From Bacteroidota bacterium (lineage in GTDB: Bacteria > Bacteroidota > Bacteroidia > Chitinophagales > Saprospiraceae), in contig JAKOVW010000035.1 in assembly GCA_029781865.1 (NCBI GenBank), positions 1 through 51,232 of the forward strand: DNA of 51,232 bases. The letters run 5' to 3'. The notes beneath the pieces were generated by a model. The model was not told the origin of the DNA. It did not search any database and was given only the letters and a program-made list of their open reading frames with translations. The position numbers and the translations under genes were made by a program. Positions 1 through 51,232 of this stretch are shown here, piece by piece. Numbering within the stretch: position 1 is the stretch's first letter; each line of letters begins with the position of its first letter.

Positions 1-1
1 T

Positions 2-3000
2 GTAAACACAGGCACAGCAAGTGCAAGCGATAAGTGTACAGATGCGGTGACAAACATCAGTTATGTAGACAGCAGGACGAATGGCAGTTGTAATGATAAT
101 TACACCATCACGAGGACATGGACAGCTGTCGACAGTAACGGCAATGTAAGTATATGTAAACAGACTATAACGGTACAGGATACGATTAAACCTGCAATCA
201 CTTGTCCGGTGGATGTAACAATCAATTGTGATGCGAGCACAAATCCGGGACAAACCGGCACAGCAAGTGCAAGTGATAATTGTACGAATGTAGTAACGAA
301 CATAAGTTATGCAGATTCAAAAGTCAATGGAAGCTGTAAGGATAGTTATATACTGAACAGGACATGGACGGCGACAGATAGTTGTGGTAATTCGAAGACT
401 TGTGTTCAAATAATAGCCGTACAGGATACGAGCAGGCCATCAATTGTCTGTCCGGTAAATGTTACAGTGAACTGTGATGCAGCAAAAGATCCGGGCAATA
501 CAGGCACAGCGAGCGCAAATGATAATTGTACGGATGTAGTAACGAACATCAGTTTTGCAGATACGAGAACGAATGGAAGTTGTAATGATAATTACACGAT
601 CACCAGAGTATGGACTTCAGTGGATAGTTGTGGAAACAGCAATAATTGTCAGCAAATCATAACGGTACAGGATACAACACGACCTGCGATCACCTGTCCG
701 TCGAATGTAACGATAAATTGTGATGCAATGCAGGATCCAGGCAACACAGGTACAGCAACTGCAACTGATAATTGTACGGATGTAGTAACGAATATCAGTT
801 ATAAGGAAACGAAGACCGGAGGAAACGGAAGTTATGTAATCACACGAGTATGGACGGCAGTGGATAGCTGTGGCAATTCAAATAATTGTACACAGGTAAT
901 AACGGTACAGGATACGACGCCACCAATGATTACATGTCCGGTGGATGTGACGATCAATTGTGAAGTGAATACAGATCCTGTAAACACGGGCACAGCAAGT
1001 GCAAGCGATAAGTGTACAGATGCGGTGACAAACATCAGTTATGTAGACAGCAGGACGAATGGCAGTTGTAATGATAATTACACCATCACGAGGACATGGA
1101 CAGTAGTTGATAGTAGCGGAAACTCAAGCACATGTATTCAGACACTTACCATTCAGGATACAACTAAACCATTAATTACCTGCCCGGCAGACGTAACGAT
1201 AAATTGCGATTCTAATACAGATCCTTCGCAAACAGGTACTGCTTCCGCAACAGATAACTGTACAAATGTGATAACCAATATTGGATACACCGATGTAAAA
1301 ACAGAAGGAAGCTGCTACACAATTATCAGAACCTGGACAGTACAAGATAGTTGTGGAAATATCAATAGTTGTGAACAGAAAATTACGGTTCAGGATACAG
1401 TTAAGCCTAATATTAAGTGTCCTGCAGATGCTATTATTGATTGTAATGCAAATAATGCTCCTGTAACTACAGGAATGGCAACAGCAACAGATAATTGTAC
1501 AGCTGTTGTACGAAATATTAGTTATGATGATGTAAAAATAAATGGAACTGGAAATGCTATTTATTCTGTTGAGAGGACCTGGACTGCAATTGATAGTTGT
1601 GGAAATCCAAATAGCTGTAAACAATTGATTACAGTTAAGGATACTACACCTCCAGGAATTTCTTGCCCTGCAGACTTGACTATAAGTTGCGAGGCAAGTA
1701 CCGATCCGACGAATACCGGAGGAGTCTTTGTCACAGATAATTGTACCGATATGGTAACCAATATTGGTTTTGTTGATGTAATAACTAAGGGTATTTGCAA
1801 TTCAGAATATAAAATAACAAGAACCTGGACGGCAAAAGATAGTAGTGGTAATGCAAGCAATTGCATACAGACGATTTCTGTGCAAGACACTACTAAGCCG
1901 ATCATTATCTGCCCTGTAAATCTGACGATTAATTGCGATTCAAATACTGATCCTTCTAATACAGGAATTGCCACTGCAACTGATAATTGTACTGAAGTAG
2001 TTACGGATATTAGTTACAGCGATTCAAAAACAATTGGTAGTTGCTATACTATTAACAGGACTTGGACGGCTGTTGATAGCTGCGGAAATTCTATAAGTTG
2101 TGTTCAAATAATAACAGTACAGGATACGACACGACCTGTTATTAATTGCCCAATAAATAAAACAATTAACTGCGATGATAGTAAGGATCCATTTAATACA
2201 GAATTTGCAACCGCATCGGATAATTGTACGGACATCCTTACGAATATGACTTATGCAGATAGAAAGATTAATGGAAATTGCAATGACAATTATATTTTAG
2301 AACGGGTATGGACGGTAGTAGATAGTTGTGGTAATGCAAATACTTGTAAGCAAAATATCACAGTACAGGATACTACTCCGCCTGTTATCATATGCCCTGT
2401 TAGTTTAACGATTAATTGCGATGCAGGTAATGACCCGGCAAGTACCGGAAAAGCAACTGCTTCAGATAATTGTACAGATGTCGTTACCAATATCAGTTAC
2501 ACAGATAGCAAAACAAATGGCTCAAATGGAGAAAGTTATGTAATCAACCGTACATGGATTGCAGTCGATAGTTGTGGCAATTCAAGTAGATGTGTGCAGA
2601 TTATAGCAATGAAGGATACAACACCTCCGGTAATTAATTGTCCATTGGATTTGACCATTAATTGTGACATAAGTACAGATACATCGGGAACCGGTGTTGC
2701 AGTTGCAACAGATTATTGTACAGATGTTGTTACCAATATTACTTATGTGGATATAAGAGTGAATGGCTACTGTAATAATGCATATTCCATTACTAGAACT
2801 TGGACGGCAATTGACAGTAGTGGAAATGTTAAGACTTGTATCCAAAAGATAACAGTACAGGATACAACCAGGCCTTTGATTAGTTGTCCTCCTAATTTGA
2901 CCATAAACTGCAACATGAATACAGATCCTTCGCAAACGGGTACAGCAACTGCTTCAGACAATTGTTCAGACCTGGTAACTAATATCAAATACAATGATTC

Positions 3001-6000
3001 TAGAACCAATGGTAGTTGTGCTGATAACTATTTAATTACAAGAGTTTGGACGGCAATAGATAGTTGTGGAAATTCCGGTATTTGCAAGCAATTGATCACT
3101 GTACAGGATACAACAAAGCCAACCATCACTTGCCCTGCGGATATTACATTGAATTGTGAGGACGGGGTTAATCCTTCGAAATCTGGTTCAGCAACGGCTA
3201 CAGATAATTGTACAGATGTAATTACAAATATTAGCTATTCTGATAGTAAGACGATTGGAAATTGTATAAGTAATTATTCATTAAGTAGAACCTGGATGGC
3301 AACAGATAGCTGTGGTAACAGTAAAACGTGCGTTCAAAAAATACAGGTACAGGATACGACAAAACCAATAATTATATGTCCTGCAAGTATCTTCATCGAT
3401 TGTATATCTAAGAATGACACTTCAAATACTGGAAGTGCTACAGCAACGGACAATTGTCTTGGCTTGATGAGCAATCTAAGTTTTTCAGATATTCTGGTAA
3501 GGGGCAAATGTGCTGGTGATTTTAAACTTACCCGAACCTGGATGGCAACGGATAGCTGCGGAAATTCAAGTTCTTGCGTGCAAATAATATCCGTTGAAAA
3601 TATTTCGACACCTGAGATAACTTGTCCTGCAGATATTACAGTGAATTGTGATGATGCCGCTTCCCCATTAACTACAGGTAAAGCAACTGCAACGGCCAAA
3701 TGTTCAGGTGTAATTAATACAATCGATTATATTGATGAAAGAAGTGGTACAGGTTGCAGTACTGGTGTTATAATTAATAGAATATGGACAGCGGTTGATT
3801 CTTGCGGTAATACAGCCACTTGTATGCAGCACATTTATCTCATCGATACTGTTAAACCGGTTATCACCTGTCCTAAAAATGTTACGGTGAATTGTCAAAT
3901 ACAAATAACACCTGCAAATACGGGAACTGCAACTGCAATTGATAATTGTTCGGGTGTAGTTACCAATATTAAGTTCACAGATGACCGTACAAATGGAAGT
4001 TGTGTGGATAATTATTCAATTACCAGGACCTGGGAGGCTTATGATTCTTGTGGTAATATGCAGACTTGCATTCAGAAAATTGCCATACAGGACACGACCA
4101 GGCCAAAAGTATTCTGTCCGGAAGATTTAACTCTCAACTGTGATGTGAGTCTGGACCCTGAAAGGACCGGGAAAGCATCTGCAAAAGATAACTGTACTAA
4201 TTTAGTTACAGAGTTTACGTATACTGATGTACGTAAGAATGGAAGTTGTAGCGATAATTTCTCATTAGTTCGTACCTGGGTAGGATATGATAGTTGTGGT
4301 AATAAGAATTCTTGTACACAGTTGATTAAAGTTCAGGATACCTCTAAACCTGAAATATTATGTCCTCCGGATATCTCGATAAGTTGCGAATTAAGTAAAG
4401 ATACGTCTGTGACGGGTGCTGCAACAGCGTCTGATAAGTGTACAGAAGTAATTAAGAACATTACTTATATTGATTTAAGAACAAATGGTAGTTGCAGTAA
4501 TAGTTATTTAATTACACGGACCTGGAGGGCTTCTGATAGTTGTGGAAACGTGAGTACATGCCAACAATCAATAAGTATTGAGGATACAACAAAACCGGTC
4601 GTACTGTGTCCGGTGAATAAAACAATAAACTGTGATGTTGCTGCGGATACAGCAATCACCGGCGTGGCTACTGCAACTGATAACTGCAGTGGTATGATTA
4701 ATGATATCACTTATGTAGATAATAAGACGAGAGGTAGTTGCAATGATAACTATTTTATAGTTAGGACCTGGACCGCTGTTGATTCATGTGGAAACGCAAG
4801 TACGTGTTTGCAAAATATTACGGTTCAGGATACGACAAAACCAATTGTTTATTGTCCTTCAAATATTACTATTAATTGTGATGCAAGTACGGATACTTCA
4901 ATAACAGGAGTAGCTACAGGAATTGATAATTGTACTAACATTGTATTTAATATAGCCTATACTAATGCTAAAATAAACGGAAGCTGCAGGAATAATTATA
5001 CTATTTCAAGGACATGGACGGCAGAAGATTCCTGCGGTAATATTGGTTCTTGTATTCAATTAATTTCGGTCCTGGATACTATTCCTCCGGTTATAACCTG
5101 TCCGGTAGATCTTACAATTAATTGTGATGTAAGCACAGATCCTTCAAGTACAGGTAAAGCGAATGCTTCTGATAATTGCTCCGGTAAAGTATCGAATATC
5201 ATTTATTCAGATGTGAAAACAATTGGTGGTTGCAACGACAACTATACAATTTCAAGGACCTGGACCGCAAAAGACTCATGCGGCAATTCAGGTAGTTGTT
5301 TGCAGACCATTTCAATTCAGAATAATATCAAGCCTACGATGAATTGTCCTCCGGATGTTACCATCAGTTGTCATGGAAATACAGATCCAGCTAGTACAGG
5401 AACTGCTACAGCTGTTGGAGGCTGCAAAAATGTCCCTCTGAAAGTGAAGTTTACTGATGTAAGCACGAATGGAAGTTGTGGTAGAAATTATACGATTACA
5501 AGAACTTGGTTTGCAATTGATTCTTGTGGTAATGTGAATAGTTGTATTCAGACTATTTCAATAAAGGATACCATAAAGCCTTTAATTACCTGTCCACCGA
5601 ATACAACAATTAACTGTCAACAGAATGCAAGTCCATCCTTCCTCGGAATTGCCACCGCATCAGATGATTGTACCAACCAGGTAACTGATATAACATATGC
5701 CGATACCAGAATCAATGGAAGTTGCCCGGATAATTACGCTATAACCAGAAAATGGACAGCAATTGACTCATGTGGTAATGCTAATGCATGTATACAGTCC
5801 ATTACAGTCAGAGATTCCAGCAAACCTGTAATAACATGTCCACCAAATGTGACCATTAACTGTCAGCAAAATTCTACTCCATTTAGTACGGGTACTGCTA
5901 CCGCTACAGATAACTGTACGGATGTAATTACGAATATCACCCATATAGATAATAGAACCAATGGTTCATGCAATGACAACTTTACAATAAACCGGAATTG

Positions 6001-9000
6001 GACCGCTAAAGACTCTTGCGGTAATTCAAACAGCTGTCTGCAGAAAATAACAGTAAGAGACACCAGTAAGCCTTTGATCACTTGTCCGGCAGATATTACA
6101 TTGGATTGTCAATTTATCTCTAGTCCTTCCGGTGCAGGTGTTGCTACTGCTACGGATAATTGTACTGACATTGTCACTAATATCACATTTGCGGACAATA
6201 AAACGAATGTAATTTGTAATAATAATTATTCTGTTACCAGAGTTTGGACTGCAATAGATTCATGTGGAAATGTAAATAACTGTATTCAGAAAATAAAGGT
6301 ACAGGATACCACGAAACCTTTAATTACTTGTCCGGTTGATATTTCAATTGATTGTCAGTCAAATTCATCCCCATTAAATACAGGTAAGGCAACAGCCACT
6401 GATGAATGTACTGATGTTGTAACTAACATTACGAATAAAGATGTAAGAACAAATGGAAGTTGTAGAGATAATTACATAATAACCAGAACATGGACTGCAG
6501 TTGACTCTTGTGGTAATGCGAACAGTTGTATTCAAATAATAACAGTGCAGGATACCAGTAAACCAGTGATTAGCTGTCCGGCAAATGTGGTAATTAATTG
6601 TCAATCGAATTCAGCACCCAATAATACAGGTTTAGCAACGGCTACCGATAATTGTACGGATCAGATAACTAATTTAACATATAATGATGTTAAAATAAAT
6701 GGAAGCTGCAGAGATAATTACATTGTAAACAGAACATGGACTGCTGTTGATTCATGTGACAATGCCAATACCTGTTTACAAACGATAACGGTACAGGATA
6801 CGACGCGGCCTGCGATAACCTGTCCTGTTAACATTACAATAAACTGTGATGCAAACACGAGTCCGTTAAGTATTGGTTTCGCTTCAGCTACAGATAATTG
6901 TACAGATGTTGTAACTAATATTACTTACCAGGATAGTAAGAATGCAGGTTCATGTAAGGATAATTATTCAATTACAAGGACCTGGGTTGCTTCGGATAGT
7001 TGCGGTAATTTGAATAGTTGCAAACAATCAATTACTGTACAGGATACTACGAAGCCGCTTGTAAACTGTCCTGCAAATAGTACCGTGAATTGTCAAAATA
7101 GCTCAGATTTAAATCAAACGGGTATAGCTACGGCTACTGATAATTGTACGGGTGTAGTCACAAATATCAATTATGCTGATACAAGAACCAATGGTAATTG
7201 TCCTTCAAATTACAAGATTACAAGAGTATGGACAGCTATTGATTCCTGCGGTAATGCCAGTAACTGTACACAAACGATATTTGTGCAGGATACAACAAGA
7301 CCGTTAATTAGCTGTCCACCAAACCTTGTGATCAATTGCGATGCCAGTACGGATAAATCAAATACTGGAATTGCAACTGCTACCGATAATTGTTCATCCA
7401 TTTTGGGCATAAGTTTCAGTGATATTAAGGTAAATAATGGTTGCCCTTATAACTCGACAATTACCCGGACATGGAAGGCAGTAGATAGTTGTGGAAATTC
7501 AATAAGCTGTCAACAGACCATCTCAATTATAGATACTGTTAAACCGACAATTACTTGTCCGTTAAACGTCTTTATAAGTTGTGAATCCAGCAAAGACTCT
7601 ACTAAAACGGGTATAGCTATAGCAACAGATAACTGTACCGGCATGGTAACAAACATTTCGTATGTTGATCTAAGAACAGAAGGTAGTTGTAAAAATAATT
7701 ATTCAATTGTACGTACCTGGACGGCAAAAGATAGTTGTGGCAACTCAAGCAGTTGTACGCAATCCATCATTGCACAGGATACAACGAAACCTGTCTTGAC
7801 TTGTCCGGACGACATCATTATTAATTGTGATGCCAATACAGACACTTCTAAAACAGGAATTGCAGTTGCAACCGATAACTGTGCAAGTGTTGTATCCGAT
7901 ATAAGATATAGCGATGTTAAAGTGAATGGATCTTGCAAAAACAGCTCGACAATTACGAGAACCTGGACGGCTACAGATAGCTGTGGAAATGCCGCTAGCT
8001 GTATTCAGAAAATTAGCGTTCAGGATACGACGAAACCTGTTATTACTTGTCCTGTTAATATAACTATTGATTGCGCCGGAAGTGCAGATCCAACAGGCAC
8101 AGGTAAAGCGAAAGCAACCGACAATTGTACAGATTTTGTGACTAATATCGGATTCTCAGATACTCGTATAAATGGATCATGTGCCAACGATTATACAATT
8201 AGCAGGAGATGGACAGCAGCTGATAGTTGTGGTAATTCTACTACTTGTATTCAATTGATAATTGTTCAGGATATTACCAAACCTGCGATTACCTGTCCTG
8301 TTAATATAACCATAAATTGTGATCAGGGTATTGATACTCTGGTTACCGGAAAAGCTAAAGCTTCAGATAAATGCACTGATATTGTAACGGATATCAATTA
8401 TACAGATACAAAAACTTTAGGTAGTTGCCAGAATAATTATTCAATACTCAGGACCTGGATGGCCGTGGATAGCTGTGGTAATTTCAATTCCTGTACTCAG
8501 ACAATTGTGGTGCAAGATGTTACTAAACCAGTCGTCATTTGTCCTGCTGATTTGACTATTGATTGTGATAAAGATGTTACTCCGCCAGTAACTGGAACAG
8601 CGACTGCTAATGATAATTGTACCTCAACAGTGACCAATTTTAACTATGTTGATTCTAAATCAAGTGGTAATTGTATAGGTAATTACACAATAAACAGAAT
8701 CTGGACTGCAACTGACTCTTGCGGTAACAATGCAAATTGTACTCAGGTCATTACAGTACAAGACACAATGAAACCATCCATATCTTGTCCGGCTAATTTA
8801 ACGGTGGATTGTGATGCCAGTACAGATCCTGTATTTACGGGTATTTCAAAAGCAACAGATAACTGTACAGGACTTGTATCAAACATTTATTATTCAGATA
8901 CCAGGTCGAATGGAAATTGCAGAGACAATTATACGATCACCAGGAACTGGTTTGCAATGGATAGTTGTGGTAATGAAAATACCTGTATTCAGATTATCGT

Positions 9001-10236
9001 AGTAAGGGATACTTCAAAACCAACAATAACTTGTCCTGCGGATCTGATTGTGGATAGCGGGGTCATTACCGATCCAATTAAAACTGGTACCGCAACGGCC
9101 ACTGATAACTGTACAGACTTTGTAACCAACATTACTTATTCTGATAAAAAAGTATATGGAAATTGTGAAGACAATTACACATTAAGAAGAACGTGGACAG
9201 CTATAGATTCCTGTGGCAATGCAGCAAGATGTATACAAATCATTACTGTTCAGGATACCATTAAACCAATAATAACCTGTCCATCTGATATTTCTATCAG
9301 CTGTCAGATGAATGCGACCACAAATCTTACAGGAGTGGCAACCGCTACGGATAACAATACAGATGTGGTAACCAATATAACTTATAGTGATTCTCGTGTG
9401 AATGGAGTTTGCAATGACAATTTCAACATATATAGAACCTGGACGGCAGTAGATTCATGTGAAAATGCAATTAGTTGTATACAGATTATTACTGTTCAGG
9501 ACACTACCAGGCCGAAAGTATTTTGCCCGGAAGACGTAACAATTAATTGCGATATAAGCACGGATCCGGCAAAATTAGGTAAAGCAACATCCAATGATAA
9601 TTGTAGTAATGTAGTGACAGATATTACCTATAAGGATAAAAGAACCAATGGCAGCTGTAATGATAATTATACTTTGGTAAGGACGTGGACAGGAACAGAT
9701 AGTTGTGGTAATAGTAACTTCTGTACTCAGAAAATTAAGGTACAGGATACCACAAGGCCCAAAATGGTTTGTCCGCCGAATATTACCATCAGCTGTGATG
9801 CAAGTCTTGATCCGGAGCAAACCGGTAAGGCAACTGCGACCGATAAGTGTACTGATGTCGTTGATAATATTACATATCAAGATGTCAAAAAAGATGGAAC
9901 TTGTAAAAACTCTTATACCATCATCAGGTCGTGGTCGGTTAAAGATAGTTGCGGTAATTCAGGAAGTTGCGTACAAACGATATCAGTTAATGATCTCATA
10001 AAACCAGTTCTGAATTGCCCGGCAGATATTACCATATTCTGTGGCGAAAGTTCGGATACAAGTCTTACAGGAGTGCCTACGGTTTCAGATATTTGTTCTG
10101 ATACTGTTAATGTAGTGTATAATGACTTATTAGTTGCAGGAGGTTGTATTGGAATTTCAGCGATCCATAGGGTATGGCAGGCAACAGATGAATGTGGAAA
10201 TACTAGTAGTTGCACTCAAACTATTCATATCGCCAA
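2..10236 (+). repeat. Coding tandem array of ~246-bp HYR-like units
   Basis: About 41 full units of 80-82 codons follow one another without spacers. At DNA level the first ~1.15 kb is the most homogeneous: bases 1-125 recur at 979-1103 with one mismatch (offset 978 bp, four units). Later units have diverged in codons but keep the protein pattern. Units near 5580-7300 mostly form a subfamily with NCQ or DCQ instead of NCD at the second cysteine. The array will complicate short-read assembly. Confidence 0.95.
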
Positions 10237-13024
10237 ACTCGGAGTTTCAATTATCAAAACCGGTAAGTTTATTGACACCAATAATGATGGTAAAGCAGAT
10301 CCTGGAGAAAAAATTGTGTATACGTTCAAAATTAAAAATACAGGATCTCTGAAGTTGTTGAATTTAGTGGTAACAGACTCAATTCTGAATTTTGTAAGTT
10401 CTCCGATTTCAAGTCTGTCACCGGGCAAAACAGATTCAGTTTCAGTAACTGTAACCTACATCATTACTCAGGCAGATATCGATTTAGGGTATAAAAAGAA
10501 TACAGCTTCAGTGAGTGGAAAGGATGTGAATAATGAAGATGTATACGATGTAGATGATGAAATTACTTACTTGCCACAGAAACCGGCTATAGGTATCGCC
10601 AACAAATTGAAATCTGTAGATGTCCTGGCAGATGGTCTGGTCGATGTACATATGGAAATTACGATGAGAAATAATGGAAATGTAGCTCTTGCGGATTTAC
10701 AAATTACTGATGATATTGCTAAAGAATTTGGAACCTATGTTTCAAATGTACCAGTTACTGCCGGAGAATATACACTTCATGACATTTCTTTTGTAAAAAA
10801 TAGTACGAGTCCTTTACATATTAATCCGGTATTTGATGGTATGTCAAACCAGGAGTTATTGTCTGTGCCGGAGGGTGGTTATTTAAATACAAATGAAGAA
10901 GTCGTCCTAAGTTTATACATCAGATTAATTCCAAATAAGAAAGAATATTACAATCAGCTTGTGGCAACTGGTGATTTGCTATCGCATGATAATCCGGTTG
11001 GACAGATCGACGGAGATCCGGCTGATGCATCCGACTCATCTGATAGTGGTTCCAATGCAACAAATGACCCTGCGCAAGGAGGTGACAATCCCGGAGAACC
11101 AGGTGATTCGGGAACTGTCGATGATCCAACTTTAATCATCATTCCGGGTTCAAAATTATGCGGTAATGTTTGGATGGATCTGAATGAAAATGGATTGCGT
11201 GAAACGGGTGAACCGGGTAAGCCGGGAATTGAAGTCGAATTGTATCGTTGTGATAATGTATTAATGGCTACGGATACAACAGATAGCAATGGACATTATT
11301 TATTTGATATTTCTGAAGTACCGATGGATTATAAGATCATAGTCAAATTGCCGGATTCATTGAAAAACTATGTATTCACTGCACAGGATATAGGACAAAA
11401 TGATCTGATTGACAGCGATGTGGATAAATCTGGTTTGGGATCTTGTGTATATATAGTTCCGGGTCAGATAGATAGTACCTATGATGCAGGATTGATTCAA
11501 TTAGCCAGCATTGGAGACCTGGTATGGCATGATAGAAATGGCGATGGTTTGCAAACTGCCGGGGAAGAAGGAATTGCTGGAGTTGAAGTAATGCTTTATG
11601 AAGCCGCTACAAATGCAGTCGTAGACTCTACAATAACAGATGCCAATGGTTGGTATCAATTTGCTCATCTGATGCCTAATGATTATTACTTGAAATTTAA
11701 AACGACCTCAAGCTGGTTGACGACTAAAGCCAAACAAGGATCTGATTTGATTGACAGTGACGTGGACGATGCAAATGGTCCGGCTACAACTAAAACAATA
11801 CATGTGATTTCCGGATTGCATAGTGGTAGCTGGGATTTAGGTTTGTATAAGTGCGCATTGATCGAAGGAGACACCTGGGTGGATAGAGATATCGATGGAA
11901 TTTATGATGCGAATGAAAGGGGTGTTAACAAGATAAAGATATATGTTATCGATGCAGTCACAAAGAAGGCTATTGATACCATTGTGTCCAGAGTGAAACT
12001 CGGATTGCCTAAGAAGGATGGATACTATATTACGAATTGCCTCAAACCAGGTAAATACTATCTTCAGTTTGAATTGCCATCTTATTTTGGAATGGCAAAA
12101 CCATACAGAGGTGGAAATACGAAGAAGGATTGTGATGTTTCAAATGCAAATGGTCCGAATACAACACGAACATTTAACTTGATGAGTGGTGATGCAATGG
12201 TCAATATTGCCGCAGGTTATCAAATTAAAGCAACAGGAGGTGGATCTGATTTCAATGGAGGAAACGACACAGCAAGGCTGGATGTTAAAGAAGCCAATCC
12301 GGTTTCTTTCGAAAAAGAATTGAAAATAATACCGGTTCGAAACACGGGCGAACCCGATGACGATTGCGTGGATAATAGCTTTGACGAATGCCATGACCCG
12401 GATCATTCTGTGATTGTGATCAATAAGATCTTGCCGGATCTTGATTCTCAACTACTGGATGTTGAATGGATAGCATTTGACGGAACCTACAATGGAAATT
12501 TCGTCGAGCTCAATTGGACTACGGGAATAGAGTGGAATAACGATCATTTTGTCCTGGAAAGAAGATTGGAATCGGAAAGAGAATTTAAAGAAATTGGAAA
12601 GATAGCGGCGCATTTACCCCCGTATTTAAAATTACATGAATACGAATTTGATGACTTCGATGTTTCAAGTTCCGGAATCTATTATTACAGATTGAAACAG
12701 GTGAATAAAAACGGAAAAGTAAATTATACCAAAACCATATCCATTGAAATACGCAATGAAGGTGAAATGAATGTTTCACTTTATCCGAATCCGGTTAGAG
12801 ATATGCTGATGATCAATTTATGGTTGTCAACAGATACGGAAGTAGAATCTATGCTATTGGATCAAACCGGAAATGTAGTTAAATTAAATCCGTTTGGTGG
12901 ATTTATGAGTTCAAAATTGCATGAATTCTATTTGAGAACTTCGGATTTAGCTGCAGGAGTTTATGTGTTGAGCATACGCACAAATGAAGGAATGATATAT
13001 AAGCAATTTGCAGTAATCAAATAG
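2..13024 (+). CDS. Giant T9SS-exported HYR-repeat adhesin-like protein, 5'-truncated by the window
   Basis: The reading frame is open from base 2, so the true start is upstream; the GTG at 47 is not a real start. Visible length is about 4340 residues. In order: a partial and 41 complete ~82-residue HYR-like units (to about base 10236), each with the pattern D-T-x-x-P..CP..NC..DNC..GSC..W..DSCGN..C; two DUF11/DUF7507-like beta domains (about 10237-11130); three SdrD B-like domains with Ca-binding-type DxNxDG/DxDxDG stretches (starting near 11148, 11505 and 11850); an Asp-rich linker; a fibronectin-III-like segment (about 12450-12760); and a C-terminal type A sorting domain with YPNP and a final IYKQFAVIK strand. 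HYR domains are adhesion modules by family knowledge, and the sorting domain implies T9SS export and surface anchoring. Ligand is unknown. It converges on porZ with 154 bp between stops and no clear terminator seen. Confidence 0.93.
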   Translation, partial: VNTGTASASDKCTDAVTNISYVDSRTNGSCNDNYTITRTWTAVDSNGNVSICKQTITVQDTIKPAITCPVDVTINCDASTNPGQTGTASASDNCTNVVTNISYADSKVNGSCKDSYILNRTWTATDSCGNSKTCVQIIAVQDTSRPSIVCPVNVTVNCDAAKDPGNTGTASANDNCTDVVTNISFADTRTNGSCNDNYTITRVWTSVDSCGNSNNCQQIITVQDTTRPAITCPSNVTINCDAMQDPGNTGTATATDNCTDVVTNISYKETKTGGNGSYVITRVWTAVDSCGNSNNCTQVITVQDTTPPMITCPVDVTINCEVNTDPVNTGTASASDKCTDAVTNISYVDSRTNGSCNDNYTITRTWTVVDSSGNSSTCIQTLTIQDTTKPLITCPADVTINCDSNTDPSQTGTASATDNCTNVITNIGYTDVKTEGSCYTIIRTWTVQDSCGNINSCEQKITVQDTVKPNIKCPADAIIDCNANNAPVTTGMATATDNCTAVVRNISYDDVKINGTGNAIYSVERTWTAIDSCGNPNSCKQLITVKDTTPPGISCPADLTISCEASTDPTNTGGVFVTDNCTDMVTNIGFVDVITKGICNSEYKITRTWTAKDSSGNASNCIQTISVQDTTKPIIICPVNLTINCDSNTDPSNTGIATATDNCTEVVTDISYSDSKTIGSCYTINRTWTAVDSCGNSISCVQIITVQDTTRPVINCPINKTINCDDSKDPFNTEFATASDNCTDILTNMTYADRKINGNCNDNYILERVWTVVDSCGNANTCKQNITVQDTTPPVIICPVSLTINCDAGNDPASTGKATASDNCTDVVTNISYTDSKTNGSNGESYVINRTWIAVDSCGNSSRCVQIIAMKDTTPPVINCPLDLTINCDISTDTSGTGVAVATDYCTDVVTNITYVDIRVNGYCNNAYSITRTWTAIDSSGNVKTCIQKITVQDTTRPLISCPPNLTINCNMNTDPSQTGTATASDNCSDLVTNIKYNDSRTNGSCADNYLITRVWTAIDSCGNSGICKQLITVQDTTKPTITCPADITLNCEDGVNPSKSGSATATDNCTDVITNISYSDSKTIGNCISNYSLSRTWMATDSCGNSKTCVQKIQVQDTTKPIIICPASIFIDCISKNDTSNTGSATATDNCLGLMSNLSFSDILVRGKCAGDFKLTRTWMATDSCGNSSSCVQIISVENISTPEITCPADITVNCDDAASPLTTGKATATAKCSGVINTIDYIDERSGTGCSTGVIINRIWTAVDSCGNTATCMQHIYLIDTVKPVITCPKNVTVNCQIQITPANTGTATAIDNCSGVVTNIKFTDDRTNGSCVDNYSITRTWEAYDSCGNMQTCIQKIAIQDTTRPKVFCPEDLTLNCDVSLDPERTGKASAKDNCTNLVTEFTYTDVRKNGSCSDNFSLVRTWVGYDSCGNKNSCTQLIKVQDTSKPEILCPPDISISCELSKDTSVTGAATASDKCTEVIKNITYIDLRTNGSCSNSYLITRTWRASDSCGNVSTCQQSISIEDTTKPVVLCPVNKTINCDVAADTAITGVATATDNCSGMINDITYVDNKTRGSCNDNYFIVRTWTAVDSCGNASTCLQNITVQDTTKPIVYCPSNITINCDASTDTSITGVATGIDNCTNIVFNIAYTNAKINGSCRNNYTISRTWTAEDSCGNIGSCIQLISVLDTIPPVITCPVDLTINCDVSTDPSSTGKANASDNCSGKVSNIIYSDVKTIGGCNDNYTISRTWTAKDSCGNSGSCLQTISIQNNIKPTMNCPPDVTISCHGNTDPASTGTATAVGGCKNVPLKVKFTDVSTNGSCGRNYTITRTWFAIDSCGNVNSCIQTISIKDTIKPLITCPPNTTINCQQNASPSFLGIATASDDCTNQVTDITYADTRINGSCPDNYAITRKWTAIDSCGNANACIQSITVRDSSKPVITCPPNVTINCQQNSTPFSTGTATATDNCTDVITNITHIDNRTNGSCNDNFTINRNWTAKDSCGNSNSCLQKITVRDTSKPLITCPADITLDCQFISSPSGAGVATATDNCTDIVTNITFADNKTNVICNNNYSVTRVWTAIDSCGNVNNCIQKIKVQDTTKPLITCPVDISIDCQSNSSPLNTGKATATDECTDVVTNITNKDVRTNGSCRDNYIITRTWTAVDSCGNANSCIQIITVQDTSKPVISCPANVVINCQSNSAPNNTGLATATDNCTDQITNLTYNDVKINGSCRDNYIVNRTWTAVDSCDNANTCLQTITVQDTTRPAITCPVNITINCDANTSPLSIGFASATDNCTDVVTNITYQDSKNAGSCKDNYSITRTWVASDSCGNLNSCKQSITVQDTTKPLVNCPANSTVNCQNSSDLNQTGIATATDNCTGVVTNINYADTRTNGNCPSNYKITRVWTAIDSCGNASNCTQTIFVQDTTRPLISCPPNLVINCDASTDKSNTGIATATDNCSSILGISFSDIKVNNGCPYNSTITRTWKAVDSCGNSISCQQTISIIDTVKPTITCPLNVFISCESSKDSTKTGIAIATDNCTGMVTNISYVDLRTEGSCKNNYSIVRTWTAKDSCGNSSSCTQSIIAQDTTKPVLTCPDDIIINCDANTDTSKTGIAVATDNCASVVSDIRYSDVKVNGSCKNSSTITRTWTATDSCGNAASCIQKISVQDTTKPVITCPVNITIDCAGSADPTGTGKAKATDNCTDFVTNIGFSDTRINGSCANDYTISRRWTAADSCGNSTTCIQLIIVQDITKPAITCPVNITINCDQGIDTLVTGKAKASDKCTDIVTDINYTDTKTLGSCQNNYSILRTWMAVDSCGNFNSCTQTIVVQDVTKPVVICPADLTIDCDKDVTPPVTGTATANDNCTSTVTNFNYVDSKSSGNCIGNYTINRIWTATDSCGNNANCTQVITVQDTMKPSISCPANLTVDCDASTDPVFTGISKATDNCTGLVSNIYYSDTRSNGNCRDNYTITRNWFAMDSCGNENTCIQIIVVRDTSKPTITCPADLIVDSGVITDPIKTGTATATDNCTDFVTNITYSDKKVYGNCEDNYTLRRTWTAIDSCGNAARCIQIITVQDTIKPIITCPSDISISCQMNATTNLTGVATATDNNTDVVTNITYSDSRVNGVCNDNFNIYRTWTAVDSCENAISCIQIITVQDTTRPKVFCPEDVTINCDISTDPAKLGKATSNDNCSNVVTDITYKDKRTNGSCNDNYTLVRTWTGTDSCGNSNFCTQKIKVQDTTRPKMVCPPNITISCDASLDPEQTGKATATDKCTDVVDNITYQDVKKDGTCKNSYTIIRSWSVKDSCGNSGSCVQTISVNDLIKPVLNCPADITIFCGESSDTSLTGVPTVSDICSDTVNVVYNDLLVAGGCIGISAIHRVWQATDECGNTSSCTQTIHIAKLGVSIIKTGKFIDTNNDGKADPGEKIVYTFKIKNTGSLKLLNLVVTDSILNFVSSPISSLSPGKTDSVSVTVTYIITQADIDLGYKKNTASVSGKDVNNEDVYDVDDEITYLPQKPAIGIANKLKSVDVLADGLVDVHMEITMRNNGNVALADLQITDDIAKEFGTYVSNVPVTAGEYTLHDISFVKNSTSPLHINPVFDGMSNQELLSVPEGGYLNTNEEVVLSLYIRLIPNKKEYYNQLVATGDLLSHDNPVGQIDGDPADASDSSDSGSNATNDPAQGGDNPGEPGDSGTVDDPTLIIIPGSKLCGNVWMDLNENGLRETGEPGKPGIEVELYRCDNVLMATDTTDSNGHYLFDISEVPMDYKIIVKLPDSLKNYVFTAQDIGQNDLIDSDVDKSGLGSCVYIVPGQIDSTYDAGLIQLASIGDLVWHDRNGDGLQTAGEEGIAGVEVMLYEAATNAVVDSTITDANGWYQFAHLMPNDYYLKFKTTSSWLTTKAKQGSDLIDSDVDDANGPATTKTIHVISGLHSGSWDLGLYKCALIEGDTWVDRDIDGIYDANERGVNKIKIYVIDAVTKKAIDTIVSRVKLGLPKKDGYYITNCLKPGKYYLQFELPSYFGMAKPYRGGNTKKDCDVSNANGPNTTRTFNLMSGDAMVNIAAGYQIKATGGGSDFNGGNDTARLDVKEANPVSFEKELKIIPVRNTGEPDDDCVDNSFDECHDPDHSVIVINKILPDLDSQLLDVEWIAFDGTYNGNFVELNWTTGIEWNNDHFVLERRLESEREFKEIGKIAAHLPPYLKLHEYEFDDFDVSSSGIYYYRLKQVNKNGKVNYTKTISIEIRNEGEMNVSLYPNPVRDMLMINLWLSTDTEVESMLLDQTGNVVKLNPFGGFMSSKLHEFYLRTSDLAAGVYVLSIRTNEGMIYKQFAVIK

Positions 13025-13178
13025 TTGATTGTCTAAAATAAGATTGAATAGGATTAAATTCTCCAATTTATATTATATCGATTTGAAAATAGTATTGCAT
13101 CGTAATGACGGCAAATCATTAAAATGGAATTCACATGAAAGAATAGCTTAGTAGAACGGAAAAGAGAGGTCAGAAAAA

Positions 13179-15491
13179 TTATCTGGTAATCACAATTTTG
13201 GTCACAATAGCATCTGCATTTTCGAAATCCTGCGTGGTGTTTGCAAATACGAGATACACTCCTGAGCTCGCTTTTCTGCCCAGATAATCTTTGCCATCCC
13301 ATATAGCTTGTCCGCCATTTGCAATGGTTTCAAAAACAAGTCGCCCGCTTAAATCTGTTATCTTAACCCGTGCATCTCTTGCCAGGCCTTTGATAGCGAT
13401 AGGGCCTTCGTAATCAGAGGTTACCGGATTCGGAAATACTAAAGGGTTTTCTGTAAAATGATCCCTGGCAAGCGTGGCATTTGTTCTGTACACCTGTAAT
13501 CCTTTGGCAGTAGCTATCCATGCATCTCCTGTTTTGGGATCCATGGCAATATCTAAAATATTATTATCTAAAAGCGGACTATTAGAAGTATTAAAATTAT
13601 AAATCTGCAATTCACCACCGGGCGATTGTACATAAATTCCATTATTACTTGTGCCAAACCATTTTCTATTTGCCCCATCTACTGCTATGCTAGTAATGAT
13701 TTCCGAAGAAAGTAAATAATAAATAATGCCATCCTGATCAACTTTTCTTCGGCTTCCCTTACAAATATTGCCTGGATCAAAAATGGAGGAACCACATTCA
13801 AAAACAACAGGGCCCTCAGCAGTGCCTACCCAAACATCGCCGTCAAGATCGACTTCGACTGTGCGAACATCATTGGTAGTCATTTCTGTATTGCTGGTGT
13901 TTAACATCACCACACGGTCATCTGCCGGATTGTTCGGATCCCCTTCATCAAATACATAAACACCATTATTCAATCTGTTCACCATCCATTTATAACCATT
14001 CTGATCGACCTTTACTTCTGTAAACAGGTTTTTGGGAAATCCGTGTCTCTTCCATTCCCCTTTATTATTGAATGAAGTAAGCCCGGAACTTCCTGAGGCA
14101 AGATAATTGGTTATCCAAAGCGTGTTATTTTTATCGAATGCCAATCCGGACAAGCGGATATGATTTGAATCACCGTCAATTCCTTCAAGTAAAGAATTGC
14201 TTTTATTGTAAAGTGTGTAAACCTTATTTTTTCGATTGTATTCCAGTAATCCTTTACCGGCACTTGCAAAATAAATTTTGGATTTATCCGGACTTTCAGC
14301 AATCCTAAGAATATCAGTCAAATTATAAGAGGACAATTCTGGAACAGTGAATGAATTGATCGTAGTCCATGTATAATCAGCATACTTCAGAATTCCATCT
14401 GATTTATAATCCGGCGCAAAGATGGTGTTTACACCGCCTGTAGCTACATAGATTCCATCTTGCAATGCGGCAATTTCAAAGCAACTATTGGTTAGAGGTC
14501 CCGGGACCCATATACTATTGCATGCATCACCGGCTTTATTGGAATACCGGAAACTCCATCGGGTATCCGCATACCATATTGTTCCGTCTTCAGATTCGAT
14601 TGCAAACAAGTTTTGCTGCGTACAATCCGGATTGCAATAACCCACATTTAAATTTTCGTCTATAAAACCTACCAGATCTCCGCAATTGGTTTTGCAGTGT
14701 AAACCGGTTAATAAATAATTAGTACCATCAGATAAGTAACTGATCTCAAAACCGGGCTTTGTGAAAATGGATTGGAATTTTTGATTCTTCCATTGAAATA
14801 ATTCATTGTCATTTGAAACATATACCTTGCCTTTAAATGTAACACTTGAATGATAGGCTACATCGGGAGGAATGCCGTCTGCCTGGTTTAGCTTTCTCCA
14901 GCTATTAAAATTCTGTATGATTTCAGATCCTGTTGTTTGCAGAAAGTAAATACCCGATTCGGTTGCCATGAAATATTGATTATTAACTTCAATACAATCA
15001 TATACTTTCAGATTCGGAGTGAATAAGGTAAAAATGAATCGTCCGGAATTTACATCCAGTAAGGATAAGCCATAGTTGGCACTGATGAACACGTGATTTT
15101 CATCTTGTCGCGAGATTTTATTGATGGTTTTATCAATTGGTATGTTATTGAAATTGACTATGTCGACAACCGGATGCACGCCATCTTCTTTTAGTAAATC
15201 AAGCGCTGCGTTATCATACGCAATAAGCAATGTAGATTGATCTGTATGGTAAAAAATTGTTCTGATTTTAGAATCACTTAATCCTTCCGTTCTGGTGATG
15301 CGTTCATAACTTAAATCGCTTTTATTGATTTTCAGAATGGCAAAACCAGTAGAGTAGTAAACAAATTTTTTGCTTTGGGTGATATAAGTTGCATTGTTAA
15401 AAGGAAGGTGAGTTGCCCATTTATCAATAGCGATATCAGATTGTGCATTGATGGTAAGTGAAAGAAGGAGAAGGGGTAGGAAACGAATCAT
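13179..15491 (-). CDS. porZ: PorZ-type T9SS component (beta-propeller protein with CTD)
   Basis: In Porphyromonas gingivalis PorZ is a surface component of the T9SS attachment complex that handles anionic LPS with sortase PorU. This protein (~770 aa) has the expected plan: a signal peptide (MIRFLPLLLLSLTINAQ), two WD/ligand-sensor-like beta-propellers with repeated 'G(L/I)xxLD', 'DGxIWYAD' and 'DLDGDVWVGTAEG' blade motifs, and a C-terminal Ig-like domain with VFPNPV and a closing TKIVITR strand. The N-terminal block (W..LPFNNATYI...GLSDSKIRTIFYH...LLIAYDNAALDLL) is characteristic of PorZ proteins as I know them. The start at 15491 is chosen over the longer ORF (15533) because it places the signal peptide at the N-terminus. 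An intrinsic terminator lies just upstream on the same strand (15567-15596), so the gene either has its own promoter after it or is attenuated. Alternative: a generic two-component-regulator-propeller T9SS cargo. Confidence 0.78.
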   Translation of the reverse strand: MIRFLPLLLLSLTINAQSDIAIDKWATHLPFNNATYITQSKKFVYYSTGFAILKINKSDLSYERITRTEGLSDSKIRTIFYHTDQSTLLIAYDNAALDLLKEDGVHPVVDIVNFNNIPIDKTINKISRQDENHVFISANYGLSLLDVNSGRFIFTLFTPNLKVYDCIEVNNQYFMATESGIYFLQTTGSEIIQNFNSWRKLNQADGIPPDVAYHSSVTFKGKVYVSNDNELFQWKNQKFQSIFTKPGFEISYLSDGTNYLLTGLHCKTNCGDLVGFIDENLNVGYCNPDCTQQNLFAIESEDGTIWYADTRWSFRYSNKAGDACNSIWVPGPLTNSCFEIAALQDGIYVATGGVNTIFAPDYKSDGILKYADYTWTTINSFTVPELSSYNLTDILRIAESPDKSKIYFASAGKGLLEYNRKNKVYTLYNKSNSLLEGIDGDSNHIRLSGLAFDKNNTLWITNYLASGSSGLTSFNNKGEWKRHGFPKNLFTEVKVDQNGYKWMVNRLNNGVYVFDEGDPNNPADDRVVMLNTSNTEMTTNDVRTVEVDLDGDVWVGTAEGPVVFECGSSIFDPGNICKGSRRKVDQDGIIYYLLSSEIITSIAVDGANRKWFGTSNNGIYVQSPGGELQIYNFNTSNSPLLDNNILDIAMDPKTGDAWIATAKGLQVYRTNATLARDHFTENPLVFPNPVTSDYEGPIAIKGLARDARVKITDLSGRLVFETIANGGQAIWDGKDYLGRKASSGVYLVFANTTQDFENADAIVTKIVITR

Positions 15492-15566
15492 GTGTAAGTA
15501 ATGAATTAACCCATTAAACGATATAAAGCTCAAATTATTCTCAAAGAAAATGCTTGCAAATGGACA

Positions 15567-15596
15567 AAAAAAAGATCGACCCTGGGAGGGCCGATC
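15567..15596 (-). terminator. Strong intrinsic terminator upstream of porZ
   Basis: On the minus strand the arm at 596-588 (GATCGGCCC) pairs with GGGTCGATC (582-574), a 9-bp stem with one G-U pair and a 5-nt loop, followed by eight T. It ends minus-strand transcription 76 bp before the porZ start, so it closes a short upstream transcript or acts as an attenuator. Confidence 0.75.
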
Positions 15597-15601
15597 CTTT
15601 A

Positions 15602-15735
15602 AATAACACTATGAGAACACCCTAAAAATTCTTTTTAAACACCATTTGAAACTTTGCGTAATCTTACTTGAGTTAGTTAGCGTCTCTATTCTCTCAAATA
15701 GCTAACACAAATTAAATACATTTCTTTCATTCCCT
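15602..15735 (-). other. Possible small minus-strand transcript or leader with a 14-codon ORF
   Basis: In the 446-bp gap between the divergent porZ and kinase genes, the minus strand holds a 14-residue ORF (ATG at 15730, TAG at 15686; MKEMYLICVSYLRE) with a GGAGGG just before it. A hairpin (GTTAGC 15706-15701 with GCTAAC 15681-15676) covers the end of the ORF, and the terminator at 15567-15596 follows. This looks like a small RNA or a leader/attenuator of porZ, but no conserved family is recognised. The rest of the gap is very AT-rich. Confidence 0.3.
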
Positions 15736-15799
15736 CCAAATATTTTTTAAACTATTTTTTAATATTTTAAAATATATAAATTATTTAATTATTAACTTA

Positions 15800-15829
15800 T
15801 TGGACTACAACGCTTTAATTGTACTTTTG
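15800..15829 (+). promoter_or_regulatory. Bacteroidota-type promoter for the kinase/regulator pair
   Basis: TTG at 15800-15802, then a 19-bp spacer, then TACTTTTG (15822-15829), matching the -33 TTG and -7 TAnnTTTG consensus of Bacteroidota primary sigma factors with correct spacing. It leaves a leader of about 100 nt before the kinase ATG. Confidence 0.55.
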
Positions 15830-15937
15830 AAGACCTGAAATTCAATGTATTATGGTATTCATCTATAAAAGGGGTTAAATCCCGGTTAAAAACAACAGAG
15901 CTTCGATCTTTTTAATGACTTTTGAGTTTTTATTGCA

Positions 15938-17302
15938 ATGAGTAAAAGAGCAATCTGGTTAGTTATAGGTTTAATGGCTATCGCATTAATGGGTACCACC
16001 TTTATTCAATTATATTGGATCAACTGGTCAGTCAAACTTAAAGAGGAGCAATTCAATGAAGCGATAATCGCAGTCTTGCAGCGAATCGGAGCCAGATTGG
16101 AAAAACACGATCCAAGTTTGAGTTTATCCTCCAGTCTGATGATGGAAGAGTGGAATGAAAAGCAAAAACAAATTGAATTGATTGACCGGGAAATGCGTCT
16201 GCAAAAATTTCCGCTGGAACGAAGAATAGATCCTTTGTATTTAAAAAAAATATTAACCCAGGAGTTTCTTGAATTGCATTTGGATCTGGATTATTCATTC
16301 GGAGTTTTTGATAATATCAGAAAAAAGATGATCATTTTGAATGGTTATTATCTGGCTGATGTAGGCAATGATAAGAAGGTTTCAAATCCGGGTCTGAAAT
16401 TGGAAACCTTACTTAAAACGTCCGAATATGAAATCGGTTTGTTTCCATCCATAACGGGAAATCCGGGAACGCTGAAAGTTATCTTTCCAAATAAAACAAG
16501 CTGGCTTTGGAAATCGGTCTGGCCTTTACTCACCTTGAGCCTTCTTCTGACAATAATCATTCTGGCTTGTTTTTCTTATGTCATCTACGTGGTTTTCAGA
16601 CAAAAAAAATTATCAGATATCAAAAACGATTTTGTCAATAATATGACTCATGAGTTTAAGACTCCTATTGCAACCATTTCATTGGCCTCTGATTCGATAA
16701 CCAGTCCGATGGTGATCCATGCTCCTGACAAAATCAAGCGGTTTGCAGATATCATAAAACAGGAAAACAGGAGGATGTTAAGCCAGGTTGAAAAGGTCCT
16801 GCAAATGGCATTACTGGATAAACACGATTTTAAGCTAATCTTCAAAGAATTAAATATTCATGAGATTATTGATCAGGCAGTCGCAAATATCAATTTACAG
16901 GTTCAGCAGCGGGAGGGGGTAATTACCAAAGAATTGAATGCCTTAAATGCCACGATTATGGGTGATTCGATTCACATGACCAATATTATCTATAACCTGC
17001 TCGATAATGCCAATAAGTATTCTCCGGATAAACCGGAAATCAAGGTTTCAACCAAAAACACCGGTAGCTTTATCGAAATTAAAATCTGCGACAAGGGAAT
17101 CGGGATGAACCGGGATGTCCAGAAGATGATTTTTGAGAAATTTTATCGGGTTCCTACTGGTAATATACACAATGTCAAGGGTTTTGGTCTTGGTTTGAGC
17201 TATGTCAAAGCCATGACCGTGGAGCACAATGGAAAGGTAGAAGTCGAGAGTGAACTGGGCAAAGGGAGTACTTTTATTCTGACTTTTCCGGTAAAAACAT
17301 AA
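15938..17302 (+). CDS. Membrane sensor histidine kinase, RprX-like
   Basis: A 454-residue HAMP-less kinase. TM1 is about residues 5-27, a periplasmic sensor region of about 155 residues follows, and TM2 is near 190-215. The HisKA H-box is THEFKTPI with phosphoacceptor His238. The HATPase_c has N-box YNLLDNANKYSP, G1 DKGIGM, F-box FEKFYR and G2 GFGLGLSYV. The N-terminus (short TM, then EEQFNEAI...VLQRIGARLEKHD) resembles Bacteroides RprX. The signal sensed is unknown. The response regulator follows after 62 bp and is probably co-transcribed from the promoter at 15800-15829. Confidence 0.9.
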   Translation: MSKRAIWLVIGLMAIALMGTTFIQLYWINWSVKLKEEQFNEAIIAVLQRIGARLEKHDPSLSLSSSLMMEEWNEKQKQIELIDREMRLQKFPLERRIDPLYLKKILTQEFLELHLDLDYSFGVFDNIRKKMIILNGYYLADVGNDKKVSNPGLKLETLLKTSEYEIGLFPSITGNPGTLKVIFPNKTSWLWKSVWPLLTLSLLLTIIILACFSYVIYVVFRQKKLSDIKNDFVNNMTHEFKTPIATISLASDSITSPMVIHAPDKIKRFADIIKQENRRMLSQVEKVLQMALLDKHDFKLIFKELNIHEIIDQAVANINLQVQQREGVITKELNALNATIMGDSIHMTNIIYNLLDNANKYSPDKPEIKVSTKNTGSFIEIKICDKGIGMNRDVQKMIFEKFYRVPTGNIHNVKGFGLGLSYVKAMTVEHNGKVEVESELGKGSTFILTFPVKT

Positions 17303-17364
17303 ATTTTTTAAAATAATGCAACTACATTCTGATTTTTTGGTCGTTATAGCAAGAAACCAGATTT

Positions 17365-18117
17365 ATGCTTAGTGCTAAAACAGAGCCCAAACCAACAACA
17401 AGGATCCTTCTTGTAGAAGATGATCGCAATTTCGGAGATGTCCTTAGGTCATATCTGGAAATGCATGGTTATGACGTTGATCTTGCCATTGATGGTATCG
17501 ATGGATTCGAACAGTACAGACGAGGTCAATATGATCTTTGCATTCTGGATGTCATGATGCCCAGGAAAGATGGTTTTTCTCTGGCCAAGGATATCCGGTC
17601 AAAAAGCAATGAAGTTCCGATTATCTTTCTCACCGCCAAAACCCTTAAAGAAGATGTTCTCGAAGGTTTCAGGATAGGGGCTGATGATTATGTAACTAAG
17701 CCATTCAACTCAGAAGAGTTGTTATATCGTGTACAGGCCATTTTAAAGCGTTCTTTAAAAAAGACCGAGCCTGAAGATGAAGAGGTCGAATTCAATGTTG
17801 GAATATATCATTTTAATTTTCCCTTAAGAGTATTGTATTTGAAAGAAAATGAGGAGATTATAGATAAAATTAAACTCTCCCCGAAGGAGGCATTGTTGCT
17901 GAAAATGTTTTGTCAACACCGCAATCAGATCTTACCCAGGTCTGAGGCACTGAGTAAAATATGGGGAGAAGACAATTATTTTACTGCCAGGAGTATGGAT
18001 GTTTTCGTGACCAAATTGCGGAAATATCTCGCTAAAGACAGCAACATAGAAATTATCAATATTCACGGCAATGGCTTCAGAATGATTGTCAGAGGGGAAG
18101 AAGGATCTGAGCTGTAA
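17365..18117 (+). CDS. OmpR/PhoB-family response regulator, RprY-like
   Basis: A 250-residue DNA-binding regulator partnered with the preceding kinase. The receiver domain (about residues 12-128) has acidic pair ED in LLVEDDRNFG, phosphoacceptor Asp62 in LCILDVMMP, the switch Thr in IIFLTAK and Lys112 in YVTKPF. The C-terminal winged helix (about 145-245) includes KLSPKEALLLKMF and the recognition region ARSMDVFVTKLRKYL. Its length is slightly above the usual ~230 because of a short N-terminal extension. The regulon cannot be read from this window. Confidence 0.92.
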   Translation: MLSAKTEPKPTTRILLVEDDRNFGDVLRSYLEMHGYDVDLAIDGIDGFEQYRRGQYDLCILDVMMPRKDGFSLAKDIRSKSNEVPIIFLTAKTLKEDVLEGFRIGADDYVTKPFNSEELLYRVQAILKRSLKKTEPEDEEVEFNVGIYHFNFPLRVLYLKENEEIIDKIKLSPKEALLLKMFCQHRNQILPRSEALSKIWGEDNYFTARSMDVFVTKLRKYLAKDSNIEIINIHGNGFRMIVRGEEGSEL

Positions 18118-18272
18118 TTGATTGAAGCCTCTTCAATAACCGCAATTTCACTTCTAAGGCAGCAATAATTAAGCTGTAATTTGGGGTTTCACCTCTTTAC
18201 AGACCAAATTCGTTAATTTCTGCTCTAAGCTGGCTACACAATTCCCAAATCCATTTTGGTTTTGCTTTTCTA

Positions 18273-18280
18273 TAACTTTG
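18273..18280 (+). promoter_or_regulatory. Candidate -7 box before purD
   Basis: TAACTTTG matches TAnnTTTG exactly and sits 15 bp before the purD ATG, which would give a very short leader. A TTTG occurs 14 bp upstream, shorter than the usual 19-21 bp spacing, so support is partial. The overlap supports ATG 18296 rather than the in-frame TTG at 18278 as the start. Confidence 0.35.
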
Positions 18281-18295
18281 CCGGGATTCTCTCAT

Positions 18296-19579
18296 ATGAA
18301 GAAAAATGTATTAATCCTGGGTTCCGGGGGAAGGGAACATGCCATTGCCTTAAAAGTCAGTCAAAGTGAGTTACTGGGCCAGCTTTTTGTAATGCCCGGC
18401 AATCCGGGTACAATGGATATTGCATTTCAATTACCCGGCGATCTCTCGGATCACGAAATGGTCAAATCCAATATTCTTGGTTTTGACATTGATATCGTGA
18501 TTTGTGGTCCTGAAGTACCTTTATCAGAAGGGCTCATGGATTCGATTTTAAATACGGATTGGGCGTATAAACCTATTCTTGTAGGGCCTTGCCGTGAAGG
18601 CGCCAGATTGGAAAGCAGTAAGGCATTCTCCAAGGAATTTATGAAAAGACATCAGATTCCCACTGCCGCTTATCAGACGTTTTCTAAAGATCAGGAAAAT
18701 GAGGCCCTGGAGTTTATCAGTAAAATGTCTGTTCCTGTTGTGATCAAAGCATCCGGATTGGCTGCCGGTAAAGGGGTGGTCATCTGTCTTGATCATGCTT
18801 CTGCAAAAAAAGAACTGCGCGAAATGTTTCAGGGTAAATTCGGAGAGTCATCGGAAACGATAGTTATAGAAGAGTTTTTGTCTGGGATTGAATTTTCTGT
18901 TTTCATTTTAACCAATGGCAACCAATACGTTCTTTTACCGGAAGCTAAAGATTATAAGCGCATTGGCGTAGGTGACCAGGGACCTAATACGGGTGGAATG
19001 GGAGCAGTGTCACCGGTTCCCTTTTTAGATGAGTCCTTGTTGAAAAAAGTAAAGGATCAAATTATCCACACTACATTGAATGGATTAAAAAAAGACAACA
19101 TTCCCTATAAAGGATTTATTTTCTTTGGTTTAATTAATGTAAATGGCGATCCATTTGTCATTGAATACAATTGCAGATTAGGTGATCCGGAAACGGAGGT
19201 AATTCTGCCCAGGTTAAAGAATGATTTAATTGAATTGATTATTCAAATGGAAGAAGAACGCTTGGATCATGTTGAAATAGAGTTGGACTCCAGAACTGCT
19301 GTTACTATAATGTTGGTCAGTAAAGGATATCCTGATCAGTATGAAAAAGGAAAAGAAATTTTACTTCCTCCAGATATACCTGAAGATTCGTGTTTGTTTT
19401 ACGCCGGCACCAAACTGGAAGATCAGCTTTTAAAGACCAATGGTGGCAGAGTGATTTCTGTGACTTCTCTTGCTGCTACAATGCAATCCGCATTGAGCAA
19501 AAGTTTGAAATTGGCAGATGAAATAAAATACGAAGGAAAATATTATAGAAATGATATAGGGTTTGATCTGGGTGCATAA
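18296..19579 (+). CDS. purD: Phosphoribosylamine-glycine ligase (GAR synthetase)
   Basis: Catalyses the ATP-dependent joining of glycine to 5-phosphoribosylamine in the second step of de novo purine synthesis, in the cytoplasm. The 427-residue protein starts MKKNVLILGSGGREHAIA, the PurD N-domain dinucleotide-like loop, and has the ATP-grasp elements KASGLAAGKGVV, EEFLSGIEFSV, GPNTGGMGA and the metal-binding EYNCRLGDPETEV, followed by the C-terminal barrel-sandwich domain (TIMLVSKGYP...FYAGT). Length is normal for the family. murF-alr starts 67 bp downstream on the same strand, so the two may share a transcript. Confidence 0.97.
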   Translation: MKKNVLILGSGGREHAIALKVSQSELLGQLFVMPGNPGTMDIAFQLPGDLSDHEMVKSNILGFDIDIVICGPEVPLSEGLMDSILNTDWAYKPILVGPCREGARLESSKAFSKEFMKRHQIPTAAYQTFSKDQENEALEFISKMSVPVVIKASGLAAGKGVVICLDHASAKKELREMFQGKFGESSETIVIEEFLSGIEFSVFILTNGNQYVLLPEAKDYKRIGVGDQGPNTGGMGAVSPVPFLDESLLKKVKDQIIHTTLNGLKKDNIPYKGFIFFGLINVNGDPFVIEYNCRLGDPETEVILPRLKNDLIELIIQMEEERLDHVEIELDSRTAVTIMLVSKGYPDQYEKGKEILLPPDIPEDSCLFYAGTKLEDQLLKTNGGRVISVTSLAATMQSALSKSLKLADEIKYEGKYYRNDIGFDLGA

Positions 19580-19646
19580 TGAATTTTGCAATCGGTTCTG
19601 ACCTGATAAGAATATTCTGAATTTCAATCCACAAGAAGTTAACTGA

Positions 19647-22100
19647 ATGGAATATACCGTTCGAGAAATTGCATCCATACTCCATATTTCAGAGTACAAT
19701 GAGAAGCTTTCCGATTTGCTACTTCAGCATCCGGAAGTGGATAGCCGGTATATTATGAATCCTGAATCCACCTTGTTCTTTGCATTAAAAGGAAATCAGA
19801 CAGACGGTCATGAGTATATACCGGAATTAAAACAAAAAGGAGTTAAAGCATTTGTCGTTTCGGATAGCTATATGCAAAATGACGATTCGCTTTGTTTTAT
19901 AAGAGTGAAGGATGTTTTACATGCTTTGCAGAAATTAGCTGCATATCACAGATCGAGGTTTCTTATTCCTGTCATTGGCATAACCGGAAGCAATGGAAAA
20001 ACAATTGTCAAAGAATGGCTGGCCTCTATATTGCAAAGTAAGTTTAACATTTGTAAAAATCCTAAGAGTTATAATTCTCAATTGGGTGTAGCGCTTTCGG
20101 TATTGGAGTTGAATGAGTCTCATCAGCTGGGAATATTTGAAGCAGGTATTTCCAAAGCCGGAGAAATGAAAAATTTACAAGAGATGATTCAACCGACCAT
20201 AGGTCTGTTGACAAATATAGGCGATGCACACCAATCGGGTTTTTCAGGAATGGAAGAAAAAACGCTTGAAAAGTTAATCCTGTTTGAAGGGGTTTCAAAA
20301 TTTGTGTATTGCAAAGATTATGAAAGCGTGGATTATCATCAGAAGAATCACCTGAACACTGTTACCTGGTCCGGAAAAGCGGATGCAGATTATCAATTAG
20401 TTCAGCGTTCCAGGCAAGATCACGGGATGATCCTTCACATAAAGCATGCAGACAGTTTGTTTCAGTTTGCTTTGAATTTTGAGAATGAAGCATCGATCGA
20501 AAACAGCATGCATTGTATTGTTATGGCTTTGGAATTCGGGTTAAATCCTGCGGTTGTTCAAAATGGATTGAACCAGTTGCATAACCTAACGATGCGTTTG
20601 GAGCAAAAAGAAGGGATTAATGGATGCATACTGATCAACGATAGTTACAGTCTGGATTTTAAATCCTTGCAACTGGCCTTGCAGTTTGTCGATCAGCAAA
20701 ATCATCAAATGCCCAGAACGCTTATTCTAAGTGATTTTGCGGAACAAAAAATGAATGTTGATTTATGGTCGTCTATTGCCTATTTGATTAATACTTATCA
20801 GATCCAAAAACTTATCGCAGTTGGAAAACAAATTAAAACAATTCAAAAAAGTCTGCAACCGGATATCCATTATCATCAATTTGATTCTACGGAAAAATTA
20901 ATTGAAAATCTGGATTCGCTTTATTTGAAAGATGAATTGATTTTGATTAAAGGTGCAAGAAAATATCAGTTGGAGAGCGTTTTTCATCTTTTGAGTTTAT
21001 CTAAACACGATTCCATTCTCGAAATAGATCTCAAAGCAATTACCCATAATCTGCAGGTCTACAGATCTATGTTGAATAAGCACACAAAGATCATGGCTGT
21101 TGTAAAGGCTGCAGCTTATGGAAGTGGACACTATGAAATTGCCAAATTGCTCGAGCATAAAAAAGTAGATTATCTCGCAGTGGCTTATCCGGATGAAGGA
21201 ATCATTTTAAGGCAAAAAAATATTCAATTGCCAATCATGGTGATGAATGCGGGTACTGCCGATTTTTCAACGTTATTGGATTATCATTTGGAACCTGAGA
21301 TTTTTTCGATGCAGCAATTAAAACGTTTGTTGAAAGAAATCGGTAAAAATGCCATAATTAAAATTCATCTCAAACTGGATACGGGAATGCATCGGCTTGG
21401 ATTTATGCAGGAAGATCTCAATGAATTAATTCCGTTCTTATCCCAAAATCCACAAATCAAAGTAAAGAGCATTTTTTCACATCTTGCCGGAAGTGATAAT
21501 GAGTTGTGGGACGAATTCACACGAGTCCAGTCGGGTTCATTTGAGCAAATGACCAACAGACTGCTAGAAGTGATTCCGGATAAGCCTTTACTGCATTTAC
21601 TGAACTCAGGAGGAATAGCACGTCATCATTCATTGCAGTATGATATGATCCGGCTGGGCATAGGTATGTATGGTATCGATTCGAATCCATCCATTGCAAG
21701 CCAGCTCGAAAAAGCACATACATTGAAAACCAGGGTCTGCCAGGTAAAATGGCTGGAAGCCGGAGAAACGGTGAGTTATAACCGATCTGGTGCTTTGGAA
21801 ACCAGAAAGAAAATCGCAGTATTGTCAATAGGCTATGCAGATGGATTGCCAAGAAATGCCGGAATTAAGGGCTATTCAGTTTGGGCCAACAAATCAAGGC
21901 ATAATCTTAAAGGTCTGATTTGTATGGATCTGTGTATGGCAGATGTAAGTTCTATGGATAATGTTCAGGAGGGAACGGAAATAGAGATTTTCGGCAAGAA
22001 TGCACCTATCGAAGAATTGGCCGGATTGGTGGATACAATACCCTATGAAATCCTGTGTGGCATATCTCCGAGGGTCAAGCGGGTTTTTCTGCAGGATTGA
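19647..22100 (+). CDS. Bifunctional MurF ligase / alanine racemase fusion
   Basis: An 817-residue fusion known in many Bacteroidota. The N-terminal half (about 1-450) is MurF, which adds D-Ala-D-Ala to the UDP-MurNAc-tripeptide: ATP loop GITGSNGKT near residue 112 and NDSYSLD in the ligase core. The C-terminal part (about 455-817) is a PLP-dependent alanine racemase that makes D-Ala: LEIDLKAITHNL, catalytic Lys487 in VVKAAAYGSG, LKLDTGMHRLGF, MYGID and SIGYADGLPR. The PLP loop reads AAAYGSG rather than the common ANAYGHG. The fusion couples supply of D-Ala to its use in peptidoglycan synthesis. Confidence 0.95.
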   Translation: MEYTVREIASILHISEYNEKLSDLLLQHPEVDSRYIMNPESTLFFALKGNQTDGHEYIPELKQKGVKAFVVSDSYMQNDDSLCFIRVKDVLHALQKLAAYHRSRFLIPVIGITGSNGKTIVKEWLASILQSKFNICKNPKSYNSQLGVALSVLELNESHQLGIFEAGISKAGEMKNLQEMIQPTIGLLTNIGDAHQSGFSGMEEKTLEKLILFEGVSKFVYCKDYESVDYHQKNHLNTVTWSGKADADYQLVQRSRQDHGMILHIKHADSLFQFALNFENEASIENSMHCIVMALEFGLNPAVVQNGLNQLHNLTMRLEQKEGINGCILINDSYSLDFKSLQLALQFVDQQNHQMPRTLILSDFAEQKMNVDLWSSIAYLINTYQIQKLIAVGKQIKTIQKSLQPDIHYHQFDSTEKLIENLDSLYLKDELILIKGARKYQLESVFHLLSLSKHDSILEIDLKAITHNLQVYRSMLNKHTKIMAVVKAAAYGSGHYEIAKLLEHKKVDYLAVAYPDEGIILRQKNIQLPIMVMNAGTADFSTLLDYHLEPEIFSMQQLKRLLKEIGKNAIIKIHLKLDTGMHRLGFMQEDLNELIPFLSQNPQIKVKSIFSHLAGSDNELWDEFTRVQSGSFEQMTNRLLEVIPDKPLLHLLNSGGIARHHSLQYDMIRLGIGMYGIDSNPSIASQLEKAHTLKTRVCQVKWLEAGETVSYNRSGALETRKKIAVLSIGYADGLPRNAGIKGYSVWANKSRHNLKGLICMDLCMADVSSMDNVQEGTEIEIFGKNAPIEELAGLVDTIPYEILCGISPRVKRVFLQD

Positions 22101-22179
22101 TTAAAGAGCTTAGTTATAATAGATAGTTAATAAGTGGTACTAAGCTGCGATAAATAGGACTATGTATGTATCTGCTTAT

Positions 22180-22187
22180 TAATTTTG
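22180..22187 (+). promoter_or_regulatory. Candidate -7 box for the folding operon
   Basis: TAATTTTG matches TAnnTTTG and lies 28 bp before the ATG at 22216. No TTG is found at the right -33 spacing (the nearest is TATG 15 bp upstream), so this is a half match. Confidence 0.35.
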
Positions 22188-22215
22188 ACCGTTTATAAAA
22201 ATCATCAATTATTTT

Positions 22216-24177
22216 ATGAGATCAATTTATGTATTCTTTTTCCTGACGCTGGCAGGAGCTGGTTTCGGACAAGGCAAAGATCCTGTCCTGTTTACTGTGG
22301 CTGGTCAACCTGTTCATGTTTCAGAGTTTGATTATATCTATAATAAAAACAATGGAAAAGACGCAGACTATAGCAGAAAATCACTGACCGACTATTTGAA
22401 TTTGTATACCAAGTTTAAACTTAAAGTTCAGGCAGCCAGGGATATGCATGTGGATACCATTCCGGCTTTGATAAAAGAACTCGAAGGATACAGACAACAA
22501 CTCACTTCGAATTATTTGAATGACAAAGAAGTCACAGACCGTTTGGCCCGGGAAGTATATGAAAGGCAGAAAAAAGACCTGCTGCTCAATCATATTTTGT
22601 TTAGTCTAAGCCCTAATGCACAGGGGGCGGATACACTGGATGCCTATAATAAAGCGGCCAATGCGATCCGGATGATTAAAACGGGAATGAAATGGGAGGA
22701 TGTAGCCAAAATGTCCAATGATTTAAATTCAGCTCAGAAAGGCGGAAAACTCGGATGGTTCACATCGATGTTTCCGGATGGGTTTTACGACCTTGAAAAT
22801 GCCGCCTATGCCACTGCACCGGGTCAGATCTATCCAATTCCCATACGTACCCGTTTAGGCTATCATGTCTTGAGAGTAGAGGCTGAACGGCCCGCTTATA
22901 GAAGAATGGAAGCCGCACACATTCTGATCAAGAAAACGACAAAGGGTACCAATGATGTAGTTGCTCAGACCAGGGCTGACAGCATCTATAAAAAGATTAA
23001 AGAAGGACAAAGTTTTGAAGAACTGGCAAGAACCGTAAGTGACGATAAAACAACTTCTCCCCAAGGTGGAAATATCGGATACTTCGGGATTAATCAATTT
23101 GAGCCGGCATTCGAAGAAGCTGCATTTAAACTTGCAAAAGACGGAGATGTATCAATGCCTGTGTTATCAAGTATTGGATATCATATCATAAAACGTCTCA
23201 GGAGAGATGAGGAAATACCTTATGAAAGAGCCAAGAGAAAGATACAAGTAGATATCCAGAGAGATCAGCGTTTTAATGTTGCACAAAGTACATTTATTGA
23301 GAAGATAAAAGGAGAAGCAGGATACAAGGAAAATGCTGCTGCACTTAAGCATTTTGCCAGTCAAATGGATTCCAATTTTTACACGTATAAATGGCGTGTA
23401 CCGGATAGTCTGAAAAGCGAGACTCTGTTCACTTTAGGAAATAAAGAATTTAACAATATTGAATTTGCGGAATATGTTAAAACAAATACCCGCCAAAGAT
23501 TGCAGGGCAGTGATACCAAAGATATATTGGCAACCCTGAAAAATATGTTGAAAGAGTTTTCTTCACAGAAATGTCTTCAATTTGAAGAAGGTAAGCTGGA
23601 AGAAAAGTACGCTGATTTTAAAGCGTTGATGCGTGAATACCGTGAAGGTATTCTGTTATTTGAAGCTACAAAAAATGTCGTTTGGGACAGAGCTTCTGAA
23701 GATACAACAGGCCTTAAAGCCTTCTACGAAAAAAACAAAGCACAATACAAATGGGATGAGCGGGCTGTAATTCATTCGATCAATCTGGATACTACCGATA
23801 AAAAACTGGTGGATGAAATTTACAAGTTTGCGAAAAAGAATCCGATCGATAAGGTTATTGCAAAATATGATCCGGATAAAAAATTTATATCATACCAGAA
23901 AAATACAGCAGAAAAGAAATCACCTGATTCGTATAAAGGCATCGCTTTTGCAAAAGGAGCTATCACTGATCTGAATCTGGATTCCGGATTGACGAGCTAT
24001 TCCTTTAGAAAGGTGGAGGAAATTCTACCTCCGTCATTTAAATCCATTGATGAAGCCAGAGGATACATTATTGCAGACTATCAGGATTATTTGGAAATGA
24101 TGTGGGTCGATGAATTGAAAGCCAAGTACCCGGTTAAACTTAACGATGACGTATTCGGAAGCCTCGTAAAGAAATAG
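22216..24177 (+). CDS. Periplasmic double-PpiC peptidyl-prolyl isomerase
   Basis: A 653-residue secreted foldase with a signal peptide (MRSIYVFFFLTLAGAGFGQ). An N-terminal chaperone-like helical region (about 20-120) is followed by two parvulin/rotamase domains: the first about 120-225 (NHILFSL...GGKLGWF...RLGYHVLRV), the second about 230-335 (AHILIK...SPQGGNIGYFG...SIGYHIIKRL). The long C-terminal region is helical and without a recognised domain. It probably escorts outer-membrane or T9SS clients in the periplasm. It is first of three genes with tight spacing (9 bp to the next) that all carry SurA-like features. Confidence 0.9.
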   Translation: MRSIYVFFFLTLAGAGFGQGKDPVLFTVAGQPVHVSEFDYIYNKNNGKDADYSRKSLTDYLNLYTKFKLKVQAARDMHVDTIPALIKELEGYRQQLTSNYLNDKEVTDRLAREVYERQKKDLLLNHILFSLSPNAQGADTLDAYNKAANAIRMIKTGMKWEDVAKMSNDLNSAQKGGKLGWFTSMFPDGFYDLENAAYATAPGQIYPIPIRTRLGYHVLRVEAERPAYRRMEAAHILIKKTTKGTNDVVAQTRADSIYKKIKEGQSFEELARTVSDDKTTSPQGGNIGYFGINQFEPAFEEAAFKLAKDGDVSMPVLSSIGYHIIKRLRRDEEIPYERAKRKIQVDIQRDQRFNVAQSTFIEKIKGEAGYKENAAALKHFASQMDSNFYTYKWRVPDSLKSETLFTLGNKEFNNIEFAEYVKTNTRQRLQGSDTKDILATLKNMLKEFSSQKCLQFEEGKLEEKYADFKALMREYREGILLFEATKNVVWDRASEDTTGLKAFYEKNKAQYKWDERAVIHSINLDTTDKKLVDEIYKFAKKNPIDKVIAKYDPDKKFISYQKNTAEKKSPDSYKGIAFAKGAITDLNLDSGLTSYSFRKVEEILPPSFKSIDEARGYIIADYQDYLEMMWVDELKAKYPVKLNDDVFGSLVKK

Positions 24178-24186
24178 TTTTATCAA

Positions 24187-25050
24187 ATGTTTGATAAAAA
24201 ATATGTTCTGTATGCAGGTCTGATAATCATTCTATTCACTTGTTGTAAAAAGAAAGAATCACCGGTATCTACCAATAATGATGTTGCACTGGTAACGTAC
24301 GAGGGCCAGGAACTGCATTATGCAGACATTACTGAGCATGTTGCTGAAGAAATCCATGATCGGGACAGCCAGCAGGTTGTCGGAAATTATATTGAAAAAT
24401 GGATAAAAGAAAAGATCATGATTCATGAAGCGAAAGAACAAGTTAGCGATAAGAAGGAAATTGATCGTCTCACAGAAGATTTCCGAAATGATTTACTGCT
24501 TCTTAAGTACGAAGAGCAATTGATCAAACAAAAACTGGATACAGTAATTTCCGATGAAGAATTGTTGGATTATTACAAAAGCAATAAGTCCAGATATAAG
24601 TTGGAAAGTACAATTTTCAGATTTATATTTATAAAAGCAAATAAGCCCCTGGCTGATGCAAAAAACTTCGAAACGATTTGGAAAAATCTGAACTCGCGAA
24701 ATCTCCAAATGCTGAACTTATATTGTCAAAACAATGCTGACATTTGTTTTCTTAACCCGGAGCGTTGGTACAAATGGGAAGAAATAAAGCAATACATTCC
24801 GGCTAAATTTTTAAATGAAAACAATATACATGCTGGTGTAAACAGAGATTTTGCAGATTTTGAATTTGTATATCGCCTCAATTTTTTTGAAGTGGTGAGA
24901 CCCAATGAAGAGCCACCATTATCATTCTTAAGAGATCAGGCAACACAGGCTATATTGCATCAGCGGAAAATAAGTTTACTGGATAAAATAAAATCAGATC
25001 TCTATGAAAGAGAATTGAAAAGTAAAAAAATAATATTTACAAACAAATGA
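24187..25050 (+). CDS. Lipoprotein with SurA-N-like chaperone fold, no PPIase domain
   Basis: 287 residues with a lipoprotein signal (IIILFTC, Cys19 or Cys20 the lipidation site) followed by KKKE. The mature part begins VALVTYEGQELHYADITEHV, the typical start of SurA/PrsA-type N-domains, then helical segments rich in Glu/Lys. No rotamase motif (GGxLGW, GYHIIK) is present. Its stop overlaps the start of the downstream surA-like gene (ATGA at 25047-25050), so translational coupling is likely. Probably a membrane-anchored periplasmic chaperone working with its two neighbours; substrate unknown. Confidence 0.75.
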   Translation: MFDKKYVLYAGLIIILFTCCKKKESPVSTNNDVALVTYEGQELHYADITEHVAEEIHDRDSQQVVGNYIEKWIKEKIMIHEAKEQVSDKKEIDRLTEDFRNDLLLLKYEEQLIKQKLDTVISDEELLDYYKSNKSRYKLESTIFRFIFIKANKPLADAKNFETIWKNLNSRNLQMLNLYCQNNADICFLNPERWYKWEEIKQYIPAKFLNENNIHAGVNRDFADFEFVYRLNFFEVVRPNEEPPLSFLRDQATQAILHQRKISLLDKIKSDLYERELKSKKIIFTNK

Positions 25051-26414
25051 ATAGAATTCCTATGAAATATCTTTCAATAGTCAGTTTAATTCTTATTTCG
25101 GTCATAGCCCATTCCCAGGGAAAAGTTGTAGATAAAATCATTGCGAAGGTTGGAGGTGAAGTCATTCTCTATTCTGATTGGCAGGAACAAATTAGTTTTA
25201 TGAAGAGTCGACAGGGCAATAAAAGCAAAGAGGATAATGCATGTCCTGTTCTGGAAAATCTTCTGATCCAGAAATTTATGGTCAACAGAGCGAAAGTCGA
25301 CAGCATTGAAATCAAAGATGAAGAAATAGAACAACAATTGAATGCCAGGATCGAACAAATACTGGCGTATTTTAATAATGATTATCAAAAATTCGAAGAG
25401 TATTATGGTCAGTCGGTATCGGATACAAGAGAGCGTTTCCGGGATGACCTTAAAAATCAACTGCTGGCCGAACGATTACAAAATAAAGTAATCGGCGACG
25501 TCCGGGTTACTCCGGAAGAGACCAAGGCCTTCTTTGATAAAATCCCTAAAGACAGTATCCCTTATTTTAATGCCGAAGTCGAATTGTCTGAAATCGTGTA
25601 TAAGCCTAAAGTAAATGCAGCGCAGCGTCAGGCGGCCAGGGAAAAACTGGAAAAAATTTTACAGCGGATTAAAGGAGGAGAAGACTTTTCCAAACTCGCT
25701 TCAGTGATGTCTGATGATCCGGGATCAGCCAAAAATGGGGGATCATTGGGATGGATGAAAAGAGGATCTCTCGTGCCGGAATTTGAAGCAGTAGCCTATG
25801 GTCTTGAAAAGGATTCCGTTTCAGGAATTGTTGAAACAGAATTTGGTCTGCACATCATAAAATTATTGGAACGCAGGGGAAATTCTATTTTGTGCAAGCA
25901 TATTTTAGTAAAGCCCAGAATTGAGGATGGTGATTATAAATTGGCGGAGAAATATCTTGATTCGATACGCACCAAGATTATCAAGGACTCTATCCCTTTT
26001 GAAAATGCAGTCAGGGTTTATTCAGACAAAAAATCGGAGTCTTATAATAACGGAGGTTTATTAATAAATCCGAAGACGGGTACGGCCAGCTTTGAGACCG
26101 GCGAACTCGATCCGGATGTATTTTTTGCCATTGATCCCTTAAAAGTCGGAGAGATTTCCAAACCTTTTTCAACGTTGGAACCAGATGGGACCAAGTCCTT
26201 CCGGATCGCGAGATTACAGGCAAAAAAGAATCCTCATAAGGCCAATCTTAAGCAGGATTATGCCAAAATTCAATTGGCAGCCAAAGAATTCAAAAAGAAT
26301 CAAAAGTTTCAGGAATGGTTGAGTAATCATGTGCCCAGGGCATATATTGAATTGGATCCCTATGTAAAATCCCATTGCCCCGATGTTGGCAGCTGGCTTA
26401 AAGCCGAAGAATAA
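25047..26414 (+). CDS. SurA-like periplasmic chaperone/peptidyl-prolyl isomerase
   Basis: 455 residues with a signal peptide ending near HSQG. The SurA N-terminal domain (KVVDKIIAKVGGEVILYSDW...) covers about 25-175. Two rotamase domains follow: 180-285 (ELSEIVYKP...GGSLGWMKRGSLVPEFE...FGLHIIKLLE) and 287-395 (CKHILVKP...YNNGGLLINP...FRIARL). SurA proteins help unfolded outer-membrane proteins cross the periplasm. The start could be the overlapping ATG at 25047 or the ATG at 25062, which gives a cleaner signal peptide (MKYLSIVSLILISVIAHS). Last gene of the three-gene operon. Confidence 0.92.
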   Translation: MNRIPMKYLSIVSLILISVIAHSQGKVVDKIIAKVGGEVILYSDWQEQISFMKSRQGNKSKEDNACPVLENLLIQKFMVNRAKVDSIEIKDEEIEQQLNARIEQILAYFNNDYQKFEEYYGQSVSDTRERFRDDLKNQLLAERLQNKVIGDVRVTPEETKAFFDKIPKDSIPYFNAEVELSEIVYKPKVNAAQRQAAREKLEKILQRIKGGEDFSKLASVMSDDPGSAKNGGSLGWMKRGSLVPEFEAVAYGLEKDSVSGIVETEFGLHIIKLLERRGNSILCKHILVKPRIEDGDYKLAEKYLDSIRTKIIKDSIPFENAVRVYSDKKSESYNNGGLLINPKTGTASFETGELDPDVFFAIDPLKVGEISKPFSTLEPDGTKSFRIARLQAKKNPHKANLKQDYAKIQLAAKEFKKNQKFQEWLSNHVPRAYIELDPYVKSHCPDVGSWLKAEE

Positions 26415-26625
26415 AGCATTTCTTATTTAAGGACTACTTTTTAAATTCTTGATCCATCTGGTTGGTATAATTGAAATCAACTTCAATCCTTAACCGTATT
26501 CCGGAATTTCTTGCTGGACAAACTTTGAACTGATTCCCTTTTTCAAGCAATCCTATCGGCGGTTTTAATTATTGTAAATCAGTTAGTTATGAATTGGAAT
26601 TCTTAATGGTAGGCTGCAACGGGAC
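26415..26625. other. Intergenic, no gene seen
   Basis: After the surA-like stop there is no convincing ORF on either strand. A short inverted repeat (ATTGAA..TTCAAT near 26470-26490) is too weak to call. Stretch 26730-27040 is likewise AT-rich and without a gene. Confidence 0.6.
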
Positions 26626-26720
26626 AAAAAAAAAGAGATCGGTTTATACCCCCCAGCAAACCGATCTCAAAAATTGTCTCGTATCCAATTCTTTGGGTAC
26701 GTATCCGGTTTCCCGGACGA
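26626..26720 (-). ncRNA. Candidate structured small RNA ending in a strong terminator
   Basis: Read on the minus strand, three hairpins follow one another: TCCGG-GAAA-CCGGA (26717-26704, a GNRA tetraloop that exists only in the minus-strand reading), an imperfect GTACCC..GGATAC hairpin (26700-26681), and an 11-bp perfect stem GAGATCGGTTT/AAACCGATCTC (26668-26635) followed by nine T. The heptamer CGTATCC is repeated at 26680 and 26700. No minus-strand coding gene lies upstream, since the flanking genes are both on the plus strand, so the terminator must end a separate transcript. No promoter was convincingly found and no RNA family is recognised. Confidence 0.5.
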
Positions 26721-27042
26721 TAAATGTGTTGCATAAATCTTGCCAATTTTGATAAAAATCAAAAAAAAATCACATATTTCCCATTTTTTGAAATCTCAGA
26801 TTTTATAAATAACTATAAGTCAACATTTTATAGAACCTCACTAAATTGTATTTTAGATTTCCATACTATGTAATAGAATGTAAAAAGCTTGGTATATGTA
26901 ATGATGGATTCATAAATCTGTTTCCTACACTTCGAGTGTATCAATTATGTTCTGATTTCAATTTGAGGAGTTACCGGAAATTCTAACATTGGAAACTCAA
27001 GGGAGCAGGCTGGTATAAGTCAAAATGGCAGATATTTCTTAA

Positions 27043-27057
27043 TGGCACGTACTTTGA
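27043..27057 (+). promoter_or_regulatory. Sigma-54-like element upstream of htpG
   Basis: TGGCACG-N4-TTGA matches the sigma-54 consensus TGGCACG-N4-TTGC except for the last base, and sits about 27-41 bp before the ATG, which leaves room for a start site near 27068. The flanks also form a GTCAAA...TTTGAC inverted repeat (27019-27058). Whether this organism has RpoN is not visible here. Confidence 0.3.
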
Positions 27058-27083
27058 CAAGCCTTGAGTAAAATTACTTATCC

Positions 27084-28949
27084 ATGCAAAAAGGTAAAAT
27101 TTCAGTAAAAACAGAGAACATATTCCCCATAATCAAGAAATTTCTTTATTCCGAACAAGAAATATTCCTGCGGGAGCTCATTTCCAATGCGGTTGATGCC
27201 ACAAATAAACTGAAAGTTCTTTCTTCCAAAGGAGAGATGAAAGGTGAATTGGGCGATCTCAACATTGAAGTTGTAATTGATAAAGAGCAAAAAACCCTAA
27301 CCATCAAGGATAAAGGGATAGGCATGGATGAAACTGAAGTTCAAACCTATTTAAACCAGGTGGCCTTTTCGTCAGCAGAAGAGTTCATTACAAAATACAA
27401 AGGAGAAGCCAATATCATAGGTCATTTTGGATTGGGTTTTTATTCTGCCTTTATGGTTGCAGGCAAAGTCGAAGTGATTACCAAATCCTATAAAGAAAAT
27501 GCTATTCCGGTTAAATGGTCCTGCGATGGAGATACGGAATTCAGTATTGAAGAAACTGAAAAAGCGGAAAGAGGAACGGATATCATTCTTCATCTCACAG
27601 AGGAGGCTCATGAGTTTTTAGAGGAGAGTAAAATTGAATCTTTACTTGAGAAATTCTGTAAATTCTTGCCGGTACCTATAAAATTCGGAACCAGGAAAGA
27701 AAAAATCAAAGAAGGCGAAAAAGAAAAGGAAATTGAAGTTGATCATATCATCAACAATCCAAACCCGATCTGGAAAAAAAATCCGACAGAAATTACGGAT
27801 GAAGATTATAAAAGTTTTTATTCGGAATTATATCCTTATTCAGAAGAACCCTTATTCTGGATTCATCTGAATATCGACTATCCGTTTAATCTGACGGGTA
27901 TTTTGTACTTCCCTAAAATCAGACAAAATATCGAGTTGCAGAAAAATAAAATTCATTTGTATTCTAACCAGGTATTTGTTACAGATGATGTCAAAGAGAT
28001 TGTACCTGAATATTTGATGTTATTGCATGGAGTCATTGATTCACCGGACATTCCGTTGAATGTGTCCAGATCCTATTTGCAGGCTGATGCAAATGTCAGA
28101 AAGATATCCGGATATATTACGCGTAAAGTGGCAGAAAAACTCAATGAACTGTTCAACAAGGACAGAAAGGATTTTGAATCCAAATGGAATGATATCAGCA
28201 CGTTTATTAAATATGGAGTAATATCAGATGAAAAGTTCAGTGAAAAGACATTAGGCATTTGTTTATTGCAGAATACCGACAAGGAATATTATACTATCGA
28301 AGAGTATAAATCAAAAATCGGAGAAACCCAAAAAGACAAAAATTCCAGAATCGTTATTCTATATACACAGGATCCTAAAGCACATTACAGTTATGTGGTC
28401 GCTGCAAAGGAAAAAGGATACGATGTATTGCTGATGAATAATGTTCTGGACAATCACTTTATTCAAAGCCTTGAAATGAAAGCTGAGTTAAGTTTTAAAC
28501 GGGTTGATTCTGATACTCCTGATAAACTGATTGAAAAAGACGAGAAAATTGAATCCGCACTTTCTGAGACTGAACAAAAGGCAATTGAAGAATTATTCAA
28601 GTCTCTTCCTGTAAACAAAAGTAGCAAGACTTCAACCAAAGCTATGTCTCCAAATGACCCGCCAGTGCTTATCGTAAAACCGGAATTCATGCGGCGCATG
28701 ACAGAGATGCAATATATGATGAGTGCAGTTAAAGGCGACCACGAAGATTTACCGTTTATGAATCACTACGAAAGTATAATAAACAGCAACCACCCGATAA
28801 TAGTGGGTAAATTATTGAATGAGACAGAAGCTGAAAAGAAAAATGAATTGGCTGAATACCTTTTCAAACTAGCCATGCTGGATCAGCAAATGTTACAAGG
28901 TGAGGCGCTGCATGATTTTGTAAAAAAGAGTTTGAAGCGATTGGATTAA
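27084..28949 (+). CDS. htpG: Hsp90-family molecular chaperone HtpG
   Basis: A 621-residue cytosolic ATP-dependent chaperone. The N-terminal GHKL ATPase has FLRELISNAVDA, DKGIGM, and GHFGLGFYSAFMV; the middle domain includes LYSNQVFVTDD, LNVSRSYLQ and the client/ATPase loop; the C-terminal dimerisation domain contains the MRRMTEMQ and LLDQQML-type helices. Length is typical. It stands alone and converges on the BNR-repeat gene with only 6 bp between stops. Confidence 0.97.
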   Translation: MQKGKISVKTENIFPIIKKFLYSEQEIFLRELISNAVDATNKLKVLSSKGEMKGELGDLNIEVVIDKEQKTLTIKDKGIGMDETEVQTYLNQVAFSSAEEFITKYKGEANIIGHFGLGFYSAFMVAGKVEVITKSYKENAIPVKWSCDGDTEFSIEETEKAERGTDIILHLTEEAHEFLEESKIESLLEKFCKFLPVPIKFGTRKEKIKEGEKEKEIEVDHIINNPNPIWKKNPTEITDEDYKSFYSELYPYSEEPLFWIHLNIDYPFNLTGILYFPKIRQNIELQKNKIHLYSNQVFVTDDVKEIVPEYLMLLHGVIDSPDIPLNVSRSYLQADANVRKISGYITRKVAEKLNELFNKDRKDFESKWNDISTFIKYGVISDEKFSEKTLGICLLQNTDKEYYTIEEYKSKIGETQKDKNSRIVILYTQDPKAHYSYVVAAKEKGYDVLLMNNVLDNHFIQSLEMKAELSFKRVDSDTPDKLIEKDEKIESALSETEQKAIEELFKSLPVNKSSKTSTKAMSPNDPPVLIVKPEFMRRMTEMQYMMSAVKGDHEDLPFMNHYESIINSNHPIIVGKLLNETEAEKKNELAEYLFKLAMLDQQMLQGEALHDFVKKSLKRLD

Positions 28950-28955
28950 TCTTAT

Positions 28956-30686
28956 CTATCGCATCAAAATCATTTTTTGATAAAGAATAGGTTCACCCTT
29001 AATCATAAAGCGGAAAAAATAGATTCCATTTGGAACTTCGGCTCCGGCACTATTGGTCCCGTTCCAACTGGTTACATAATCGCCTGGCAATTTGTTTTCC
29101 TGTACAATGACTTTTATGGATTTAGTCAAACTTAAATCCAGTATATCAATGGTGACATACGCTAATTTTTTCAATTGGTAATTCACTGTAGTAACTATAC
29201 TAAAAGGATTGGGTCTGTTTTGCGATAGGGTTGCAATGGAATAATCTGAATTTTTAAAATTGCGTACATTGGTTAATGTATCCGCATGGATAAAACTATA
29301 ATAGATGTCTTGCTCGCCATTAAATGTTGCAGACCAGGCAAGATGCGCACCGCTATTATCCGAAATCATGTGAAAATAATCACCCATTTTCATTTGATTA
29401 GGCCATCCCAAATGAGGATTAAACGAAGGACTTACCGCTTCATTCTTTGACCAGGAAACGCCGCCATTTAAAGATTGTGAATAGTATAGTTTAGAGTTCA
29501 CTCCACCCGGATCATGTCTGGTATCTAACCAAATCACATCAATCCGGCCATTGGGAGCAACAGACATGGTACCAAACCAATTCCAGTTGGCCTCTAAAGA
29601 ATCATCATTGATTTGAATTGGTTTACTCCATGAAAGTCCTCCATCGCGGCTTCTGGTAAACATAACATCAGCGTCATCATTTTTTGATACTCTGAAAACA
29701 GTTGAAAGTATATATACATTCCCTTTATTAGGACCATTGGATAGATCTGTGGCAATCCAGGGCTGACCCAATAGTCCTCGGGGATTTGGTCCGGTGTAAT
29801 AAATCAGTCCACCATCGAGATCAATTTGCCTGCTAAAATCCCACACTATATTTTGATTTGCATGCCCTGCATTGGATGACCTGGAAAATGTAAACCCGTT
29901 GTATTGTCCGCAGACATAAACTTCTCCGTTAATACCAGTGGTGATGGTACCTCTTGTTGGAAAATTTGGAATAGAAATACATTTTTGATAACTCCTGCCT
30001 TTGTCAATGGAACGTGTAAAATCTGCCTGATCACAAGTATTAGGATTTAAACTCCAGGATGCGTAAATATTATTATTGCCTTGTTTGTTATATTTATCGA
30101 TTGCCATCCATTGTTTATCTCCGCCATACGCGTATGTTCCCGAATCCCATTTATCCTGATCGGTGGATTTATATACAGTGCATTCAAAATTAAGTGATAG
30201 ACTGTTATAAAAAATGGCTCCGTCGGAATCTGAATCAAGTACAGGATCAGATCGAAAATTTCCGGCATCTATAGGATTGTTCATTTTCCAGGTAGCTCCT
30301 CCATCGGGACTATACCCAAATCCGGCTTGTCTGAAATCACTCAGTTGTGAATCGAATTGACGCCAACCAATCATTATTCTGTTGGGATTTTTTTGATCAA
30401 TGGCCATGGACGGTTCATTCGCTGCATCACCAATGATATTCAGTCCGGCATCATCGACATTTACCTGTCGGGTAGAAATTCTTGGGGTGCTAAAATGATA
30501 TGCCGGTGAAGTAATCCGGTTATTTAAAGGAATGGGCAAATAGGGATCATTTGGAACTTCTTTCTCAATAAATTGAGGATAGTTCAGTGCTCTGTTTACC
30601 TGCGCATACGAGATAGAACAAAAAGTACCGGTGATTAACAGCAAATGCAGAATTGACCTGATCCTGTAAAGTGTATGCAGTTTCAT
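28956..30686 (-). CDS. Secreted Asp-box/BNR beta-propeller protein with T9SS sorting domain
   Basis: About 576 residues. Signal peptide MKLHTLYRIRSILHLLL...SYAQ; the start at 30686 is preferred to the longer 30704 start because it begins the signal peptide. Several Asp-box motifs (YSPDGGATW, SIDKGRSY, SRDGGLSW, SLNGGVSW) mark a sialidase-like propeller. The C-terminus (QNRPNPF...VTIDILDL...GDYVTSWNGTNSAGAEVPNGIYFFRF...YQKMILMR) is a FlgD-like/T9SS type A sorting domain. The RIP motif and Arg triad of true sialidases are not evident, so enzymatic activity is doubtful; a surface or extracellular binding protein is as likely. Confidence 0.82.
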   Translation of the reverse strand: MKLHTLYRIRSILHLLLITGTFCSISYAQVNRALNYPQFIEKEVPNDPYLPIPLNNRITSPAYHFSTPRISTRQVNVDDAGLNIIGDAANEPSMAIDQKNPNRIMIGWRQFDSQLSDFRQAGFGYSPDGGATWKMNNPIDAGNFRSDPVLDSDSDGAIFYNSLSLNFECTVYKSTDQDKWDSGTYAYGGDKQWMAIDKYNKQGNNNIYASWSLNPNTCDQADFTRSIDKGRSYQKCISIPNFPTRGTITTGINGEVYVCGQYNGFTFSRSSNAGHANQNIVWDFSRQIDLDGGLIYYTGPNPRGLLGQPWIATDLSNGPNKGNVYILSTVFRVSKNDDADVMFTRSRDGGLSWSKPIQINDDSLEANWNWFGTMSVAPNGRIDVIWLDTRHDPGGVNSKLYYSQSLNGGVSWSKNEAVSPSFNPHLGWPNQMKMGDYFHMISDNSGAHLAWSATFNGEQDIYYSFIHADTLTNVRNFKNSDYSIATLSQNRPNPFSIVTTVNYQLKKLAYVTIDILDLSLTKSIKVIVQENKLPGDYVTSWNGTNSAGAEVPNGIYFFRFMIKGEPILYQKMILMR

Positions 30687-30804
30687 AAGTATGCCAAGAT
30701 ACAAATTTCAAGGTTTAATCAGAATGGCAGGGCTTTAAATGAATTTTTTGATACCGGCACAATGTGTTAACCGGTTTGCAGTCGCTTCATCCTTTATGTT
30801 AAAA

Positions 30805-30838
30805 ATAAAAAAGGGACCCCGTATGGGAATCCCTTTTT
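30805..30838 (-). terminator. Intrinsic terminator downstream of the helical lipoprotein gene
   Basis: An 8-bp GC-rich stem (GGGATTCC with GGGGTCCC, two G-U pairs) at 30813-30833 with T runs on both sides, so it can work in both directions. It lies 41 bp after the stop of the minus-strand lipoprotein gene. Confidence 0.7.
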
Positions 30839-30873
30839 AATCTATTTCTTAATGCTTTTAAATAGCCCGTTTA

Positions 30874-31410
30874 TTATTTAAGACTCATTTTCTTTTGAGT
30901 GTACATATCATAAGCTGCCATAGCAGTTGCTTTTGCAGCATTTAATTTAGTTTTCCATGCTTCGGCTTTAGTTGCTGCATCCATTGCTGCATTTTTTAAT
31001 TCATTTACCTGAGCCATAACATCTCCATCTAATTTACCTGAAGCTAATCCGGTTTTCAATGCAGTTAATTTAGTTGACATTTGTTGCCAGCTTCCTGCAA
31101 ATGAAGTTACCTCAGAAGCCAGTCCCATTAAGCCATCTACCTGAGTTGTGTAAGCAAGTTTCAGTGAATTCAATGAGTCAGTTACTTCTGGTTTCAGCTT
31201 TGCAGCTTTCATAGGATCAACCATAAAACTGTCTTTAATAGCAGCTAAAGAAGTTTGAGTTGCGCCAATCATGCTTCCTACTTCAGTTACAGCAGTAGTT
31301 GCTTTTTCCCAATCAGCTGAAAGAGCTTCAATTGGTGCACGAAATTGTTCAACATTTTTACAGGCAACAACAAATAAAACGGGTACGAGAATTGCGATTA
31401 ATTTTTTCAT
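30874..31410 (-). CDS. Small alpha-helical lipoprotein, unknown function
   Basis: 178 residues. Lipoprotein signal MKKLIAILVPVLFVVAC with Cys17 as the lipidated residue. The mature part is almost entirely helical and coiled-coil-like, rich in Ala, Lys, Thr and Met (for example KLDGDVMAQVNELKNAAMDA). No domain recognised. A clean Bacteroidota -7 box lies upstream (31438-31445) and a strong terminator downstream, so it is a single-gene transcript. The biased, simple composition and the strong flanking signals suggest an abundant envelope lipoprotein; that is inference. Confidence 0.8.
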   Translation of the reverse strand: MKKLIAILVPVLFVVACKNVEQFRAPIEALSADWEKATTAVTEVGSMIGATQTSLAAIKDSFMVDPMKAAKLKPEVTDSLNSLKLAYTTQVDGLMGLASEVTSFAGSWQQMSTKLTALKTGLASGKLDGDVMAQVNELKNAAMDAATKAEAWKTKLNAAKATAMAAYDMYTQKKMSLK

Positions 31411-31437
31411 TTTGTAAAGATTTTTAATTTAAGGCAA

Positions 31438-31445
31438 CAAAATTA
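31438..31445 (-). promoter_or_regulatory. -7 box for the helical lipoprotein gene
   Basis: On the minus strand TAATTTTG (31445-31438) matches TAnnTTTG exactly, 28 bp before the ATG at 31410. A clear -33 TTG at 19-21 bp spacing is not present. Confidence 0.45.
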
Positions 31446-31499
31446 CGAGCTTAAAAAATTCGCAGTGTTAATCGCTATTAACATTTGGCCAACGGAACG

Positions 31500-32186
31500 T
31501 TAATGATCCAGGTCTAAACAGGCATTCAATTGCCTGATATACAATTCTATATAAGAATCAATCTGCTTTCTTCTGTATTGCATGATAAACCGGGGATGAG
31601 CCAAAGGAATGATTTCATTAAACCAGTGGTGTACCTTATTCCTTTGGCTGAGGAATTTGTAATTTTTACCTTCACCAAGACAAATGATTTTTCGGGTATT
31701 CCATTTTAGTTTTAGTAGTCGGTTCATTTGATGAATCATATATGGAGTTAATACATCCTGCAAAATCTTTTCATCATAATAATTGTAATTTTTATTTTCT
31801 TTCACAAAACCAATGGGTGAGATTGAACTAATAAAGAATTTCTTGTAAAATAATTCAACGCCGCCAAAGGCATCAATTACGTTGTAAATAAATTCTGATG
31901 AGGGTTCATAGCTTTTTATTTCCGTTTTTATGTTACATTTTTCTTCTAATCTTTTAGAATCTGTAAATGGAATACCAGTAAGCCCCGCTCCATTTCTTCC
32001 CGGATTTATTCCCAAAATCAAAGACCTGTTTAAGTGGTCTGAGTAATATTTAGTATAAAATAATTTTGCTATCCGATTTGCTTCTTCGGAAGAATAAGGT
32101 AAAAGCGCTTTAATACCTGAAGGCAATTCAGGCAATTGCTCTTCTATCCCTTTTAGATAATTTTGTATGGATAGGTTATAAAGCAA
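31500..32186 (-). CDS. SMUG2-like uracil-DNA glycosylase superfamily protein
   Basis: 228 residues. UDG-fold DNA glycosylases remove uracil or related bases in base excision repair. Visible motifs are the catalytic-loop motif LILGINPGRNGAGLTGIPFTD-like block near residue 55-75 and the intercalation/His motif LAHPRFIMQYR near 193-203; the segment between (SSEFIYNV..GGVELFYKKFFISSISPIGF) is typical of the SMUG2/DUF4918 group. There is no ATG: a TAG lies nine bases before the TTG at 32186 and only ATT or TTG can start the frame, while the protein's first residues already look conserved. Substrate range is not readable from sequence. Confidence 0.8.
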   Translation of the reverse strand: MLYNLSIQNYLKGIEEQLPELPSGIKALLPYSSEEANRIAKLFYTKYYSDHLNRSLILGINPGRNGAGLTGIPFTDSKRLEEKCNIKTEIKSYEPSSEFIYNVIDAFGGVELFYKKFFISSISPIGFVKENKNYNYYDEKILQDVLTPYMIHQMNRLLKLKWNTRKIICLGEGKNYKFLSQRNKVHHWFNEIIPLAHPRFIMQYRRKQIDSYIELYIRQLNACLDLDH

Positions 32187-32305
32187 AATGAACTATCTTC
32201 AGATAATTTTATATGCTAAAGACTATGGGGCTGTGAAAATGATTTCATAAAATTGATTGAAAACTGAAAGTGAATCAAAACAATTTTTTTTTTACAACCT
32301 ACAAC

Positions 32306-34225
32306 CTACAGCATCGATTTCAAAAGACTCATAAAGTCATCGAGGGACTCCACACCCTGATCTCCCGAACCTTGTTTGCGAACGGATACATTTTTTTGCT
32401 CCACCTCTTTTTCTCCAATGATCAGCATGAATGGAATTTTTTTCAACTCACTATCGCGTATTTTTTTACCAATAGATTCAACCCGGTCATCAATTTCTCC
32501 GCGGAAACCGGATTGACGTAGGGTAGACAGCACTTCTTTTGAATAATCCAGATATTTGTCACTGACCGGAAGAATGGCAAATTGATCAGGGGTCAGCCAT
32601 AAAGGAAATTTACCGGCACAATGTTCTGTAAGCACGCCAATAAAGCGTTCCATAGATCCGAAAGGTGCACGGTGAATCATAACGGGTCTGTGTTTTGCAT
32701 TATCTGATCCGATATATTCCAATTGAAAACGTTCCGGTAAATTGTAATCAACCTGAATGGTGCCAAGCTGCCAGGATCTTCCCAATGCATCTTTTAGCAT
32801 GAAATCCAATTTTGGTCCATAGAATGCTGCTTCACCAAGAACCGTAGTTGTTTCCATTTCTACTTCCCTGGTAGCATCGATAATAGCTTGTTCGGCTTTG
32901 TTCCAATTTTCATCTGATCCGATATATTTATCCTTATTTTCCGGATCGCGAAGTGAAATCTGAGCGGTGAAATTTTCAAAACCCAATTTGCGGATTACCT
33001 GCATGGTAAGATCGAGTACATTGAGAAATTCTGATTTTACCTGGTCTGGTGTACAGAATATATGTGCATCATCTTGTGTGAAACTTCTTACGCGTGTCAG
33101 ACCATGTAATTCACCACTTTGTTCGTAACGGTATACTGTCCCGAATTCCGCAATTCGCATAGGCAGATCGCGATATGATCTGGGTTTGTTTCCATAAATT
33201 TCACAGTGATGCGGACAATTCATAGGCTTTAGCAAAAACTCTTCTCCTTCGCGGGGTGTATGTATGGGTTGAAAGGAATCCTGTCCATATTTTTCCCAGT
33301 GACCACTGGTCATGTACAAATTTTTATGGCCGATATGCGGTGTAATTACCGGTAAGTAACCCCGCTTAATTTGTTCTGCTTTTAAATAATCTTCCAGACG
33401 CTGGCGCAATGCTGTCCCTTTCGGCAGCCAAATGGGAAGACCGGCGCCTACTTTTTCAGAAAACATAAACAGCTCGAGTTCCTGTCCTAATTTTCTGTGA
33501 TCTCTTTTTTTTGCCTCTTCAAGCATGATGAGATACTCTTCGAGTTCCTTTGCTTTGGGAAAAGTAATCCCGTATATCCGAGTCATTTGTTGCCTTTTCT
33601 CATCCCCTCTCCAGTATGCACCTGCAAGACTGGTCAATTTCGCGGCTTTAATAAATCCGGTATTAGGTATATGAGGACCACGGCAGAGATCAATAAAATT
33701 ACCTTGCTGGTAAAAGCTGATACTTCCATCCTGAAGTTCATTGATTAATTCTATTTTATATTGATCTCCTTTTTTGGTAAAGTAGTCTAATGCATCTTTT
33801 TTAGATACGGCAGTTCTGATATAGGGATTATTCTGGCGGGCAAGCTCCAGCATTTTGGCTTCAATTTTTGCCAGATCATTGGAAGATAAGACCTGACCTC
33901 CGGTATCTACGTCGTAGTAAAATCCATGTTCAAGAGGTGGTCCTATGCCGAATTTAATTCCGGGGAAAAAACTTTCCAAAGCTTCTGCCATTAAATGCGC
34001 AGACGAATGCCAGAATGTTGATTTGCCTTCTTTATCGTTCCAGGTGAGCAACTGTAGGCTAGCATCCTTTTCAATTGGCCTTGTGGCATCTACGATTTCA
34101 CCATTGACTTTAGCAGACAATACATTTCTTGCCAGTCCTTCACTTATCGATTGTGCAATTTGCAATGCGGTAGTTCCAATCGGGTATTCCTGTTTCCTTC
34201 CATCCGGAAAGCTAATCTGTATCAT
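32306..34225 (-). CDS. thrS: Threonyl-tRNA synthetase
   Basis: 639 residues charging tRNA-Thr. An N-terminal TGS domain ([17 protein letters not shown]), the editing domain with [11 protein letters not shown], and the class II core follow. The Zn-binding set includes Cys in [10 protein letters not shown], His in DDAHIFC and His in VMIHRAPFG. Motif 2 is EFGTVYRYE...RVRSFTQDD and motif 3 is [10 protein letters not shown]. The C-terminal anticodon-binding domain runs from about LPVSDKY to the end. The start at 34225 is preferred over 34246 because MIQISFPDG is the usual N-terminus and because a -7 box overlaps the longer start. Confidence 0.97.
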
Positions 34226-34245
34226 GGGTAGTGGATTTCGAACCA

Positions 34246-34253
34246 CAAAGGTA
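34246..34253 (-). promoter_or_regulatory. -7 box for thrS
   Basis: Minus-strand TACCTTTG (34253-34246) fits TAnnTTTG exactly, 20 bp before the thrS ATG at 34225. No good -33 element was seen. Confidence 0.45.
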
Positions 34254-34404
34254 AAAAAACCAAGGTGTTTAGGCTATAGGCATTTAGGCTACAGCCAGAG
34301 ATCTTCGGGAGCAACTTAATTTAATAAATATCAGAAATGGGCCAAACCGGAACGCGAGTACCCGGTCCGGTAATTTGAAGTTTAAACTCGTATAAATTTT
34401 AGGA

Positions 34405-34605
34405 CTAAATAATTTCGAAACTCAATTTTAGCGTTAGCCTGTATTCTTTGATTTTACCTTTATCGATAACCAGAGATTGATCCTGAATCCAGGCTGATTT
34501 CAGGTTTTTCACAGTCTTTGAGGCTCTTGCGATTCCTGTTTCCGCAGCATCTTCCCAGGATTTTTTAGAAGAGCACATAATTTCGATAACTTTAAGTACT
34601 GACAT
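34405..34605 (-). CDS. Dodecin family flavin-binding protein
   Basis: 66 residues starting MSVLKVIEIMCSSKKSWEDA. Dodecins form hollow dodecamers that store riboflavin/FMN and protect it. The sequence covers the whole family: beta1 SVLKVIEIMC, helix SWEDAAETGIARASKTVKNL, then the flavin-stacking Trp and nearby Gln in SAWIQDQSLVIDKGKI and the final LTLKLSFEI strand. The longer ORF from 34653 lacks family support at its first 16 residues, so 34605 is taken. A single gene between thrS and the TPR lipoprotein. Confidence 0.88.
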   Translation of the reverse strand: MSVLKVIEIMCSSKKSWEDAAETGIARASKTVKNLKSAWIQDQSLVIDKGKIKEYRLTLKLSFEII

Positions 34606-34712
34606 ATGGAGAAATTTAAGGTGAATAATTGTAAACGAATGCTGCCCCCGCACAATGAGACTATGCCTGCAATAACAGACACATAAGGGTAACCAAAAGG
34701 AACAGATAAAGT

Positions 34713-35729
34713 TTAGCGGGAAATTGCGTTTAGGGCTTTCCTGGCATCATCAAACTGATCATTCAGTTTGATTGCATTTTCAAAGTCCTGCTTCGCATTT
34801 AATTTTTCTCCGATTTTTTGATAACAAAGTCCTCTTTGATAATAGCTGGTGGCTTCGGCCGGATCTATTTGTATGGAAATCGTAAAGTGATTAATTGCCT
34901 GAGGTATTGAATCCATTTGTTTGTACAGCATACCCAAATTGAAAAAGGCTGGTTCGTATGCCGGAAAGCGCACACAAATTTCTTTGAACAGATTCAATGC
35001 TTCTTTGGTATGACCAATAACATTTAATGCATATGCCTTATTATGCCAGGTTTTAGCATCCGAACTATCCATTCTGATGGCATTGTCATAATATTTTATA
35101 GCTCTCGGATTTTTTAATTCGGTTAGTACATCGCCCAGGCGTATCCATCCTTCGCGCAATTCAGGATTGTTGTCTACTGCTTTTTGGTAGGAGTTAATAG
35201 CTCTTCCGGTATCTCCCATTTCATAAAATATATGCCCGGCGAGATATAATGCATTGGCATTCTGCGGGTCTCTGAGAAATATTTTATCCAATGTGCCCAA
35301 TGCGGACATGTGTTGTTTTAAAATCAAATTGAGTTTGGCCAATTTCAAAATGGTTTCAATATCATTGGGAAAAAATGTCAATGCTTTTTCCAAAGTACTC
35401 AATGCCGCTTTTGATTCCAGATTCATGAGATGCGCATCGGAAAGCAGATGATAGTATTGCGGCTTATGTGTTGAATCAATGGTAAGTGCTTTTTCCAAAT
35501 CGCCAATGGCCGGATTGTAATATTCCTTAGTCATATACATCCGGGCTCTTTGAAAATACAAAGAATCGACATTTGGATGACTCTGTATCAGCAAATTCAA
35601 TTTGTCCAAAGGGGTATCTGCCGCGGCAGGACTTGTCACAGGATGTTCTGTTTTATTGTCTTTGCACGAGATAAACAGGAGATAGCTAAATAGAGATAGA
35701 ATAGCGATTTTTATAAAAGAATACTTCAA
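34713..35729 (-). CDS. TPR-repeat lipoprotein
   Basis: 338 residues. Lipoprotein signal with lipobox FISC (Cys22). The mature protein is a chain of about eight TPR helical hairpins (for example ANALYLAGHIFYEMGDTGRA, EATSYYQRGLCYQKIGEKLN). TPR proteins scaffold complexes; no partner is visible. The start codon is TTG: the upstream in-frame stop is only five codons away, and the signal peptide starts directly. It lies 150 bp downstream of a TPR-containing membrane protein on the same strand and may be functionally linked to it. Confidence 0.87.
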   Translation of the reverse strand: MKYSFIKIAILSLFSYLLFISCKDNKTEHPVTSPAAADTPLDKLNLLIQSHPNVDSLYFQRARMYMTKEYYNPAIGDLEKALTIDSTHKPQYYHLLSDAHLMNLESKAALSTLEKALTFFPNDIETILKLAKLNLILKQHMSALGTLDKIFLRDPQNANALYLAGHIFYEMGDTGRAINSYQKAVDNNPELREGWIRLGDVLTELKNPRAIKYYDNAIRMDSSDAKTWHNKAYALNVIGHTKEALNLFKEICVRFPAYEPAFFNLGMLYKQMDSIPQAINHFTISIQIDPAEATSYYQRGLCYQKIGEKLNAKQDFENAIKLNDQFDDARKALNAISR

Positions 35730-35879
35730 GACAGTCGGATTTTAGTTTAGAAAAATTTATAAAGTTTATAATAATTTTCAGAAGGAATGCTTTTTGATTT
35801 CATTAAATTCCTAAATCTATTTTTGTTAGATATAGAGTAACGATTGAAACTAATTTCTGTATCCATGGTTGTAACATGA

Positions 35880-37892
35880 TCATTTTACAGAAGGATCTAA
35901 AGACTTCGCTTTGTTTTTGTAGAAGGCTGCTTTTTCCTGATCGCCTTTCTTTTCATAAACCAATCCCAGGTAGTAATGTACGGTCGCATTCCCGGGATCC
36001 AGGCTTAATACCTTGTTGTAATTTTGAATGGCCTCATCGTATTTGTTGATTAGCGAATAGGCTGTTCCCAGATTTTTATAAGCATCTGTATAGGACGGAT
36101 TCAGTTGTATTGCTTTTTGATAACTTTTAACCGCATCGTCATATTTTTGAAGTTGAAATTGAGCGCCGCCCAGGTTATTATAGCTTAGGTAGGAATTCGG
36201 ATTGAGGCTAACCGCTTTGGATTGATAATATACCGCAGAGTCGTATTGCTGCATTCTGAAATAAATATTCCCCAGGTTACCATAAGCATCAACATTGCCT
36301 TTGCTTACCGCAATTCCTTTTTTATAAAACTCAATTGCTTTGGGATAGTCTTTTTTGAAGCTGTAAATTTCAGCCGTGGAATTATAGAGCAAGTAATAAT
36401 TGGAATCAATTTTAATTGCTTGCTTCATTTGGTTTAATGCGCTCTCCAGATAAGTTTGTTGTTTTGCAGGATCCACTTTTTTGTACTTTAACTCATCCAT
36501 TATGGCGCGTTCATAGAAATACTTCATTTTTACATTTTCAGTAACGGTTTGTACATCTTTAGAAAATAAGCTTAAATCACTTTTCCAATCTTTGTTTCGG
36601 GTGATAATTTTATAACTACAAAAAATGGAAATGAGAAATATTGTAAAAACAAAAAATTTTGAATTTCTCAAAAGTAAACCAATGTTATCAGAGGTCGGAT
36701 CGTTTTTTATTTCTACTTTAAAAATGTTAATTATTAATGATGTTAATGCAATGCAGAGTCCTAGCGATGGCATGTACATAAATCGTTCTCCCATTGTTGA
36801 GCTAATTAATATAAAAACGTTGGAGACAAGGGCAATCGATAATAAAAAGAATAGTATTCCATATGAAATCCAGTTCTTGATTTTTATATTTTTCAATGCG
36901 AAGTAAAAGAGTAAGATGTAAATAAAAAGGGAAGTCAGGGCTAGTGGATTGTTGAATGAAACAAGTGGTATTTGATTAAATGAATAGTCAGATGCAAAGG
37001 TGGTAGGAATTATAAATTTATAAAGATAATATCCAAGAATATAGAAATTGGTTGCATATCGTTCTATAAATGATTTTGCTCCTACCAAGCTGTTATCATT
37101 AAGTAGAATTGAAGATTGTTGATATGCATGTCCAAGAACCAGACTTCTTGCAATAAAAAAAAGTATTGTGCAAATGATAATGGGTATTAACAAATAGGTA
37201 TATTGCTTTTTAGTGGCAGAAGAAAAATAGTAAACAGATAGTGGTATAATTAAAGTTAAGCAAATCGCATTTTCCTTAGAAAATAGGGCCAGGGCATAAC
37301 TGCATGAAATGTAAAAAATATCAATTACTTTATTTTTTTCAATAAAATTTATTGAATGAAATAGGCAAATTATACAAAAAAGAAAAGATAATATTTCATC
37401 TCTACTTTTAATATTTGCAACAACTTCCGTATGCAATGGATGTATAATCCATAATAAACTAACAACTAACGCAAATAGTGAATTATGATTAGGAGTCATT
37501 TTGCGAATTAGGAAAAATAGCATTAGACCTGTTAATGAATACAGGAATACATTTATCCAATGACTTAAAGAAGGATTATTTGGGGATAATTGCCACTCAA
37601 TTGCAAACATCATAAGGGATAAAGGACGGTAATTGGACACTGTCATTTGATTTAACCCAAACCAATAGGATGATTTGAAAATATTTGGAATACCTTTTAG
37701 TCCTTCTTGAACAAACTTATTTCCACTAATGACCGCAAAATCATCCATCACATAACCATGATTCAAGGTATTGCAATACAAGAGAAAAGCAATTAAAGCA
37801 AGCAGTCCACCAATCCAGATATCCTGATTTGATTTCTTAAACTCAGCTGTAGTTGTGATTGGCTTAGGAGACTTAGGTGGTGGTTTTTTCAT
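35880..37892 (-). CDS. Multispanning GT-C-like membrane protein with C-terminal TPRs (TMTC-like)
   Basis: 670 residues. Residues about 25-430 hold many hydrophobic helices, with a DD pair (Asp50-Asp51 in HGYVMDDFAVI) in the first extramembrane loop, the position of the catalytic acidic motif in GT-C glycosyltransferases, and NYRPLSLMMFAIEW shortly after, typical of PMT/TMTC-type proteins. About 450-670 is a set of TPRs (AYGNLGNIYFRMQQYDSA and similar). In animals TMTC1-4 O-mannosylate cadherins; the bacterial homologues are uncharacterised, so protein O-glycosylation is an inference. The sugar donor would be a polyprenyl-linked hexose. Confidence 0.75.
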   Translation of the reverse strand: MKKPPPKSPKPITTTAEFKKSNQDIWIGGLLALIAFLLYCNTLNHGYVMDDFAVISGNKFVQEGLKGIPNIFKSSYWFGLNQMTVSNYRPLSLMMFAIEWQLSPNNPSLSHWINVFLYSLTGLMLFFLIRKMTPNHNSLFALVVSLLWIIHPLHTEVVANIKSRDEILSFLFCIICLFHSINFIEKNKVIDIFYISCSYALALFSKENAICLTLIIPLSVYYFSSATKKQYTYLLIPIIICTILFFIARSLVLGHAYQQSSILLNDNSLVGAKSFIERYATNFYILGYYLYKFIIPTTFASDYSFNQIPLVSFNNPLALTSLFIYILLFYFALKNIKIKNWISYGILFFLLSIALVSNVFILISSTMGERFMYMPSLGLCIALTSLIINIFKVEIKNDPTSDNIGLLLRNSKFFVFTIFLISIFCSYKIITRNKDWKSDLSLFSKDVQTVTENVKMKYFYERAIMDELKYKKVDPAKQQTYLESALNQMKQAIKIDSNYYLLYNSTAEIYSFKKDYPKAIEFYKKGIAVSKGNVDAYGNLGNIYFRMQQYDSAVYYQSKAVSLNPNSYLSYNNLGGAQFQLQKYDDAVKSYQKAIQLNPSYTDAYKNLGTAYSLINKYDEAIQNYNKVLSLDPGNATVHYYLGLVYEKKGDQEKAAFYKNKAKSLDPSVK

Positions 37893-38130
37893 TCCGGATA
37901 TTCTTTAATACATACATTCAAAGATAAAGATAAATTTGAGATCTGCGAAAGACATAGAGCTGGTTCAGGCCGATACTAGTTTACCTTTAGTAAACTCATG
38001 CGAAATGGGCAGAAACATACCAGATAAAGCCGGACCGTTTAACAGTACGATATGTAATTTGAACTTATTAATTGGACCATTCAATGTTAAACGTATTCTT
38101 CTTCGGTAACAGGAATAATATAATTTTTTA

Positions 38131-38290
38131 GAAAAGAAACCTCGAGGGAGTTTGGAATGAGAATGGTACTATTGAGAAGAGATAGTTCGCGGGAGTTTAG
38201 AATAAAATGGTACAATTGAGAAGAGAAACCTCGCGGGAGTTTGGAATAAAATGGTACAATTGAGAAGAGATTCCTCGCTGTCGCTCGGAA
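38131..38290. repeat. Three 44-bp direct repeats plus a partial fourth
   Basis: Units start near 38131, 38174, 38218 and 38262, with core GAGAAGAGAAACCTCGCGGG, AGTTTGGAATAAAATGG and TACAATT. The last copy changes into CTCGCTGTCGCTCGGAATGA, a phrase common in dispersed intergenic repeats of environmental bacteria. Confidence 0.8.
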
Positions 38291-38313
38291 TGACATATCA
38301 TGAATTAGTTAGC

Positions 38314-38369
38314 GGAAAGGGAGTCAAGTAAGCAAACGCTATGGCGTTTGCTTACTTGACTCCCTTTCC
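38314..38369. repeat. 26-bp perfect inverted repeat with 4-nt loop
   Basis: GGAAAGGGAGTCAAGTAAGC (then AAACGC) at 38314-38339 is matched exactly by its reverse complement at 38344-38369, with TATG between and a short T run after. It is too long and too perfect for an ordinary terminator and no gene ends at it on the plus strand. It may be a palindromic element or transposon remnant. Confidence 0.9.
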
Positions 38370-38604
38370 TTTTTAATTGAAGGTTGCCATTTTGCGCGAG
38401 AGAATGTTCTAAATATTTGCACAGCTTATATTAAGAATTAAATTCACTCACTACATAATTGGAATCGCTGTTTCATACCGCGCTTTATCGTCGATTCAAC
38501 TTGCGGTTGAAATTACAAAGATGATATTTTTGTTCTTCTGAAGACAATGGAAAGGTACAGAATAATCTTAGCCGGTATTTTCACTGCTTCAAATTCAGGT
38601 CATA

Positions 38605-38636
38605 ATAAAAAAGCCGGTCTGCTTTCACAAACCGGC
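38605..38636 (-). terminator. Terminator of the 1694-residue HYR gene
   Basis: Minus strand GCCGGT...ACCGGC (38636-38613) followed by TTTTTTATT, 38 bp after the stop at 38674. Confidence 0.7.
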
Positions 38637-38673
38637 CTGCTTTTCATACCTTTTCTGAATATCGAAAAAATCT

Positions 38674-41600
38674 TTAATGATTTACCATAAATCGTTTGAT
38701 GAGTTGTTCACCTGTGTTGTTGTACAACAGAATGGTATAAATACCATTGGGCCATTCGCCAACTGAAAAACTGAATGCATTTCCCTTTTTGCGTTCAACG
38801 CTGCGTTGTACCATTTTGCCATGGTGATCATAAATTTCATAATCTCCCAATTCATCTTTTGGGCTGACTACATTTACTTCATTCGAAGAAGGATTGGGAA
38901 ACAAATCAACTTCAAAAGGTGATTTTTCTTTTTGTCTTGCATTCTGAATAAGAATGGTGTTGATTTCACCAACTGATTTTTCATTTTCAACGCAGTTGGC
39001 CGCGCAATGAAGTTGTACAGAATTAAAATGAACAGGCTTGATTTCATTTTCCGGAAGATTGGCCGTTGCGCCGTTCATTAAAATGCAGTAGTCTTCTACT
39101 TCACCGAATAACGGAGAGCTGCATGGACTGACAGGATAACCGGAATAAGACATAATAACTCTCATGCGGGTTTGTTTGGATGGCAGGAATTGAGGCATCG
39201 TCAGATTAGCACACATGGTTGTGGTGCCAAATCCATAAACGACTTCTTCCGTAACCGGATCAAAAAATCCATCCGCATTAAAATCAATCCATATTTTCCA
39301 ATATACTTTATATGTCGTACTGAGGAACCCCGGAGTTACGCAGATCGGATAGGTTTTATTGGGAAGTATAGTGCCGCAGGCTTTATTGAAATAATGATAA
39401 CCGCCATTGTCACCGGTGATCGTATCTATTCCTGCAAATTCAACTCTGTTGATGAACATGTATTTACTGTCAAGACCTTTTGCCTTGCAATAAATACTTT
39501 CTTTATCACAATCAACTGTAATGTTGAAACTACAAGTATCAGATTTGCCATCCTTTTGCGCGACATAGGTGATTTTGTTTTTGCCGCATGGCAGTAATTC
39601 ACCCTGAGGAGTACCTCCGGTTTGTGTCAGATCATAACAGGTTATCTCACAAATGTATTCCCGGAGCAGATTTCCATTCTGATCATTCCACGTTCCATCA
39701 GGTAATAACTCTATATAATCATCTAATCCATCACCATTATTCGGTTGACCGGGTGACCAGCTGGTAAATGAAAACGGACTGTTGTCGATCCATTCGAAGT
39801 GCCCTTCCGTCCGTTCATCCGTACCACCAACCCAGGCTGTAAGACCCATTAATTTGGATGCAAGGAATTTATTTTCTTTAAGTGAATTGATAACTGCAAG
39901 TTTACCTCCTAATTGTTCGCAGATAAATTTGGCAGTACCCCATTTGGCAGGACCTGTTGAACAAAAATAACTATGACCATCCAAATCACCCATGTAAATG
40001 AAACCAGGCAAGCTGGTCTTACAACTTGTGCAATGTTTCACCTGTGGTGTATTCCAATCTACAAATACCCCATTTACAAATGGATCCAGTCGAATTACTG
40101 TAGTATCATCCGGGCAGTTGATTCCAATTTCAGTACCGCTTACATTAATATGAAAACTATCTGTGGTTACTAAACCACAAAGGTCAACGGCAGTATAGAT
40201 TATTGTGCTGACACCTGCAGGGAAACGAGCTCCTGATTTAAAATTGGACGTGAAACTACTGATACCGCAATTATCAAATGCTTCTGGTTTGTTCCAGAAC
40301 ATTGGTACATCGCAAGCACCTTTTGCATTGACCGTTAAATCAGTAGGCATATTTCTGATTTGTGGAGGTGCCGTGTCTTTGATGTCTATGAGTTGTTTGC
40401 ATTCAGCACGTAATGTGCTTATATTAGGATCAACGGCAATCCATTTACGAATCAATTTAATGGCACCGGGACATGGGCCATTGCTAATAATACTGTCCGT
40501 ATAACTAATCACCGGAGCCAGGCAGGTTGGTTTGCCTGGATCTGCAGTTGCTGTACCCGTTATTGCAGGATTGATTCCAGGTCCCGGACAAGATGTATAA
40601 TCTGCAGGACAATGAATAACCGGATTTTGATCACAACAATTGTCAGTTACTGTAATAAAAAACCAACAAGTAGATGTGTTGCCACAATTATCACTTGCTG
40701 TAAACACTACTCTGGTTACGCCCTTTGTAAATGTTTCACCCGATTGATGAGTGGCAAGAATATTTTTCAAACCACAGTTGTCATTTGCAACCGGGAAGTC
40801 CCAGTTGACTACTACATTACAATTGTATTGCGGATCTACCGTGACATCATGCGGACAAGATGCGAATACAGGGGAATCTACATCTTCCAAAATAATGGTT
40901 TGAATACAGGTAGAGCTTGCATTACTTTTTGGATTTACAGCTTTCCATATTCTGTTTATCACGGTTCTGCATGGATCTGCAGATACTGTGCTATCTGAAA
41001 AAGTAAGGAACGGTTGTACACAAATTGGTTTTAGCGGATCAACTGTAGCTTTACCTGTAACGAAAATGTCGGTGCTGCTTCCGGGACATCCGTGATAATC
41101 AGCCGGACATTCAATAACAGGAGCACCGTTACAACAATTTTCTGTTACTGTTACAAAGAATTGACACGCAGATTGATTGCCGCATGCATCAGTTGCAATT
41201 ACAAATACGGGGGAAGTACCAATCTGGAAACGGAAACCGGATGGCTTTGAAGTAAATATAGTTGTAGCACCACAATTATCTGTTGCTTCCGGTTGATTCC
41301 AGTTAACACTGGCGGTACAATCATCATCAGATTGTACGGTTATATCCGGAGGACAGAAGGTGATTACAGGTGCTGTTTCATCTTTTAAATATAATTTTTG
41401 TACACAAGTTGATTTCAAATTTAAATTAGAAGGATCTGTTGCAGTCCAGGTTCTGTTTACCTCGAGGTAGCAATTTATATATTTTACTGGTACATCATTG
41501 TAGGTGATAACTGGTTGAGAACAATGCGGATCTCCTGGCAATGCGGTAGCGGTTCCGGTTGTTGATGGTTCCAGATCTGAAGAAGGACAGCCTGTGAAAT

Positions 41601-43758
41601 CTGCAGGACAAGTAATTATTGGCGGATTCTTGCAACAATTTTCAGTAACAGTTATAGTAAATTGACATGTGGAGGAATTGCCGCAAGCATCTGTTGCAGT
41701 GACGGTAACTGTTGTCTGACCAATTTGAAATACAGAACCATTTGGTATTGACGTACTGACATGAACGGTAGTGCAATTATCACTTGCTTCAGGTTGGTTC
41801 CAGATAAAGATAGCAGTGCAATCTGAGCCGGATTGAACGGTTACATCCGGAGGACAAAAGGTAATCATCGGTGCCGTCTTATCTTCCAGTTTGATTTTTT
41901 GAACACAGGTCGTGAATAGATTAGTGTTAGGATCAGTTGCCTTCCACGTGCGCTCAATTTCAGTAGTGCAATCACTTGAACTTAAGGTATGATCGCTAAA
42001 GCTCAGGACAGGGGCATTGCAATTTGGATTTCCAGGAGTCGCCGTTGCATGACCAGTTACAGAAGGTTCAATTGAACTTCCCGGACAACCGGTGTAATCT
42101 GCCGGACATTGTATAACCGGTGCTTTATTACAACAATTGTCTTCAATGAAAATCAGGAATTCACATTTTGAAGTATTACCACAACGGTCCGTTGCTATTA
42201 CGGTGATCAATGAATAACCCAGGTGGAAAAGCCAGCCTGAAGGAACGCTGCTGGTGATCTGAACTGGCCCGCAATTATCTACCGCTGTTGGCTCCTGCCA
42301 ATTTACAATTGCAGTGCAATCCGGTCCGGATTGGACTGTAATATTGGGAGGACAAAATGTGAATTGCGGAGGAGTCGTATCTTTTAAAGTAATTTTTTGG
42401 ATGCAGGTAGAAAATAAAGAATGATTATCCGGATCTGTTGCTTTCCAGGTTCTTTCAATTTCAGTTGCGCAATCGTTTGAGTTTACATAGTGATCAGTGA
42501 ATTGCAGCACAGGAGTATTGCAATTAATGTCACCCGGTGTAGCACTTGCATGGCCGGTGATTGCAGGTTCCAGTATGCTTCCCGGACAACCGATATAATC
42601 TGCCGGACATTGAATTACCGGTGGCTTTTGGCAACAATGGTCTTCAATGAAAATCAGAAATTCGCATTTTGAAGTATTGCCGCAGATGTCGGTAGCAGTA
42701 ACAGTGATCAATGAATACCCTAAATGAAACAACCATCCGGAAGGTACTGAACTTGATATGCTTACCGGGCCGCAATCATCTACTGCGGTCGGTGTCTGCC
42801 AGTTTACTATTGCAGTGCAATCCGGTCCGGACTGTACCGTAACATTCGGCGGACAGAATGTAAATACGGGAGGAGTTGTATCCTGTAATATGATTTTTTG
42901 AACGCAGCTTACATTTAATTGTGGATTAAGCGGATCCTGCGCAGTCCATTTTCTTTCAATTTGCAATTTGCAACTGCTTACTTCAGTAACTTTATCGGAA
43001 TAGGAAAGAATGGGTTCATTACAAAAAGCAGTTGCTTTTTCTACAACAGGCTTTCCCGTAACAGAAGTATCTGTTCCTGCACTTGGACAGGAGAAGAAAT
43101 CAGGAGGGCAGGTTATTTTCGGAGGAGCGATGCAACAATTAGAAATTACTTCCAATCGAAAACCGCAGGTGGAAGAATTACCACAAGCATCTGTTGCGGT
43201 AAAGACAATATGATGAATACCTACTGAGAATTCACTTCCATTGGTATGTGATGAGCTAACGGAAAAATTTCCGCAGACATCACTGACCCAGGGCATTTTC
43301 CAGCTATAATTTGCAACACAATTGGAATTGGTCAAAATGGACGTATCTCTCGGACAATTTGAAAATACAGGACCGGTTGTATCCAATGTACTTAGATATT
43401 GAATGCAAAAGGCACGTAAATTAGAATCGTCTGGATCCTGTGCGGTCCATATTCGCTGTACTAATTGCGAGCCACTGCAATTACCTGTTTTTATAATATT
43501 ATCAATATGACTTACTATCGGTATTCCGCATTCCGGGCCACCGGGAAAAGCAGTTGCATGTTCTGTAATATTCGGATCAATCGATGATCCCGGACATGCA
43601 TCCAGATTCGGTGGACAATGAAGAATTGGAGGTTGATTGCAGTTCAGGCTGGATTTAGCTTTTTTAACATGAACCTGCGCTGAAGTGCAAAATGGTGTTG
43701 CTAAAATACAAACTGCAATAGCTATAGAGCTCAGCAGGGGGTAGTATTGCTTTTTCAT
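38674..43758 (-). CDS. T9SS-exported HYR/C-type-lectin/GEVED surface protein (1694 aa)
   Basis: A signal peptide (ending CTSAQ) is followed by seven composite units of ~165 residues (about 40-1205). Each joins a short HYR-like module (CPADYxGCPGSS...TGxA) to a canonical HYR (CPPDVTV...DNCG...ATDACGN...C). A further HYR (from INCPDDTTV, about 1212) is interrupted by a C-type lectin domain (about 1250-1370) with the Ca/sugar motifs GQPNN and TWND, and resumes at PCGKNKITYVAQ...CSFNITVDC. A GEVED domain (about 1432-1560, ends FGEVEDYC) and a type A sorting domain (LFPNPSSNEV...LIKRFMVNH) follow. Likely a Ca-dependent glycan-binding adhesin; ligand unknown. Paralogue of the 1202-residue gene upstream. 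Confidence 0.9.
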   Translation of the reverse strand: MKKQYYPLLSSIAIAVCILATPFCTSAQVHVKKAKSSLNCNQPPILHCPPNLDACPGSSIDPNITEHATAFPGGPECGIPIVSHIDNIIKTGNCSGSQLVQRIWTAQDPDDSNLRAFCIQYLSTLDTTGPVFSNCPRDTSILTNSNCVANYSWKMPWVSDVCGNFSVSSSHTNGSEFSVGIHHIVFTATDACGNSSTCGFRLEVISNCCIAPPKITCPPDFFSCPSAGTDTSVTGKPVVEKATAFCNEPILSYSDKVTEVSSCKLQIERKWTAQDPLNPQLNVSCVQKIILQDTTPPVFTFCPPNVTVQSGPDCTAIVNWQTPTAVDDCGPVSISSSVPSGWLFHLGYSLITVTATDICGNTSKCEFLIFIEDHCCQKPPVIQCPADYIGCPGSILEPAITGHASATPGDINCNTPVLQFTDHYVNSNDCATEIERTWKATDPDNHSLFSTCIQKITLKDTTPPQFTFCPPNITVQSGPDCTAIVNWQEPTAVDNCGPVQITSSVPSGWLFHLGYSLITVIATDRCGNTSKCEFLIFIEDNCCNKAPVIQCPADYTGCPGSSIEPSVTGHATATPGNPNCNAPVLSFSDHTLSSSDCTTEIERTWKATDPNTNLFTTCVQKIKLEDKTAPMITFCPPDVTVQSGSDCTAIFIWNQPEASDNCTTVHVSTSIPNGSVFQIGQTTVTVTATDACGNSSTCQFTITVTENCCKNPPIITCPADFTGCPSSDLEPSTTGTATALPGDPHCSQPVITYNDVPVKYINCYLEVNRTWTATDPSNLNLKSTCVQKLYLKDETAPVITFCPPDITVQSDDDCTASVNWNQPEATDNCGATTIFTSKPSGFRFQIGTSPVFVIATDACGNQSACQFFVTVTENCCNGAPVIECPADYHGCPGSSTDIFVTGKATVDPLKPICVQPFLTFSDSTVSADPCRTVINRIWKAVNPKSNASSTCIQTIILEDVDSPVFASCPHDVTVDPQYNCNVVVNWDFPVANDNCGLKNILATHQSGETFTKGVTRVVFTASDNCGNTSTCWFFITVTDNCCDQNPVIHCPADYTSCPGPGINPAITGTATADPGKPTCLAPVISYTDSIISNGPCPGAIKLIRKWIAVDPNISTLRAECKQLIDIKDTAPPQIRNMPTDLTVNAKGACDVPMFWNKPEAFDNCGISSFTSNFKSGARFPAGVSTIIYTAVDLCGLVTTDSFHINVSGTEIGINCPDDTTVIRLDPFVNGVFVDWNTPQVKHCTSCKTSLPGFIYMGDLDGHSYFCSTGPAKWGTAKFICEQLGGKLAVINSLKENKFLASKLMGLTAWVGGTDERTEGHFEWIDNSPFSFTSWSPGQPNNGDGLDDYIELLPDGTWNDQNGNLLREYICEITCYDLTQTGGTPQGELLPCGKNKITYVAQKDGKSDTCSFNITVDCDKESIYCKAKGLDSKYMFINRVEFAGIDTITGDNGGYHYFNKACGTILPNKTYPICVTPGFLSTTYKVYWKIWIDFNADGFFDPVTEEVVYGFGTTTMCANLTMPQFLPSKQTRMRVIMSYSGYPVSPCSSPLFGEVEDYCILMNGATANLPENEIKPVHFNSVQLHCAANCVENEKSVGEINTILIQNARQKEKSPFEVDLFPNPSSNEVNVVSPKDELGDYEIYDHHGKMVQRSVERKKGNAFSFSVGEWPNGIYTILLYNNTGEQLIKRFMVNH

Positions 43759-43887
43759 AATCAGAGGGTAAGTATGATGAAAATCTCTTGAGTGCTGAGT
43801 CAGGTAATTAAATACTGGCTTGAGATTTTGAATCCGGTGTTATAGTATGAAAGGAGTAATTGAGAATGGGTGTTACTAAACGAAGCG

Positions 43888-43919
43888 TAAATGTAAAACA
43901 GAATTCATGAAAGCTGCAA
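43888..43919 (-). promoter_or_regulatory. Possible promoter of the 1694-residue HYR gene
   Basis: Minus strand TTG (43919-43917), 21-bp spacer, TACATTTA (43895-43888), one mismatch to TAnnTTTG. It would leave a leader of about 120 nt. Confidence 0.25.
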
Positions 43920-44016
43920 GAAATAATTCTAAATAATTACATTAAGAGATTAACACATTTGAAAGCAATTAAGACACCGATTTATACATTCAGAAAAAAA
44001 GTGTATGGGAGGAAGA

Positions 44017-44064
44017 TAGGAGATAGGAGTTAGGAACTAGGAACTAGGAGCTAAGAGCTAGGTG
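44017..44064. repeat. Low-complexity TAGGA(G/A)-type short tandem repeat
   Basis: Runs of AGATAGGAG, TTAGGAACTAGGAACTAGGA and GCTAAGAGCTAGG, a degenerate 7-8 bp repeat in the intergenic region. Length may vary between strains. Confidence 0.7.
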
Positions 44065-44169
44065 AGAGGATTTACATTATGGATTAAATTATTTTGCAAA
44101 CAGATTAAATTAAGTGCTTATGTGTTATCTAATTTAAAGCACTTGGGCAGGCTAGAAACTTAGATAATA

Positions 44170-44600
44170 TATCCTATGTGCCTTATGTGGCCTATGTGTT
44201 TCAAAAAAGTTATGAAGAGTATTCTTAAACACATAGGGCACATAGAACACACATAGGTTACAACGAAATACTAAGAAGATAATATGACTATGTGTCTCTA
44301 TGTGATCTATGTGTTTCAAAAAAAATTATCATTACAAACCGCATAATTGCATCACATACTGAGAGTAAAATTCCTATGAGCCTAATGTGCCTTATGTGTT
44401 TAAAAATAGTATTATTCAAACCACATAAACACATCAGTCACTAAAAACAAAAGAACCTATGTGTTTAATGTGTGCTCTATTTGTTTCAAATATTTTTGAT
44501 GAGAAGACTTAAACACATAGTGCACATAAAACACACATAGGACATATCAGAAATGATTAAGAAATAGTATCCTTATTGAATCCCATGTGTTTCAAAAAAA
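44170..44600. repeat. Palindromic CTATGTG repeat cluster A
   Basis: About four degenerate units. Each has a left arm with repeated CTATGTG ending CTATGTGTTT, a short A-rich middle (CAAAAAAA...), and a right arm AAACACATAGGGCACATAG that is the reverse complement of the left. Best units: about 44170-44260 and 44285-44480; half units near 44457-44546 and 44580. The same family is at 49207-49521. In the 1.07-kb gap between the paralogous HYR genes, no coding sequence is seen. Confidence 0.85.
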
Positions 44601-44723
44601 CTCACCACTATAATTAGCATATACACGGGATTATGGATTTATATTTTATTAATCATATGAGATAAAATTTTTTAATGAATACTAACTAAAAGATAGTGAA
44701 TGCGGAATTGTGATATAATTTAA

Positions 44724-44755
44724 ACAAAAAGAGGAAGAATAATTATCCTTCCTCT
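44724..44755 (-). terminator. Terminator of the 1202-residue HYR gene
   Basis: Minus strand AGAGGAAG (44755-44748) pairs with CTTCCTCT (44737-44730), followed by TTTTTG, about 75 bp after the stop. Confidence 0.65.
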
Positions 44756-44830
44756 CTTCTGTTGAAACTAAATTAAATGAATATGCGCTTATAATTATTC
44801 CATCAAAATAGCTATGCTATTCATATAGAA

Positions 44831-47800
44831 TCATTTCATCAATTCAAATTTTGCGTTTCTACGGATGCCAAATTCATCTTCAATTTGTACAAAGTACATT
44901 CCTTCTTTCCAGTTTTTAGTATCGATGCTAGCAATGGCATTTTTATGATTTGTTGTTTCGAAATAAACCTGCTTGCCATGCAAATCAAATACCCGGATTT
45001 TTTGAATGTTTCCGGATTTCAATCCGAGATTTATTTTTTCGTAAGCCGGATTGGGATATACTATTAACTCTGTAAATTCATTTTTCCATTTATCATTGGA
45101 GTCGTCTGGAATTCCTGCATCTTCTGTGGTAATTATTGAACCGGAATAATTTTCGGCACCAAGTAAAGTTGCTAAATTCTTCTTAATTATTAAAGCCGTA
45201 TTACCGCCTCCACTTAGGTTGTTGCTAATGACAATACAATAATCTTCCACTTCGCCATACGGGAATGTGCTGCAGGAATTAGGCGGATAGCAGCCGTATG
45301 ACATGGAGACCCGCATCCTTGTTGTTTTACCGGAACATCCCGGTATAGTTACATAGCCGCAAATTTTCGAATAGCCATTTCCATATGCAAATAATTCTCC
45401 GGCATCGTCAAAGTCGCCATCGCCGTTAAAGTCAATCCATACTTTCCAATATACCTGGTAAGAACTGCCGGAAAATCCCGGTGTCAAACAAAGATTGTAT
45501 GTATTTCCTGTAATCACTTCAATGCAGGGGTTATTAAAATACTTGTATCCTCCATTGGGTCCGGAACAATTATTCACATTCGCCAATTCTACACATTGTA
45601 TCCACATCGGGCTGCAATCTGCACCTTTTGAATTACAATAGCCTGGTCCGCCATTGCATTTAACTGTGACAAAGAAACTACAGGTGTCAGTATAATTTCC
45701 TTGTTTTACAACGTAGCTGACTTTTGTGGTACCACATGGAAATAAAGCTCCGCAGGGAGGCCCTGAAATTTGTGTAACTGTGTAGCAGGGTACTTTACAA
45801 ATGTATTCTCTAAGGCTTGTGGTGTATTGATCATTCCAGGTGCCATCGGGTAGTAATTCAACATAGTCCTGGTCGCCATTGGAATTGTTGGGTTGACCTG
45901 CAGACCAGTTGGTGAAACTCAGCGGAGTGCCGTCAATCCATTCAAAGAAACCTTCGACATTGCTGTCATGTAAACCGATGTATGCAGTCACTCCCATTAG
46001 CTTACTTGCCACAAATGCATTTTCATCCGGGGATTGCATAACGCACAATTGACCACCCACATTTTCGCACAGTACTTTTGCATTAGGCCAGGTTGCCGTT
46101 TTCAGTGAACAGAAATATTTATTTCCTAAATAATTACCCATGTAAATAAATCCTGCAATGGTATCTGAGGAACAAGGTTTGCAGGTAGTAACCGTTGGAT
46201 GAGCCCAGTTTACAATTGCACCATTCAGATTCGGATCCTTGTCCACAATGATATCATTGGGACATTTAATGTTTAATCCATTTCCGGTTACGGTCACTTT
46301 AAAACTGTGATTGGTAATGTTGCCGCAATTATCCATTGCAGTATAAACAACAACAGTGGTTGTACCGGCCGGGAAAAGATAGCCCGGTTTGTAATTGGAT
46401 GTGATTTGTTTAATTCCACAATTGTCAGTTGCTGTTGGTACATTCCACCACAGCTCTTTTTCGCATGCTCCATTCGCATCAATAGTGATGTCTGATGGGC
46501 AGTTTGTAAATACCGGAGGAGTGGTGTCATTCAAATCGATGATTTGTGTACAAACAGAATACAAACTTGTGTCATGTGGATCAGTTGCCGTCCACGTGCG
46601 CTTTATTTTTTTTGCATTCAGGCAGGAATACGTTTTGATGACTTCGTCTTTAAACGTAATCAAAGGAGTGTCACAACCACTGGAAGAAGGAGTTGCAGTT
46701 GCGATCCCTGAAGTAGTAGGTTTGCAATCAGCCTGAGGGCAACCGGAATAATCTTTAGGGCAAATGATGACCGGTGGTTTGTTGCAACAACTTCCGGTAA
46801 CCACGACTTTAAAGGAAAGGGTGGTGGCATTACCGCAAAGATCAGTAGCGGTATACATCACGACAGTTGTACCCAAAGGAAATGCAGTTCCGGAAGCATG
46901 AGTAGAATTCAATTGCACTGTTGAACAATTATCTTTTGCAACGGGCTCCTGCCAGCTTGCGGTAGCCATGCAATTGCTGTCAATTGGAATGTGAATGTCA
47001 AATGGAGCTGAGATAAATTCAGGAGCAATAGTGTCTTTCAAATCAATTACCTGAACACAGGCTGATTGAATTTTAGAATCAATTGGATCCTTAGCGGTCC
47101 AAACCCGAAGGATTCTCGTTGCACCCGGACATGGACCTGTTTTGGCAACAATGTCCTGAATGGAAAGTAATGGTTGAGAACAATTCGGAGTTCCCGGTTC
47201 AACAAGTGGCGTTCCGGTCACTGAACTATCAACAGACGTTCCCGGACATCCGACATAACTTGTTGGACAGGTCAATTTGGGATTTACATTACAACATTCA
47301 GAAACCGTAATGGTGAAGGTGCATGTTGCAGTGTTGCCACATTGATCTGTGGCTATATAGTTGATCGTTGTTGTGCCCACATTGAAAAAGGTATTGGGCT
47401 GTACATTGGAAGTTAAAGTAGTACCGGAACAATTATCGGTGACTTTTGGGAGATTCCAATTTACTCTGGTCATGCAATTTGCACCGGGGCTCACGGTAAT
47501 GTCTACCGGACATAAGGATAAAGAAGGTGCAACATCATCTTTGAGATTGATGCGTTGGGTACAGGATGATTTTTTGGTTGTATCTATTGGATCCAGCGCA
47601 GTCCATGTTCTGATTAAACTGATGCTTCCTGCGCAATTACCTTGTGATACTATTGAATCATGATATCTGAATACCGGAACATTGCAAAGGGGAGATCCCG
47701 GACTTGCAGTTGGATAACCTGTTTTGGAGGGATCAATTCCGTCATTAGGACATCCGGAATAATCTGCAGGGCAAAAAAGAACGGGAGGCATATCGCAACA

Positions 47801-48439
47801 GGATCCCATCACATTAATGTTAAAGCTGCAGCTGCTTTTGTTGCCGCATGGATCTTCAGCGGAGTAGGTCACGGTTGTAATGCCAATCGGAAAAATATCA
47901 CCGGAGACATGATTGACGGATAAATTCAGTTTTCCGCAGTTGTCGGATACATTAGGTGAATTCCAGAATACCGTGGCATTGCAATTGCTGTTGGCCATGA
48001 CATTGGTGTCTTTGGGACAATTGCTGATGATTGGTGCCTCATCATCTTTTAATATTATTTTTTGCAGACAAGAGGTATTGAGTGTTGGGTCCTGAGGATC
48101 TGTTGCTGTCCATACCCGATTGATTTCAATACTTCCGGCGCAGGGTCCCTGGCTGATAATATTATCGATATGTGTAATAATTGGGGGACTGCAATTCGGA
48201 CCGCCGGGCTGACCTGTTGCGAATCCTGTATTGCCGGGAGCAGTAGATACTCCGGGACAAGCAGCAAAATCCGCCGGGCATTTTATTATTGGCGGTACAT
48301 TGCAAACAGAAAATTTGGTTGCTGATTTGGTGTGCAGCTTCTTGTAAGATTTAGGTTGACTAAATCCGTTGTGTAAGCTAATCAGTAAAAGAAAAGCAAT
48401 CATCCATAGCGGACGAGCTTGAATTGAAATTTTGTCCAT
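44831..48439 (-). CDS. T9SS-exported HYR/C-type-lectin/GEVED surface protein (1202 aa)
   Basis: Same architecture as the neighbouring 1694-residue protein but with four composite HYR units instead of seven (about residues 45-710). The signal peptide is MDKISIQARPLWMIAFLLL...GFSQ. A HYR starting IKCPNDIIVDKD is again split by a C-type lectin domain (about 765-878) with GQPNN and TWND, resuming at FPCGTTKVSYVV...CSFFVTVKC. A GEVED domain (about 946-1061, ends YGEVEDYC) and a sorting domain (VYPNPAYEKINL...RRNAKFELMK) complete it. Likely a surface lectin or adhesin. The head-to-tail arrangement with its paralogue and the shared flanking repeats suggest tandem duplication followed by change in unit number. 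Confidence 0.9.
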   Translation of the reverse strand: MDKISIQARPLWMIAFLLLISLHNGFSQPKSYKKLHTKSATKFSVCNVPPIIKCPADFAACPGVSTAPGNTGFATGQPGGPNCSPPIITHIDNIISQGPCAGSIEINRVWTATDPQDPTLNTSCLQKIILKDDEAPIISNCPKDTNVMANSNCNATVFWNSPNVSDNCGKLNLSVNHVSGDIFPIGITTVTYSAEDPCGNKSSCSFNINVMGSCCDMPPVLFCPADYSGCPNDGIDPSKTGYPTASPGSPLCNVPVFRYHDSIVSQGNCAGSISLIRTWTALDPIDTTKKSSCTQRINLKDDVAPSLSLCPVDITVSPGANCMTRVNWNLPKVTDNCSGTTLTSNVQPNTFFNVGTTTINYIATDQCGNTATCTFTITVSECCNVNPKLTCPTSYVGCPGTSVDSSVTGTPLVEPGTPNCSQPLLSIQDIVAKTGPCPGATRILRVWTAKDPIDSKIQSACVQVIDLKDTIAPEFISAPFDIHIPIDSNCMATASWQEPVAKDNCSTVQLNSTHASGTAFPLGTTVVMYTATDLCGNATTLSFKVVVTGSCCNKPPVIICPKDYSGCPQADCKPTTSGIATATPSSSGCDTPLITFKDEVIKTYSCLNAKKIKRTWTATDPHDTSLYSVCTQIIDLNDTTPPVFTNCPSDITIDANGACEKELWWNVPTATDNCGIKQITSNYKPGYLFPAGTTTVVVYTAMDNCGNITNHSFKVTVTGNGLNIKCPNDIIVDKDPNLNGAIVNWAHPTVTTCKPCSSDTIAGFIYMGNYLGNKYFCSLKTATWPNAKVLCENVGGQLCVMQSPDENAFVASKLMGVTAYIGLHDSNVEGFFEWIDGTPLSFTNWSAGQPNNSNGDQDYVELLPDGTWNDQYTTSLREYICKVPCYTVTQISGPPCGALFPCGTTKVSYVVKQGNYTDTCSFFVTVKCNGGPGYCNSKGADCSPMWIQCVELANVNNCSGPNGGYKYFNNPCIEVITGNTYNLCLTPGFSGSSYQVYWKVWIDFNGDGDFDDAGELFAYGNGYSKICGYVTIPGCSGKTTRMRVSMSYGCYPPNSCSTFPYGEVEDYCIVISNNLSGGGNTALIIKKNLATLLGAENYSGSIITTEDAGIPDDSNDKWKNEFTELIVYPNPAYEKINLGLKSGNIQKIRVFDLHGKQVYFETTNHKNAIASIDTKNWKEGMYFVQIEDEFGIRRNAKFELMK

Positions 48440-48647
48440 AGTTTTTTATTTAGAAATTCGAATGAAATAAGGCTATGGAGCAAAGAATGCTAAGTGTACC
48501 GGAAGAAATTGTGACGAGGAGAAGCCGGGAAATGCATCTTTGATAATAGGAATATCAACGATGGGCTAAAGGTAAGTATATAATACCATTGCTTGTATTA
48601 ACTATTTGCATTAGAAACGGGGCGGATCTGCCCACACTTCAACCTGA

Positions 48648-49070
48648 TCAATGTCTGCCCCAAAGTTCGACTACAGCGCGTTGTCTGCGGTTGTTTTTTG
48701 TATCATACCAGAACACCACACTGGTGATTACTCTGCGGTTGCCTGCGAGGTCGATGACTCGGCTTTCCTGACCGGCTTTAAAAGTACCTTTTAATTCTAC
48801 ATCCTGAGTGCTGCCGTCACCAAAATGAATGACCATTTTATGCATGTTTAAAGCAGAGCGGTCCACTCTTAATTTTAATGCTGTAAAAAATCCTTCACGG
48901 GCTGTGACTGCAATTTCGTCGCGGTCCAATCCAAAGTTAACCGTTCTTGTGCCGAGTTGTTCCCAGCCTCCCTGGGGGTTTCCTTTCGAAGACGAGCAGG
49001 CTGTATTGCCGATTAAAATGGAACAAAAGAGGGTGACGATAATGCAGGAAGTTTGTAACAGGTTTTTCAT
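48648..49070 (-). CDS. Small lipoprotein, possibly DUF2541-like
   Basis: 140 residues. Signal MKNLLQTSCIIVTLFCSILIG-type with Cys25 in GNTAC as the lipidated residue, then a Ser/Gly linker. The mature part is a single beta domain: WEQLGTRTVNFGLDRDEI, LKLRVDRSALNMHKMVIHFG, SRVIDLAGNRRVITSVVFWY, AVVELWG. This resembles DUF2541 (YaaI-type) proteins, but I am not certain. Function unknown. It precedes the HYR-lectin gene on the same strand (208 bp) and lies inside the pair of palindromic repeat clusters. Confidence 0.75.
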   Translation of the reverse strand: MKNLLQTSCIIVTLFCSILIGNTACSSSKGNPQGGWEQLGTRTVNFGLDRDEIAVTAREGFFTALKLRVDRSALNMHKMVIHFGDGSTQDVELKGTFKAGQESRVIDLAGNRRVITSVVFWYDTKNNRRQRAVVELWGRH

Positions 49071-49206
49071 ATTTTCGAATTTAAGAGTATGAAAGGTAAG
49101 ACGGAAAAATTAATTTTTGGTTTAATGCATTAAAATAATTTTATGTATGGATTATTAAGAATTCGTCCTCCTCTACAGATAGGATTAATAGATTTTTAAG
49201 TACTTG

Positions 49207-49521
49207 AACTATGTGTCCCTATTGTGAACTATGTGTTTCAAAAAAAATTATAAAGAGTATTCTTAAACACATAGGGCACATAGAACACACATCGGATACA
49301 TCAGATATAATTAAAAAATAGTAAAGCTATGTGTCCCTATTGTGAACTATGTGTTTCAAAAAAAATTATGAAAAGTATATATAAACACATAGAGCACATC
49401 GAACACATTAGAAATACTTAGAAAATAGTTGAACTATTTGTCCCTATTGTGATCTATGTGTTTCAAAAAATATTTGAGGAGAATACTTAAACACATAGGG
49501 CACATAAAACGCACATAGAAC
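49207..49521. repeat. Palindromic CTATGTG repeat cluster B
   Basis: Three units, starting near 49209, 49327 and 49434 (period about 107-118 bp). Each has CTATGTGTCCCTATTGTGA, ACTATGTGTTTC, an A-rich middle, AAACACATAGGGCACATAG and a spacer. The arms pair over at least 10 bp (CTATGTGTTT/AAACACATAG). The rest of the 49071-49561 gap holds nothing else that I can see. Confidence 0.88.
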
Positions 49522-49561
49522 GCGACAGCAATTAATTCAAAAACCGCTCATCACAATCATC

Positions 49562-50368
49562 TCATTCAATCATTTTTTTTAACTGGTTATATAATTCAGG
49601 TAAAGCGGTTTTAATTTTTTCCGGATACATCACATAGCAATAGCAAAGCAACGCACAGGTGTCTGCATTTGGTTGACGCAAATATTTTAATAAAGACTCC
49701 GTGTCTGTTGATATGATTTTATTGATGATTTCCCATGCCTGTTTGTAATCCGGTTGAATCAGCTCAGCGATATTTCGGAGCAGAACAAAAACAGTACACC
49801 ATTCATAGAGTGCCGTATTGAAATAGTTGTCCGGTTTTAGATAAGCAGCTTCCAGTGCATCGGAAGCCAGAATAATGACTCCATCTTCATGCTGCGTTTC
49901 GGAAAGATGAAAATAATCTTGTTCCGGAGTAGCAAATGCGTGATGATAAAATACGATTCTCCTGTAGTGTTCTGCTGCTTTATCTGTGTACACTAATTTT
50001 AAACGGACAGCCGGTGCCAATGCCATCATTTTGATTTCTTCGGGAATATCTTTTTCGGACATGGAGATAAATTCTTTTTCCCGGAGTTCGAGTGCCAGCT
50101 GGTTACTAAATTGCTGCAGTGCATTTGGCTCAGGAGAAGGAATAAACAAAACGAACCTACGTAACCAGCTCAATTCATAGGCATTCAGTTGCGGTGGATA
50201 TCTGGCATACCACCAGGAGTTGACCAGTGGTCCAAGAGTAAAAGCTGCAGCTACCAAAATGCCGGCGGGGATCAAAATCCAGAGGCTGCTCATTTCGGTT
50301 TTATCTACGAAGTAAAGTATGATCAGGAAGAGGGCTGAGCAAAGCGTTTGTACAATCCGGGAGGGCAT
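49562..50368 (-). CDS. MtfA-like membrane protein without the HExxH zinc motif
   Basis: 268 residues. One or two N-terminal membrane helices (about 8-50) are followed by a cytosolic domain resembling MtfA (Mlc titration factor) zinc peptidases: ELSWLRRFVLFIPSP, LREKEFISMSEKDIPEEIKM, IVFYHHAFATPEQ and DGVIILASDAL. At the position where MtfA has N-x-x-L-H-E-F-A-H this protein reads FNTALYEWCTVF, so the catalytic His and Glu arrangement is lost. It may be a non-catalytic relative. The resemblance is from memory of the family and needs a profile search. Confidence 0.5.
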   Translation of the reverse strand: MPSRIVQTLCSALFLIILYFVDKTEMSSLWILIPAGILVAAAFTLGPLVNSWWYARYPPQLNAYELSWLRRFVLFIPSPEPNALQQFSNQLALELREKEFISMSEKDIPEEIKMMALAPAVRLKLVYTDKAAEHYRRIVFYHHAFATPEQDYFHLSETQHEDGVIILASDALEAAYLKPDNYFNTALYEWCTVFVLLRNIAELIQPDYKQAWEIINKIISTDTESLLKYLRQPNADTCALLCYCYVMYPEKIKTALPELYNQLKKMIE

Positions 50369-50507
50369 AAACTAAAAAATGATGTATAAATAACTGGCTT
50401 TCATAATATTAAACAGTCCTAAAGGTAGGCAAAGCCGGACAATCCCAATAGGAATGCAGTTGGAAAAACTATCTCAGCGCTTTTCTTTTAAAAATATTGA
50501 ATTCGCT

Positions 50508-50515
50508 TATATTTG
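50508..50515 (+). promoter_or_regulatory. -7 box for tRNA-Phe
   Basis: TATATTTG fits TAnnTTTG exactly, 51 bp before the tRNA. A T-rich stretch (TTTT at 50486) lies at the -33 position, but no clean TTG. Confidence 0.45.
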
Positions 50516-50566
50516 CAGCCCAATTCCGATAAAATCAATCAAAGTATATTTCATTGATTTTTGGCT

Positions 50567-50639
<73 letters not shown>

Positions 50640-50644
50640 CAGAC

Positions 50645-50680
50645 AACCCTTGCAAAGTCCCATTTTGTAAGGGTTTTGTT
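50645..50680 (+). terminator. Intrinsic terminator after tRNA-Phe
   Basis: AACCCTTGCAAA (50645-50656) pairs with TTTGTAAGGGTT (50664-50675), 12 bp with one G-U, loop GTCCCAT, then TTGTTTTTATT. Confidence 0.8.
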
Positions 50681-51008
50681 TTTATTGCCTCCTTTTTTGC
50701 CTCCTTTTTATTGATCATTATTGAACGTGAATAAACTTTTTCGAAGGTAATAATTAATCTGATTATGATCATTTTGAAATGTAATTTATAATTGCTTTTC
50801 AGCATATATATATTATAGCTATTTTTTTAAACATTACCATTATAACACCATACTCATTTTCTTCCTAGCATCCCCCTATATACACCCCATATCTTCTGTA
50901 TAGGTACTTTCTTATACCCCCTAATCATTCCCCCCCTCCAACATCAGGAGAGGAAAACTTCCCCTTCCCCTTAAATGAAGGATTCATTTTACATTAAAAT
51001 TTTTACAA
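50681..51008. other. AT-rich gap with C-runs, possible accessory-region boundary
   Basis: Contains a direct repeat TGCCTCCTTTTT (50696 and 50709 area), then an AT-rich stretch, then a tract with six runs of four to seven C (50872-50970) and an inverted repeat CCTATA...TATAGG. No ORF on either strand is convincing; the 75-codon minus-strand ORF here partly reads the tRNA backwards. Confidence 0.5.
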
Positions 51009-51232
51009 ATGGTAACAGTAAGTGACTATGCCGTAAGGCAAAATGCAGAAGGAAAAGACTTTGTTGTTTTGATCCTTCAAGGAGACATGGAACTTGTCAA
51101 GTCTCAAACTACAGGTAACTTTTATGCAACAGCAAAGAAGTGTACCATTACTTCAACCTTCAATGAACACACAGCAGCAGCATTGATTGGTAAAGAGATT
51201 CCAGGAAAGATTATTAAACAGGATTGTGAACC
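51009..51232 (+). CDS. Unrecognised protein, 3'-truncated by the window
   Basis: Starts ATG at 51009 (MVTVSDYAVRQNAEGKDFVV) and stays open to the window end, 74 codons. The visible part alternates strands and short turns (VVLILQGDMELVKS, GNFYATAKKCTITSTF, GKEIPGKIIKQDC), consistent with a small beta-rich domain. No signal peptide or membrane segment. I do not recognise the family. Its place just beyond a tRNA and a C-run tract suggests an accessory or mobile-element gene, but no integrase or replication gene is visible here. Confidence 0.65.
   Translation, partial: MVTVSDYAVRQNAEGKDFVVLILQGDMELVKSQTTGNFYATAKKCTITSTFNEHTAAALIGKEIPGKIIKQDCE

Follow-up and report, generated by a model that had tools for sequence, protein, structure and literature searches.

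Organization of the locus

The window, by which we mean the whole stretch of 51,232 nucleotides that was analysed, is the start of a contig (C67) in a Saprospiraceae genome of 4.5 Mb and 93 contigs. The contig starts at window base 1, and the reading frame at 2–13024 on the plus strand is open on the left. By profile search and alignment an array of 42 HYR_4C units was located at 2–10240 on the plus strand, consisting of one partial unit that is cut by the contig end and 41 complete units, with a typical length of 82 amino acids. The Pfam family PF23237 (HYR_4C) matches 686–3000 on the plus strand with 92.7 bits (cut-off 27) and also 9005–12000 with 50.2 bits, and the remaining array was matched by the genome profile search. 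The region 686–3000 stays below the cut-off of the hyalin repeat family PF02494 (HYR), with 18.8 bits against 21.7, and two neighbouring minus-strand genes of the window reach it. Downstream of the array, on the same strand, profile matches are found to a DUF7507 domain (10280–10546), to an SdrD_B-like domain (11504–11845, the best of two stretches) and to Por_Secre_tail, a type IX secretion sorting domain (12779–13012). The last scores 38.9 bits (cut-off 27), and with 32 bits against TIGR04183 (cut-off 23) it belongs to the type A sorting domains. With this C-terminal domain the product is predicted to exit by type IX secretion, and from its sequence this giant protein appears to be a surface protein with the array as its stalk.

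Another contig (C60) carries an N-terminal region followed by 11 units, of which ten closely resemble each other, in an array that runs toward the contig end. By this arrangement C60 may contain the missing front of the array gene, but window bases 1–200 match inside this contig, away from its end. Sampled genomes were searched with a profile of the units, which matched 84 of 100 from the same family at E 1e-12 and 34 of 395 from the phylum at E 1e-8.

Cysteine losses in the array

The units normally carry six cysteines, here called C1 to C6. In the alignment of the 42 units they are present in 41, 40, 41, 39, 38 and 42 rows respectively, the partial unit 1 being too short to reach C1 and C2. 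Nine cysteines are missing, and eight of these fall into four pairs in neighbouring units, either C4(n) with C5(n+1) or C2(n) with C3(n+1). C4 of the left and C5 of the right unit are absent in units 4 and 5 (674–1159 on the plus strand, with unit 4 at 674–913 and unit 5 at 914–1159), units 7 and 8 (1397–1888, plus strand; 1397–1642 and 1643–1888) and units 11 and 12 (2372–2863, plus strand; 2372–2617 and 2618–2863), while C2 of unit 38 and C3 of unit 39 are absent at 9011–9502 on the plus strand (unit 38 at 9011–9256, unit 39 at 9257–9502). The partial unit 1 is also without C5. Of the 41 complete units 32 retain all of C2–C5, the nine losses being located in the others and in unit 1, and the array shows the four conserved cysteines of PF23237. 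Every entry of the cysteine table in the original prediction was correct, the remaining units keeping all six, and at the fully readable junctions each loss is matched in the adjacent unit in the same direction, as had been stated, giving four such pairs.

None of the 40 fully readable junctions (2|3 to 41|42) has a partnerless cysteine if C2(n) pairs with C3(n+1) and C4(n) with C5(n+1), and either alternative pairing, intra-unit or crossed, leaves two at 4 of the 40. When the C5 losses were shuffled among the window junctions three matches were obtained in 1 of 5000 permutations, while 127 of 5000 gave the C2/C3 match. Ordinary replacement codons stand where the cysteines were lost, GGA, GGA and AAT for C4, AAC, AGC, AGT and AGT for C5, AGC for C2 and AAT for C3, and unit 4 has a two-residue gap next to C4. 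The last unit, 42 (9995–10240, plus strand), keeps all six cysteines. The caveat that its C2 and C4 would be left over thus stands, as no partner is visible and the next cysteine is found 308 residues further on.

Cysteine losses in homologous arrays

A total of 1458 units was collected from arrays of the window and of 106 loci, the shortest locus being just 20 bases. A profile iterated three times grew into neighbouring sequence (84, 100 and 109 columns), and the first iteration alone was used. Units of 70–100 amino acids that covered 68 of the 78 columns and were not at a frame end were kept (1271 of 1458), a filter that was set after the raw exceptions had been read. The filtered set has 1002 junctions in 110 reading frames from 98 sources, and related arrays in it are not independent. 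Among the 1271 units 605 show the pattern -2345-, with C1 and C6 absent, and 374 the pattern 123456.

All four junction cysteines are present at 934 of the 1002 filtered junctions. For C4(n)/C5(n+1) both were lost at 62 junctions, C4 alone at none and C5 alone at three, with both kept at 937 (phi 0.98), and for C2(n)/C3(n+1) both were lost at three, C2 alone at four and C3 alone at two, with both kept at 993 (phi 0.50). C1 and C6 go together within the unit, with 568 double losses, 4 and 16 single ones and 414 units keeping both (phi 0.96). Weaker associations are seen between C4 and C5 of the same unit (phi 0.38) and for the reverse pair C5(n)/C4(n+1) (phi 0.48). By permutation within arrays a mean of 36.9 double losses is expected for C4(n)/C5(n+1) against the 62 observed, a number reached in 0 of 5000 shuffles, and for the reverse pair 40.9 are expected against 47 observed (59 of 5000), an excess that would arise from alternating arrays. 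When the window is excluded, permutation gives no significant result for C2/C3 (1107 of 5000).

The unfiltered set has 1167 junctions with relaxed columns, where C4(n) was lost 71 times and C5(n+1) in all 71 of these, while C5(n+1) was missing next to a retained C4(n) at 40 junctions, which become three once filtered. C2 and C3 were here lost together at 7 junctions, C2 alone at 38 and C3 alone at 5, that is 43 unmatched junctions against six once filtered, and with strict columns there are 9 junctions with C4 missing where C2, C3 and C5 are present. Read one by one, the raw single losses are mostly in misaligned units, in units divided by large insertions or in ones that a contig end cuts short. 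One pair can be lost by itself, C4(n)/C5(n+1) at 65 unfiltered junctions and C2(n)/C3(n+1) at six in six frames; two of the six survive the filter, in the window and in another genome (locus L088), and four fail the length or coverage limits. The junction in L088 has lost C2 of one unit and the cysteine of the DNC motif in the next, as at 38|39 in the window, and the third filtered C2/C3 co-loss is a junction in L067 with all four cysteines gone. An array of the same genus (L109) shows the run 123-56|123--6|1234-6, where a unit without C4 and C5 has a left neighbour without C4 and a right neighbour without C5, as expected if the two cysteines belong to different junctions.

The original prediction had taken single unmatched losses in homologous arrays as evidence against it. 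They are rare, with six of 1002 junctions (three of them counted twice above), but they do exist. By our reading another HYR subtype, marked by the pattern DNC...FxC, takes part in five of the six, and the three C5-only junctions lie behind units of this subtype.

Coupling and predicted fold

Mean-field direct coupling analysis was carried out on the 1002 neighbour pairs (effective number 696), with 11,486 position pairs ranked. C1–C6 takes ranks 1 and 2, C4(n)–C5(n+1) rank 3 and C2(n)–C3(n+1) rank 10, the latter two being the top two pairs between units. Without the window's genome (897 pairs) they are found at ranks 5 and 13, and with W-type units alone, which have a tryptophan at model column 63 or 64, at ranks 3 and 7. 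Among junctions that keep C4 and C5 in both units C2(n)–C3(n+1) is the top pair between units, and C4(n)–C5(n+1) drops to rank 128 because of this restriction. The ranks of the cysteine pairs use the same losses as the co-loss counts and are thus not independent of them, whereas the strand pairs are. Within the top 80 couplings, pairs with position sums of 140 (8 pairs), 109 (6) and 74 (2 only) place hairpin apices at C5 (70), C4 (54) and C3 (37), in agreement with the AlphaFold strands.

An AlphaFold2 model of units 27–29 (6308–7045, plus strand) has a pLDDT of 93.9 and a pTM of 0.74, and the model of a single unit 84.6 and 0.72. The strands 5–7, 12–15, 29–31, 38–49, 56–66 and 71–81 of the single-unit model are the same in the first unit of the three-unit model, and the secondary structure is all-beta except for one four-residue helix per unit. 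C4 (position 52) is located in the loop joining the strands of 12 and 11 residues and C5 (68) in the following loop, and lying in successive strand loops the two should point to opposite domain ends. C3 (34) is found just before a strand that starts at the end where C5 is, and C2 (16) after the first strands. Foldseek listed cadherins, an RTX tetra-tandemer and other stalks among the matches, and for the single unit a Big_3 domain came first; the whole-model TM-scores are low, 0.26–0.49 among the 50 matches listed. Taken together, AlphaFold2 and Foldseek give the tandem beta-sandwich arrangement of cadherins and RTX extenders. A sequence search of the PDB gave no significant relative, the one match (E 0.13) being at chance level, and one three-unit query gave none at E 10.

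Array ends

If cysteines are paired between units, the outer ones at the two ends of an array have no neighbour. C3 was lost in 18 of 122 first units (5 of 949 internal) and C5 in 52 of 122 (55 of 949), while in last units C2 was lost in 21 of 124 (5 of 949 internal) and C4 in 49 of 124 (57 of 949). The array ends thus mostly agree with pairing between units, with raised loss of C3 and C5 in first and of C2 and C4 in last units. Losses at the poles that should not suffer are also raised, although less, in first units for C2 (6 of 122, p 5.5e-4) and C4 (9 of 122) and in last units for C5 (19 of 124, p 4.3e-4) and C3 (4 of 124, p 0.013). First units retain the full outer pair in 53 of 122 cases and last units in 60 of 124, and some of these adjoin HYR-like domains that the unit model missed. 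In L074 and L080 the first visible unit lacks C3 and the last lacks C4. The last unit in L078 and L079, with C2 and C4 present, is followed by a domain with a cysteine at its start, which we take to be a type B sorting domain.

Proposed pairing and alternative explanations

Each unit would be an Ig-like beta-sandwich with one internal disulfide, C1–C6. The BC turn with C3 and the FG hairpin with C5 would form its upper pole and the AB turn with C2 and the CF hairpin with C4 its lower pole, and two bonds at each junction, C2(n)–C3(n+1) and C4(n)–C5(n+1), would staple neighbours on two sides. Of the two bonds, C4(n)–C5(n+1) is very likely a disulfide, judged from the sequence comparisons, and C2(n)–C3(n+1) is likely one on the basis of topology, coupling and a few losses. 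We propose that domains stapled on two sides could not swing or twist freely against each other, and that a lone exposed cysteine is harmful or useless, which would lead to loss of its partner too and hence to the paired losses and the commoner loss at array ends. The pairing between units put forward in the original prediction is thus supported by co-loss, coupling, array ends and the topology of the poles. From the losses, coupling and model topology the coupled cysteines appear to be disulfides and the array a stiff rod, and we regard the explanation as a whole, a type IX-secreted stalk with C1–C6 inside the units and two disulfides between units at every junction, as highly probable.

The same cysteines might instead be paired inside the unit, C2 with C4 and C3 with C5, and form a bond between units only where each pair has lost one member. 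The geometry would allow this, since in the model topology each of the two pairs lies at a common pole, and such bonds would account for the C2 and C4 retained in unit 42. Such pairing would, however, be expected to leave its trace within units, where in the filtered set losses are not associated (phi 0.03 for C2/C4 and −0.04 for C3/C5) and the couplings rank 395/156 (C2–C4) and 10712/514 (C3–C5) against 10 and 3 between units. It also leaves partnerless cysteines at 67 of the 1002 junctions, and the crossed pairing at 64, against six for the pairing between units, and it predicts no losses at array ends; we consider it unlikely. The original prediction had looked for C2–C4 or C3–C5 as close pairs within a unit as a sign against itself. 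Losses in the same unit are not associated and C2/C4 lies at the opposite pole to C3/C5, but the topology alone would permit C2–C4 and C3–C5 bonds. Binding of a metal by the coupled cysteines, for example in one Cys4 zinc site per junction in place of the two disulfides, would fit with all four being at one junction by model topology and coupling. A Cys4 site should couple all four, and C2(n)/C5(n+1) and C4(n)/C3(n+1) are only found at ranks 72 and 289 against 10 and 3, while one of the two pairs can go without the other, as the 65 and six unfiltered junctions above indicate. The protein furthermore carries an export tail, disulfides being the norm outside the cytoplasm, and we consider a metal site in their place very improbable.

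The matching would say nothing about bonds if one ancestral defective pair of units had been duplicated, a caveat that came with the original prediction and was half right. The C5-less units 1, 5, 8 and 12 do group together, set apart by a branch (94/87) that is found in 98% of bootstrap trees, and unit 1 has 89% DNA identity to unit 5 over 192 bases. The C4-less units 4, 7 and 11 do not group (three changes, 0% of bootstrap trees) and their replacement residues differ, which in a weakly resolved tree suggests repeated compensating loss. The DTTPP start cited for units 5, 8 and 12 is present in them but is not limited to them, since unit 11 also has it. In the filtered set the 62 matched junctions are spread over 18 frames, from 14 sources, and show replacements of many kinds, although some are old shared events: many have a classical HYR unit without C4 before a unit without C5, as in L095 and two genes of the window, and these may be a few old events. 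Junctions with W-type units on both sides still give 15 matched and no single losses among 535, in four frames. Copying as the source of the whole pattern is therefore very improbable, and the stapled junction remains the preferred reading.

Junction aspartates and formation of the proposed disulfides

Third among the coupling pairs between units, and eighth with W-type units alone, is that of the final Asp in unit n with the DNC Asp in unit n+1. These two residues were lost together 65 times, from 85 and 82 losses, against 42.6 by permutation within arrays (0 of 5000). In the window, units 15 and 16 (3356–3847, plus strand) have Asn as the last residue of 15 and Ala for the DNC Asp of 16, and units 22 and 23 (5078–5569, plus strand) Asn and Gly; both losses of the window are thus matched (7 of 5000 shuffles). 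A control pair of the same Asp residues in the same unit is also associated, but more weakly (p 7e-20 against 5e-57). By analogy with the linkers of cadherins and RTX proteins the coupled pair suggests a bound cation.

The genome of the window has no match to VKOR, DsbA, DsbB or Thioredoxin_4 in profile searches of these four families, which matched in 3, 8, 6 and 9 of 14 control genomes respectively, and VKOR was found in 4 of 61 genomes of the family. This raises the question of how the some hundred bonds that each chain would contain are formed without a match to the four usual oxidase families. More tentatively, and with the odds somewhat against it, each junction could be a composite lock of two cystines and a metal site to which unit n contributes its final Asp and unit n+1 the DNC Asp and the CGN Asn. 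Such junctions would make the stalk a covalent rod that depends on redox state and calcium, with at least 42 domains, or more than 50 if contig C60 is the front half, in a bacterium where no DsbA, DsbB or VKOR is recognisable. HYR stalks across the Bacteroidota would then follow the same principle.

Relation to known systems

The units match PF23237, described as "HYR-like domain with 4 cysteines", above its cut-off, and the four are taken to be C2–C5, the pattern of most homologous units, to which the window array adds C1 and C6. Units of the hyalin repeat family PF02494 have a C2-like cysteine, C3 and the same matched junction losses as the window array, but the HYR-type units examined lack C4, unlike the array. 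The name HYR_4C was not found in the literature searched, and no inter-domain disulfides in HYR arrays were found among the matches listed, in titles and the beginnings of abstracts, both searches covering few subscription papers. While the HYR_4C family is known, the design with cystines stapled between repeats was not found in the literature and structures searched.

Cadherins and RTX extenders have tandem beta-sandwich stalks like that predicted for the window array, and the array has the coupled Asp pair at its junctions. Sel1-like repeats (SLRs) are alpha-helical, unlike the all-beta units of the window. In RTX adhesins Ca2+ in the linkers rigidifies the stalk, and the main text of PMC7493085 names linker Ca2+, proline-rich linkers and helical assembly as solutions for stalk stiffness, the word disulfide being absent from it. 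Cadherins and RTX extenders are stiffened by linker Ca2+ according to this source, where the window array would use cystines (PMC7493085). In HcpB and HcpC of Helicobacter, which have Sel1-like repeats, the portion of PMC3851747 concerned with them describes regular disulfides that tether repeat to repeat, with a single bond at each junction of the super-helical SLR fold, where two are proposed here in a beta-sandwich array (PMC3851747).

Disulfide pairing can thus be read from sequence by way of cysteine co-loss in repeat arrays. The pairing would assign disulfides to a Pfam family that is named for its four cysteines and has no significant solved sequence relative, and, if true, a double cystine at each junction would be another, common way to stiffen long adhesin stalks.

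Cysteine junctions and array ends

In the giant array gene, the loss of an Asp at the end of unit n is paired with the loss of the Asp in the DNC motif (which holds C3) of unit n+1 at positions 3356–3847 and again at 5078–5569, and the same coupling is also found among the homologues. This Asp pair may form a Ca2+ site. At the array ends of the homologous loci L078 and L079 a sorting-type domain comes after the last HYR unit, which keeps C2 and C4; this domain has one Cys at its start and a second behind GI-D/E, and the ends of L081 and L082 resemble them. The staple formed by the proposed disulfides C2(n)-C3(n+1) and C4(n)-C5(n+1) may extend from the last HYR unit into the sorting-type domain in L078 and L079, and similarly in L081 and L082. 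Some units of loci L103, L104, L071, L098 and L100 contain large insertions between C3 and C4 and are therefore split in profile searches, the second halves starting with GLGANN or GANN.

Genomic context

Locus L042 occupies the first 6 kb of contig C60 from the same genome (minus strand), where an N-terminal region is followed by an array of 11 units that is cut off by the contig end. Ten of the 11 units are closely similar, and the first lacks C3. L042 is possibly the front half of the window's array gene, which is absent from the window. A search of the organism's own genome gave no match to DsbA, DsbB, VKOR or Thioredoxin_4; this genome encodes many Cys-rich exported arrays.

The giant array gene is adjoined by a PorZ-like beta-propeller gene of a T9SS component family (13179–15533, minus strand). 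Two further HYR-array genes are located on the minus strand, at 38674–43758 and 44831–48439. In their arrays units with C1-C2-C3-C4-C6 alternate with classical HYR units; a C-type lectin domain is also present, as are GEVED and a T9SS tail. These genes probably encode adhesins that combine a stalk with a lectin and whose junctions follow the logic of the giant array.
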